Origin: Ulota crispa
Taxonomy: Eukaryota; Streptophyta; Bryopsida; Orthotrichales; Orthotrichaceae
Direction: 5' to 3'
Assembly: GCA_963920765.1 (NCBI GenBank)
Contig: OY987247.1
Span: 124,001-188,000 of the forward strand
DNA length: 64,000 bases
A model generated the notes under the pieces. The model saw only the letters and a program-made list of their open reading frames with translations, did no database searches and was not told where the DNA came from. Shown here piece after piece: positions 1 to 64,000 of the stretch. The stretch's first letter is position 1; each line of letters starts with the position of its first letter. The translations under genes were made by a program, and so were the position numbers.

Positions 1-600
1 CAATTTATGAGGACTTTCAAACAAAGATACTAAAAGTTTGCCTGGTTGGTTCATGGTATGAACGAGTTTGCGCCAATGGTCCGTATTCAAAGCGCCTTGA
101 CATTTGCTCGTTCAGAGATGGAATAGAGCCGCAAAAACATGGCACGCCAACTAGCGGATGCATGGGCGTTGAAGCTTGCATAGGCATATCAATGCGCTCT
201 CAGAGATGCACTAGAGTTTTTGTATGATGGATACGAGCAAGATTACAAACAAACTTGTGACCTCATTGTTGATTCCTCAACAATGCTTGATGGTTCGTCC
301 ACAGCAGAGTGCACGATCAGATTGTTGATGGACTCATGTTGAAGAAGGCAAACCAAGGGGGATAATGGAAGAAGGAAGGAGTGTATGTCGACCATATTGG
401 TGCAAGGCGCTATTTTACAAGACTATTTAGAGCAAATTGGAGGGATCATGTACAGTTCATTCCCAAGAATGTAGTTCTAGAGGTTGTAGTTCCAAAGGGT
501 GTAGATCCAGATATTCTAGGCCCAGAGATTGTAGCCCCAGAGATACATATTCCGCGTGTAGTGGAATTGTCTTCATTATCAGACAATATGTAGTCAATTA
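1..600 (+). other. Unassigned GC-richer block with a 69-codon ORF
   Basis: The first 600 bases are less AT-rich than what follows and read as broken coding-like sequence. The longest open stretch on the plus strand runs from the ATG at 384 to the stop at 591-593 (69 residues). It starts basic and aromatic and ends in a Val/Pro/Glu-rich tail with spaced PEI/PEIV units. I recognise no domain. It may be the tail of a decayed transposon ORF or of a gene lying mostly to the left of the window. No splice structure was resolved. Confidence 0.15.
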
Positions 601-713
601 CATGTGACACTCTGGTACATTTAGTATATTGTATGGGATTACCTCTCTTTTTTACTATTATACGTTACACTTGTATTTGGTGATCTTATCCCCTGATATT
701 CATATTCAAGTCC

Positions 714-870
714 ATGATTTAATCCTAAACAACCCTCCCCTCCAATTTTCTAAACCCTAAACCCTCTACCCATGAAACCCTAAACTCTTTGACTAATTAT
801 TCGTATGTGTATATCACTCCTAAACCCCTAAACCCCATATAACCTCTAAAATCTCAAACCCTTACTTGCA
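714..870. repeat. Interstitial telomere-like AAACCCTAA tract
   Basis: Several imperfect copies of the plant telomere unit (ACCCTAAACCCT) lie in a C-rich, G-poor stretch. Similar single units recur near 3150, 11050-11080 and 53130. The copies are degenerate and interspersed with other sequence, so this is an interstitial tract or telobox cluster, not a chromosome end. Confidence 0.45.
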
Positions 871-929
871 TACATCCATTCCCATTTGAAATAAATAGAA
901 CAAGACCAAATCAGCATGGATTCGTCTAC

Positions 930-1022
930 AAAAATTGTCCAGTTTGACATTACTTTTTTCATTTTGGACACATTCAGTCAATTTGGACGTGTCAATTACG
1001 ACAGGATTTTCTTGTACTATTA
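930..1022 (-). mobile_element. Degenerate CACTA-type MITE relative
   Basis: This stretch holds the subterminal motif GTCAATTTGGAC(GTGTCAATT) shared with the better preserved MITE at 19513-19669 in reverse orientation, and it ends in TTTTCTTGTACTA, a decayed form of the reverse complement of CACTACAAGAAA. The other end could not be placed. No target duplication was found. Confidence 0.35.
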
Positions 1023-1257
1023 GATCCTGATTGGATAATGGACCCTGTAACCCTAAATCCCCAACCTATACCTCTAAGAGTTATGTGACCATCTTTACTT
1101 CTTGATTGGATAATGGACCCCTATAACCCTAATCCCCCAACCTATACACCTAAGAGTTATGTGATCATCTCTACAAACCTGCAACCCTAAGTAGTCCTAA
1201 ACCTGCAACCTAAAAAAAATGTATCTAAAAAAAAACTAAAACTAGAAAACTATAAAC

Positions 1258-2193
1258 TTGACGTTGAATCGTGAAGCTCCAAGTCACTACGAACTGCCAC
1301 TTCGAGAGAAATGAGTAGAAGGGTAGGAAATAATGTTCTATTTCCTAAATCCAATCTTAGGATTGTGCCTTAGACTGGAAATGTACTTCTGAAAAAAAAA
1401 ATCAAATCATTCTAGATGAAAAATGAAGGAGATGTTTACATTTGAAGTGGAAAAGAAGGTTTTTATTTTTGTGCTGTCCCCCTAAAATTCACAACCCTTT
1501 GTCCAACCTTACATGAAAATAATTATTGCACACAGAGCTGATGTTTGTTTTTTCCATGTAGCAGACCAATGTAGGTTTGTGTGGGAGATTTCTCAATTAT
1601 CATATGGAATTGCACAACACATGGAGGACAATCATAAGTAAAAAAAAAAGTGGAGAATGGCTCAAATAACTGAAATGCTAAGCATTTAATTACTAAAATG
1701 AGAATTGAAATTCTTGATGGTTATAATGTTGTGATAAACCATGCATCAAAATCTTTTGGTTTTGTTTTTTTTCTAAATATTGAAAATTGAGTAAATTAAT
1801 GGACTTCAAAGTTTATTATAGAGTAGAGAATCCATAATTGCCCGCAAACAAAATCTCCTCATAACTTTCATCCCATTCACCAAAATGGAATGATTCAAAG
1901 CTCTCCAAGTATATATAAATCTAAAGAACCAACTTCCCAAAAAAAACTCAAAAAATGTAATTTTTAAACAAGTTCTTTGGCTCCCCTAAACCGAACAAAG
2001 AAAATTACATATCATGCAATAACTTTTGAACCACAAAGTCAAAAGTTATGAAATTTGTTAGACATTAAAGCTACTCCTTGATCACATCATGTGTGAAAAT
2101 TTCAAAGAAAAAAAAACTATAAAACCCATTGGTAATGAGCTGCCCAAAATTGCTATGTTGCCAAAAAAGGGTGTTTTGGCATTTAGGAGTTAA
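1258..2193. mobile_element. TTAA-type non-autonomous element, left end decayed
   Basis: The right end reads TTTGGCATTTAGGAG followed by TTAA at 2190-2193. The interior aligns by eye with the element at 36993-37914: both share the block around GGACTTCAAAGTTTATT, a line about CCCACAAAC then CTCATAACTTTCATC, and a left part with ACTGCCACTT then GTAGGAAATAA. The left terminus has lost the TTAA/CCCC signature, so its position is approximate. No coding capacity is seen. Confidence 0.5.
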
Positions 2194-3470
2194 CCCATGT
2201 AACCAGTTGTTCTATATCCAACTATAAATCAATTATATTGAACCAATTTGATTTCAAATCTTCCTAAACCACCCTAAATCCCCACCGTTCAGAATCTCAT
2301 GTTTTCCAATTTGGGCAACAATTCAAAATATGGATTTTTGACTCCCATGTAATATTTTCCCAAAATCAAAATTTACCTAATGCCTAACCCCATGAGATTG
2401 TGTCTTCTTATACTTGTTGGAATAAAAGAAAACTCCACAAATTGACCCTAACATTCCAAAATATATGGTCACCCGAAGTAGCTAGATTCCACTGGCTAAA
2501 TCCTTTACATCCTCCTAAAGTTTGCCCAAATCAAGGATTAAAAAAATGACACATCACCAAACTTCTCCCTTGTACAATACAAGACATGACACCACCCTAC
2601 CCATCCCATCCGCTCTCTAAGCCACTCCCTTGGTTTGCCCAATTTAAGACATTCTTCTTCTAATTGTCAAACAAATAGAATATCTTCTATATTCCATGGA
2701 GAGTCTAGAGCAAAGGAGGCGCTTCAAGGAACAATGAGCCGATCATAGATTTTTCTCAAACTAGCAACTCCATTTGGACTTGAGTGGTAGCCCAAAATTT
2801 GAGCTAAAAATGCCTCTTTTGTATACCCCTACACCTCTAAGCACCCCCTTTGGCCATATTGGGCTCCTTGGTCCTTTGGGGGTTCAACCATGGATCCTAA
2901 GTACACCCATCTACTAATACTAAACCACCCACCTTTTAAAAAAATAGAACATAAAAACACAAACTCAAAATTTCAGACCCTTATCCAAAAAGTCAGCCCT
3001 AAATCCAAAAAGTCAACGCTTTAATAATTCAAAATTTGGACATCATTAGGAAAAAAAAACACCGCAATTGGACTCAAAACGGTTAATTTAGTAGGGGTAG
3101 GTCACCTCAAAACTTGATTCTAAAAAATGAGTTTCCCTAGGATACCCATGTAACCCTAAACCCTCTATCAAAATTTACTTATGGAACTACAAAACATCTA
3201 CATTGCAACTCTCTTACAATTGCAAAACTACTACATTGCAACTCTCTTACAAGTATTCTGATTCCGTACAAAGTGAATTGACTCTTAACCCCGGCTAGAA
3301 TAATATGGTGGAAGCAAGTAGGGATTTGGCACTTGGCAAAGGAAGACCCTTTTACAATGGTATATGAGTGGGGACCATATAGTTTGTAGTTGTATATTAG
3401 GAGGGAATGCATATTTATGTTGGGCACCTCCACAAAGTTTTTTGCCCGTAGGTCAAGTTGAGGCAATTTG
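2194..3470. other. AT-rich spacer, no gene seen
   Basis: C- and A-rich spacer with scattered CCCTAAA/ACCCTAA units. A direct duplication of about 22 bp (CTACATTGCAACTCTCTTAC) lies at roughly 3199-3252. No ORF has coding character or recognisable similarity on either strand. Confidence 0.4.
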
Positions 3471-6408
3471 AGCTACAGTACACAAAAAAATTCTAGTGAC
3501 GCAGATGTAAGACCAATGAATACTATTGACATTGCCATAACTATCTGACATGTCCGATCCAATTGGTTCACAATGACTAGAATTCAACTTGAAGTATTGT
3601 AGTGATACTTAGTGGTATACAATAGATTATGTCCTAAACAACTACAATTATAGTTGTTTACAGAGTGCTATTTTACATGTTTTCTTCTACTAATAGCACT
3701 ATGTAATAAACAACAAAGGGATCAAGAGAAGTAATCAACATGAAAAGGCACTGGCTTGCATTGACCAATTGATTCAGAAACAAGAAGCTGAACTAATGCA
3801 ATCTGCAACAAAATTTTTCACTGCCAAGTATAGACAATACTACAGAACCTCTTCTAGAATCCTCAAAATTGTTTGAATTTGCAAAGATCTGTTCAGTGAG
3901 GCCAAATTCAAACCTAAACTGAAGCTACAAGACGCACAAGGAAATTGGGAATGGCCATGAGGAATAGCTACTATCAGACCCTAGATTTGAGGTAGAGTGT
4001 GAATATGTGGGAGTTTGGAATTGGATGGGGCTTGCTGTGAAGACGGCCTCCTAAACCCAAAACCTAGCGTTGCTTACAAAGGAAGACTTTACATCCTTTT
4101 GCCATTGTTATTTTGTGATGATAAATCCTTAGCAAAGCCTCCTTCCTCCATACGATACTTTTCAAAAAACAAATCTTGGACTTGGGAAAAGATGAGGAAA
4201 AAAGAGTTAAGGAGTTACTTACCTCACCCCTCTGCGCATTGATTGCAACAACCGCAGCAAAATTGGGCCACTCTTGGCAGCTTTTATTCTAGGAGAATTC
4301 CACCTTGGAGGCGCGACAAAAGGAGGTTTGCATTGCCCTCGACCCATGCTACCACTTCTTCTTGCCCCTTGCCTTATCCTCTGGACCTCAATTGTGATTG
4401 AGCTCCAATGTTTCTCCCTTCCAAGGATCTCCAATCAGCAGCCCCCCCTAACTCTTGCGTGAAGAACACCCTTGTCAATTTTTATTGAAAGTCAACCACC
4501 CCTCCAACCGCTGTTGCTTTGCACAACTCTTCTCTCGCCACGCCCTTGACAACTCACCTCCTTGTCAATGACTTTGTCAATTTGTGCTTCAGACCATCCC
4601 AAGTAATCGATGTCTAAATGGTGGACATGCATAAGAAGGGCACTTTCATATCAACTAAGGAGATGCTGGGATCAACCAAAATTGCAAATTATTGTTTTTG
4701 CTAAGGGAGGGAGGAAGTATTCTTCTTGGCTGCTTGGCCATAATGGACTATCTATACTGCATCAGATTGTTTGTTGCTTGAAAGCTGTGGACATGACCCT
4801 TTAGAGCTCCTCCTTTGGGTGGGCAGATTGCAGCTTTGTGGGTGACATTTGGGGGTATGGTAGTCGGGTTTTGCAGTTCTCTTGCCTTGAACAGACTGCA
4901 TCAGAGCGGTGTTTGCAAGTTGAGCAAGAGGAGCGCTTAACAAGTGCAACCTTCTAGTTGAGCCTCCTCCCATAATCTCCCCATGGTGATTGGTCGCACA
5001 ATTCAAGAAGAATGTATTCCGCAAGGAGGAATTGACCTCTGCGCTAAAGCCTCAAGGGTCACCCATGTTGAAGCACTCACTCCATTGCAAAATGTATTGC
5101 ACATGCCTTTGGAAGAGGAAACAATGCCAATGAGGGTCCAACACTCTAAAAAATCATAAAGTGCAAGGAGGTAGTCGTCTCTCATGCATCCATACAGTGT
5201 TGGTGAGGCGCAAAATGAAGCATGCCTGAGCTTCAGTTGTGCTGCAATCACCCAAGGGTGCAGAACTTGCTGCCCAAACTTCCACGCTGGCAACGTTGAC
5301 TCTACATTAGACACTGGCAACGTTGACGTCGCTGAATACTTGCATGCACGGAACCGTACACTAACCACTCTCTCCCAACGTAGGCCACCCCTTTTGGAAA
5401 TCATTACCACGCCTCTCTCTAAAAGCACAAAAAAACCCTAAATTATACTCCTGCGTTACTGCCAAATCTACTCTACCGCAACCTATCCACTACTATCAAT
5501 AAGCTTTGGGGCCGCGCCACTCTCTTGCATTGAACCGCGCCACTCTCTTGAATTGAATTGCGCCCAGCCAATAGTGTGACGCGTCTCCCGCCATTTCATC
5601 AAATAGATGATGCCAGCACGGAGTGGAATCACATGTTGACCCTTGATTACACCCATTCCTCCTCTGGATTCCCTGCTTGATGCAAAAATACGTTCATTGT
5701 ATACTTGCCCATGTATAAACAAAGCTAGAAGATTGAAAAACAATCTGCAAATCCTAGCAATCGTTGCATATGGTCAAGGGAAACATTGGTACAAAGTCCT
5801 CCAAAGCCAAGGCAAAGCACAACATGGGAAGGCCTTCAAATACAAGCAAAACACCTTGTATTGCTCACAGCGGCACGTTGTGTCTTTTAGGGGTTAATAC
5901 ACATGGATGAATAGTGTAGTTAATTTCTAAAAACTCTTCAAGGATTGATACTTCTTAAGAAGGCACTTTCAATATACAACATTTTTCAATCATTCAATCA
6001 TGTGATACTTGGAGGGACATATGCATATCATATGCTTATTTGGAAATAATCTTAATGACAAAGCAAGTGTGACAAACAAACTATCCAAAGTCCTTATATG
6101 ATTATCTAAAATAGGCATGATTGCTTTGGCTTACAAAAAGTTTATAATTCATACAAAACATGGAGAGATCTTCAAATTTTTAAGGACATAATAATACATA
6201 ATGATAAGAATAGTTCATTAATAGTTCAATATGACTTTGTGAGTTAGATTGAGCATCTTTTTGTAATTTCTTATAAAGCATTTATGACTCATAAAAATTC
6301 CAACTGCAAAATCAATATTGTACCAAGCATATTAAACTACCAATCACTTTCATTCCAAGAATACAAATGTTTGAAAGCTTGAGTTTAATTTTGTATAATT
6401 ATCAATTA
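3471..6408. other. Spacer downstream of the protease gene, partly GC-richer
   Basis: Between about 4000 and 5650 the base composition is clearly richer in G+C than the surroundings and short ORFs overlap on both strands, but none shows a recognisable domain or consistent splice sites. Small direct duplications occur (TGGCAACGTTGAC near 5286 and 5321; CGCCACTCTCTTG near 5515 and 5538). A TTAA-type element end, CTTTTAGGGGTTAA, lies at 5884-5897; its partner end was not found. From 5900 to the protease stop codon the sequence is plain AT-rich spacer. Confidence 0.35.
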
Positions 6409-9400
6409 TCAAAAATCACAATTATCTGGTTGCCACCGAACTCTGTAATTATCTGGATCAACTTCAATGAGATAATCTCTCATTTGAGTCCCTGAAAACC
6501 CAACTCACAAAACAAATTGGTTATTTGTAACCGTAGACTTAAGAAAACCATTTACTTTTTAAAATGTATTCTTTTAAAAGAAATTACAATAAAACTCACA
6601 CACTTTTAGGACAAATTTTACACAATTTGAGTATAATTTTATCCTTTTGCACAAAATTAGAAGGTTTTCTAAGCATACAATACTAGACATTTTTATTTAC
6701 TAACAAACAACTAAAAATAGATAAAATTAAAACTTGATAACTTCTAGCCAAACATTGATAAAGTTTAGAATTGAATCATTGACTTTGTGGTTCAAAGATT
6801 CACTTGTTATTTTCACTACGTTACTCATTTTAACAATGTAACTTATTCTTGAACAACAAAGAGATTTAAAAAATAATATGCGCTAATATCATTGTATGCT
6901 AAAGTTAGAGTAAAATAAATCAAGATTTACTAATTTTTGATTCCAAGAATAACCCTAAAAAAAGAAGAACAATGGTACTTGTTAAAAGTACTTGATTTAG
7001 AAGATACATTAGATATTTGGAATACCAATTTAAGCGTTACTCTAAATTTTTAAAATTAAGACCTTCTAATTTCTAGAAAATAACTCATATTCAAATAAAT
7101 TTAGATTTCTGGTTTGAAGTTGCATAACAGCATATTTGGGTATAAAGATTGACCAAGACTTCAAAGTTTGATTTTTTGGATTCTAACATTAGTACCAAGC
7201 TCTTTTTGTAAATCCCTTAGTTTCTCTTAAAGAAATGTCACTAGAATGTAAAAGTCATTTTTTGATTTAATGTGTTATGGATTGAACATGTAATATGTGA
7301 TATCAAAGTGGATAATGAATTCACTAATTAATTAGATACTCACTTCCAAGATTAGAGTCTTCTTCAAATACTTTAAATTTCATATCTTCTCCAGAACCTT
7401 GTGTATGTATTTCAAAGTTTGTTAATAAAATGCTTGAGCACAACAATAGTTCATCTTCCTGTTAATATAGTAAACATGCTAAAATGTTAGGAATCCTGAA
7501 ATCCTTATCTTTTTTTAGTGTATTAATCAAAGTGAATATTTCTTGTTATGCATTGTTCTAAAAACAAACAATAATAAACCACTGAGCCAAATAACAATAG
7601 ATATTTGTTTATGTACAAATTGACTAACAAACTCTATTTATTCCAATTATTTCTTTGAGTTTTCACTTTCATAAAAGTAATTTATTCCAAATTATCTAAA
7701 ATTTTATCAATAGAAAAAAAGGAAATAAAAAAAATCATATTAGTGTAAAGATACAAGTGCCATATAGCACAATCATTAGAATGTAAAAATAATTCTCTAT
7801 ATTGTTCATCATCAAGTACTAAGACTTGAATACCTTATACTTGAGGATTGCTTTAGGATTCTCTATTATGACTATATTTTAAGTGTTATTCATAGTACTA
7901 TACACTTAAATTGTGGATTCAAAGATACTTTGATGGATATTTATTTATCATTTCATAAAGTATGAGCCCTTACTTTCCATTCTAGATAATTTCTAGGTTG
8001 AACCACTAGACATTGAGTTGGATTGTGATTTATTATATCAGGGTCTCCTTTGAAGCAAAATGTGATACTTGGAAAATCGTCAACTGGTGATGTTGTTGTG
8101 CCCTGTAATAATAATCACATACAATTGTAAGTTAATTCTTTTTATCAATACATGACTTGTTCAAACAAGACTATCAAAATAATGATAAGCAAGTCACTAC
8201 AACTTAAACACATGTTTCATAATCATTTTACATAAGTTTATACTAGTTGTTCATAGAAATTTCAACCCAAAAAATCAACTCTACACAATATATAAATCTC
8301 AACTAGTTCATGTGCTTCAAGTTATTTCAAAATGCACATTGGATAATTATTTGCACACCTAGCTTTAGCAAAAAAAAAACATATTTTACAAAGCATTATC
8401 AATTTGCTACTTCATTTTTCATAAAGCATTAACAATAGAAAAAGATAATAGAGCAAAAAAACAAAATTTTTAGAAAATAAAACCTTATATTTATTAAGGA
8501 GTATGTGGAGTTGTATCTCTTAAGTAACATGCGTTACCTCTATAAAGTTGAGTCTAAATGAGCTCAAAAAAGGATAAAATATGTATGAACTCTACTACCC
8601 ACCACTACTACTTATTGTAACCTCCATTTATATTGAGACTAATACAAAATCTTTTACATAATCATCCAAATTAGCACTTTGAATTATGTTTTAGGGCTAC
8701 CTCATGCAACTTTCCGTTAAGGCAATTTTCATTTTATGATGTTCTTTTTTTTTAAATGTCATTTATATATGGTTCACACTTTCTAATAACCCCTAAATGC
8801 CCAAGGCACCAAATTTTGGTGTCCAATTTTGTTTAAGAAACTTTGAAACTATGTGCAACGCGCAAATTTGAATATTTTCCGTTTTTTTTTTTATTGGAGA
8901 AGTTATGGGCTGAAAGTAGCTTCAACATCCAATTCTTTTTCAATTGGAAGCTAAATTGCAAGTATACCTTTTGTGTCATGAACAGTGTCATAGAGCCTAT
9001 GACAAGTTGCCTCATTGAAAAAATAGGCATCAAGTTGAGAGAAAAGTGAAGATTTCCCATGAGCACTCCCTTGGGCAATAAGGGCCCTTTTCCTAAAATT
9101 TTGTCATCTAACAAAATCTAAAAGTGCCTTTGGACTAATTTCACTTGGAATGTCTTTGTTATAAAAATTAGAATTCATCCATTGCCAAATTTTCTTTTTT
9201 CTTAATGACTCATAATCAATAATTAAAGCTAAAAAATTCATTTGCATTAGGAAAATGCGCTTTGACAGTTGCGTTGCAAGCTCATTTGTGAAACTGTGGT
9301 CATGGAATTGGAAGGACGGCCATTAGTTTTGAAGTAACAACTGTAAACACTAATGCATCCTAAGTGGTTGTTTCCCAATTTTGTATCCAAAAGTTACCTG

Positions 9401-12400
9401 TTGCGTTAGATGTTTTGGACAGTTCCAATAAAAGAAAAAAATTCCATACTCATCCACATTCAGTCACAAATATCTTAAAATTCGCATGGCCATTTTGGAC
9501 TTTTTTGGTAGTGCCATCTAGAAGCCTTAAAGTTGAAGATATTCTAGTGACCATTTTAATTTGATGTGTAGTAATGATCTTGCAAGGACAATTCAGAAAC
9601 TTCAAAACTACCTTCCACAAACAAGAACAACACCTTTGGGCATTTAGAGGTTAAATTTGAATTTTGATGAATTGGTGACAATGGATAGTTGAGAAACTTT
9701 CTACATTTATTGAATTCTTTGATTATTCTTTTAGTGATATCAACACATATTTATTAAACCTAGATAGATATTCTTTGGCTCATTTTATATGCTCCAATGA
9801 CAAGAACAATGTAAAATTTGCCTCTTTTTATTTCCAATTAAACTTCAAAGGAAACTTTGTAAAAACATTGTATAGGTAGTACGGGTATTGTATTCATAGT
9901 CAATATGTAATCTTTTAAACCATACACCATCTAAATGAAAAATCTTTCTCTAGACTTTAGGATGTTCACCAATAAAAATCTAGGCGTTTATAACTTATTC
10001 ATACAGCATACATATCAACCCATAAAAGCACAGGCAAACGATAAATCATATGCTAGCTTTGAAAAAATATTCTACACAAAAGAAAAAACTCAATTTTTAT
10101 CTGATTTTTTTTTCAAATGTGATCATAAACACATGGTCCATCATGGAAGGCAAAATTAATCTCATCAAATACATTCATATTTGTAAAATTGTAACAAGGT
10201 GTTTACTTTCATACTGCCTTTTTTGCAATTTTTATGAGGTCAACATGTATTGCTAAATTTTGTAGCTTTTAGGAACTATAGTACAAGCTAGGCACCTGCC
10301 AAAGCACTATAGCTCTACAGGGCAAGGTAGGCCACTGATGTAAGCCCAATGATTAAGGGTTAAACATGCTTAGATGTGATTGGTTTTTACTTGTTTACCA
10401 TTATTTATTTATAGTTTACATAGCAATGACAACCAGTAAATGGATAACAACAAGAAATCTTTTAGAAAACATCCAATGGAATATGATTTTGAAGGCATCT
10501 AATAGAGCCTTTTGCAAGTTTGTGGTTTTCTAAACTTTAACAATTGCTTAAATGGTACGTATGATACAATAACTAGCATCAAAAAAGTAGATCATATGAT
10601 TTTTACAATTGTTAGGTCTTATTCATCAAAATCTAAAAAGTTGCCCAAAACCAATAGGTAGGACAAATTATAATCTTAGCAAATAAAAAAAGTTTGACAA
10701 TCTTAAAAGTTAAGAAATCATTCCCACAATTTTGCAATGAAAGATACCTTACTATTGCAGGGTTCTCTTTGCCACTTATTACCATTTTAGAAGCTTAAGA
10801 AATAGTTTGAGTTCTTTAAAAAAATAACTCTTACACATCTAGAACAACCACAATTTGTGTGTATGTATGTACCTTGGGGGCAATCCAACATTGTCTACGA
10901 TCTGTATATTGGAAATCGAGGTCACTTTCGGTTTCAATATATCCTTTCCCCTCTGCATGAGAATCAAGCTGCTTCCAAATGTTTGACTTACATGTCAATT
11001 TGGAATATATCACAAGACAAAGTGCAACAAGTAACATATAAGCACTTGTAATTTTAGGGTTTAGGATTTAGGGTTTAGAAATTTTTATTTTATTTATATT
11101 GAATTCATAATAAATAAAGGAAATTGATAAGGGCACACTCAAGGTTTGATATATGCACACCCCTCACGGGGTAAATATTAGATTTTTACCATCAAAAAGC
11201 TGCATCTGAAAATCTTGAATTTAGATTTGGACTTAGAGACCTTGATTTTTAGTCCAGAATCATAAGTGAGGTTACAATTGAATAACACCCAATGAAAAAG
11301 CTTAGCTTTTCTTACAAACAAAATTTAAATGTAATGTTTTCACCTTTGGCAAAGCTTTTTCATTGGGTGATGTTCAATTGTAACCTCCTGTATGGCTATA
11401 GACTAAATCAAGGTCTCTAAGTCCAAATTTGAATTCAAAATTTTCAAATTCATCTTTTTGATGGTGATAATCTAAAATATATCCCTAAGAATGTGCATAT
11501 ATCAAACCCAAGGTTTGACCTTATCAATTCCCTAAATAAATAAAATTTATTATCATTTCAATAGACTTTGAATCTCAATATGTAAAAGATAAAGACAATG
11601 AAAGAATGTACTTTTCTTGTGAAATCCGCATAGAACCAAGAACCCAAACGTGTTACCATGGCTCCGGTATCAAGGGTAAGAGGCACACCACTTGTAGGAG
11701 GGTAGTGAGTTTTGCCTTCAAATATAATATAATTTAGTATGGCATTCACTGCACACCATAACCTCCTGCACTCTTCAACAAAAAAGTAGCATTATTTAGT
11801 GGTGCTAGGACAAGGTCAATGCTCTAAGTGAAGAAAACAAAGTTGACCATATTCAAGTATTGACGATAAAAAGATATTTCATTTAACTAGACCTGAACAC
11901 AAAAATAGAAAGGAGATCTTGACATTATCCCAACTTTTCTCTTACAAAGGTGACCTTATCCGAGCATCATTATAATTTGGGTGAAACATAAATTAACAAG
12001 AGCCACTCAAGGAATAATACTTACTTTTTTGTTTGACAAGTTTTCACAAAATCTATATCAAAACAATTACTCTTTTTTGAAATCATGAAAAATAATTATT
12101 GTGTATTGTTTCTCTACTTTAAAAAAAGGTTTGCAACAACACATGAATGAATTCTCGCTTCTAAGTTCAACATCAAATGGACTAATATACAACTTCTAAC
12201 AAGTCCTTTGTATTTTTTTTATTATGATGCTCAAATTATTGAGTTAGATACCCGTTGTTGAAATTGATCAAGTTTTGAACTGAACATATTGTAATTGATA
12301 ACATTGAGTAAATTTAAGATTGATACACATGAAATTGATGCTGTCATTGAATAAATCATTATACCAAAATATCCACAAAGGACTCAATTAAAGACCTCAA

Positions 12401-15400
12401 AATATTGCCAATAGCTCCTAATTTTTTTGTGGTATGTTATAAACCATTTGTAATAAAACATGTTTTCATGATGATGGGAATTACATAGTTATTTAAATCA
12501 AAAGAAACCAAAATCAATGGACCAAGTGATAGATCATTCCAAAATATTGTTTCAAAATAATTCACCCTTTAGTGTTTGTTAGCTCAGCCCAACCAAAATG
12601 GTTTACACCAAACTTTTCTTGTAAATTAACACCAATTGTAACATAACCAACATCAATCCTTGACGATAATAGTTGTCTTGGCTTTGCTTGCCCTAAACAA
12701 ATTCCAATTCTTCTGTTGGTGATAAGCTTTGATTTTTTCCAATCACTAGTGATTGTTCTCTTACTAACACCCAAACCAATGGCTCCATCACAAGCAAATT
12801 CCGTTACCTTACCTTCTGTATCATCAGTTATACACCTAAAAATCCAACAAACATAAAGGAAGTTCATTAGTTAACTCAAACCATAGCATTGGTTATAAAG
12901 CTCAATTGTGAATCATATAACAAGTATCCTTGTTTTGAAATCATTTTTTTATAAAAGCAACTTTTAGATTATTTGCATATTTCCTAAAATTCAAGGTCCA
13001 TCTTTATAATTGATTCCATTGAGGGAATTCTCCATACATGCCATTCATCTTGGATGCTGAATAACCCGTTTTCAATACGCTAGGAACCAATGTTCTTTGA
13101 AACAAATTACAAAAGGTTTAACATTGCATATGTAGACAATGATTTATTGTTACATAGAAGGTTTGGGGTCAACCCCTAAGCGTCACAGCAAAGGTTTTTT
13201 AGATCCAGATTCCGGGAACACCTTAGTCGTCAAACCTTATAGTCTTCATATCTGTATGGTGGATTTCTACACAACTTATAGATTTGCACTTGTCAAAAAG
13301 TTGCCCACAAATTTCTATGATGGATTTTTTAGTTGTTGGTTACACTCCAAGTTATTCCATTTTGTTTAGGATGCTCTTCCAAACATGATGTTCTATTTGT
13401 GACGCTTAGGGATTGAATGCTAAATTTGGTGCTTTTGGAATTTGGGCTTATGACCATACATTTGGACCTTGTACTATTGAAAAGACCAAAAAAAATGACA
13501 AGCCTGAATAATTTGTATGAAATCTATGGTCCACAAGTACACAAAATTGCAAATACAACAAAATAGTCAAGCTTTCTAAATGTTTTCAGAAATAGCATAT
13601 GTTTGTGCATAAAATACCAATGCAAAAACATATTTGGCATGCTGCAAAATCTCAAAACTGAATGATTTTATTTCAAGTATTGCAAAATTGAATAGTGAAA
13701 TTCAGTGTATATTATTATCATTTTGGACAATCTAGTTTTAACACAACACATTGATTCAATTAATTGTTAGTTAATAATTTGAATTGAGAACTTCATAAAC
13801 ATGATGAATAAAAATCTATAATTATGTTGTTCATATCTGTATATAACTCTCATTACTTCAAAGAAAAAATGATATTTTCTTTGGTCTTATTTACTTTGAA
13901 TACTGCAAATTCTTATATTTGTATGTGTCACAATTTTGTTTAATTCTAAAATTAACTCGCGAGCCCTGAGAGGCATAATTTGAGCTCTTAATACTTTTTG
14001 AGCAAGTTCTAGTACCGAAATATTGCTTTTATTAAATTTGAGGAAATTTGAAGAAATTTGATGATCATAGAGCTCTACAAGTTAAAGTTTATTTAATGCA
14101 ATTTTGATAAATACTGCAAAATTGATGATTCTTATTATGTGTTTTTTTATTTCAAATCTCATAGTTAGCACCTAAAATTGTCACTTCATCAAAAAATTCA
14201 AACCAAGTTTGGTAAGACACACATATTCAAATTATAATTTTGTGATTGTTCTATTTTTACTACTAAAATATGGATCTGCAAGAATTACTTTTTGCATCAA
14301 CAAATTGCATTAGCAAGAAAAAAACAGATATATCGTTGTTTTTTGGTGCTCGGTATGCACATATTTCCAAATAAAAAACTAGAAAATTTACAAATGTTAC
14401 CTAATATAATGTGGTGGGGATCGACAATACTTAACCCTTTACAGCACCGAACCATATTTTGGTTTAGGAGAGTGGTTTCTGGCCTATAAAGCAAATTGCT
14501 CAACAATTTGGAAATTGGTCTTGAAGAGCGCATGCGTGCACAAGAATCTTGCATCCAACTAAAAAATAGCAATGGAATTGGGTTGTGAGCTGACAAATAA
14601 TGATGTCTATACAACACGGCCTCAAAATAAATATCCATTTTTGGTCAAACATGAATCAAAGCAACAATGCAATACCTCAAATATCCAAAAAGGATTTTGC
14701 ATCTCAATTGCAAAATCCCAAAATAATTCAAATTTCCTAGGAAATATGCTCATATAGTTTCTCTCTATGGTACTAGATTGTAGTATTTGAAGATCTATTG
14801 GAATGGTATTGTTATTTCATCTCTAAAAAATTTCACCTTACATGTAAGGCCAATTCTTCATTGTTTTCACCAATCATATTCTTCATGGCATTTATGATAT
14901 TTTCTATAGAATCAATTTTAGATGGCAACTAAAGTGAGATACTTGACCATTTTTGTCCACTTAGCTACACCTTGTGATTGCTATTTTTATCCATTTTGTG
15001 TGAAACTAGTCTCATTGGAAAGGTGTGGAAGCTTGCTTTCTAAAAATGTAAGGCTCTTCCCAAGCAAAGCTCACATGAAGCAATAATATCAAAAACTACA
15101 CAAGCATGAAAACTGTAGATTTCTCACTTATGACTTACTCAATCGTTATAATGTATCATCTCAAAAGGTAGATCTAGTTGAATTCTTCCTACTTTACAAT
15201 AAGCAAGGCATTCTTTCCATTTGTACGGTCAAGTTATTCAAATTGCGTCCAAATTTGATTGAATTGCACACCTAAGTTCACCATTGTTGTTGCTAGTGGA
15301 TTTTGAGAAAAATGTGTGTGGTCTTTGGTTAACTTCAGGTGAGAGTTACATACAAATTACGGGTCCTTCCTATTTTATATCTCCTTATGCTTCATTTCAT

Positions 15401-18400
15401 TTTGAGACAAACAAAAATTTCATTTGTCTAACTCTTTTGTGTGTTCTTTAACCCTTTTTCTTTTGTTTTTCAAAGGGCACAAAGTTGTCACAGACATAAA
15501 TTTATATACAAAAAAATTTAAAAGATAAAAATTCACCTTTGGAAGTGGCAACAAACAAACTTGTTTTCAAACTTCAAGCATTATGATCTTGCAACTACAC
15601 AAGTTGTTTCAATTTTTCATTTATTGCGTCCCCCATTAATAGTGCTAATTTGCACTAATCCAAATAGTATATGAATAGTTTGGAAGGCTCCTTACTGAAG
15701 TAGTTTGTAGTAATTTAGATTAACTCAATATACTATGGATTACAAAATTTGATTACTACCTCAAAAAGCGTGAGTCAAGTGGCCAAACTTTTGAGAAGAT
15801 TTAGCAAGCATGTATCTCAACTGAATAGAGAGTGTGAAAAATGTTCCATTATAGGAAGGGTGCCACCATGTTGTTGCTTGACAAACAACAAAAATTTGTG
15901 ATCAAAACTTTACTTGGAGGACAAGGGCAAGCAACATATCATACCTTCACACTAACTAGACAAAATTCACCAAAACAAAAGACTAGTGAAGGGGTCTCTC
16001 ATTTTTCAATGTTGCATACTAAGAAAAATAACTTGTGCAATACCAATTTGTTCTAAAAATGCAGGATGTATTTGAACAAACTCAGCAAAATATCCAATCC
16101 TCCAATTAGACCCATCAATTACTTATTTAGAAAAAGTTGGAGGTTTTAGCCTTGCTTTTGGGCAGAAAAGAGTATTTCATAAATAGGTTTGGGACTCAAA
16201 ACACTTAACCCTTAGACAACCAAACAACCACAGGGGATAGTATGTATGGTGCCGTATGATTCATTTGCTACCTACAAATAGTTTTAAATTTGCATCTTGA
16301 CTAGCTCACTAGAACCGCATTGATCTATATTCTAGCTTCTTTGTTGATCTCAAATGTAGTAATGCTATGGGTGCATTCTAAATACAAGAAATATAAATTG
16401 TATTGTATTGCTTGCTATGGTGCGCTCAGACGTTTAAGGGCTAATTTTGAAGTGTTATTAGTAGTGTAGAAATTGAAATACATACATAGTTTGTGTGTGT
16501 GGCAATTACCCAAGTACTCCTTGCCCTGTAACTTCCATTTTGTCTGAGGTTGGTAAAGTGAAGCTCTCCCAATAATAAGTACCCTTGTATTTTGATCCGT
16601 CTCCATAATCAATCCATGCTAAGCATTCTAAGTTGTGATGAGTATCACATGGTCTATACCATCCATGAGGATAGTGTTGGTGCTTTCGGCATAACGTTTT
16701 GTCTTTTCCATAACACTTTATTGGTTCCATGTTCCTTGGCTTAAAATATCCATGAGGTCCCTGCATCATCACAATTAACATCATTTCCATTCACCCTAAA
16801 AGGCCCAAGTTCTTTCTTCTGTAAGACACATTAAAAACCACCACTTTTAGGGGAATGGGTAGAAAAGAAGGAAAAAAGTTTGTTCTTGAACTTTAACCAT
16901 AGGATCTTGTCCTAGATTACAAGAGGTGTTTGTGGGAAAAAAATTAGCTCATTTTAGATGGAGAGGAGTGAGATGTTGACACCTAAAGTGAAGAAAAATA
17001 TATTTTTTTCCTTCTTGCCCAAAAATTTCAGAAGCCTTTGACCACTCTTATAGCAAAAGAATTGCTTTGCACAAAGTTGAGACTTGATTACTCAAGGTAA
17101 AATGACCTCAAATGAATTGGAGGTGTATAACATACTTCAAAAAGTCTTTGAATGCCAGAAGGTTGTAAATTTTGCAAATACATGAGGCAAAATTGGAGGA
17201 TTTATGTATAATTCAGTAATTTGAATTACAGGGATCCAAACATTGAGAACCAAGGTATCCTAATCCACTACAACTTGGAAAAAAATCAAAAACAAACACA
17301 CAAACTGTTAAAAAATGTAGAGTACAAAATTTTCCAAGAGGCAAAAGGAATGGACGTAAGGAATCTCCCAAAAAGAGCCCCTTCCACTCCATACCCCTTT
17401 GTCCTAGTGTCCACACCTTGTGCCCACGGATAGGAGCTGACCCTCTTTGGAGTCAAAACTCACTTACAAAAGAGAAACCTTGCCCAAACTGCCCCTCCTC
17501 CCCTAGTTTTGATAAATTTTTGCTCAACTTCTTTGTTAAATGTTGGAATGAAGAAAAAATTAGATGGCCACAAAGGCATTTGAATTCCCATTTAGTTTGA
17601 TAAAAGTTTCAAAAAATCACACAAATTAGTTTAGCTGTAGGAACATGCCAAAATCCCACTTGGCCCTCAAGGGGCCACTTGGGCTTTTAGAGGTTAATTT
17701 GTGAATGCCCAACCAGTCATAATATTTGCTCCTTGATAGTGCTCTACAACAACATGGCAAGTGCCCACCCATTATAAAATTTGTAATAGTCAACATTGCA
17801 TGATGGCCTCACAAAAATTGCAAGAAGGGCACCATGAGACCTAACACAATGTCTTTGAATTTTTTCACAATTTGGGTTACCCAAAAGTCATGAGTACATT
17901 TGGTGAGGTTTTTTTTTGCCGTCCATGATGAACCATGAGTTTATGATCTCTTCCAAAAAAATCATATGAAAAATGGCCTTTTCTTGTTTTGCAGATATTT
18001 TTGTCATGCACGAGATGAAAAACATCCCTTTGGCATGTAAGGATCAAAAGTGCACATGATGTTTACAAAGCGCTTTTAATATTTCAATAAAAGTGTACAC
18101 AATGCTTTTAAAATGTTGTCATCCTTGCAAAAGCAAAGCCAGTATTGCCACAGTTGCTAACACATTCACAAATCTTTTTTACTTCACATACAAACATATA
18201 GTGAGAAAAAAAAGAAATCAATATTTATAAACACAAGAGTAAAACTAAAAATTAAAAACCTTTGCTTTTAGAACTAGAATCTAGTATTGTTGTAAATGCT
18301 AAAAAACATTAATTGTTTAAAATATTTGCACTAGGTGTTTGAAGCCTTGCAAAGAGTTGTTTGTGACCTCCATCAAATGTTTTAAAAGGTTTGTATTTTA

Positions 18401-21400
18401 TTTCTTTGCTCATTGCACAAGTATTATAAATTCTCATACTAAATAGAAAGTATTGTTGTATTGCTACCCCAATCAGATGTTTTTGCTAGTAACATCACAT
18501 GTCCACTACTCTCTTCACCATATTTTTCCTCAATGTTCTTTTCTCATGAAGGTTGACACTACTAATATGTCTCAATTGGATAGATGCATGGTTGAGTGGC
18601 TCAATTTTGACAAAAGTCTCTATTTTCAAAGTCCCTTAAGTGGGTTTAATGATTTTGACTCAAGTGTTAGCTTATAAATGCATCAAGTGTCAAGGTGGCT
18701 AAGTGGCCTCTTCATATCTACAATGGACTTATAAACTCAATCCAACAGTTCCATGTTTCTAAATCTGTTCTTTTTTAAATTACCCATTGCAAGATGTGTT
18801 CTAGGGCTTAGGCTTAAATCAATCAAAGTTATTCAAAAAGTCCTTATGCTAAAAGCCTACCCTAGAACTTAGAAAAATACTCAAGTTGCAAAAGAAAAAA
18901 ATTGAAAAAACAAACAAAAACAAAGGAGAAAAAGAACTTGTAAGATGGAAGGTTTGAAAAGGCCTTAAAAATTCCTTTGCAAACATTCTTTACACAGTTA
19001 CAAAACAAGATTATGTTTTCTTGAAATTTTACCCAAAAACCCACTAGAATCATAGTCCTTTGTATTCTTTTAGGTAACTAAATCATCTTTAAAAAGTCCT
19101 TGAAAAACTTGTAGACAGCAAAAATGTCACACTCACATTTTTTCAAAAGTCCTTCACACCTCCCTAAAATGCCAAAAAAGAAACTGAACAACATTGTTGT
19201 AGTTACAATAAAGTTTGAATCTATGCAGTGGACTATTTATTTCTTTTTTGACAATTTCCAATGTACCGTTTGGGCATTTGAGAATTGAATGTGTGCAGTT
19301 ATTTATGGTTTGTCACGTTTTTGAGCCTCTCAACCATGCATTCACCCAATTATGACAAGATAGAAATTTTTGACTATAAGTTGCAAGCATGGTCATACAA
19401 AAGCGAAGAAGACAAATAGACCATACACCCTCAAAGTATGGTCTCTTGCTTTGGTCTTTTTACTTTGATACAATGTCACAAGTTGAGAATGTGCATTGTG
19501 GCGGGTTGGCAACACTACAAGAAAGACTATACACAATGACACGTCCAAATTGACTAAATTGTCCAAATTTACAAGAATTTGACAAAAACATGTCTAAATT
19601 GATAGAAAAGTGTCCAAATCAAGGTGACCTAATTGATAGAGAATGTCTTGACACTGCTCCCTTGTAGTGCAAGTTGTGGTGATAATAGCAAAACATTTGG
19701 ATGACATGTGATGTCACTAACAAAAAGAATGTTAATTGAGATAGCAATAGCAAAAGTTGTGCCCACAATAGCAATACCTACATACAAGCTATAATTTCAA
19801 TATAGGTGAGTATTGTAATAGCTACTAGTGATATAAGAGAGAAACAAACCAAATTCTTAATATTTGATTTGAGGCCAGGACGTTTGCAGTGCACCCATGT
19901 GGAATCACTACCGGTGTCAATAACAAAATTAAGCAATTCTGCTTGGATCCCCAGTTTCATCTCAATGTAAATACTTTCCCTGAGATGCATTTCACAAAGG
20001 AGCACAAATTAACAAAGATGTCAAAATTCAATGTAAGTTACCACCTGCACAATATTTCATTTTAGCAAACTTGACCTTTATGGATTAAAGAGTCAAACTA
20101 GCAATTTGGATAAATAGGGTGAAATATTGAATTTTTAGTAAGGTGATGCTCACACCGAGGTTGGCAAATTGTGCACAAAGGCATTTGTTCATTTTTTAGA
20201 GTCAATTCACATTACAAGGAAAGGTCATCAAAACTTATTACTCTTTAGAAACACACATGCCCTTAAGCATCATCTCAAGCATTTATCATAATAAAGTTAC
20301 AATAAATATATATATATATATATATATTTACATGCAAAGGTCTTGAGATTATAATTAGAAGATTTTGTATTTCCTAAAAGAGGTGGAATGGAAAAGGAAT
20401 CCAGCCAAGTTAGTTGAGATTTCAACTACCTCTGAAAGGGCCGATTAGTTTATTTAATACTACATTTTTTTGTATTAAAATAACTTTCCTTTCACAAACT
20501 TTGACTACAACCACAAGCAACATGTTTGCCTTCCATTCGTGATTGACCAAATTTTGAAATTGTAATTTTTGTCAACTCTTTTTTTTTTGAGCATTAGATA
20601 TAATTTTCAAAACTTTGACCATTGTTCTTACACGCAAATGCCTTAGAGTTGATTTTAGAAAATTAACCAACAAATGGCAATGATTTCAATTGTTTTGAGC
20701 TCCAATACTATTTTCAGCTCTTAATCTAGAGCAAGCAATAGTTGCCTTGCATAAGTGATGCTATTTAATGAAAAAGCATATTCCACATTAAAAGCTTCAA
20801 AAACTATGTCACTTAATGACTCAACTTTTTATTTTTTAGTTCCAATTGCATACAATGGCTTACATTCTAACTTCATTTCTCTTGCTTTAGTTTGGAAAAA
20901 AGTTTCAATGAAGTAAGTTTTACCTACTACTGACTCAAACAAAATGTTAACCCTCTAATTTTGAATGAAAACTTGAACTGCGCAATATCCAAATTGATGA
21001 GTAGTACATAGGTGACAATTTTGTGGAGCTAGTGACCATTTCAAAAAATGAATACACATTTTTGATACCATGGAAATAGGCGGCTTTGCAATGAAACAAG
21101 TTGTAATAAGTTTCCTTTCAATTTGCCCATTTTTTATCAATAACATTTTGATGTCATGAACATCTTTTCTCAAAATGCATGAAATGAATTTTGGATTCAT
21201 CCAAGTTTCATTTACAGTATCCCTCAACACTCAAATTTCAAATTTCACTATTGATTCATTACACCTTCAAAGTTTTTACAATCACTTGCATTTTTCCTCA
21301 TGAACGTATGCCAATGTGCAAAAGTTGTCATTGTTTCTCTTGCATGTTAGAGGGCACCATAAACATACTTAGTGGTACTTTCAACATCATGCAAAATAGG

Positions 21401-23495
21401 TTTGAGCAATGTCCAAGGGGGTTTTGAGTTTCTTTGAAAAAAATCATACAATTTTCATTTATGACCAATTTTATTCATTCATGCTTAAAATAGTGCATGT
21501 ATTAGGTATATGCTCAAATTGCAACCTCTCTCCAAAAGCGTCCCTATAATTAGCTAAATAATGGATATGAAGTGGTCTTTTAATGAACCTATGTTATCTA
21601 GTGAATGAATAGAAGAAAAAGTGTATTGTATTGCAAAAGCCAGTCATATTTGGTTTTACCTCATCTCATTACAAGATGCACGTAAACAACTTTTAAGAGA
21701 CCTACAAGTCACAAATAGGTGCCTACTACAAATCTATCAAAAATTCATCAATGACTCAATAATGCTTCAAAAAATATGAAAAAAATTGTATTACATTTGA
21801 CATCTTCTTTTTTGGGTCTAAAATTAGACAAAAAATCTTCTTGTTTTGATAAGCCCATGAAAAAGTAAAGTAGGTTTTATAGTGTTGTTTTTTTAATAAA
21901 TTAGTTTACAATACAATACCCAAAAGAAAGTCTACATACTCCCCTTTTAAGGCATTCAAAGAAGTTTGCTTGATACAAAACATAATTGGCATTTTATCCT
22001 CAGATCTTTTGTGTGTGATCCTCATGCAATCATGATGAAGCATACCAAATTTTAGTCACTTAATACCAAAATCCTATTGTTGGCAAATTGTTTTGTGTTA
22101 AAATCATGGTTTAATAAGAAAGTTGATTAAGAACATTGGCATTGAATTTTTGAGATTTGACTGCATGGATATGTTGGACACATCCAACCACACATCTTTC
22201 TTCCAAGCAAACATTTCCAAACCAATTCCAAAAGAATTCTAAAAAGAATTGATTGTTAGGGTGGTCATAACCAAATTTAGTAAAATACATACTTCTTCAT
22301 GAAAATTAGTTTTTGGCAAAAGACTCATACATTGTGATAAAGTTTGTACCTTTAAACGTGATGGTATGTCTATTTTGCCAAAAAACTAATTTTCATGAAG
22401 AAGTATATATTTTACTAAATTTGGTTATGACCACCCTAACAATCAATTCTTTTTAGAATTCTTTTGGAATTGGTTTGGAAATGTTTGCTTGGAAGAAAGA
22501 TGTGCGGTTGGATGTCTCCAACATATCCATGCAATCAAATCTCAAAAATTCATTGCCAATGTTTTTTAATCAACTTTCTTGTAAAACCATGATTTTGACA
22601 CAAATTAATTTACCAAAAATAGGAATATGGTTTTTAGTATCTGGAGTTTGGTATGCTTGATTAAGATTGCTTGAGGATCACATACAAAAAAATCTGAGGA
22701 TAAAATGTCAATTATGTTTTGTATTGAGCAAACTTCTTTGAATGCCTTAAAAGGGGAGTATGTAGACTTTCTTTAGGGTATTGTATTGTAATTTAATATT
22801 TCCCAAAAGTTTAATCCAATTTTTATTGGATGACTAACATTTCAACCAATTTTTTTGACATTTCATTTGCTTGACTTTCTAAAGTTTTTGGATCTCCCTA
22901 CTCACAGGGTTTGGACAATTTCCAAAGTTTTTAGAGTTACCCAAGCACATAATAGTGAAAGTGGGTTAAGTCAAAGTCGGATGATGCTATTTTGTGAGCG
23001 TAAAATAGTGAACCCATGAGCAATGAGCCAAGATTTGTGAGCAAGAACCAATTTTGAACTTGAAATCAATGGAATTTTTAAAAAATAGCAACTTTTTTAA
23101 GAGATGAACATTTATAATGAACAATAATATAGCCCTAAGTACACTTATATAGGTGATCTTTAATATTTTGACAAAAAAGTTAGACTCATGGCTCACCTTC
23201 CACGATTGTTTTCAAAATTGAGTTCAAATAACGGATGTGACAATGTCCTACGTCTCCTACCATTTGCTCCGCTGCCCTGGTGCCATGTCTCATCTTGGCT
23301 CCCATTTGGAGACTGAATGTAATTATGACTGTACAAGGGAAACATAAGTCCTGTCGACGTCCTTGGTGGAAGGTCACTTCTAAATACAACTCGTCTGGAG
23401 TTCCATACAAAAATGAGGATGGCAGTGCTAAACCCCACAAGGGCAATTACCAATTTGAATTTCCGACCTTCCAATTGTTCAAAGGGCGTGGGACT
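6409..23495 (-). CDS. Plant pepsin-like (A1, nepenthesin/Asp1-type) aspartic protease, nine resolved coding exons
   Basis: Minus-strand gene encoding an A1 aspartic endopeptidase. Resolved exons: 23495-23197, 19979-19850, 16760-16510, 12835-12566, 11765-11612 (or to 11597), 10968-10873, 8102-7974, 7458-7344, 6491-6409. All junctions are GT-AG and all phases agree, giving 1527 nt including TGA (508 residues) with no internal stop. The first resolved exon has a hydrophobic segment (KLVIALVGFSTAILIFVW), consistent with a type II membrane anchor, then FPLYSHNYI, like the FPLYGNVYP element of Asp1-like proteins. Exon 2 carries the first catalytic motif VIDTGSDSTWVHC. Exon 3 has GPHGYFKP and the flap-like WIDYGDGS. 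Exon 4 has the DGAIGLGVSK core. Exon 5 has the second catalytic motif LTLDTGAMVTRL. Exon 6 ends QCWIAPK. Exon 7 has FPSITFCFKGD and NYLEW. Exons 8-9 join into NLGRTQMRDYLIEVD and RVRWQPDNC, the family C-terminus. No in-frame ATG precedes exon 1, which has an acceptor (TTTGCAG), so an upstream first exon is missing from this model. Family assignment is strong; substrate and subcellular site are unknown. Confidence 0.85.
8786..9654. mobile_element. TTAA-type non-autonomous inverted-repeat element in a protease intron
   Basis: The terminal inverted repeats match over about 17 bp: CCCCTAAATGCCCAAGGC on the left (from 8790) and the reverse complement CCTCTAAATGCCCAAAGG on the right (to 9650). The flank is TTAA on the right (9651-9654) and ATAA, one mismatch, on the left. 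The 861-bp interior has no convincing ORF. It lies in the intron between the sixth and seventh resolved protease exons. Confidence 0.6.
11110..11545. mobile_element. Foldback element with ~195-bp arms in a protease intron
   Basis: Left arm about 11110-11303 and right arm about 11350-11545 are imperfect reverse complements. Paired blocks include GGAATTGATAAGG, GTTTGATATATGCACA, ACCATCAAAAAG, TTTGGACTTAGAGACCTTGAT, and GGTTACAATTGAA followed by CACCCAATGAAAAAGC. The loop is about 45 bp. No ORF is present. It sits between the resolved exons at 11765-11612 and 10968-10873. A target duplication could not be fixed because the outer arm edges fade into AT-rich sequence. Confidence 0.65.
13169..13415. 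mobile_element. Short inverted-repeat element (239 bp), TTAA-like variant
   Basis: Ends are CCCCTAAGCGTCACAGCAAA (from 13173) and the reverse complement CCCTAAGCGTCACAAATAGA (to 13411), with about 13 matching bases. Flanks are TCAA and ATTG, imperfect relatives of TTAA. It lies in the protease intron between the third and fourth resolved exons. No coding capacity. Confidence 0.5.
16205..16444. mobile_element. 232-bp TTAA-type MITE (copy 1)
   Basis: The left flank TTAA (16205-16208) is followed by CCCTTAGACAACC, and the right end GTTTAAGGG is followed by CTAA (16441-16444). In reverse complement it aligns by eye along almost its whole length with 59393-59609. Shared blocks include TTGAGATCAACAAAGAA, ATATAGATCAATG and TTCTAGTGAGCTA. 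It lies in the intron just downstream of protease exon 3. Confidence 0.6.
16790..17697. mobile_element. ~900-bp TTAA-type element ending 31 bp from a protease splice acceptor
   Basis: Ends are CCCTAAAAGGCCCAAG (from 16794) and the reverse complement CCTCTAAAAGCCCAAG (to 17693), flanked by TTCA on the left and TTAA on the right (17694-17697). The interior matches 36993-37914 by eye, for example ATAGGATCTTG and AAAAATTAGCTCATT then GAGTGAGATGTTGACA. Its left terminus lies about 31 bp upstream, in gene orientation, of the AG acceptor of the exon starting at 16760. Confidence 0.6.
17698..18044. repeat. Dispersed element related to 48461-48781 and 33537-33784
   Basis: The sequence shares ordered blocks with 48461-48781: GATGGCCTCACAAAAATTGC then AAGAAGGGCACCATGAGA, AATTTGGGTTACC, CATGAGTACAT and CATGATGAACCATG. 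It ends in TTTGGCATGTAAGG, similar to the right end of 33537-33784. It directly abuts the right TTAA of the preceding element, so the two may be nested or adjacent insertions. Confidence 0.4.
19510..19672 (+). mobile_element. 157-bp CACTA-type MITE with 3-bp target duplication
   Basis: The element begins CACTACAAGAAAG (19513) and ends CCCTTGTAGTG (19669), with nine perfectly matched terminal bases. It is flanked on both sides by CAA (19510-19512 and 19670-19672). The CACTACAAGAAA terminus and 3-bp duplication are the standard signature of the CACTA (En/Spm, CMC) superfamily. The interior carries repeated subterminal motifs of the type TGTCCAAATTGA. It lies in a protease intron and has no coding capacity. 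Confidence 0.8.
20306..20330. repeat. (AT)n microsatellite
   Basis: An uninterrupted AT dinucleotide run of about 24 bp lies in the protease intron between the exons at 23197 and 19979. Confidence 0.8.
21903..22794. mobile_element. Large foldback element, ~420-bp near-perfect arms
   Basis: The left arm 21903-22322 and right arm 22374-22794 are reverse complements over about 420 bp with few differences, mirrored around position 22348. Paired blocks include ACAATACAATACCC / GGGTATTGTATTGT at the outer edge, CTACATACTCCCCTTTTAAG, and TTTGCCAAAAAACTAATTTT at the inner edge. The loop is only about 50 bp. Small indels separate the arms (for example a stretch with CAAAATCC present on one side). No transposase is visible. 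It lies in the protease intron after the first resolved exon. RNA from it would form a very long hairpin. Confidence 0.8.
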
Positions 23496-24021
23496 CTGCA
23501 AACAAACACGCCATTTGCAAAAAGAAATAAATAAAAAGTAGAAATAGTTTTAAAAGAAAAAATCTGATGGACACCTCTGAAATTTGCAATAGGGGCAGTC
23601 ACACCTTCTCCAAGAATAAAACTTCACTAAATAATAGGGGTAGTCACGGCTTCTCAAAGAATAAAAAGAAAATGGAGATTGAGAATCGGCTGAATGAAAG
23701 TAGGAGCCAATAGGAGCTCGTTTTTAGTGAAGATGTTGTGACATTCCATTTGTCTGTGATGGAGAATGGAGAATGGAAAATGGAAAATGGTTTACTTGGA
23801 AACAGGCAGCACGGTCAGTGATTGGAGGAGCAAAAAGAGCTAGGATGAAAAGCGATTCAAGAGCGGGGATAACAAATAGACCATGGTAAGAAGTTCATAT
23901 GCTAACTCATTCTCCACTCCATTTTTTACCTTTGGATGAGAAGAATAGGCCAGTGAGAAGTTTAGCATGCTAAGCTAAACTGAAGCCCGATAGCCACTAG
24001 CAATGCAACACGCTTGTATTC
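23496..24021. other. Sequence 5' of the first resolved protease exon
   Basis: This probably contains intron and/or promoter of the protease gene, but no start codon joined in frame to the exon at 23495 could be found. Two near copies of GGGGCAGTCAC / GGGGTAGTCAC followed by TTCTC-AAGAATAAAA lie at 23591-23672. A run of GGAGAATGGAGAATGGAAAAT lies near 23761-23790. Confidence 0.3.
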
Positions 24022-24470
24022 TCATTCTCCGCAAGCACAGAAGAAAGTGCCGTGACTACCCATAATGAAATGTGGTGGAGTGAAAATAGGGCAAAGGGGA
24101 GCACTTCTCCATAAAAGAAGGTGGGACATCCCTTTTGTGATTAGTGAAAAATGGAGAATAGAGAATGGAGAATAGAGAATGGAGAATGGAGAATGATTAA
24201 AGTAAGAAAACCTAAAGTGTAGGTATGAGGAGTAACTTCTAAGAACAAAAAAACTGTTGCTAAGAATGAAAAAATAAGGGTAAGCAAAAACTAAGTAGGA
24301 TGAAAACAAGACAAAAATGGATAAAAATTTAATGTGTGGAGATTTTTCCACTTCATTCTTCACCTCCAAAGGTGAAGTGAAAAACTTCTCAATCTTCAAA
24401 GAATTAGCCCGGACAAGGTGCCTTGACCCCATTCTCCAAAGATCAAGAATGTAGCAAAGAAGGTGTGACT
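24022..24470 (-). repeat. Dispersed repeat, inverted relative of 53160-53560, with GGAGAAT microsatellite
   Basis: In reverse complement this stretch matches 53160-53560: ATTGAGAAGTTTTTCAC, CACCTTTGGAG, CATTTTTGTCTTGTTTT-ATCCTA, and TTTTCATT then TTAGCAA. The plus strand contains about eight units alternating GGAGAAT and AGAGAAT at 24148-24195. The long minus-strand ORF here is Ser/Phe/Tyr-rich translation of the repeat and is not called as a gene. Confidence 0.5.
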
Positions 24471-26747
24471 ATCCCATAATGTTTGTATAGATGCCTCTGG
24501 ATTTTTATAAATTGTACAAATATCCTTGTATCATAATTTTCAAGTATTGAATTTGTTGTGCGCACTACTTCTTTCATGATCAATGTTGAAGGAGGGAGCG
24601 TAATAGAATAAGATAGAAGCAACATGCATATAAAAGGGAGAAGGAAGTGATTATCCACAACATAACACACGCTTGAAAATTATGGTTCAAGGATATCTGA
24701 GCAATTTCTTGAAAACCTAGGGCATCCATACAAATATTGCAAACTTGAGGGATATCCATCAAATTTTTCCCTTTAAATGAAAGTTCTCAACTCTAAACCA
24801 AGCTTGTCAAAAGTACTCTATCAATTTGCCTAAGTTATTTTAAAGGATTCCAAGAAATTTTTTGAACCGGTGAAGTTGATGTTTTGAGAAAAGTGTTTGT
24901 TATTTGTCTTGGATGTGATGAAGTTTTTGTAGCTTCTAAAATTCTTTGATAGTTTCAAAATTTTACACCATATGGAGAAGGCTGATTTGGCACTTGGGTG
25001 TTGACACTGTTTACTTGTTGCGTTCGCATGATTGAACGCTTGCAATTTGATACTTTTTGAGCCTTGGAATTATTTACATGAAAATTTATCAAGTGCTAAT
25101 TTTGGAAAAGAGTGTATTTTGTTGGTCTTTGTATTGGAGATTGAGTATTTTGGATGTGTTTTGGAAATTGTGAAGCCAAGTTTCTCAAATGTGCTTATGT
25201 TTTTAACAAAAGTGCGTTTGGCATGAGATAAGCAACATCACAGATTGTAGAAAATTCTCTTCATTTTCCAAGGAGAGGTATATAGAGAGTTTCCTATGAT
25301 TTACAAAGAAGCTTATGTACAATGGCTTCTATAGCCAAAGAGCAAATTGTATGACATTGGCGGTGGATAATATTCTTTTTTTGCAAAAAATTATCTTTGA
25401 AATGTTCCCTAAAACAATATGAATTTAGTAACAACCATTTTTGAATAATACATGAGCTTTTGTATGAGCTAAAGCACCTCAACAATAAGTGCAACCATGT
25501 TGAATTTAGAATTGGAAAAGCTAAAAACAACTTGTAAATGGGTTTGTCTTTTTGCAAACTTGTTTGTTGCTTTTGAGTTTTATGACTCCAAGTGAGCATG
25601 GAAGTTTACATTACATCATGAAATTTGAGAAACATCTGCAATATGTTTTTTTCAAAAAAAATTTGAGAAAAAGTGCAAAAGTATTACTGGAATTGGATCA
25701 TCATGTTGCCTCCAAGGCACTTGCAAATTGTAACCACGACCTCCTCGCCTCATTATGTACACAGCAGGTACACGGACAATTGCGCAATAGCTGTATGAAC
25801 ATCCTATTTTGCTGAAATTGGTTTCACCATCTCTTCACATGTGCAGTGGAATTAGGCTTAGGATACATTTGTAACATCAACATAGCAAACCAAGTACACC
25901 AAAATAAATGTTGGGTTTTGTGTAAACAATTAAAGTTTCATCCCAAATTACTCTATATCCTTTCTCACATGTGCTTTGAATTAATGAATTCTTCTTCAAA
26001 AATGAAACCCATTATACTATTATTTAGAGCATTTTTGCTATGAAAGATTCTTGACATCAATGCAAATGGTTCTCTACATTGGTTGTTTGTTCCTTATTAG
26101 TAGACAATTTTTTTGACATGAACTTCAAAAGCACTGTATTAGCATTACATCTTCGGCTTGCTCTTTCATGTATGGTCTTATTCAAACTTCTTCATGTGTG
26201 GCTTTTCATCAAGAACCAATAGGATGAACCGAATGTAATAAGGACTCTATGTGGTTGTGTGTTATTGTGAACGGCTCATGAAGGTCTACTTGTACAAGAA
26301 TCCTTGTCTCCGCAGGTTGAATAACAACACGGCTGCTTTTGTCTTAAGATTGGCCTCAAAATTTTGTAGAGCTATAATTTATATAAAAAGAGTTTTCTTG
26401 GGCTAAAGAGGGCTAAAAAAGAATGAGTTTTTGTCACGTTTTTTGATAGCGCTAATAAAATGGACAGAAGTTTTTTGAGTTTAGCAGAATTTGTAGACAT
26501 TATCGTAGAGAGATGAGTTAATTTGAAATAGTAAATTGATTAATAGAAAGATTAGTAAATTACACAAATTTTGTGTGTTTACATTGTTTAGTATGGTTTC
26601 ACTATGGAAGCAAGATAAAGTTAAACTTGTATTGCATCTTCTATATTATTATCCAATACTATTAATGGGCACGTGTACCCACCGTTTTGGTGGAAGGCCA
26701 TCACAAGAGGGGGTATTTGCAAAAAAATTAACATAGATCTATATTCT
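24471..26747. other. AT-rich spacer, no gene seen
   Basis: Both strands hold only short random-looking ORFs. No splice-consistent exons, RNA gene or transposon end was recognised. Confidence 0.4.
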
Positions 26748-27526
26748 CCCATCCTATGCTCATGGATCCATTCCATCCCATGCTCATGGATCCATCCCAT
26801 CCCATGCTCATGAATCCATCCCATACCATGCTTATGGATTCATTCCATCCCATGCTCATGACCCATCCCATCCATGATCATGACCCACCTCTTGCATATC
26901 TATGACCCTTCCCACCCATGCCCATGACCCATCCCGACCCATCCCACCCATGCCCATGACCCATCCCGACCCATCCCATCCCATGCCTGTGACTCATCTC
27001 ATCCCATCATATGCTCATGGACCCATCCCAACCCATACTCATGACCCACCTCTTCCATACCCATGATCCATCTTGCCCATGCCCATGACCCATCTCATCT
27101 CATGACCATGACCCATCCCATCCCATCCCATGCCCAAGACCCATCCCATCCCATGCCCATGACCCATCCCATTCCATGCCCATGACCCATCCCATCCCAT
27201 GCCCATGACCCATCCCATCCCATCCCATCCCATACTCATGACCCACCTCTTCCATACCCATAATCCATCTTGCCCATGCCCATGACCCATCTTGCCCATG
27301 CCCATGACTCATCTTGCCTATGCCCATGACCCATCTCATCCCACGCCCATGACCCATCTCATCCCATGCCCATGGTCCATCCCATCCCATGCCCATGATC
27401 CATCCCATCCCATGCCCATGACCCATCTCATCCCATGCCCATGACCCATTCCATCCCATGCCTACGACCCATCCCATCCTATGCCCATGATCCATTCCAT
27501 CTCATGCCCATGGCCTCCCATCCAAT
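26748..27526. repeat. Minisatellite array, CCCATGCCCATGACCCATC units
   Basis: About 780 bp of imperfect tandem repeats with a unit near 20-25 bp built from CCCATGCCCATGACC and CATCCCATCC modules. Units vary in the number of CATCC/CCCAT modules, and a higher-order variant with CTCATGACCCACCTCTTCCAT recurs three times. The minus strand reads through as Met/Gly/Trp/His repeats, which is a by-product of the array. Confidence 0.85.
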
Positions 27527-28145
27527 GCAAAGTAGAAGATTTGGTTATAGAAAATTCAGTTATTAATTAGTTTGTCAACCACCTTACATTCTATTGTTTT
27601 GACACTTAACTACCCAACTAATGATATAAGACCATTATAAGAATAAATAGATAGAAAGTGGATCTATGCACCCGCAGTTCCAATGGAGGGCAATCTATGA
27701 GTTCTTTGCAATCATTTGTGCTTTGTTTAGCTCAAATTGTAAATGAACAATTGAGCAAAAAAAATTAACATGTTATTTGCATTTTTCTGATAACACATAA
27801 AATACTATTATAGAAAGAAGTGCCGTCCATGGCCTCTATGGCATGTCCTCAGTTTGCATTAAAAAACTTTCCATGGGATAATATAAACTCAAATTCAATT
27901 TTAGATTCAAATCAATTTGCCCCTTCATCTCCCTCCCTACCCCTTTTATATCTCAATTTCAAATTCAAGTTGGAAAAAGATTGAGTGGGTTCCACCAAAG
28001 ATGTTCTTTCACATCCAATGTCCATATTCATCACTTTGCCCCTTAGCCCCTCACCCAATCACAAATTTTATAATCACACAAGTCTTGTAAACCCAATTAC
28101 CAAGGGAAATGCAAGCTTGAGCATAATTGTTAAATTTCTTTCTAT
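27527..28145. other. AT-rich spacer between two tandem arrays
   Basis: No gene or element was recognised. A short microsatellite-free stretch links the 26.75-27.53 kb array to the 28.15 kb array. Confidence 0.35.
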
Positions 28146-28264
28146 CCATGACATGCCACCTATGCACCCATGTCCCCCATGCGCCCATGCCACCCATGTG
28201 CCCATGTCTCCCATGTGCCCATGTCTCCCATGTGCCCATGTCTCCCATGTGCCCATGTCCTCCA
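28146..28264. repeat. Tandem array, 18-bp unit CCCATGTGCCCATGTCTC
   Basis: About six units; the last four are almost identical and the first two are degenerate. It shares the CCCATG core with the array at 26748-27526 but has a different period. Confidence 0.85.
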
Positions 28265-31200
28265 TATGCAGGCGGTTCAAATCAAGAATTATGCAATGGG
28301 GCTTATTAATTAAATATGTCTTTTCATGTCAATCTATACATCTTCTACACTTGATATTGCATTTAGGTTGCCTTGACAATGAGGTTGCCTTACATTGGAA
28401 AACTACCTCATGACTCACCACTTGGCCACTTGGAGGTGCATGCAACTTTCTAGAAACTGGAGTTTCACATGACTAGTAACTTAATAGCTGCTATTTTGTG
28501 GTTCTAGAGCTTCGTTGTTGTTGCTAGACCTTTTAATATTTTTTTATTGCAATAATTATTGATGAATATTATTGTAGCAGAGCTAAATATTTAAATAGTG
28601 TAAAATGTAAAGATATTTGCGTGAGGCAACCTAAACGCAATATTTAGTGTAGTTTTAGATTTCAAATTCAAATTTGAAAAAAATTCACAGGGATTCATTT
28701 CAATTGTCTTTTTGTCTCCATCCTCACTCCTTTGTATTCAATTCAAATTACAAATTAAGAGCTATCTAATAAAGTTCATTAAAATTGTCCTTTCATCTTC
28801 CAAATATGAGGTAAATCGGTCACTATAGGTTGCCAACGTGAGTTTTTTTAATTAATTGTAGATGTTATATGTTGTGAACTACCCAGCTAATACAGTTGCC
28901 CAGCATTTGTATTCTATTATGGAAATTAGATACAATTTATTGGATTTTTGAATTAATTTCAAGGAAACATTGTCAAATTGGATAGTTTTTGTAGGTTTGG
29001 ACGTCTTGATTTGAATAAATTTTTGTCATTGTGGACAATTTTAGTCATTTTGACACATTTAGTCAATTTGGACGTGTCAATTTGGACTCAATGTCTAGTG
29101 ACACGGCTTGGAGATATTAGATTTGACCAAAATACCTCAACCTTTGAAGAATCCAAAATCTTGTTGGCTTGTTATATGAACACCCACGTGTATTTTTGAC
29201 ATTTATGCTCTTGAACGACCAAACATCAATCAAATTGTAACCTTTTAGTTATTTTTTGTTGTTGTTGTTGCTGCTAATAGCTTAGATAGCCTATCTACAT
29301 GTCCTAAAATGGTTCATTTGCCTAAATCTTCCACAGCACATTGTTTTTTTAAAATTAGATTCATTAATCTATACCACTTGAATATTGACTTGCAAAAGCT
29401 TTGCTTGTTTGTGCAACTTTGAGTAGAGGGTGTTATTAACCCTTAAAGATGCAAACATTTTTTTGATGAATGACAAAAAGACAATTTACTAGATGTATGA
29501 AAGTCAATTTTCATCCATTTCACCTTTAAAGGCCTAATTGTTCCCTCAAGGACAAATGGATTTTGGGCATGAACCTGTAGCTAAATTACTCAATGTGATT
29601 TTTTGAAACTTTTATTATAGGTGGAGAATTTCAATACTTACAACGAGATCTAAGTTTTACTTCATTCCAATACTTGAAGAAGAAGTTATGTAAGAAATTT
29701 TAGAGCCTGATGGGAATGGGCAACAAGGATAGCAACTTTTTTTGTCTAGTACTCGAACAGATGTTCATGTTGCCCCTTGGATTTTGCTTTGCCTCCAAAA
29801 ACATGCAGATTTCAATCTACTTCTCCAATGAAAAGGACAAATATAAAGTCTTTGACCTACAATTACAAAGCCCAATAATACCGCCAGATAAGCAAAACGT
29901 GATCTGCCACAATCTATGCTTGATGCAGAGCATTTAGAAGGACAAAGGTGCAAAGTCTAACCAAGACATATGCCACTAACATCCCTACTATGATGTACAA
30001 TTCCACTTTGTGCTGCGGTTTTCAGGTATCGTGATAAATTGCTGATTCCCATTTTTTGGTAAAATGAAAGCTATATTGGAGACATTTTGCAATGTCAAGT
30101 TGTGCAGTTGATTTTGAATTACGGGAAGACAATGTTGGAAACCAAATTTCACAAAAACTCTAATGGGTTGGAACTACTCGAATACTTTCAATATTAGAAA
30201 TGTATGGTAGCCTTGTTTTGTGCAGCTAACTTCAGATAGCAAGCTTTTGTGTTTCTGGTGCAAAGTCGAGTAGACACCTGAGAAGCCATGTCTTACTTTG
30301 TACCACCATGCAACTATGGCATGGTAGAACACAATCTCAGACGCTTTGAACATTGTCACCAGGTGAATTTGCCCTTTCTTAAGTGACTTAACCTCAAGTC
30401 TATCATTCATTTTTCTCACAATGAGCCATCTCAACCAATACACATGTGCTTCTCAGCCCTTTTTTTTGGGCCTCATGGGCCCAAAAAACACCACTTGAAA
30501 AAAGCAAGCAAAAAGACATAAAGGAAAATAAAGAAAATACAATAAAAATAGCCAAACAATAGCTTAGGGTTTTAAAGGTACGCCCAAAAAGCTTCAGCCT
30601 TGACCGTAGTTGTTGCCACTTCTGGAGATTGTGCAACATCTCTTATTTTACTTTAGACACTATATTGCTACAAGTTGCAAGACAACCTCGCCTCCATGAA
30701 TGAGTTTTTATATTTGTGAATATTCTAACATTTGCAAATATGGAATTGCATTGTCCATTTTCTTACAAAAAGTCTACCAAGTGCTAGATGACATCATTAT
30801 TTTTAGAAAATTTGCCCTTTTTGCTTGAATATAATTGTCTCTAGTCCCTAGAGAACTCAACAATTTTGAAAAGTGTAGCCACTTCAGTACAAAAAAAATT
30901 CCCTCAGTGCCAGAAACTATCACCAATTTTTAGCACACTATGCTAGATTCACCATATCTACAATTCACCATATCTACAATCCACTATTGCCACCACAATT
31001 TATTGATAGATATGAAGTACTCAACATGTGGGCAACAGTTCAAAATACAACGTAGCCAATTTGGCTTTTTGCCAAAAACCAAAAGAAAAAAGCTAATGCT
31101 TTTGCTTAATCTTGGGACTTATGTTGAAATCAAATACGTGTTATTAAGAAGAGTGCATGTAACTTGAGAATTGCATTACCCTGTTATGGACAAAAGCTTT

Positions 31201-32084
31201 TAGTCTTGTCGTTGTTGCTAACTTTCCACTAACATTCAAATGAGACATTGATTCTAGCATGCGTAAATAAACCTTTTGAAACCGCTTGTCATAAACAAAT
31301 AATATGGTGTTTTTTTTGTGTAGCCTGACTTTCCTCAAGGATCAAGGAATCTCACTCATCCGACCCCTGAGCCTTAATATTGGCATATTAGAAGCTAGCC
31401 TTACGTCAGAGGCAGAAGTCTTGTCTGCTTTAGAGGTTCACTCCTCTCTTTTCATTTTGATGGAATTGCCCTTTTTATTTATTATGATTATTATCAAGTA
31501 TTTTTTGCTGGCTTCAATATAGTATTTATAGTGATTCCTTGAATATTGGAACTGGTGATTGTATTTTCAAAGAAATCAATGCCACAAACATATGCTTATT
31601 CGTAATTGAAATCCTAGTGCAGGTGATATTTTCTCCACAATACTATGTATTGCATGTGATGTGCAATTTTGGGGCGCCTTATGCACTGATTAGTGACCTG
31701 ACCACGCCCACCCTTTCAGCCATGTGTTTGACCATTCATGTCGTTAACAATACAACCATTCAAAACATTAAATCAGCTGCATTACAAATACATATCTACT
31801 AACATGTCAACATGAAGGAAAGAATTGTAAGCTCACCAGCATTGAAATTGCTAGGTGATCATAAATTTGGGTGCATCATGTAATCAAAAAGCCTTGTCAT
31901 AGTGCAGGAACAATAGTGGGCCATTTGCAGAGGCTCCAAAGATGGAGCTTGATAGCCATATTTGAAGAGTACTAATGCTATGCTGGTAGCAAAGTTTGCA
32001 TGCTTAATGAACAAGTGTGATGCACATTCTTTTCTCATCCTTTACTTGAAGATTCTCACTTGGATTAGAGACCAGAATTTTGTT
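28265..32084. other. Intergenic spacer with repeat fragments
   Basis: No supported gene. 28380-28460 contains GAGGTTGCCTTACATTGG then CATGACTCACCACTTGG, whose reverse complement recurs at about 35680-35760. One TTAA-CCCTTAAAGATGC element end lies at 29437-29453. A tandem duplication of TTCACCATATCTACAAT lies at 30948-30981. An open stretch at 31322-31440 (after TGTGTAG, before GAGGTTCAC) could be an exon but matches nothing I know. Confidence 0.3.
28970..29103. mobile_element. Degenerate CACTA-type MITE relative
   Basis: Contains GACACATTTAGTCAATTTGGACGTGTCAATT-type subterminal repeats shared with 930-1022 and, in reverse, with 19513-19669. Neither terminus keeps a clear CACTACAAG motif, so the boundaries are approximate. 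Confidence 0.35.
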
Positions 32085-32312
32085 TAAGGTAAACATACCC
32101 AATCCGTCATTTTTGCCTAATCTCGTCACATATATACCAAGAGAACATTTTAGACTTGAAATCTGAAATCTAGGTCTATCATGGATATCTTATCATCTGT
32201 GTCACATGTATATGCTATCTATGACTTGCCTAGCTTTTAGGTCTAAAATGTTTCTTGGTGTGCATGTGACAAGATTAGGTAAAGAGGTCAAAATTAGATA
32301 TATTTACCTTAG
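32085..32312. mobile_element. Foldback MITE, ~90-bp arms
   Basis: The left arm starts TTAAGGTAAACATA and the right arm ends TATATTTACCTTAG. Further paired blocks are GCCTAATCTCGTCACAT / ATGTGACAAGATTAGG and ACCAAGAGAACATTTTAGA / TCTAAAATGTTTCTTGGT. The arms diverge by roughly a tenth and enclose a loop of about 40 bp. No ORF. Confidence 0.6.
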
Positions 32313-33532
32313 TTGTGGATTAACTGAAGCCATTTCAAATTCCACAAAACTCCTTTGTGGATAGCCCATTTTTATTTATTGACGTTGACGCTTCCTGGCC
32401 ACTGTTTGCTAATTGAAGTTGGGATTTAAGAAACTGAAAAGCTCGTGATTTGATGATACTTAGCAATCCTAAAATTGCACAATCCTATCAATTTTTGGTA
32501 TTATGCAGTACTAAAGTAGAGGTAGAAATTTAATGACTACAGTTTTTTGAGCTCTTTGACATAGACTTATTTTGAATCCCAAGTGCCAAGCGTCCGACTT
32601 GGCTCTGACATTGTTGAATTGGTACAACACTTTTTACCTCCAAGGCTTTCCATATTATTGTAAAAGATGGCTAGAAAAGAGTGCTTGGTTGTAAAGATGA
32701 CGTAAGTGTTTTTTTATGTTTATTTCACTTCTGTATACGGTGACATTATTGCTGTTCAATTTTTAATTTCCAGCACCTTAAGTGTTGAGCTATGCCTACT
32801 TTCAAAGATCTAATATAGACTAAGTGCAAAACCTTATACTGTATTCCACAAGGTGTTTTTTTTAGACAATGCACTTTATGGAACGGTTGCAATCATGGAA
32901 TTTTCATTTATCCATCTCTTCAGAACCTCCTCACTAATGGCCTTTGATAAAGAGCAATAGGCAAGCCAGACGTAACACAACACCCAAAATTGCATGCAAG
33001 CAAATTGCTTCTATCGGATGACTATACTTAGAATACACACTCAAAGCTAAAGTTTATAGCTTTTTGTTGTGAATGTTAGAAATGATTATTCTTGATATTT
33101 TTTTATTCATTTTGGATTGGCTCAATAGAGTCCTTATATCATTTGCGTGTTCACACAATAATTGGAACTTTGGCCAATCAGTGACCGTTTTCTATTTCAA
33201 AATTACTATTTTTTATTTCTATGTAGAAGTTTTCACTGGCATTATGTTATTACTTACAATGTTGTAAAAACTCCCATTACTTTAAACTTGGCTCTAATCA
33301 GATGCAAAGAAACATTGTTATAGACGCATCAAATTGATCGAGTCTTAACATTTTAGCATGCAAGTTCTCAAAACAAAAGTACATCATTCAACAGTATTGC
33401 TCACTCTCCAACAAAGGAAAAAATAAATAGTCCATGCACGGGCTTCCACTTCAAGGAGGGATCAAGTGAACTCTTCAATAATGCCAGCCCTACAAATGTA
33501 GCAAACCATTGTCTCCACAGAATTAACATGAT
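32313..33532. other. AT-rich spacer, no gene seen
   Basis: Only short ORFs without coding character. No repeats or RNA genes recognised. Confidence 0.35.
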
Positions 33533-33788
33533 TTAACCATTAAAGGATTGATGGATGACCGTGCGCAACGCAAGGCGTAGACCACAGGGAATGTACTGCT
33601 CAGTCTAGCTAGAGCAGTGTGGCATGTGCCCAAAAAGGAAGATATTCTCTCCAAAAGTTGCAAAAGTTACTAGTGCCCTCACTAAAATTGTAGGAAGGGT
33701 AGCATGGAGCATTTACATCTCTTCATAAATTGAAGTTTAAAAAAATATGGGGGCATTCAAAGCAGCATTTTTTGGCATTTAGTGATTT
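33533..33788. mobile_element. ~250-bp inverted-repeat element related to 17698-18044 and 48461-48781
   Basis: The left flank TTAA (33533-33536) precedes CCATTAAAGG, and the right end reads TTTTTTGGCATTTAGTG followed by ATTT. The interior shares CCCTCACTAAAATTG then GGAAGGGTAGCATGGAG with the 17.7 and 48.5 kb copies. The termini are more diverged than in the long TTAA elements. Confidence 0.4.
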
Positions 33789-36700
33789 AGCACATCTATG
33801 CAAGGTTGTCATATCAGACAACTTTTGGCTATTGGAAATCCTAGAGGACCAGATGGATTGGATCATCTAGACAAACGTGTCCGTCTTTTTGTTTTTTGTG
33901 GCCGTTATTAGGGTTTTTGACCTAAAAATGGAAGAATCAAATTATTATTTTTCATTTTTATAACATGATATGGCTTTAAATCCATGTTTTGACTTCATGT
34001 TGGCAATAATGAGTATGACCATCATGTATAGTGTAAGTTTTTTTTTATCATTTTGTACCATTTTTGAAGTCAACTATGAGTTAACCACATTGGACAGAAA
34101 TGAGCTCAATTGGACACTTCTACCAGACATTTGGACGGGCAGACAAGCAGTCCAATAAGACATCCATGCATCTATGTGACCACTTTCAAAAAAAAATTGA
34201 AAAAAATGTTCATAGTTATTGGGTGTCGTTTTGTGGAAATTTGTATTGAATAAGTTTTTTTCCATTTGAACCTCCATTACCAATTTTAGAAAAGGAGAGA
34301 AAAATAATGCCAACTTATTTGGTTGGCATCCTATCAATTGTTTTGAGATGAATGATTTCAAACTTTCAACATTTCCAAATATAAGCATTTTGAGTATGGT
34401 TATTTTTATATTCCATTCTGTGTAACATACAAAAATTATATCAAAACTCTAATGGTGAATGCGTAGCATAGCAAGCACCAACAACTAATACCTAAAAAAG
34501 GAGATAACCAAAGATTTTATACGCTAACATTGAAAATATCCATCACCTTAACAACGGAAATTGTGATGATTTTAGGTCATCTTTGGTCAAAACTTTGAAC
34601 TCTTGTTATTGCTGCATATTATAATCAAAGAAAGCATATTCTAAGGCATCAAACTGCTTATAAACAATTTGATTAGCTTGATAAAAGGAATTGTACTCAT
34701 TGTTTACTACTTCAAAATTTGGTTAAGGTAGATATGCTACTTGCTAATGAATTACGAGGGGGCAAACAATGTTGTCATTAAGCCGGTGAAAATTCTACAA
34801 AGGTGGATGTAAGATGATTGATACAATAAATCACTTGAAACAAAAATGAAGAGAGCTATCTACACTAGACAGATAGAGTGGAGTTTCAAATTTTCAATAC
34901 ACTAGATAGATAAAATGGAGTTTTGAAATTTCAAAGATGCAAGGATATTTGTCTACTCAACAAATTATTTTAAGACTTAGAGTTACGTACTTGCATCTAC
35001 TGGAAGAATTCAATCATCTAAAAAAGTGTGAAAACCTCATACCGGTTGATCCAAAATTTTGACATGGTGATGGTGCTAGAGCTTCGGGATGCTCAATATG
35101 TTCAAATGGTGCTTTCTAATGCAAAGCTCCAACTTGATCTAAAACCTCCTCCAAAATGCTCATAACTTTGCCTCCCTTGCGAGACGCACGGTAAGCAATT
35201 CCATGGCTCATGGAAACCCCAAAAGCTTGATTCTTTCAAAACCTCAATACTCCGCAGTTCAAACCCGCTGCTCTTCTCAGTGCTTCCTAGAGATTAGGCT
35301 TGTGTATAGTTTTCAATGTTGAGAACTTATCAAGAACTTGTTTGAAAACCTATCGAGAACCTGTTTGAGAACCTATTCAAAGCAAGTGGAGAAACTGTTG
35401 AGAACGTGTCAAGAACCTATGGAGAACTTGTTGAGAACCTGTCAAAAAGTTGTTGTGAGCTTATTTGTTCCCCTTCAGTGAGTTTAATGATACACTAAAT
35501 ATTGCGATTACGTTGGCCCACACAAATTTCTTGACATTTTAGAGTATATAATTAGTTACGGCTGCTACAGTGATTTTTATCATAAACAAAATTTAAAGGG
35601 CCTAAAAGCAACAACAAAGTTACTGAAAAACAAACTATTGAGATCAAGTCGTAAACCATTTGAAAATCAAGTGTTTAGAAAGTTGCATGCACCTCTAAGT
35701 GGTCAAGTGATGAGTCATGAGGTAACTTTCTAAGGCAAGGCAATTTAATTGTCAAGGCAACCTATATGTAATATTCAATGTAATGAGCTTTCAAATGTGG
35801 TTCTCAATGTTGAAAACCATTTGAGAACTTTTAGTTTGAGCCCATAAAGTAAGTTGAAATGGTTCCCTTAGAGCATCTCTTTTGTTGCACTTTGAACTCA
35901 ACACATCAAGAGATATTTATTTTTGAAAGGCCTTCAAAACTCTTATTTTCCACCTTAAATTTCAAACATGGCCTTTGCACTTCAAGCATGTCACATAAAT
36001 AATCATTTGACCATTTACTAAGAGGAATACAAAATAAACCCACTAAATTTAGGATGAATAATGTTTTGAAAAAGAAATTGTTTTGATACACTAGGATGGA
36101 GTGTCATGAGAATATTTTGAGAAGCCCAAAACTCTTCTCATCCATGCTTGAAGTGCGTCAGATCCTACAATAGCAACACTAAAACTGCTCTTACATCAAT
36201 TACAGTGGATCCGTGTTTAAGACATTTGCCTATGGCAAAATGGTAGTGGTTTTGCCAACCAGTTCCAATCAAACTAACTTCTTCTTTTGGTGATAATTTG
36301 GATCCGGTGCCACTTTTAACGTTGGATCAAGATAATATTTTTCGCTTCTAAGCTATATTATCATCTTCTTGTTTTTGTTTAATGTAGGTTATAAATCCAA
36401 TATTAGAGGTACCTTTAGAATAACTCTATTGGTAAAAGTAAGTTTTCTCAATCATTTCCAAGTACCATGTGAGCAAGAAAAAACAAGGGGAGAAGTAGGA
36501 TAGGCTTGTTGTTACATAAATATGAAATTTGTTGAAATTCACAATGTCTTATTATCATCAACATAACAAAGTTCTATAGAAGGATCTTTTTCCAAACCAA
36601 ATTGGCAACATGCTTTATCATTAGAAAGCTACTAAAAACATATTTTCAATTGGATATTACTTGCTCCATTTGGAACGACATCTAAAATTAGTATTGAAAT

Positions 36701-36988
36701 TTACAAATTGTGTCATAATACCAATGACCTTTTACAATAGGTCACCATCAATTGCTCCATTTGGCCAAGTTCTTTGTCTTCACAAACTTCTTGAAATATT
36801 GGTTTTGTTTTTACATCATGCTTGGTCATATATTTCTATTAACTTTTTGCAAATTAGGAACTGACTTCATTCTCAATCAACTAATTTTGAGCAAACTAAT
36901 AAAATATAAAATAAAAGAATAAAAAGAAGAATAAGGATAACTAGTTTTGCTTTAAAGTAGATATTCAAAATGCACATTGTAAACTTTC
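33789..36988. other. Intergenic spacer with a short tandem tract
   Basis: No supported gene. About 35320-35452 consists of imperfect repeats of TTGAGAACCTGT / CAAGAACCTAT (period 12-24 bp). 35680-35760 is an inverted relative of 28380-28460. A GC-richer stretch at 35040-35290 has no recognisable product. Confidence 0.35.
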
Positions 36989-37918
36989 TTAACCCCTAAA
37001 GGCCTAAGCCTTTTTTTTTGCAAAAATCATTGAAAACTGCCACTTTGGGGGGAAAGAGCAGAAAAGTAGGAAATAAAGTTCATTTTGCAAATCCAACCAT
37101 AAGATCTTGCTCTAGACTATGGGAGGTACACGTGACAAAAAATTAGCTCATTCTAGATGCACAAGAGTGAGATGTTGACAAGTGAAAAAAAAAGTTCTTT
37201 TCCTAATTGCCAACAAATTTCAGAAGCCTTTGACCGCTCCTATATCAAAAAAATTGCTCTATGCAAAGTTGAGGTTTATTTTTTCCATGTAGAAGACCAA
37301 ACTAGATGTGTGGGAGAATTTTCAAATCAATTGGAACTATACAACACATGAGAAAACAGAGTAAGTTAAAAGAAGTAGAGAATGAGTCAAAACACTAATT
37401 TGTTAAGAATTGAATTCTTGAAATGAAATATGCAAATCCCCATGGCTATAATGTTGTGATAAACAATCTACTTCTTGAGGTTTAGTATTTTTTCAAAAAT
37501 ATAGAAAATTGTGTAAATCAAAGGACTTCAAAGTTTATTTTAGAGTAGAGGATCCTTAATTGCCCACAAACTAAAACATCTCATAACTTTCATCTCATTG
37601 ATTGAAATTGAACGATTCAAAGCTTCCCATGTCTAAAAAAATTGAAAGAACTAATTTCGGATTTTCATTTTTTAAAAATGCAATTTTTAAAGAAATTTTT
37701 GGACTGCCCAAATTGCCCTCTTTCCCCTGGTTTTAATTAATTCTTGCATAATTTGTTTGTCGAATGTCATAATGAAGAAAAAATCAAGTGCATGTGTAGG
37801 TTTAGGAGTTCCCCACCTTCAATAAAAGTTCTAACAATCACACAAAACAGTTTAGCTATAGGTATGTGCCCAAAATCCATTTGTCCCCCAAAAGCACATT
37901 CAAGTCTTTAGGGGTTAA
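36989..37918. mobile_element. 922-bp TTAA-type non-autonomous element with intact TTAA flanks
   Basis: TTAA (36989-36992) is followed by CCCCTAAAGGCCTAAG, and the right end CTTTAGGGG is followed by TTAA (37915-37918). The terminal inverted repeat is perfect for nine bases (CCCCTAAAG) and then diverges. The interior aligns by eye with 16794-17693 and 1258-2189, so this is the best reference copy of the ~900-bp subfamily. No ORF of transposase size is present. Confidence 0.7.
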
Positions 37919-37997
37919 ATTTCTATTCATTTAAACATGGCTTTGTCCCTACAACATTTGTTGCAACAAACAAATGAAGTTAGGTAATGACAAACAT

Positions 37998-38740
37998 CTT
38001 GCAATATCCATCCCTAGGTATCCATCCTTGGATACCCATTCCTAAATACCCATCATTGGATACCCATCCTTGAGTACCCATCTCCGAATACCCATCCTCA
38101 GATACCCATCCCTGCATTTCCATCCAAGCTGCATACCCATCCCTAGATATCCATTCCTGCATATCCATCCCCGCATACCCATCTTGAATACCCATCTTCG
38201 CATATCCATCCTTGAATACTCATCTCCGCACATCCATTCCCACAAATCCATCCCTGGCTATCCATCTCTGCATACCCAACCCCAAATATCCATTCCCAGA
38301 TATCCATCCTTGCATACCCATCCCCGCACACCCATATCTAAATACCCATTTCTAAATACCCATTTTTGCATATCCATCCTTGAATACTCATCTTTGCACA
38401 TCCATTCCCACATATTCATCCTTGGCTACCCATCTCCAAATACCCAACCTCGGATATCCACTCCCAAATATCCATCCTTGCATACCCATCTTTAGGATAT
38501 CCATCCTTGCATACCCATCTTCAGGATATCCATCCTTGCATACCCATCTTTAGGATATCTATTCTTGCATACCCATCCCCACACACCCATATTTGAAGAC
38601 CCATCCCCGCACACCCATCTCTAAGTACCCATACCCACACATCCATCTCTGATTACTCATCTTTGCATACCCATCCCTGCACACCCATCTTTGATTACCC
38701 ATCTCCGCATATCCATCATTACATACTCATCTTTGAGTCT
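37998..38740. repeat. Satellite-like array, ~12-bp unit (ATACCCATCCTT / CATATCCATCCC)
   Basis: About 740 bp, roughly 60 units of a 12-bp motif TA[CT]CCATC plus four variable bases. Adjacent units alternate ACCCATC and ATCCATC, giving a 24-bp higher-order period. Three copies of a 33-bp block with AGGATATCCATCC lie at 38485-38565. Both strands are open over long distances because the period is a multiple of three; these ORFs are not called as genes. Confidence 0.85.
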
Positions 38741-39015
38741 TGTAATACCATGCATTTGATGTGTAAGGTAGATAGACCCATACTCAACTGTTTAAGGGTT
38801 TGGGATACCTCAAGCTATCAAAAAATTCAAGAAAAAACTTAGTAGGGTTGGCCTTTCAACAAGCTTCAACAAGCTATCTTGGAAAGTACTTTTTGTAGAA
38901 AAAAATAGTGTAGAATATTTTATATTAAAGGGCAAAGTTGCAGCTCATATGGTCCCTATTAACAATTCTACGTTAACCTTGAAATTGCTTAGATGTGTTC
39001 CTATAAGGTAGCCAC
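38741..39015. repeat. Dispersed repeat, inverted relative of 52735-52965
   Basis: Blocks such as AAGGGCAAAGTTGCAGCTCAT, GGTCCCTATTA, AACCTTGAAATTGCTT, GGCCTTTCAACAAGCT and CAAGAAAAAA recur in the same order, reverse complemented, at 52735-52965. Termini and superfamily are unresolved. Confidence 0.5.
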
Positions 39016-41222
39016 ACCCATCTTTGTAAGTGTCCCCATAACCGTCTTCTCTAAAGTCTATGAAAATATGTGGAAGAAAATAGATGTAATGACAAGGATG
39101 TACAACATGGAACATGAAACCTTATTGTTGGTTATGGGTGCAGTGGTAGTTTGCTCTTTAAAAATTCACAACTTATTCTCATCATATCCAAATAACACAT
39201 TCAAAAGTGCAAATTCATTCTTTATTTGTTGCTAATAGGATCAATTAATTTGCTAGATGTTTATTAATAGTCATCATGTTCAAAATCCTTAAACTCACGC
39301 TTATGGATGAGGCTACGTTAATGGCACTTGAGGCTTCCAGTCCCAATCAACTCAAAGTAACTTAGCACCTAACATGTGCCAAAATTTGCTTGTGCACGAG
39401 GCATTCACTGCTCCACTTTGGATTCAACAATGGGTGGAGCTACCCTTAAAAGTAGGGTGCGGAATGGAGGAGGGTTTAGAGAAGGGTGTGTCTATTTTAC
39501 AACTCAAGTCTGGGCTCCCACGACTGATGTTAGATGGCATGCTATTATGTAGGACCAGGGTACAAAATTCCAACTTTTTCACTTATTAGAAAATGTGAGG
39601 GTTTAGAGATTTGTTATCTAGAGCGTGAATTTGGAAAGTTTGAATTCAGATTCAAATTTAGAGACCCTAACCCTGATTTGGTCTAAACGGGAGGAAGATA
39701 CCATTGTCAATACCAAAATACAGAGCAAATTATTACTCTTACCCTGATATGTAAAAATAATGGGATATTTGCCTCTCAAGTCCCACCATATGACATGTCA
39801 TCTAACTCCAGCCGGCTCCCAATTTCAAATTATTGCATTTTCTCTTGCCAACGCACAATGCCATGTGTCTTGATTGTTTTTCAAATTTTAAGTAAAATCC
39901 TTGAATAAGAATAGTGTGCGAGAAACTTTTTGGACTTCACCAACTAAAAGCAAACATTTTTAGTATTCAATCGATTCTTTGACCAAATTGTGTTGCATAT
40001 TTTTCTAAATTTACACTACAATATACTATATTTAGAATTTTTAGTATAACCCAACTGGTTTTTTTGCTAGCAATTTCAAATTGCAATTGGTTTTTTTCTC
40101 ATTTCCAGCACCTATCTTTGAACTAGCCGCTGGTTTTTCTTGCACATTGAATAAGAACTAAACAAGATAGATGGATCTCATCCAATGTTGATGTATGGTA
40201 AATGTTCGTCGGCGTTCTAGCGCCTTGGCAAAAGATTGAATTCCTTTGCGGCTTTCAAAAGGGGCTAGGAGCGGTAATGCTGCCGTCGCTTGCCATGAAA
40301 GCATTGGCTTTGCGTCCAGCACTCCCATCTGAGCATTTTCCATAATAACTTGCAGCTTCACAGGCTTTGTCACTTGCAAGTCTGACACTCCTTGAATTCA
40401 TCATTTTGCAAAAAAGCGTGCAGATCACTCTTTTCAGTACAAAGTCCCATTGCAGGAGATCTATCGAGGTTCGTGATCTGCAACACCTGATTGTAGTAAT
40501 TCATACTCTGCAGCTTAGTTTAGGGTTCCATTACCGGTCTTTTGCTTTGATAGGGAGGATCGTGCCACAAAGATGTTTAAATTTGGCTTACCCGATTGGT
40601 AGGCTTTCCTCGGAGGTGCAATTCCTGCTTGTGCAGGGAATGTCGCCTTGTGCATGACAATTGTGCTTAGTTTGCAGCAATATGAATTGTTGGTGAGGCT
40701 AGAGGGAACACTCACAAATCCTGATGTGCAGATACATATATTTTTTTCCCATTTCTTTGTATTTAGCACTTGGTTGAGCTCGTGAATGTTGCAATTATGA
40801 AATTTTTATTGTTTTGACAGCTACAATGCAACTCCTAGAAGTTCACAGCAATTTTTTTTGTTGAAATTTGGTCACATATTTGCGTTTTCTTCCTGTAAAC
40901 TTGTAGCTATTTTGCAAAGTCTGGCAATGTTCAGCTTGAGAAAGAAAGAACGGCTGCATTTCTGGTTTCCATGGAGTATCAATATTTCCTTGTTTTGATT
41001 GTGATCCTCGTGTAGTTTTGTGAAGCTGTTGAAATCGATTTCCTGTGGTTTCAATCAGTGAAGACACGGTTGTCGACCTCCCTTACGATGCATTGTTGCA
41101 AACTCCTTGTAAGGAAAAGGGAATAACGTGGAATAACCTCCTCGTGTGTGTTTTTGAACTTTTGAAGAGCCTAGGGTCGGAATCTGGTATAATCTGTGGG
41201 CGTTCTTCAGGGCGGGGAACCG
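39016..41222 (+). other. Spacer and presumed 5' region of the SAP/CCCH62-like gene
   Basis: AT-rich to about 40150, then GC-richer up to the ATG at 41223, as expected of a plant promoter and 5' leader, but no defined promoter element was identified. A 76-codon ORF on the minus strand (40388-40158) falls in the GC-richer part and would be head-to-head with the gene; I recognise no domain in it and do not call it. Confidence 0.3.
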
Positions 41223-43400
41223 ATGGGTGAAACGGCGGTATCGTCGAGGAGCAAGCGAAGGTTACCCAGGCTTGTCGAGGAGCAGGTCAAGGATCCTGCG
41301 AAGGTAGTAAATGCCGAGGATGAAACGGAAGAAGCGGCGGAGAGGAGGGCATTAAAGAGAGGTCAAAGTGTAAGGAGTAGCAAGCGTAAAGGGAAGCAGG
41401 CCGAGGAAGAAGTAGTGATGAGGGAGTTGATGGGCACCAATGTGGTGGACATCGTGTCGCTTGAACTCGGATTGCTTAAGTTGAATGACGACTGCTATGG
41501 GAATTCACGTTCCTCAGGAATTGTCTTGAATGCAGTGTCGCAAGAGTTTGTGGCAAACATGGAGAGGTCTCTCGCGCGAGGTGACGATGCCGCGAGTGCA
41601 AGCAGCAGGTGTGCTCTCGTCCTCTTCAAATTATGCTACATTTTACTCGGAACTTCATCCAGCAAGCTCCAGATGAAGACTTGTGTGCTTTTTCAAGTTT
41701 TCACATCCAACTGATCACTGTGAAACCATGAGTTCCTTGGTTAAATGTTTTGAGAGAACCACTAAAGGTAGTGTTTGGTGCAAGTGCATTGTTTTTTCAT
41801 TGCGTGGAGTATCGGTGTTTGCTGAGCGGCAAGGGAGACGAAGATGACAGCGTGATGGACCTTGAAAGCGTAGCAGAGCAAGGATATACAAGCACGGCTC
41901 TCAATCAAAAGGATCTAGCATTTTTGGCTGAATTGATGCAAGTAATCCAAGGTGTGTACGCTTGGTTTTGTGTTTTATAATGTCTGTACGAAAGCCTTTG
42001 TTGAATGTTTGCTTGTAACGAGGACTCACAGAAAACTCAACTTTCTTTGCAAAAGGTGGTGATTGGAAAAAGCTCTCAGTACCTCATATGAATGCATACT
42101 TGCGCCACCATGGGCTTCGCATTTCTGGTTGAAAAAAAGTTCTTGGGATCCGTGTTGAACAGCACTTGAAGTAAGGTTTTTTCTTGCTATTTGTGTCAGC
42201 CAAACTTTCTCAATTTATATTGCACCAATGTAGCTAAGCGAGAACCCTTTCATTTGTGGTCTGCGTATTTTAGAATCAAAGATGGGCAAGGAGAAGACAT
42301 TCACCCGAGATCGTCTTTTATCATCAATTGCCAAGGTAAAGGAACTCCAGCAAAAAATAGCTCATATTTTTTTGAAGCATACAGCCCATCTTTTCATATC
42401 AGTTTTGCCCATGCAAAGGCTATTTAGACTAAAATTGGCATGCAATTCCATCTTTCTGCATGGGTGCTGTTTTTTCTCTAAGCTAGTGATGTTTCCTTGC
42501 AGGTGACGCATGTCGTGGAGACACTATTCTATTCTTGCAAACTGTTTATGATTTGTGAGTTGTTTTCCCTTCTTGGTTGGATCCTTGATCCGTCTTGCTT
42601 GAAGAGGTTGACATTCAGCATATTGTTTGATATTGCTTTGAGTTCTTTTGTTGTTGAGGCATTCTACTTTCACAAATGAGATTGCATATAGTGGATACTA
42701 TTTCTATTAAGTACTCGCTTTAGAAGCTTAACCTCAAATTGGCATTATAATTTGACCTTGATATTGGGGTATGTATGATATTGTTAAATGAATTGCCAAT
42801 TGTCGACCCTTGGGAGGGTGTTGGATTGCTGGTAAGGTTGTGCACGAGAGCTATGGTGCCAAAGAGCAGCAACACACTTTTACCGTGAGTAAAAGTTCAA
42901 AGTTTCCTTATGTCCCTTCATTGGATTGCAATGTGTTGACATCTTAAGTACTCTCGTGTTGCCCACAAGTATTTATATGTTAATGCTATTACCGCGGTAA
43001 ATCTTTATTGTATATTGCAATGTGCTAGATTGAGGTCTTGTGGAGCACGGGTACAAAGCCTTGTCACTTCATGCGCCAGCTTCAAATCGAAGGTCAAGAT
43101 TTGTATTGCATGCACACTTGAAGACAGGTGCGATTTCCAACCTCTCTTCATTTTTCTGCCAGTACAAACGTTTCTGCTTTTGAAAACTGACATTACTTTT
43201 TGGCAAGTCATATACTTACAACGGTTGCCATGTTGTGTAATTTGTGACCACCACTAGAGCAGCCATGGATTAACGAAGAGGATAGAGTACCGGTGCTGGC
43301 CGAGAAGCATGAATGTGGTAAAGGTGCTCGTGAAGAAAGGAACGACACGAAGTTGAAACCCAAACGTCTATACTGGCCGAAAAACATGAACGTGGTGTAG
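41223..43400 (+). pseudogene. SAP-domain protein resembling plant CCCH zinc finger protein 62, with in-frame stops
   Basis: Plus-strand gene with exons 41223-41608, 41827-41951, 42056-42170, 42274-42335, 42503-42554, about 42792-42884, 43029-43127 and 43263-43400. Phases agree at every junction except the unresolved start of the sixth exon. Exon 1 encodes a Lys/Arg/Glu-rich, nuclear-type N-terminus. Exon 3 encodes a SAP-like helix-extended-loop-helix (MNAYLRHHGLRISG then KKVLGIRVEQHL), a DNA/RNA-binding fold. Exons 4-5 give IKDGQGEDIHPRSSFIINC and GDACRGDTILF. Exons 6-8 give IAGKVVHESYGAKEQQHTFT, IEVLWSTGTKP and VPVLAEKHECGKGA. This order is that of plant CCCH62-like proteins as I remember them; the CCCH finger itself is not seen here. 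TGA codons interrupt the SAP exon (42130-42132) and exon 7 (43119-43121), and another precedes exon 6 (42789-42791). It is therefore probably a pseudogene, or its consensus sequence is wrong. The part from 42382 on is repeated at 60400-64000. Confidence 0.65.
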
Positions 43401-44578
43401 AAGCTTGTAACACAAGTAGACAAAATCACTTGAATTCCAAAGGTCCGCATTTGCAGAGTGTTTTTTTCTACCTAATCATTGTAGTTACTTCACCCAAATT
43501 TCAGCTGTGTCGTTTTTCTTTTGTCTTTGCTCGTCTCTTTCCTCCATACCAAAGTTTCCTTCTTGGAGAATCCTCCCAAGATGATCATAATCAAGACTCC
43601 CTTTTTTATTCAACTTTGCTTTTGCCAAACAAGTCATTTTGTTTTACAAAATTTTCACTCCAGTACTAATATGTCATATTTAACTAAATATGGATTAATT
43701 TATGTATGTATTTTCTTTCTAAGCTCTTGATCAATATGTCGCCTATGTTTTTTCCAAAGTTTTGGCATGTCCTCTAATTTAGGCATGTCTCTTGATGTTT
43801 TATAACCAACTTCCAATGTCTTGCAAGTACCTCCTAAAGTTTTGCAAACCAAACTTTCTAGACTGTTACTTATGGACTTCAGGTAGCCCATATCATATCG
43901 ATAAAATCACCGTGACCTCTTAAATATCACATCTTCAATCTCTGTGATATAATTATAGAAAACAAGAAGATAGCTGTTGAGGTTGAGGTGACATTAGAGA
44001 GGGCGTACATAGTGATATTAAGCAAGTCACAATTTTATTGCTTCTCTTTGCTTCACTTCATTGCTTTTCAGAATTTTGTGATTTTAGGGAAAGCTTTGTA
44101 CTTTCACAATTTCACTTCTCTATTGCTATTACCAAATGATTTGAAAACATTTTGTTACATTGAAATGTTTTTGGATCTCACAACAATTCAAGTTATCAAT
44201 AAACAAAAATTCTAATAAAATTCTAATGGTGAATACCGCTAGTTTGGTTTAGAATCTTACTAGTAATAAGACTCCTCATCCTTGTTGTTGGTTTTTGGGA
44301 CAAAAAAAGGGGGATCTAATTCTAGGCCATGCTCAAGGTTGCCTTCAAAAACTCAACACCAGGCAAACTCATCTTGCAATATGCCAATGCAAAGTTCCAT
44401 TCAACAAGATTCTCAACAAAAGGTTTACATGGGCAACAGCAATGTTGCTACATCCTCTTGTTTATTGCATATTTTGCAAAACTTTGTGTATCATGAAAGA
44501 GGAGAAGATCCCTTGTAGCAACAACATGGTGGTGAGGTTTTTCAATCTTCCTTACTTTCCAACAGTTTTCAAAGACAA
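43401..44578. other. Spacer downstream of the SAP/CCCH62-like gene
   Basis: AT-rich, inside the inverted duplication. No gene recognised. Confidence 0.35.
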
Positions 44579-44719
44579 GGAATCTGTCATGTGGCATGCT
44601 CCAACAACAAATGCAAAAAGGCTGGTGCCAAGCACTGCGTTTGGCAATCGTGTGCGATGTGCTGTTATAAGAACAGCTCTTCTTGAGGGAGTTGTCCACT
44701 TGGAGGTTATGATGACAAT
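44579..44719 (+). pseudogene. Cysteine-rich, zinc-finger-like exon fragment with a stop
   Basis: In one plus-strand frame the sequence reads CHVACSNNKCKKAGAKHC, then VWQSCAMCCYKNSSS, a TGA, and GSCPLGGYDD. The cysteine pattern C-x4-C-x7-C-x4-C-x2-CC-x(8)-C looks like a zinc-binding module. The frame upstream is Ser/Gln/Asn-rich and is interrupted by a TAG just before a Gln-Gln-His run. An overlapping open frame of similar length exists, so this call rests on residue pattern alone. The second copy is at 61663-61803 on the minus strand. Confidence 0.25.
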
Positions 44720-45625
44720 GCTAGTGCAAACGTGAGAAACTCTCACTCCAAATGGCAAAGCAAGAAAATTAAAATTAAAGTAAAATACTTAGAAGTTAGA
44801 AGTAACACTCGATGGTGCTTGTGTGAGTAGTTTTGTCCTTTTTTTGTCTTACCTTTTGTGTTTTTAAGGGTGAGGATGTTGTGAAAGGCATTTGGTGAAG
44901 GATGATATTGCTTTGGCTATGTTTTTGGAAGAAAAAATGCATTCTTGAGCTTTAGAAAAGATGGTCTTAGGGTCACAAGGGTTTGTTTCAAAAGATTATT
45001 ATATTATTTTTTGACTTTGAATTATTTGTAGTTGTTGTTATTCTAAACGTGCCTAGATTCTTCTTAATTGTTCAACTCATAAAAAAGCTTGGGAGAATAG
45101 CAAAATAAACTATGGCCAAATAATATATTGTAGGCAGAAAGTCTTCATTTTTGCAAGCTTTTGTTACTTTGGCCATCCCTACATGAATAATTTTTGTAAT
45201 TGAACTAGTTTGAAGTCTTGCACAAATTCAATGAAGCACCCAATGATCAAGCTAGTCACTCAATAGAATAGTTGCTTTCTAAGCACAAGTTGATGTATTT
45301 CATCTTGTTTTGTAAATTGCAAGCGTGGTTTTATACCAAGGAGGCAACATCCAATGTGGCACATGACATAGCTGATGGGTTATATCTTAAACTTTTCCAT
45401 GGGAAATATTATAATCTTCAAAGTACTTGAATATTGGAATACAAGGGAATTTTGGTGGGATCTTTATGTTCCATGGAGATTATTTGTCTCTATTTTGTGT
45501 GAATGAGCTCAAGTGTTATATCCACAAAGTTATGTTTTATACCTCCACCCTTGATGTGAGAGAGCGCTCTTGCGTGATTGAACCCTTAAAAGTAATCCTT
45601 GAGTTACCATTACCTCTTGTTGTGG

Positions 45626-45982
45626 TTAAACTTCCCATTTCATTATGTTGAAGTGTTTCATTATGCTTGCCTTAATCTTATTTTCAATATGATGTATTTT
45701 TTGTTGTGTTAAATTTTTTGAATTTAGTTCATTGATTGCTCTATATTCTAGCAATTGCACTATATTGTGCCAATCAAGAACTTCACTTGTGGATGCACCC
45801 CTATGTATATACACATACTTAGCGTTCTTTAATTTTCTTATTATTACAAGCACAAACATGTTCCAAGCTTTAAAAAAGTTTGTCTTATAAATAACACTTA
45901 AGTATTTGTCATTATTAGAAGATATTGTATGCATTTTTTTAGAAGCCCTCACTATATTTTTTTTGAAGTCAAGTCCATTACC
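45626..45982 (-). CDS. Hypothetical protein, truncated by the assembly gap (copy of 60373-60756)
   Basis: The last 119 codons of the ORF at 60373-60756, in inverted orientation. Its N-terminus is lost in the N run at 45983. See the complete copy for description. Confidence 0.25.
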   Translation of the reverse strand, partial: GNGLDFKKNIVRASKKMHTISSNNDKYLSVIYKTNFFKAWNMFVLVIIRKLKNAKYVYIHRGASTSEVLDWHNIVQLLEYRAINELNSKNLTQQKIHHIENKIKASIMKHFNIMKWEV

Positions 45983-46182
45983 NNNNNNNNNNNNNNNNNN
46001 NNNNNNNNNNNNNNNNNNNNNNNNNNNNNNNNNNNNNNNNNNNNNNNNNNNNNNNNNNNNNNNNNNNNNNNNNNNNNNNNNNNNNNNNNNNNNNNNNNNN
46101 NNNNNNNNNNNNNNNNNNNNNNNNNNNNNNNNNNNNNNNNNNNNNNNNNNNNNNNNNNNNNNNNNNNNNNNNNNNNNNNNNN
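45983..46182. other. Assembly gap of exactly 200 N
   Basis: A round-numbered run of N joins two contigs. The sequence before it is found again, in reverse and continuing further, at 60400 and below, while the sequence after it does not continue the left contig. Confidence 0.99.
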
Positions 46183-48456
46183 AAACGGTGCTGCATTGCA
46201 AGTTCACAATCAAAATAATATTTTGTAACAAAAAACGCTATCCTAACTCTACATAATAGGCTATGAAAATTGGTTATTTTCTTTTTGTGTTAAAAAATCA
46301 TGATTAAAATAGAGAACAGTAAATATTTTAAAACCATCTTGATTCCAAAAACAATTAAGGCTATATTCAAATAATTGGTTAAATTTGATATAGATAGTGC
46401 TAATCTATGGAAATTTCAAATCTTGATTGGAATGTCTTTCCAAATCTTTTTGATTTGTAGTAACTACTTTATACTGTTTTGTATTCATTCAATTTATTGA
46501 AAACTATATGTAAATTGCATAATTGTTTTTGCAATATTCTATTATGATAAATTGATGATAGGGTTTTGTAAATATTATGGAGTGCCAATTTAATGTTAAA
46601 AATACCATAAATACCGCAGAGGGTAATGTTTGATTAGAATAACTAAAATATTTTATTTAGATAAAACATTATTGAATAAATATGTGCATATAGTGTTATG
46701 AAATTTGTTTTGAAAATTTGAATTTTTCATCACGTCTTTTGCAAAATAATAAATTCAAGTATCAATTCATAGTGAATTTGGAAATTGGTATAAAACTATT
46801 GTAATTAGAAGTTCTAAAATTTGTTGATAAACATTAGTGGTGCATCCACAAATGCGTTTGTAGAATAATATTGTTTAAATAAAAAACTAGAGATTTCATT
46901 TGAAAGTTCATCATGAATTGAGCTTGAAAGTTGATATTTGATAAAAACTTGTAGGACTTATGTACTTTGTCACACTTTGAGAATTTCTAGGGTTGATAAT
47001 GAAAATAGGACTTCCGTTTACAATTTTGGATGGCATTTCTTCACACATTGTTCAATGATCCAAGCATACGTTACCCATAAAACCAAATGCACTTAGAGAT
47101 ACAAGAATCACAACATGGAAATGGCTACAATTAAGATCCAAATAATTTGCAAATTCAAATTATGAATAATGCAATGAGATTTTTTTTATACTATCAAATG
47201 TTCTTATTAATTGTATACACCTTTACAAAAAGAAATTGTATATGGAATAGTATGGTTTGCTTTTTTATTTTTTATTTTTTATTTTTTATTTTGGTATTTT
47301 AATTTTAAATCAAATACTAAAAAAAAGCTCTTGTGAGATGTCAAAGGTATTTGTGCAATCAATGAGAAATTACAATATCTTTATCCCAAGCTAACCATTG
47401 TCCATATAGATTATGACATAAAGCACTTCTAAGATGAATTTGGATTCAAATGATATGTATAATTCAATCATTCACACAAATCTAAGATATTAAATTGATT
47501 TGAAATCTTATTACACAGATTAAATAGTAGATGTGAAGTTTCAACAAAATTTATTGAATATAGGCATTGGGTGCAAAAGTTACACATTTTTCAAAGATAA
47601 CTACAACATAAAAATGTACATATAGAGAATTCCATATGATTTAGAACTTCTTAGTTGTGACCAGCCAAAAATTTCCTCTTAGTATAGTTGTCCAATGGAT
47701 TTGAACTTGTGCAATTGTCCAGGAAACTTCTCCACTTGGTGTTTACACTACAACCAATCAAGACTTCTTCATTCATTACTTTTTTATCTTTCAATCTTGT
47801 CCAACATCCCACCAATGGCCTCAAATAGCCATGTCTTGGCCAAAGCTTCTTGACCAACTAGAGCACTTCTCCACCACAGTGTAAAGTAGCCCTAAGGATC
47901 ATTTCAAACTATGGCCAAAAGTCAAGAGGCTGTCAATCTCCACAAATCAAATTGCAAGTAACCAAGATTATCGCCTCTTCATTCTTGCTACCCAAATTGT
48001 TTAGCCAAAGCAATTGCTTCTCAAAAGTAGTATGGATCAAGAAAAATGGGAGATCCAAACTACAATTGAGACCCTTGCCAAGACCTTTGCCAAGACCTCC
48101 TACCAAGACTCTCATTTAGACCTCCACCAAAACTCCTATTGTAGCTAATTTTGGATAGATTTTTATTTTGCTCCATGCTACCCAAGCAACCTTTATTATT
48201 TCAAGCATCATAACATTTACTTGAGCATTTGATTGGAGGTTTTTTTCTTTGCAAAATTATATTCATTGTAAGCTCCTTGTTTCCAAATTTTGGAAACATT
48301 TGCCTAAAAGTGACTTCAAAGGAACCTACCCAATTTTTCAATTGTCTGTTCAACAAACAATTATCTTTTAGGGGTTTAAAACCAATATTAATAATAAAAA
48401 CAATTGCATTGGTTATATAGATACTAAGACTAAAGTCATTTCAAATGTTACCATAC
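46183..48456. other. AT-rich spacer, no gene seen
   Basis: Very AT-rich, with a TTTTATTTTT run near 47260-47290. Short ORFs only; nothing recognised. Confidence 0.4.
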
Positions 48457-48785
48457 GTAACCCTTAAACACTAGGCTGGTCACCATGACCAGCCCAACAA
48501 TTACAATATTATTTTTTGAAGTTGCAAAACTCAACAGTGCATGGTGCCCTCATGAACTTTGCAAGAAGGGCAACTTGGGATCTAACCACCGTGTCCCTAA
48601 ATCTTCTCATAATTTGAGTTACCTAAAAACATGAGTACATCTAATTAGATAATTTGTTGCTTTTCATGATGGACCATGTGTTTATTTTTACTTTTGAAAA
48701 GAAATCAAATGAAGAAAAGCTTTTTCTTGCAGTATAAAAACTTTTTTAGGAGCCGAAGGCCAAAAATGTCCTCCTCAGCACTTAA
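48457..48785. mobile_element. ~320-bp element related to 17698-18044
   Basis: GTAA then CCCTTAAACACTAGGC begins the element, and the TTAA at 48782-48785 closes it and also opens the next element. Ordered blocks shared with 17698-18044 include CAAGAAGGGCAACTTGGGA, TTTGAGTTACC, CATGAGTACATC and CATGATGGACCATG. Terminal inverted repeats are weak. Confidence 0.4.
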
Positions 48786-49441
48786 CCCCTAAATGCCCAA
48801 GGCATCACATTATGTTGTTGACAATACTTTGAACTTCTAAAAAACCTAACTCAGTTGCTATTTTTAGTATATTTTATTTTTTAACTATTCTTTTTGAAGT
48901 TTAGTTTTAGCATCAAAAAACCAATTTTGTAAATGATTGATTATGCATTTTCTATTCAAGATTTTGTGTAAGGGTGTCCATTGCAATCTTGATTTTTTTA
49001 GTGTTGAGAGCTCTTGGAAAGGAGCCTCAAATACACTAGACCTTGGAGAAAATTTCACACTAGAAATTCATTTTAAAAAATTGTAGAGGAGATTTTGAAA
49101 AGCTATAAATTGATTGGAGTTATTCATGTTATGTCGTTTAAGCCCATATTTTTCATGTGACCATTTTTTCAGATTTGACATGTGAAGAGTAGATTGAAAG
49201 ACTTCAAGCCATTTTCACAGATTTAACATCCTCTAGATCAAATATAATAATCTTTCAATCCATAAATGATATTGTTGTGTTTTTATTTCTTGTGTGATCT
49301 CTAACATATGTAGTTTGATTTTATATGGTTACAATTTTAAGAAAACTAATACAACTTATCAATATTTTAGCTTTCTATTCAACTTAGAACAAATTCCTAG
49401 AAGCTCAAAAAGTGCCTTGGGCATGGACATTTAGGGGTTAA
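48782..49441. mobile_element. 652-bp TTAA-type element with intact TTAA flanks
   Basis: TTAA (48782-48785) is followed by CCCCTAAATGCCCAAGGCATC. The right end reads GTGCCTTGGGCATGGACAT then TTAGGGG and TTAA (49438-49441). The ends pair over CCCCTAAATG and CCCAAGGCA with six extra bases in the right arm. The same left-end sequence is at 8790. No transposase ORF. Confidence 0.7.
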
Positions 49442-51046
49442 AGGTTTGTTAGATTGGGTTAGTTTATATAGGTGGAGGCTTGTTTTTTGGTTGTTTGCAA
49501 CTAAAAAATGGATTGAGTTAGGTTAGAGAAGGATGTAGGGAGATTAGAGAAGGATGTAGGGAGATTAGAGAAGGATGTAGTGAGATTAGGCAAAATTGGA
49601 TTACGGGAGATAGCAGTAGATCTTCAAGGATTAGAGATCAAATTTGCCTCCAACCAATTTTTGACAATTGATTTGAAGAAGAAGTTTGATCTCCCTCACA
49701 ACAAGGTGTAAAAGATAAAGGTAAAACAAAACAAGAATCACAAGATTGAGAGCACTACATCTTCATATTTATATCTATTGGTTCTTCACTTTAAGTTCAA
49801 ACATTAAGGATGTCTTTTTTTCATTAATAGTCAAATTTTGCTTGTAAAATTTGGCTAGTAATTTGGATTTTTTGCAACCTCACATTTTTAAGCTCATATA
49901 CAAATCATATCTAACCATCCAATTTGTATAACTGGTGTGGATTTTGTATCAAGGTTTATGGAGACACTTTGTCAAGTTTAATCCTATCAAGGATTTTTGA
50001 GGATGTTTTTATAGATGCTAGTGTGTAGGATTGAATTGATTATTGTACTAGATTGAAGAGGCTGTTTGAGTGTAAACTAAAGATTGGTGATGGATTTAGG
50101 TACCATGACAACACATTAGCAGAGTAGGTGCTTGGGAAAGCATGTCCCTCATGAAAGGTATGTAGTTTCAAGCAAGTGTGGTAGATATGGCTAAGGTAGA
50201 AGCACCTAAATGTGACACTTTTGTGAAATCAATTCATTGGGAGTGTGCATCAAGATTTTGAGATTGTAGGAGGATTATGAAACTTGCAAAAGATCTTTGA
50301 AAATTTTTTTTTGGAATTTTTTGAAACTATATGAATAAACTACAAATTATTGAAGGTAACTCCCTATACCAACCTATTGTCAACACTAGACCCTCATTGA
50401 AATGTTTGTAATGAAATGAAAAAGCAACATCAAAAAGATCATGTCACATGTTACTATAAACCACCACCTATACAATTTGTGTTTCCATACTCAATTATAG
50501 GGACAATGTTTGATTTGAGTTTCTGATTTGGGTGTCTGCCGTGTCTAGTTACACATCTTCTCTAGCTATTGCAGAACAAATCCTGTCACATTTAGGTGCT
50601 TTTACCTTACATGGACTTTTATTTAGTGTATTGTAGACAAGAGCCTAGAGCCTCTCAATCCAGAGTACTTGGATATCATTTTGTGCACATGATGTTGAAT
50701 TTGTTTTGCTTGATTAGTTAATCCAATCTAATTTAATCTAGTTTAGTCCAATTTTGGTTGTGATGTAATGATATTTTTTCTCCCTGCGCTTGTTGCGTCT
50801 CATTGATGGCTATGACATAGTGATTTGCTGCAATTGTATCCCTTTGTTCAGATTGTGAATGAAACAATCCCTATATAGCAAAAGCATAATGAGACGGGCA
50901 AATTTTGGCACATTGGACTAGATTTTGGCACATTGGACTAAGTGGGGCTACCTCTCAAGATTTTCAGGTGAGTTGCATTACTTCAACTGTTCTAGTTCCA
51001 ATTCTAGGGTTTCAATTTTTGTTAAAAATTGCTTTGATTTGTAGAT
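49442..51046. other. Spacer with short tandem repeats
   Basis: Three copies of a 21-bp unit AGAGAAGGATGTAGGGAGATT lie at 49524-49587. A 23-bp tandem duplication of TTTTGGCACATTGGACTA lies at about 50901-50942. No gene recognised. Confidence 0.45.
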
Positions 51047-51200
51047 CTATGTAGGAAGTAGTGTCAATCTGGACATTTTTTGTCAATTAAGTCACCTTGA
51101 TCTAGACAATTTTTTGTCAATTTGGACATGTTTTTGTCAAGTTTTTGTCAAGTTTTTGTCCATTTTGACATGTTGCTATAGACAAATTTTCTTGTTAGAT
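51047..51200 (-). mobile_element. Degenerate copy of the CACTA-type MITE at 19513
   Basis: In reverse complement this copy follows 19513-19669 closely: AAGAAAATTTGTCTATA, ACATGTCCAAATTGA, ATCAAGGTGACTTAATTGA, AAAATGTCCAGATTGACAC. Its ends are decayed (AACAAGAAAA for CACTACAAGAAA; CTTCCTACATAG for CTCCCTTGTAGTG). Confidence 0.6.
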
Positions 51201-52734
51201 GACTAAAGACTGTTGGACTATTCCTACTAATTGTGCCTTGTGACCAAGAGACTGCTCAGCTTCTTTTAATATTTATAGTCTAGCTTTCTTGTGTTTAGGT
51301 TTTGGTGAATTATATTGTGGCCTCAACATTTTCAAGTGTGAACCGGCCCTGTGCACTTTTCATTTCTAACTTTTGGTTATTTTGTTGTGCCTAGGTTTTT
51401 TTTGGTTTATTTCCTTTTCTATAGGAGAAGGGCATTGGTTTGATTAATGCGGCCCTCTCTCTTTCTTTGTCTTAGAAGGGGTGGCTAGAGTGGCACTTGG
51501 CTCTTTCCGAGCTCAAGGTACAACATTGAACAAATCTATAAGGTAGGCGGCTCTAATTCCATCCAAGTATTTTAGATTGCCTATGTAGAGGTCACTAAAA
51601 TGGTGCACCAAGCCTTCTAAATGGATGACACTTTCTTTGTTCAAAAATTGTACTTATGCATGCACAATTTTACAAACTCAAGAGAGTGACATGAGCTACC
51701 ATTAATTGTGCTTATTGACCATAATTTTTTTGTCTTCAATAAAATATAGACATATACCATAATAAATGTATAAAAACTTTTTTCAATCATAATATGAAAA
51801 TTGGAATATGGAATAGGTACTTGCACACTTTAAAGGACTTAGTTGAGCGGTTTTAGTTTTGTAGTGGTTGCTTTTAGGATTCATGTGCTCCATTTACAAG
51901 CTGCCTTTAAATCATGAATGCTACAACCTATGATCCAGAATAGCTACCTATGCACCTTTTGCTTTGATAAATTGTAGTTAATTCCTACAAACTCAAATTT
52001 TTAAAATTTAAATGGCCACAAAATCATTTTGTCTTTGACTTTTCACCAAAAATATTTCTAGGCTGCTAATCTGGCTTAATTTTTGTGTAGTTGTCATCAT
52101 TCCCTTAGATGGTCGGTTTACAAGCCTCCTACCTTAGCTCTCCACATTCTCTAGCTTTTAGATCACATTGAGATTCTTTGCACTTGTTTAGCTAAGCCTC
52201 AAAAAGCTTAGTGTTGAGGTTACATTTATGTTAGAACCTATTAATCATTGGTGGCGTGCTTGTGTCTCTTTTTGGAATTCTAGCATTCCCACCACCCTTG
52301 TTGGCATAATCTAAGTAAAAGAGGTAAACTATCAAGTTTAAAACTCTTTGGATGCAATTTACACAAACCCTCATGTTGCTTTATTGCAATGTGGCATATG
52401 CAATTGGAAATGGAGAAGCTCTAAAGCCATAACCTGGTCCTAAAAGAGTTGTGAATTGCAATCTAACATGGTCCGGATGGTGGACTTCAAACATTCCAAG
52501 TGGCTTCTCTAAAGTGTTCAACTGGCCTGCATTGAAGCAATGTAATGTAAACTTGTTTCACAGGATAAGGTAACCTTCTCCATACCCGAGCGATCTCCAA
52601 AGCGGACTTCTACTTTTGAGGTATTCACCACTCATTGTGAACCCGAAGTGGAGCAGCAAATGTTACTTGCACAAGCAAATCCTGTCACATGTCAACTGCT
52701 AAGCTGCTTTGGGATGGTTGGGATTGGGACCATC
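51201..52734. other. Spacer, no gene seen
   Basis: Mixed-composition spacer. No supported exon, RNA gene or element end. Confidence 0.35.
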
Positions 52735-52965
52735 TAGTGCTAGTATAGGAACACATCCAAGCAATTTCAAGGTTAGTCTAGAGTTACTAATAGGGACCTT
52801 ATGAGCTGCAACTTTGCCCTTTAATATAAGGTATTCTATAATACTTTGTTCAACAAAAATTACATTCCATGATAGCTTGTTGAAAGGCTAACCCTATGGA
52901 TTTTTTTCTTGAATTTCCTTAGACCTTGAAATACCATAAACCATAAACGCTTAGGTACAGGGAAG
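52735..52965. repeat. Dispersed repeat, inverted relative of 38741-39015
   Basis: It contains AAGCAATTTCAAGGTTA, TAATAGGGACC, TGAGCTGCAACTTTGCCCTTT and AGCTTGTTGAAAGGC in mirrored order relative to the copy at 38.8 kb. Confidence 0.5.
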
Positions 52966-53159
52966 GTTACTTTAATGCATGAGTTGAGCTTGCAACACTA
53001 CAATGTTAGCATGGGATGCTAAAATAAGTGGCTCAAAAGGAATCAAACAAATTTGATGATTTAGGTTTCTTTTCACTTAAGCATCTCATTTTTTTTCTTT
53101 ATTCTATTGCAAAGCCAAACTTGATTTAGGATTTAGGGTTTAGAGAAACATTTACATAC

Positions 53160-53560
53160 AATGCTACATTACAATAGGGGCTGTTACAACTTCTGTACCC
53201 CATTCTCAATCTTTGGAAAATAGAGTTGTGGCAGCCCATCCAAGATCCGCTAAAGCCCTATTCTCTATAGATTGAGAAGTTTTTTTTTTCACCTTTGGAG
53301 ACGAATGGGGTGAAGAAATCTTCACATGCTAATTTTTTACCCATTTTGGTCTTGTTTTTATCCTAGTTTGTTCTTGTTTATCTTTACTTTTTTCATTTTT
53401 AGCAATACCTTTTCCATTTTTAGAAGATACTCCTTTTACTTTTGCTTTAGCTTTTCATACTTTAACTTGTTTCTATTCTTTATTCTTCACTACTCACAAT
53501 GTCAATTGATCCGGTTTTGGAGCTGTTGTTGGAAAGTCATTGAGCAAAAGATTATCTAAT
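53160..53560 (+). repeat. Dispersed repeat related to 24022-24470
   Basis: Same family as the 24.0-24.5 kb repeat, in opposite orientation and without the GGAGAAT array. It starts near ACAATAGGGGCTGTTACAAC and runs past GATTGAGAAGTTTTTTTTTTCACC. Phe/Ser/Tyr-rich translations here are by-products. Confidence 0.5.
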
Positions 53561-54114
53561 ACTTTCAGTGTATTCTAAGATAAAATTAGATTGGTTCTTC
53601 ACACTTGCCCTTTGAGAAAGTGGTTCTTTGTTAGTAAGTTGAAGTGTTCAGCAAATTAGCTTAACATATGTGGTAAACACTTTGAAAAAACATTCTATAG
53701 CAAACTACACTTTGGAATATTTCAAAGCCATATTATCTCACCTAATTGCCCACTCTTAGTTGTATCCATTGAGGAAAACTAGTAGGAAACTGAAAACAGA
53801 TTCAAATTTGGAAATTGTGAAATTGAACAACTTGCCCATCCAACTTTAGTTTGTATATTTCAAACAAACAAAAAAGATTTTCTGTGACATAAATGGTCAA
53901 ACTTGTGCTACACTAGTTATGCTACAAATAAAAAAGTACTTGTTTGTCAAAAGACGACACTGCCAACCGAGACATTTATTCAAAACCTCACATGAATGTG
54001 ATCTCTTTGTAGAGCAACTCAACACTATACAAGCTCTGCCACCTAAAACCTCAAAAGATGCTCTTGTAGAAGCATCTAAAACATTCGTACAAGATCCTCC
54101 ATTTAAAACAAATC

Positions 54115-57100
54115 TCAAAATTTCTTAGAGGTTGTAGCTCCTAGAAGTGGCACTGGAACCCATGGGCCACCCTGCAATAATGACAAGATTGCAAATAAGT
54201 TAAAACTTGATATACACACATTTTTTCTCATTTCAAGGCCCGTTAACTAGCGTTGCATCTTAATTTCTACTTTTCACCTAAACGAAAATTAAAATGAGCT
54301 TTTCAAAAATGAATATAGGCTTCTCATGTTTGCCTTACAGTAATGAAGTGTTAATTCTCACAATCATTTCAAAGTAGATCAGCAAATATTGATGTTTAAA
54401 CTTGTTAATAAATGTTCTATTTCTTTAGGAATGAGAGCATCAATTTTGGATTGTATTATTTAAAACAAGTTTATGTACCCATTGTACCAACAAAGGCAAC
54501 AACTTGACTCAAAATAAATCCTTAGTGTAAATCACTTTATACATGTACCTCTCTCTTCCTTATTAGTCCTTCACTAAAAGGACTCAATGTCAACCACTTT
54601 ACGCATGTATTCCTCTCTCCCATTTTGGACAGTCACTAGAAGTTACACCACAACACTCTCTTTAGAATGAGCATTTTACTAAAACCCTAAGGTGGAGGGA
54701 TTCTTTTATATATATATAGATATCTATTAAAACATACGTAAAAAGGAAAGGTATCATAATGAGTTATGTGCCATTGAACTATCAAAAACTCATTCACTTC
54801 CAAGGAATCCAAATTTAGAGTCTCACATATACTTTGATATTTATCATATTTATGTAAGTCTTTGTGATACCAAAACAAAGACCACTTTTAGTTAGGAATT
54901 CAGATATATCAAAAGAATTTACATTTAGTGTTTTATAGCAAATATAGTTTTAAAATATGTAAATGTACAAACTTAAATGATCTTGTTGTTTGAGGGTTAA
55001 GCGTACTTTGTAAATAATCTCATCCCATAAAGTGAAAAATCAAACCAACATAAACAATAAATATCATCTTGTGATGAGATGAGTGAAAGCAAGATGCTCA
55101 TAATATGAAGAAACACATGAACCTCACAAAGTGCATCGGCCTCAAAAATGAAAATCTTTAGCAATAATTTTCACAAGTGTTACCTTGACGGACTTTGATT
55201 TGGCACTGGTGGCACCAACTTCCTTAGCAGCTGCTGTACCTTGCACAGCAACCCAAAACGTACAATGTGAAACAAAATAAAAAAGAGGTTAATAGAAATT
55301 TTGAATACACAACATAGTATTGTTCAAATGAAATTGTTTGTTTGAATAAAAAAGAGAGTCAATAAATTTTGCAACTCCTAGATATTAAAAAATCAAGAAG
55401 AAAATTTCCAAGGTTAACCAACATGTTCACGAGTATGTGAGATAAGTTTCTCTTGTGATGCATCAACACCAATGCAAGTGGTCTTCTTCACTAGTTAATA
55501 CTTCAAATGATTGAACTCCCTTTTCTACCAAAATGGTTAAATGATATGACTCTTTATTCTACAAAAACTCTTAAGACGCCTTGTTATCAATGCTCAACAA
55601 GGTTCTATAAGAATCCAAAGCATTTCACAATTCACTACATCCCCAAACTTTTGACAACTGACATCATGGATACCTCGACAAAAGACTCGCCGAAAAGATT
55701 TGGCCCAACATTCTCAATGCTTTAGCGCGTTGCAGCAGCTTCTTCAGTCCAATGTTTGGATCACGCAAAACCTGCAAACCACAAAAACTCCATTCAACAC
55801 TAAGAATCTCTTACAAAATAATTTCCAAAAAATTGTGCATATTCTCACCTCCATTTTCAGTGACCTCTGTTACGGCAACAGCAACACGACTACTAGAAAG
55901 AAGTGCTTTAAAGTAGAGTGCATGGTGTTGGATTGGGTATTGAGGTATGCAAAATGCTCAAAGAGAAGTGCCATTTGGTTTTGCCAAACATACAATCTCA
56001 AAAATAAGAAGCTTTCCATGAAAACAAAATATGCATTAGCACAACATTTCAAGTGACAAGGCTTTGTAATTACTTGCAATTGCTAAAACCTGTGACTTCA
56101 TTTGATGACCCTTGCCATGCATCTACTCTATCACATATGGCACTTCTAGAGAAACTGACTTCTTGTCGAATTCCTTGGCACCTTGCTTTTGATAGATGTT
56201 CGCAATGGTCTGCAATATCACTTCTTTGAAAGCTATGTATTCCAAATTCCAACATGCCAAAAACAACACAAAGACATTACAATGAAGAAACAAAACCTTC
56301 CTACATTCAAGGGAAATTATAGAAAGTCACAAATTTTAAAGCGGAAACCAGAGTTAACTCATTCTGAAGAGATTGGCAGTTTGAAGACTTACAAGATTCT
56401 TTCAACTATTCTCTTTCATCTTTAGCCCATTGAGTGTATTTTGCTTGGTTTCCTTCCATAAAAAGTTGGATATGCACCAGTAGTTTTTCAGCAAGTTTTG
56501 TCTCCCTTTGTTTTTGGACGACCTATTTGAAGTGAAAACCCAAAAGAAAATGAGGATAATCTAAGAGACTAATAAGTACAGATAAATCACAAAATATGAC
56601 AATTTTCAAGTTTCAAAATATTGCCTTTGATTGTTTCTTTACAACTCAAAAGGATACGATTAATACTCCTGTTATGAAGCTTATCACATTCTAGAAGACA
56701 CGGTGTTCATCATGTTAGGAGTTTGGTAAATAACTTTTGAGCAACAAAGAATATATAAATAACAATCTTGAACTCTTGAGTAGCTCTCACAGGAGATGAG
56801 ATGATCACCTTCACATTGTTCTGAACTTTGTTGATATTGATATTTTGCTCAGAATCCATTCCTGCTATCAATGCCAACGCCAGCTGGTATAACCAACAAA
56901 AAAATAGATTAGTTAGAATGCCTTATACCATATTATAATAATTTAAGATGTTGGAATAGTGAACAACAAAAGCATAAAATTTCTACGATAACACTCTAAC
57001 TGAGAGTGAATTACTTCAATTATCAAGTAATTTAATATGTTCTTGACTTGCTGAGCTATTCCTTTTCAATGGAAACACACAAACCAAGACTCTTGTTCCA

Positions 57101-58542
57101 AGTTTCTACCAACTTTTTTGTTGTCTTAATTAGTGTTTGATAGTATGAAATGAAATATGACAAAAGAAAAAACAAATGTTGATAACTACAGACTGCCAGT
57201 GGTTAGCAAATCTTTGTAACTGACCAATACAATCTTCAAATACGTTGCTACCAAACATTATTCCAAAAAAACTCCCGGGTCTACCATTGATTCCCTAATT
57301 TTTAACAAGAAGTAATCCGTCATTGCATCAAGATTTTCAGTAACACTCAGCCTTTCAAATGAAAACAAAGACACTCTCATGAAGCATATTCCTCATTGTA
57401 ATGTTTCCCATTAAGTTCTTGAATTTGCCACAAATATAGTGCCATGCAAGCCCACATTGGTCACAAGAGGCCATGCCTACAACTATGAATACATCTTATT
57501 CAAATTTGCCTTTTGTTTCTAAGCAGCTTGTAATGTGTGGGGATTTTTAGGGCCGTGCAGCAACAACTCGTGGAGGTAAAGGTGAAGGTAAGAGAAATAG
57601 AAAGAAAACACATACAGTGATAATCCTTGCTTTTCGAGCTTGTCATAGCTCTCCTTTTGCTGGAAGTCACTTAGTACTTGATATGCCTCTACCAATGCCT
57701 GGAAAAATCACCGTCATTAGTCTAAGATTTGTACATAACCAAAAATTAGCTTAAAAGCTGGATAACAACTCACTGCTCATACAACATGTTGTTTGGCAGA
57801 GACAAGCACACTCTGAATATGCAAAATGTGTGCTGAAAACTTTGTGTCTTCAACTTAAAACAACATTGTTCACTACCTGAAACTCCTTGGCAACTTCAAG
57901 ATTATTTGGATTCTTGTCAGGATGCACCTTCCTTGCCTGCACAAGAACTAAGAAAAATAGCAAATAGAGAGTCAATTAAACTTTGTCTCCTAATACAAAA
58001 CAAAGTAAAACAAAAGACACATATTCTCTCCCTTCCCCTTCCCTAATCGTCATCAACCTAATGTTCTCAACAAACTTGTTAAAAACCAGCTCATCAAAAC
58101 ATGAGATATAGAAATAGAGACCGTGAAATTTGCATAGAAAACACACTAAAGCTTGTCATTTCAGTAACTCTTTGCTACTAATGCAACTACAGGGATTCAG
58201 TGCAAGCAAATAAAAATTAAGTTTAGAATTCACAAGAAGCGCATTATGCTTTGCTCAATTGAGGTTAACACGGCAAACACGCCAGAGCTTGTTCCCTAAA
58301 GTCTCTTCTAGTGCCAAGAGCCTAGAAACAAAGAATAAGAGAACACATGTAAACTATAAAATAGACAAACACATACAGATGCAGTCACACTATCATTAAG
58401 AAAAAAAAAAAAATTCTAAGTATAATCAAAGTAAAATTAGGTAAGAAAATCTAACATGTACATAATAAGCCTTTTTGATATCTATAGGAGTGGTGTCTAG
58501 CTTGATCCCAAGGACATTGTAAAATGCAGTATCCTTCACCAT
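54115..58542 (-). pseudogene. DnaJ (HSP40) co-chaperone with plant DnaJ-X domain, disrupted
   Basis: Minus-strand gene starting MVKDTAFYNVLGIKL at 58542. Exons: 58542-58456, 57936-57877, 57698-57616, 57294-57220, 56883-56809, 56522-56393, 56232-56074, an unresolved part at about 56060-55800, 55771-55674, 55239-55184 and 54171-54115. The J domain spans exons 1-3, with KKAYY, the HPD tripeptide in KVHPDKNPN that stimulates Hsp70 ATPase, and AYQVLSD. Exon 4 gives FGIMFGSNVFED then CIGQL, and exons 5-7 give VVQKQRETKLAEKLL, TIANIYQKQGAKEFDKK and KGHQMKSQV, which follow the DnaJ-X domain of plant DNAJ10-type proteins. The tenth block gives RAKALRMLGQIF. Damage: a run of seven T (57265-57271) shifts the frame in exon 4; the donor after exon 4 reads CAG|TTAC where CAG|GTTAC is expected; TAG codons occur at 56408-56406 and 56125-56123. 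Either a decayed gene or a poor consensus sequence. Confidence 0.7.
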
Positions 58543-59388
58543 TTTTACTAAGAAATCTCACAACTAGAGCAACTTCTCAATCCTAACAAAAAAAAATCAA
58601 CAATCAAAACTAGAACCAGAACATGCAAAACCTTTCAAAGATCACCTTAGCAAAGAATATTTATTACTGCACCAAGGTAATCGTCTTATATCTACTAATT
58701 GAATGGCGCGGTGACAATACTCTTATGTGTTAGGTACAGGTAGAGCTAAACGTTAAGTAGATAAATGAAAATGGCTCCAAAACATACCTTCAGGCCCAAG
58801 TATAAATCTCAATGGTTTCCTGCAAACTAGGCTCCGCCAACTTGAGCTTGAAACCACTGGTTCAAACAACACACTGAGCCGTTTTGAGCCAAATATGAGA
58901 CAATAGGATCTGGCGAAGCAAAGGAAGGCAAGAGGAGAGAAGGTTTTGGGAGCGGAGTGTGGAAATTTGCAATAAATGGAGCTAAAATGAGTGCCATCGA
59001 GGCTGCGAGGAGCATCTATGAGGTAAGGATGACAACAAGCAAAGGCGTCGATAGTGAGTGGGTAGACTTAAGTTATTAATAAAATAATACTGGTTGCAAG
59101 AAATTGCAAAGATGCCATGGGAGTGACACACAGCAAGAGGCGTGTGGGCCATTGGCCGGTGACTTCACTCTAGCGACTTTGTCAGAAGTTTTCCAATGAT
59201 GTTAAGTTAGGTGAACTTGGCAAAGGGGCCAAGACATTTAGCAAATATGTTAAAGAATGTTCTCATAATTGGGAATCCAAAGTTTTGTTAGGTTGAAAGG
59301 ATTCCCAATTGAGGGAGCAAGATTGTATTGTTGTTGTCTCAAAAATCTGAAATACGCTCATGTTTGTGATATGCTTGTCAGTGATTTT
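58543..59388. other. Presumed 5' region of the DnaJ gene
   Basis: Moderately GC-richer sequence at 58790-59060, as in a transcript leader or promoter, but no defined element was recognised. A 62-codon minus-strand ORF here (59015-58827) has no recognisable domain. A short inverted pair TTGGGAATCC / GGATTCCCAA lies at about 59270-59308. Confidence 0.3.
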
Positions 59389-59613
59389 TTAACCCTTAAA
59401 TGTTTGAGCGTGCTGTTGTGACTAGTACAACATGAGATATTTTTCTTGTATTTGGAATGGATCCACATCTTTACTACACTTGAGATCAACAAAGAAATTG
59501 GAATATAGATCAATGAGTTTCTAGTGAGCTATTCAAGATCTCAAATTAAAACTTCTTGTTGGTAGCAAATGCCAATTATATGACAAAATATATATTGTGC
59601 CCTATGGAGTTAA
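59389..59613. mobile_element. 217-bp TTAA-type MITE (copy 2)
   Basis: TTAA (59389-59392) is followed by CCCTTAAATGTTTGAGCG, and the right boundary ends TATGGAG then TTAA (59610-59613). It aligns by eye in reverse with 16209-16440 over nearly its full length; its right tip is shorter, lacking the terminal TCTAAGGG of the other copy. Confidence 0.6.
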
Positions 59614-60372
59614 TCACAATTCCAAAATAGTAGTATTAAAAAAAATTAAATCAAATTGGAAGTTTGTTTTGCAAAATCCAAATTGGATCTTTATTGCGTA
59701 CAATTGGAAAGCTTATGACAGTAAAGTTCATAGTTGTATATTGCAACTCCCCGTTTGGAACTAAAAATCCACTTTTCAATACTAGCTATGGTTGCAAAAT
59801 AAAAGAATCACTTATTTTATTTCACACTTGATTGTTCATAAACAAAAACTCTTTTAAACACACAAGCTTTGTCCTTGAATCATGTTAGCAATTAGAGTCA
59901 TTGCAAATTCTTTATAGACTTGAACTACCTTTATATTATGCTAGCCAAATATTGCTCTTCTTTTGCAGTTATGAAGTGTTTTCATTTGGGATTGATTAGT
60001 TTTATTTAAGAGTATTAGGGTAAAGGAATGGATAGAAGTTGGAAAATTTCTTGTAGTACTTTAAATTAGGTATTGAAGATCCATAGCCCTATGTTTTTTC
60101 AATCTTTATTAGCATGGATCAATGGTCAAGATTGATTGCATTCATATCCAAAGAAATAAAATCAGACAATAAAAGGGATGGCATTTGTATAGAAAATCAA
60201 AAAGATTATCCAAAAACTACAATATAAGTAATGAAATATGTATGTTGAAAAACAAAATTGTATTCCAAATTATATTGCTAGTGTTGTTATTGTTATTTTT
60301 GCTTCAAAATTAACTTATTGTTTCTAGGTTCAAACACTCAAAGGTTAGCTCTATAGGCTTGTGCACAACCCA
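59614..60372. other. AT-rich spacer, no gene seen
   Basis: No coding-like ORF. Contains TTTCTTGTAGTA at about 60049, similar to a CACTA terminus, but with no partner end. Confidence 0.35.
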
Positions 60373-60756
60373 ATGGAACTTTTTATCACAACAAAGTTTG
60401 GTAATGGACTTGACTTCAAAAAAAATATAGTGAGGGCTTCTAAAAAAATGCATACAATATCTTCTAATAATGACAAATACTTAAGTGTTATTTATAAGAC
60501 AAACTTTTTTAAAGCTTGGAACATGTTTGTGCTTGTAATAATAAGAAAATTAAAGAACGCTAAGTATGTGTATATACATAGGGGTGCATCCACAAGTGAA
60601 GTTCTTGATTGGCACAATATAGTGCAATTGCTAGAATATAGAGCAATCAATGAACTAAATTCAAAAAATTTAACACAACAAAAAATACATCATATTGAAA
60701 ATAAGATTAAGGCAAGCATAATGAAACACTTCAACATAATGAAATGGGAAGTTTAA
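60373..60756 (+). CDS. Hypothetical protein, 127 residues
   Basis: Single open frame from the ATG at 60373 to the TAA at 60754-60756. The product is Lys/Asn/Ile-rich with a hydrophobic patch (AWNMFVLVIIRKL) and a basic helical C-terminal half (NLTQQKIHHIENKIKASI). No family recognised. It could be one exon of a larger gene or a chance ORF in AT-rich DNA; its length and lack of low-complexity bias are the only arguments in its favour. A gap-truncated copy is at 45982-45626 on the minus strand. Confidence 0.3.
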   Translation: MELFITTKFGNGLDFKKNIVRASKKMHTISSNNDKYLSVIYKTNFFKAWNMFVLVIIRKLKNAKYVYIHRGASTSEVLDWHNIVQLLEYRAINELNSKNLTQQKIHHIENKIKASIMKHFNIMKWEV

Positions 60757-61662
60757 CCACAACAAGAGGTAATGGTAACTCAAGGATTACTTTTAAGGGT
60801 TCAATCACGCAAGAGCGCTCTCTCACATCAAGGGTGGAGGTATAAAACATAACTTTGTGGATATAACACTTGAGCTCATTCACACAAAATAGAGACAAAT
60901 AATCTCCATGGAACATAAAGATCCCACCAAAATTCCCTTGTATTCCAATATTCAAGTACTTTGAAGATTATAATATTTCCCATGGAAAAGTTTAAGATAT
61001 AACCCATCAGCTATGTCATGTGCCACATTGGATGTTGCCTCCTTGGTATAAAACCACGCTTGCAATTTACAAAACAAGATGAAATACATCAACTTGTGCT
61101 TAGAAAGCAACTATTCTATTGAGTGACTAGCTTGATCATTGGGTGCTTCATTGAATTTGTGCAAGACTTCAAACTAGTTCAATTACAAAAATTATTCATG
61201 TAGGGATGGCCAAAGTAACAAAAGCTTGCAAAAATGAAGACTTTCTGCCTACAATATATTATTTGGCCATAGTTTATTTTGCTATTCTCCCAAGCTTTTT
61301 TATGAGTTGAACAATTAAGAAGAATCTAGGCACGTTTAGAATAACAACAACTACAAATAATTCAAAGTCAAAAAATAATATAATAATCTTTTGAAACAAA
61401 CCCTTGTGACCCTAAGACCATCTTTTCTAAAGCTCAAGAATGCATTTTTTCTTCCAAAAACATAGCCAAAGCAATATCATCCTTCACCAAATGCCTTTCA
61501 CAACATCCTCACCCTTAAAAACACAAAAGGTAAGACAAAAAAAGGACAAAACTACTCACACAAGCACCATCGAGTGTTACTTCTAACTTCTAAGTATTTT
61601 ACTTTAATTTTAATTTTCTTGCTTTGCCATTTGGAGTGAGAGTTTCTCACGTTTGCACTAGC

Positions 61663-61803
61663 ATTGTCATCATAACCTCCAAGTGGACAACTCCCTCAAG
61701 AAGAGCTGTTCTTATAACAGCACATCGCACACGATTGCCAAACGCAGTGCTTGGCACCAGCCTTTTTGCATTTGTTGTTGGAGCATGCCACATGACAGAT
61801 TCC
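61663..61803 (-). pseudogene. Second copy of the cysteine-rich fragment
   Basis: Inverted duplicate of 44579-44719, identical including the internal TGA. See that entry. Confidence 0.25.
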
Positions 61804-62981
61804 TTGTCTTTGAAAACTGTTGGAAAGTAAGGAAGATTGAAAAACCTCACCACCATGTTGTTGCTACAAGGGATCTTCTCCTCTTTCATGATACACAAAG
61901 TTTTGCAAAATATGCAATAAACAAGAGGATGTAGCAACATTGCTGTTGCCCATGTAAACCTTTTGTTGAGAATCTTGTTGAATGGAACTTTGCATTGGCA
62001 TATTGCAAGATGAGTTTGCCTGGTGTTGAGTTTTTGAAGGCAACCTTGAGCATGGCCTAGAATTAGATCCCCCTTTTTTTGTCCCAAAAACCAACAACAA
62101 GGATGAGGAGTCTTATTACTAGTAAGATTCTAAACCAAACTAGCGGTATTCACCATTAGAATTTTATTAGAATTTTTGTTTATTGATAACTTGAATTGTT
62201 GTGAGATCCAAAAACATTTCAATGTAACAAAATGTTTTCAAATCATTTGGTAATAGCAATAGAGAAGTGAAATTGTGAAAGTACAAAGCTTTCCCTAAAA
62301 TCACAAAATTCTGAAAAGCAATGAAGTGAAGCAAAGAGAAGCAATAAAATTGTGACTTGCTTAATATCACTATGTACGCCCTCTCTAATGTCACCTCAAC
62401 CTCAACAGCTATCTTCTTGTTTTCTATAATTATATCACAGAGATTGAAGATGTGATATTTAAGAGGTCACGGTGATTTTATCGATATGATATGGGCTACC
62501 TGAAGTCCATAAGTAACAGTCTAGAAAGTTTGGTTTGCAAAACTTTAGGAGGTACTTGCAAGACATTGGAAGTTGGTTATAAAACATCAAGAGACATGCC
62601 TAAATTAGAGGACATGCCAAAACTTTGGAAAAAACATAGGCGACATATTGATCAAGAGCTTAGAAAGAAAATACATACATAAATTAATCCATATTTAGTT
62701 AAATATGACATATTAGTACTGGAGTGAAAATTTTGTAAAACAAAATGACTTGTTTGGCAAAAGCAAAGTTGAATAAAAAAGGGAGTCTTGATTATGATCA
62801 TCTTGGGAGGATTCTCCAAGAAGGAAACTTTGGTATGGAGGAAAGAGACGAGCAAAGACAAAAGAAAAACGACACAGCTGAAATTTGGGTGAAGTAACTA
62901 CAATGATTAGGTAGAAAAAAACACTCTGCAAATGCGGACCTTTGGAATTCAAGTGATTTTGTCTACTTGTGTTACAAGCTT

Positions 62982-64000
62982 CTACACCACGTTCATGTTT
63001 TTCGGCCAGTATAGACGTTTGGGTTTCAACTTCGTGTCGTTCCTTTCTTCACGAGCACCTTTACCACATTCATGCTTCTCGGCCAGCACCGGTACTCTAT
63101 CCTCTTCGTTAATCCATGGCTGCTCTAGTGGTGGTCACAAATTACACAACATGGCAACCGTTGTAAGTATATGACTTGCCAAAAAGTAATGTCAGTTTTC
63201 AAAAGCAGAAACGTTTGTACTGGCAGAAAAATGAAGAGAGGTTGGAAATCGCACCTGTCTTCAAGTGTGCATGCAATACAAATCTTGACCTTCGATTTGA
63301 AGCTGGCGCATGAAGTGACAAGGCTTTGTACCCGTGCTCCACAAGACCTCAATCTAGCACATTGCAATATACAATAAAGATTTACCGCGGTAATAGCATT
63401 AACATATAAATACTTGTGGGCAACACGAGAGTACTTAAGATGTCAACACATTGCAATCCAATGAAGGGACATAAGGAAACTTTGAACTTTTACTCACGGT
63501 AAAAGTGTGTTGCTGCTCTTTGGCACCATAGCTCTCGTGCACAACCTTACCAGCAATCCAACACCCTCCCAAGGGTCGACAATTGGCAATTCATTTAACA
63601 ATATCATACATACCCCAATATCAAGGTCAAATTATAATGCCAATTTGAGGTTAAGCTTCTAAAGCGAGTACTTAATAGAAATAGTATCCACTATATGCAA
63701 TCTCATTTGTGAAAGTAGAATGCCTCAACAACAAAAGAACTCAAAGCAATATCAAACAATATGCTGAATGTCAACCTCTTCAAGCAAGACGGATCAAGGA
63801 TCCAACCAAGAAGGGAAAACAACTCACAAATCATAAACAGTTTGCAAGAATAGAATAGTGTCTCCACGACATGCGTCACCTGCAAGGAAACATCACTAGC
63901 TTAGAGAAAAAACAGCACCCATGCAGAAAGATGGAATTGCATGCCAATTTTAGTCTAAATAGCCTTTGCATGGGCAAAACTGATATGAAAAGATGGGCTG
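62982..64000 (-). pseudogene. Second, partial copy of the SAP/CCCH62-like gene (3' exons)
   Basis: Mirror of the last four exons of the 41.2-43.4 kb gene: 63879-63828, about 63590-63498, 63353-63255 and 63119-62982. The 5' exons, including the SAP exon, would lie beyond the right edge. The TGA of exon 7 is present at 63263-63261, the same as in the other copy. Confidence 0.6.

What the first reader, a model, noticed from the sequence alone, without database searches (positions are those of the whole stretch)
36989..37918. Family of TTAA-flanked elements with CCCCTAAA termini, resembling piggyBac MITEs in a plant-like genome
At least six elements share ends TTAA-CCC(C)TAAA...TTTAGGG(G)-TTAA: 36993-37914, 48786-49437, 8790-9650, 16794-17693, 16209-16440 and 59393-59609, with a decayed relative at 1258-2189. 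TTAA target sites and termini starting CCY are hallmarks of piggyBac. This superfamily is not well described in plants, so a TTAA-specific MITE family here would be notable. Interiors fall into several size classes (about 900, 650 and 230 bp), as expected when several deletion derivatives use one transposase.
Basis: partly seen in the sequence, partly recalled or inferred. Interest (0 to 1): 0.75.

Follow-up and report, generated by a model that had tools for sequence, protein, structure and literature searches.

The report
piggyBac MITE swarm in moss-like genome
Short non-coding DNA elements in this plant (probably moss) genome are deletion derivatives of piggyBac, a "jumping gene" family best known from animals, and the plant carries full-length piggyBac relatives with the same ends as well as a very large number of these short copies.

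Summary
Element 36989-37918 is one copy of a ~930 bp non-coding family whose conservation stops at TTAA|CCCCTAAAGGCCCAAG. At that very copy, 15 of 15 fetched empty paralogous sites hold one 4-bp unit where the filled site has two TTAA; another copy has ATAA on both sides and ATAA once in one of two empty counterparts. The genome has 30,972 exact TTAACCCCTAAA versus 77 for the reversed control. PF13843 (piggyBac transposase) gives 120 match rows, all above cut-off. Transposase-bearing elements share both ends with window families: an 8.8 kb element with family A (36989-37918), 5.5-5.7 kb elements with family B (8786-9654). Their transposases match solved piggyBat/piggyBac; catalytic aspartates are intact in 8 of 11 loci. 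Corrections: more than one transposase is behind the size classes (A and B clades ~39-40% identical); the ~230 bp class is linked by ends only. The host is a plant, probably a moss. PiggyBac in plants is already named in print, so the news is scale and anatomy, not a new kind.

The parts
36989..37918 (+). Family A non-autonomous piggyBac element (element proper 36993-37914), flanked by TTAA on both sides; longest stop-to-stop frame of the family consensus is 60 codons
   Evidence: both ends match a PF13843-bearing 8.8 kb element
36989..36992 (.). Left copy of the 4-bp target site (TTAA)
   Evidence: 15 empty paralogues show one 4-mer here
37915..37918 (.). Right copy of the 4-bp target site (TTAA)
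8786..9654 (+). Family B internally deleted piggyBac derivative: bases 2-61 and 311-869 match the left end and right end of the 5.7 kb transposase-bearing element E48 (left target copy reads ATAA)
   Evidence: 88% over 60 bp, 80.7% over 565 bp, E 3e-146
48782..49441 (+). B-like 660 bp element with perfect TTAA-CCCCTAAATG ends; interior differs from 8786-9654; 40 scored genome matches, 4688 first-look candidates
16790..17697 (+). Diverged family A element; left target copy reads TTCA
   Evidence: 81.9% and 78.3% to A consensus at its two ends
1254..2193 (+). Decayed family A element, left end lost
   Evidence: 1281-1986, 77.7% to A consensus
29519..29699 (-). Family A right-end fragment
   Evidence: 78.0%
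16205..16444 (-). Family C ~230 bp element with TTAA/TTAG and CCCTTAGA/CCCTTAAA ends; no transposase-bearing relative found here
59389..59613 (+). Family C ~230 bp element; 42 genome match rows from 40 scored of 3480 first-look candidates
5886..5897 (-). Single exact TTAACCCCTAAA end followed inwards by AGACACAACGTGCCGCTGTGAGCAATAC (C-like by eye); no partner end identified

Best explanation
Families A and B are non-autonomous piggyBac elements (MITE-like, 0.65-0.93 kb). SHOWN: they lie between two copies of a 4-bp site that is mostly TTAA, empty sites have one copy, and their ends are the ends of transposase-bearing elements in the same genome with a piggyBac-type (DDE_Tnp_1_7, DDD) gene. INFERRED: a piggyBac transposase made elsewhere in the genome bound the CCCCTAAAnGCCCAAG ends, excised the element by the hairpin cut-and-paste route and inserted it in a TTAA; the elements arose from full-length copies by internal deletion, then multiplied and decayed. 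A and B were moved by different members of two sister transposase clades that share the CCCCTAAA end. Family C is assigned by its ends only.
For: Sharp conservation edge at TTAA on both sides in 29 copies; 23 of 29 left and 18 of 29 right flanks are TTAA, 16 both, plus one ATAA/ATAA. Empty sites: 15 of 15 paralogues of the finding's own site show one 4-mer (TTCA 13, TTCT 1, TACA 1); for the L037 copy 10 distinct places (some duplicates of each other) show one 4-mer, TTAA in 8 and TTAG in 2. PF13843: 120 rows from 116 scored of 528 candidates, best 1.3e-73. Full elements: E60x 1027-9855 carries A's right end (84% over 180 bp) and A's left 354 bp (80%) around a PF13843 gene; E48 1490-7235 and E57 2171-7626 carry B's two ends around one. 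PDB: piggyBat 9c0f E 1.7e-16, piggyBac 6x67 3e-13; D268/D346/D447/D450 equivalents intact in 8 of 11 loci. Tree: A plus B transposases form one group, support 1.000.
Against: In 13 of 29 A copies one or both flanking 4-mers are not TTAA. The 15 empty paralogues read TTCA-like, not TTAA, so there the target must have become TTAA by mutation before insertion. One of L035's two empty counterparts (L021) does not read ATAA, and the empty alignment for L015 is poor. 110 of the 120 PF13843 rows contain stops; of the 10 without, most are partial or split and the longest (C4:3591922, L043) lacks one aspartate, so no complete working source was shown. Only 1 full A-type and 2 full B-type elements with both ends in hand (E60x; E48, E57, the last with TCAA at one side); E41 and E67 gave one clear matching end each. 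E60x is 8.8 kb and may hold nested inserts.
Confidence: 0.95

Rival explanations
1. Tc1/mariner-like (Stowaway-like) elements ACCCC...GGGGT that duplicate TA and merely prefer TTAA; filled and empty TTAA sites would look the same.
For: With a TTAA target, a TA duplication gives the same filled and empty sequence (reasoning), so most copies cannot tell the two apart.
Against: The L035 copy has ATAA on both sides, so the base after GGGG is A where this model needs T, and one empty counterpart holds ATAA/TTAT once; a single copy, so a mutation there is possible. The linked full-length elements carry PF13843, not a Tc1/mariner transposase.
Confidence: 0.02
2. TTAA belongs to the terminal repeat of another superfamily (hAT, Mutator) with its target duplication outside it.
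For: None found.
Against: In 12 clean copies no duplication of 3-10 bp lies outside TTAA (0 of 12; one 2-bp match; identity close to shuffles). Empty sites show only 4 bp gained besides the element.
Confidence: 0.01
3. The shared CCCCTAAA motif is interstitial telomere sequence (plant repeat CCCTAAA), not transposon ends.
For: The window has CTAAACCCTAAA runs near 750-850, 11053-11078 and 53132.
Against: The motif bounds homologous interiors as inverted pairs at many unlinked places (40 scored for each of three families); 30,972 TTAACCCCTAAA against 77 reversed, spread along C1 in the places listed.
Confidence: 0.01
4. Family C (16205-16444, 59389-59613) is an unrelated TTAA/CCCYTAAA MITE family moved by something else.
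For: No transposase-bearing element with C subterminal sequence was found among those fetched; one right end (59613) departs from CCCCTAAA.
Against: Same TTAA plus CCCYTAAA arrangement, and other piggyBac clades in this genome have CCCTTTA- or CCCTTCA-type ends.
Confidence: 0.2

Closest known systems
piggyBac (IFP2) of Trichoplusia ni; solved transposase 6x67/6x68
   Same: TTAA target, CCC-starting short inverted ends, DDE_Tnp_1_7 transposase with the four aspartates, Cys-rich C-terminal tail in E48 and relatives (by eye)
   Different: Transposase only distantly alike (phmmer 3e-13); elements 5-9 kb rather than 2472 bp (PMC10813416, passage); plant host; long upstream frames that were not compared with the solved protein
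piggyBat of Myotis lucifugus (host recalled and in the listing of PMC11707139); solved 9c0f
   Same: Best solved match to the E48 transposase (E 1.7e-16)
   Different: Mammalian host; distant sequence
piggyBac-related MITEs of animals (corals PMC2872659; Pokey mPok1/mPok2 of Daphnia PMC4912750; search listing only)
   Same: Non-autonomous short elements discussed beside piggyBac; Pokey MITEs live beside full-length copies
   Different: Animal hosts; sequences not compared here
'PiggyBac' MITE class of angiosperms named in PMC10004981 (passage)
   Same: Superfamily and plant kingdom
   Different: Only listed there in the passage seen; no sequences compared. A survey of 207 plant genomes classes MITEs in five superfamilies plus Micron and its main text does not contain the word piggyBac (PMC12550479, passages)

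Membership tests
piggyBac superfamily | 4-bp TTAA target site, one copy when empty, two when filled | tested here: met
   16 of 29 A copies keep TTAA on both sides, one has ATAA on both, 12 are changed on one or both sides
piggyBac superfamily | Short terminal inverted repeats starting CCY | tested here: met
   A consensus CCCCTAAAGGCCCAA at both ends; transposase-bearing loci with CCCCTAAA, CCCCTCAT, CCCTTCA- and CCCTTTA-type ends
piggyBac superfamily | DDE_Tnp_1_7 (PF13843) transposase in elements with the same ends | tested here: met
piggyBac superfamily | Catalytic aspartates D268, D346, D447 (and D450), numbers recalled | tested here: met
   all four kept in 8 of 11 loci; L047 lacks two, E57 and L043 lack one each (aligned to a recalled T. 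ni sequence; D447/D450 region also)
piggyBac superfamily | Cysteine-rich C-terminal domain | tested here: inconclusive
   CQCCGTRC..CPMCGDVYLCIGDC..H pattern in E48, similar in several others (by eye), but no Pfam domain called there and only insignificant stretches to the solved proteins
piggyBac superfamily | Seamless excision restoring TTAA | not testable with these tools
   needs excision products or pedigrees
MITE (non-autonomous, non-coding, high copy) | No transposase, short, many copies, ends of a known full-length element | tested here: met
   A consensus longest frame 60 codons; 8896/4688/3480 first-look candidates for A/B/C, 40 scored each; full-length partners for A and B, none for C
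Tc1/mariner (Stowaway) | TA duplication and Tc1/mariner transposase | tested here: not met
   ATAA/ATAA copy L035 (one copy); transposase is PF13843
hAT, Mutator | 8 or 9-10 bp duplication (recalled) | tested here: not met
   none of 12 clean copies; 4 bp only
PIF/Harbinger | 3-bp TTA/TAA duplication (recalled) and Harbinger transposase | tested here: not met
   A TTA duplication with unequal ends (ACCCC...GGGG) cannot be told from TTAA by the sites alone; the linked transposase is PF13843, which decides it

The most novel reading that the evidence does not exclude
Some mosses carry an old, plant-resident branch of piggyBac that split into several transposase lineages (five in 11 sampled loci), gained an extra conserved upstream coding region that Pfam does not know, and became a leading DNA-transposon class of the genome, with on the order of ten thousand CCCCTAAA-ended copies, some lineages possibly still able to move.
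Probability: 0.35. Interest if true: 0.65.

Novelty: new member of a known kind. Interest (0 to 1): 0.52.

Why it matters
piggyBac is a standard seamless gene-delivery transposon and, as far as I recall, is described mostly from animals and fungi; one large plant MITE survey has no class for it (PMC12550479, passages). A plant genome with about 116 scored piggyBac transposase loci of several lineages and some 31,000 matching ends makes two questions testable: when and how piggyBac entered land plants, and whether plant TE annotation has been filing TTAA-ended MITEs under other names.

Tried and rejected
Rejected: TA-duplicating, longer-duplication and telomere-motif readings. Looking for the transposase in the window and loci L001-L038 with a T. 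ni piggyBac protein gave nothing significant (best E 3.9); it had to be sought genome-wide. Ten window ORFs against Pfam gave one sub-threshold hit. A text search for the terminal motif gave, in the 20 of 622 papers listed, only unrelated sequences. The two 'piggybac' counts in the moss paper PMC10619864 include the word 'piggybacking'; I saw no transposon use in the 12 of 18 passages shown. The 14 control genomes ring in 0, but names only Synechococcus among them, so they seem to be prokaryotes and that zero says nothing about other plants. Empty sites for 48782 and 8786 were not found: no scored match ran through the junction beyond a few bases (40 scored in each). Paper searches with the word piggyBac; with TTAA and TSD but not piggyBac; on moss genomes.

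Full report
WHERE. The window is bases 124001-188000 of contig C6 of a 274.8 Mb, 157-contig genome. The genome is a plant's: PF00504 (light-harvesting proteins) gives 56 matches. One of these proteins is closest in the PDB, apart from a long LHCI-2 chain (9vfj_2, 523 bits), to chains of 8htu and 7xqp (444 bits, against 430 for the best AB80 chain, 1vcr). The listing names no species; I recall those two entries as the moss Physcomitrium patens, so 'moss' is a lead, not a test. Pieces of family A or B lie in 4 of the 6 fetched light-harvesting loci (L077, L078, L080, and a 54-bp piece in L079), so the elements belong to the plant and not to a contaminant.

OBSERVATION. The listed elements are there. 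Two of the seven have perfect TTAA-CCCCTAAA ends on both sides, the rest are imperfect. They form three families. A: 36989-37918, 16790-17697, 1254-2193 and a fragment at 29519-29699 (77.7-86.9% to the A consensus). B: 8786-9654, with 48782-49441 sharing its ends only. C: 16205-16444 and 59389-59613 (76.7% alike). In the genome TTAACCCCTAAA occurs 30,972 times (15,477 + 15,495) and its reversed control 77 times. First-look candidates for A, B, C number 8896, 4688 and 3480, of which 40 each were scored; these are rough sizes, not copy counts. A library of the families and full elements covers 7.8% of the window, including one ~460 bp palindromic repeat at 11086-11543 that may not be piggyBac; the window was picked for these elements, so this is no genome estimate.

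BOUNDARY AND TARGET SITE. In an alignment of 29 A copies with flanks, conservation stops at TTAA|CCCC and GGGG|TTAA. Left flank TTAA in 23 of 29, right in 18 of 29, both in 16; one further copy, L035, has ATAA on both sides. Five of the 29 (L010-L014) share flanks and so belong to one segmental duplication. In the 12 clean copies left after dropping these five and all copies with a changed 4-mer, no 3-10 bp duplication lies outside TTAA; identity of the outer flanks is close to shuffles. Empty sites: the flanks of the finding's own element, joined with one TTAA, gave 27 matches, 12 of them half-matches at filled sites and 15 running through the junction. All 15 have one 4-mer in place of TTAA-element-TTAA (TTCA 13, TTCT 1, TACA 1); within 12 bases of it two have a single-base gap and one is cut short by the end of the match. 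None of them reads TTAA, so the lineage that took the insertion must first have turned TTCA into TTAA; that fits TTAA choice but is inference. The L037 copy sits in another repeat, of which 10 distinct places (some duplicates of one another) show one 4-mer, TTAA in 8 and TTAG in L001 and L003. L035's counterpart in the window shows TTAT (ATAA) once, while a second, L021, is diverged there. For L033 and L038 the empties are also single but sit among other A copies with gaps, and for L015 the alignment is poor (all). L035 matters because a TA-duplicating element with A...T ends would look the same at TTAA sites but not at an ATAA site; a 3-bp duplication with unequal ends cannot be told apart by sites alone.

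TRANSPOSASE. PF13843 in the own genome: 528 first-look candidates, 116 scored, 120 match rows, all over the cut-off, best 1.3e-73; 110 rows contain stops and 10 do not, most of the 10 being partial or split, the longest covering 2-340 and 30-349 of 349 positions. I fetched surroundings of 27 of these loci, for 20 of them at first only about 2.5 kb downstream and for 4 of the 20 then the rest. Complete or nearly complete elements: E39 (L042+L039), 1463-6489, TTAA-CCCCTCATCGCC ... and TTAA-CCCTTCATTGCC at the other end. E48 (L048+L068), 1490-7235, and E57 (L069+L057), 2171-7626 (TCAA at its right side), with CCCCTAAATGCC ends; E67 (L070+L067) gives the same right end clearly, its left end not. 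E60x (L074+L071+L060), 1027-9855, with CCCCTAAAGGACC / CCCCTAAAAGACC ends; E41 gives an A-type right end at 7937. Other downstream ends: CCCTTTA-type (L043, L049, L058, and with changes L045 and L066), CCCTTCA-type (L050, L054); 5 of the 20 downstream stretches (L051, L053, L056, L062, L063) gave no candidate end and several others no clear one.

LINK BETWEEN WINDOW ELEMENTS AND TRANSPOSASE. Window 8786-9654: its bases 2-61 match E48's left end (88%) and bases 311-869 match E48's right end (80.7% over 565 bp, E 3e-146): an internal-deletion derivative. Window 36989-37918: its left 347 bp match E60x's right end (76.9%) and its right 178 bp match E60x's left end (73.5%); with the A consensus 79.7% and 84.4%. 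48782-49441 shares about 20 terminal bases with E48, E57 and E67. Family C was not linked.

THE PROTEIN. E48's frames match PF13843 (2.6e-59 and 3.7e-7), the first solved piggyBat (1.7e-16) and piggyBac (3e-13), the second piggyBac (2.5e-4) and piggyBat (9e-4). Aligned to the recalled T. ni protein, the four aspartates are kept in 8 of 11 loci; L047 lacks two, E57 and L043 one each. In a FastTree of 11 loci and the T. ni protein the three B and two A transposases form one group (support 1.000; B 1.000, A 0.999), E48 being 40% and 39% identical to the two A proteins, while L043/L045, E39/L047 and L044/L046 fall outside. So CCCCTAAA is, in this small sample, the end of the A+B clade, and more than one transposase is behind the size classes.

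MECHANISM. Shown: 4-bp duplication, mostly TTAA; shared ends with full elements; transposase type. Inferred: trans-mobilisation, hairpin cut-and-paste, origin by internal deletion, seamless excision. Age: 24 A copies outside the duplication differ by 9-18% pairwise (median 13%), median K2P to consensus 0.085 over 29 copies; the fetched A copies are old and no recent burst was seen, but they were chosen by similarity to one diverged copy.

EXTRA. Upstream of the transposase domain, by about 1.6-1.8 kb, E39, L043, L045 and L046 share a region around Y-x-x-R-Q-I-A-K-L-L-G-W (blastp E 7e-13 to 3e-4 in five of the six pairs); the three of these frames tried (L043, L046, E39) and E48's own upstream frame have no Pfam match up to E 0.1. 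Whether it is an N-terminal extension or a second protein is open. L044 has a gap of about 270 bp inside the domain, perhaps an intron.

WHAT IS KNOWN. PiggyBac as TTAA-specific and CCC-starting, with rare other 4-mers: PMC10813416 (passages). 'PiggyBac' in plants is named in PMC10813416, PMC10140906, PMC10794571 and PMC4438587 (passages), a small annotation line exists for the fern Ceratopteris (PMC6890710, passage), and PMC10004981 (passage) lists PiggyBac among angiosperm MITE superfamilies. The main texts of PMC12550479 (207 plant genomes) and PMC9033089 do not contain the word (passages seen). Searches with moss or bryophyte terms (15 papers, 25 of 1,651 listed, 5 papers) listed no paper whose title or abstract start concerns piggyBac in mosses; the library holds open-licence papers only. 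Hence 'new member of a known kind' at unusual scale, not a new kind.

Noticed in passing
window 42382-45982 and 60400-64000: Two 3.6 kb arms, 100% complementary, 14.4 kb apart and running to the window's edge; copies of 36989 and 48782 recur mirrored on C6 at 192464 and 205893, so a long inverted duplication (real or an assembly artefact) covers much of this region.
   Followed up: partly
window 8676-9764: Flanks of the 8786 element recur near many chromosome ends (C1, C2, C3, C4, C7, C8, C9, C10) as half-matches spaced about an element apart: probably a subtelomeric repeat carrying a fixed piggyBac derivative.
   Followed up: partly
L039, L043, L045, L046 upstream of the transposase: Conserved region around RQIAKLLGW not known to Pfam, about 1.6-1.8 kb before the transposase domain in several piggyBac clades.
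   Followed up: partly
window 11086-11543: Palindromic repeat (arms 11168-11248/11405-11485) that also occurs inside the full piggyBac elements E48, E57 and E60 in both orientations; perhaps a nested foldback element.
   Followed up: no
window 21889-22808: ~920 bp foldback structure built of three nested inverted-repeat pairs (122, 127 and 193 bp arms, 83-95%), with a TTAA-flanked perfect 14-bp inverted pair inside at 21947-22750.
   Followed up: no
window 26747-27528 and 38022-38735: Minisatellite arrays, 23-bp and 14-bp units; the second begins about 100 bp after the finding's element.
   Followed up: no
window 750-850: Short telomere-like CCCTAAA runs.
   Followed up: no
L001 1501-1732, L021 3266-3497: A further ~232 bp TTAA-ended kind with CCCCTAAACGGCCC / CCCCTGAACGCCC at one end and CCCCTAAAGGCCCCTCGGGC / CCCCTAAAGAGCCCTTGGGC at the other, by eye distinct from A, B and C.
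   Followed up: no
G000:C4:21389882-21501121: Cluster of equally scoring light-harvesting protein genes with family B pieces between them.
   Followed up: no
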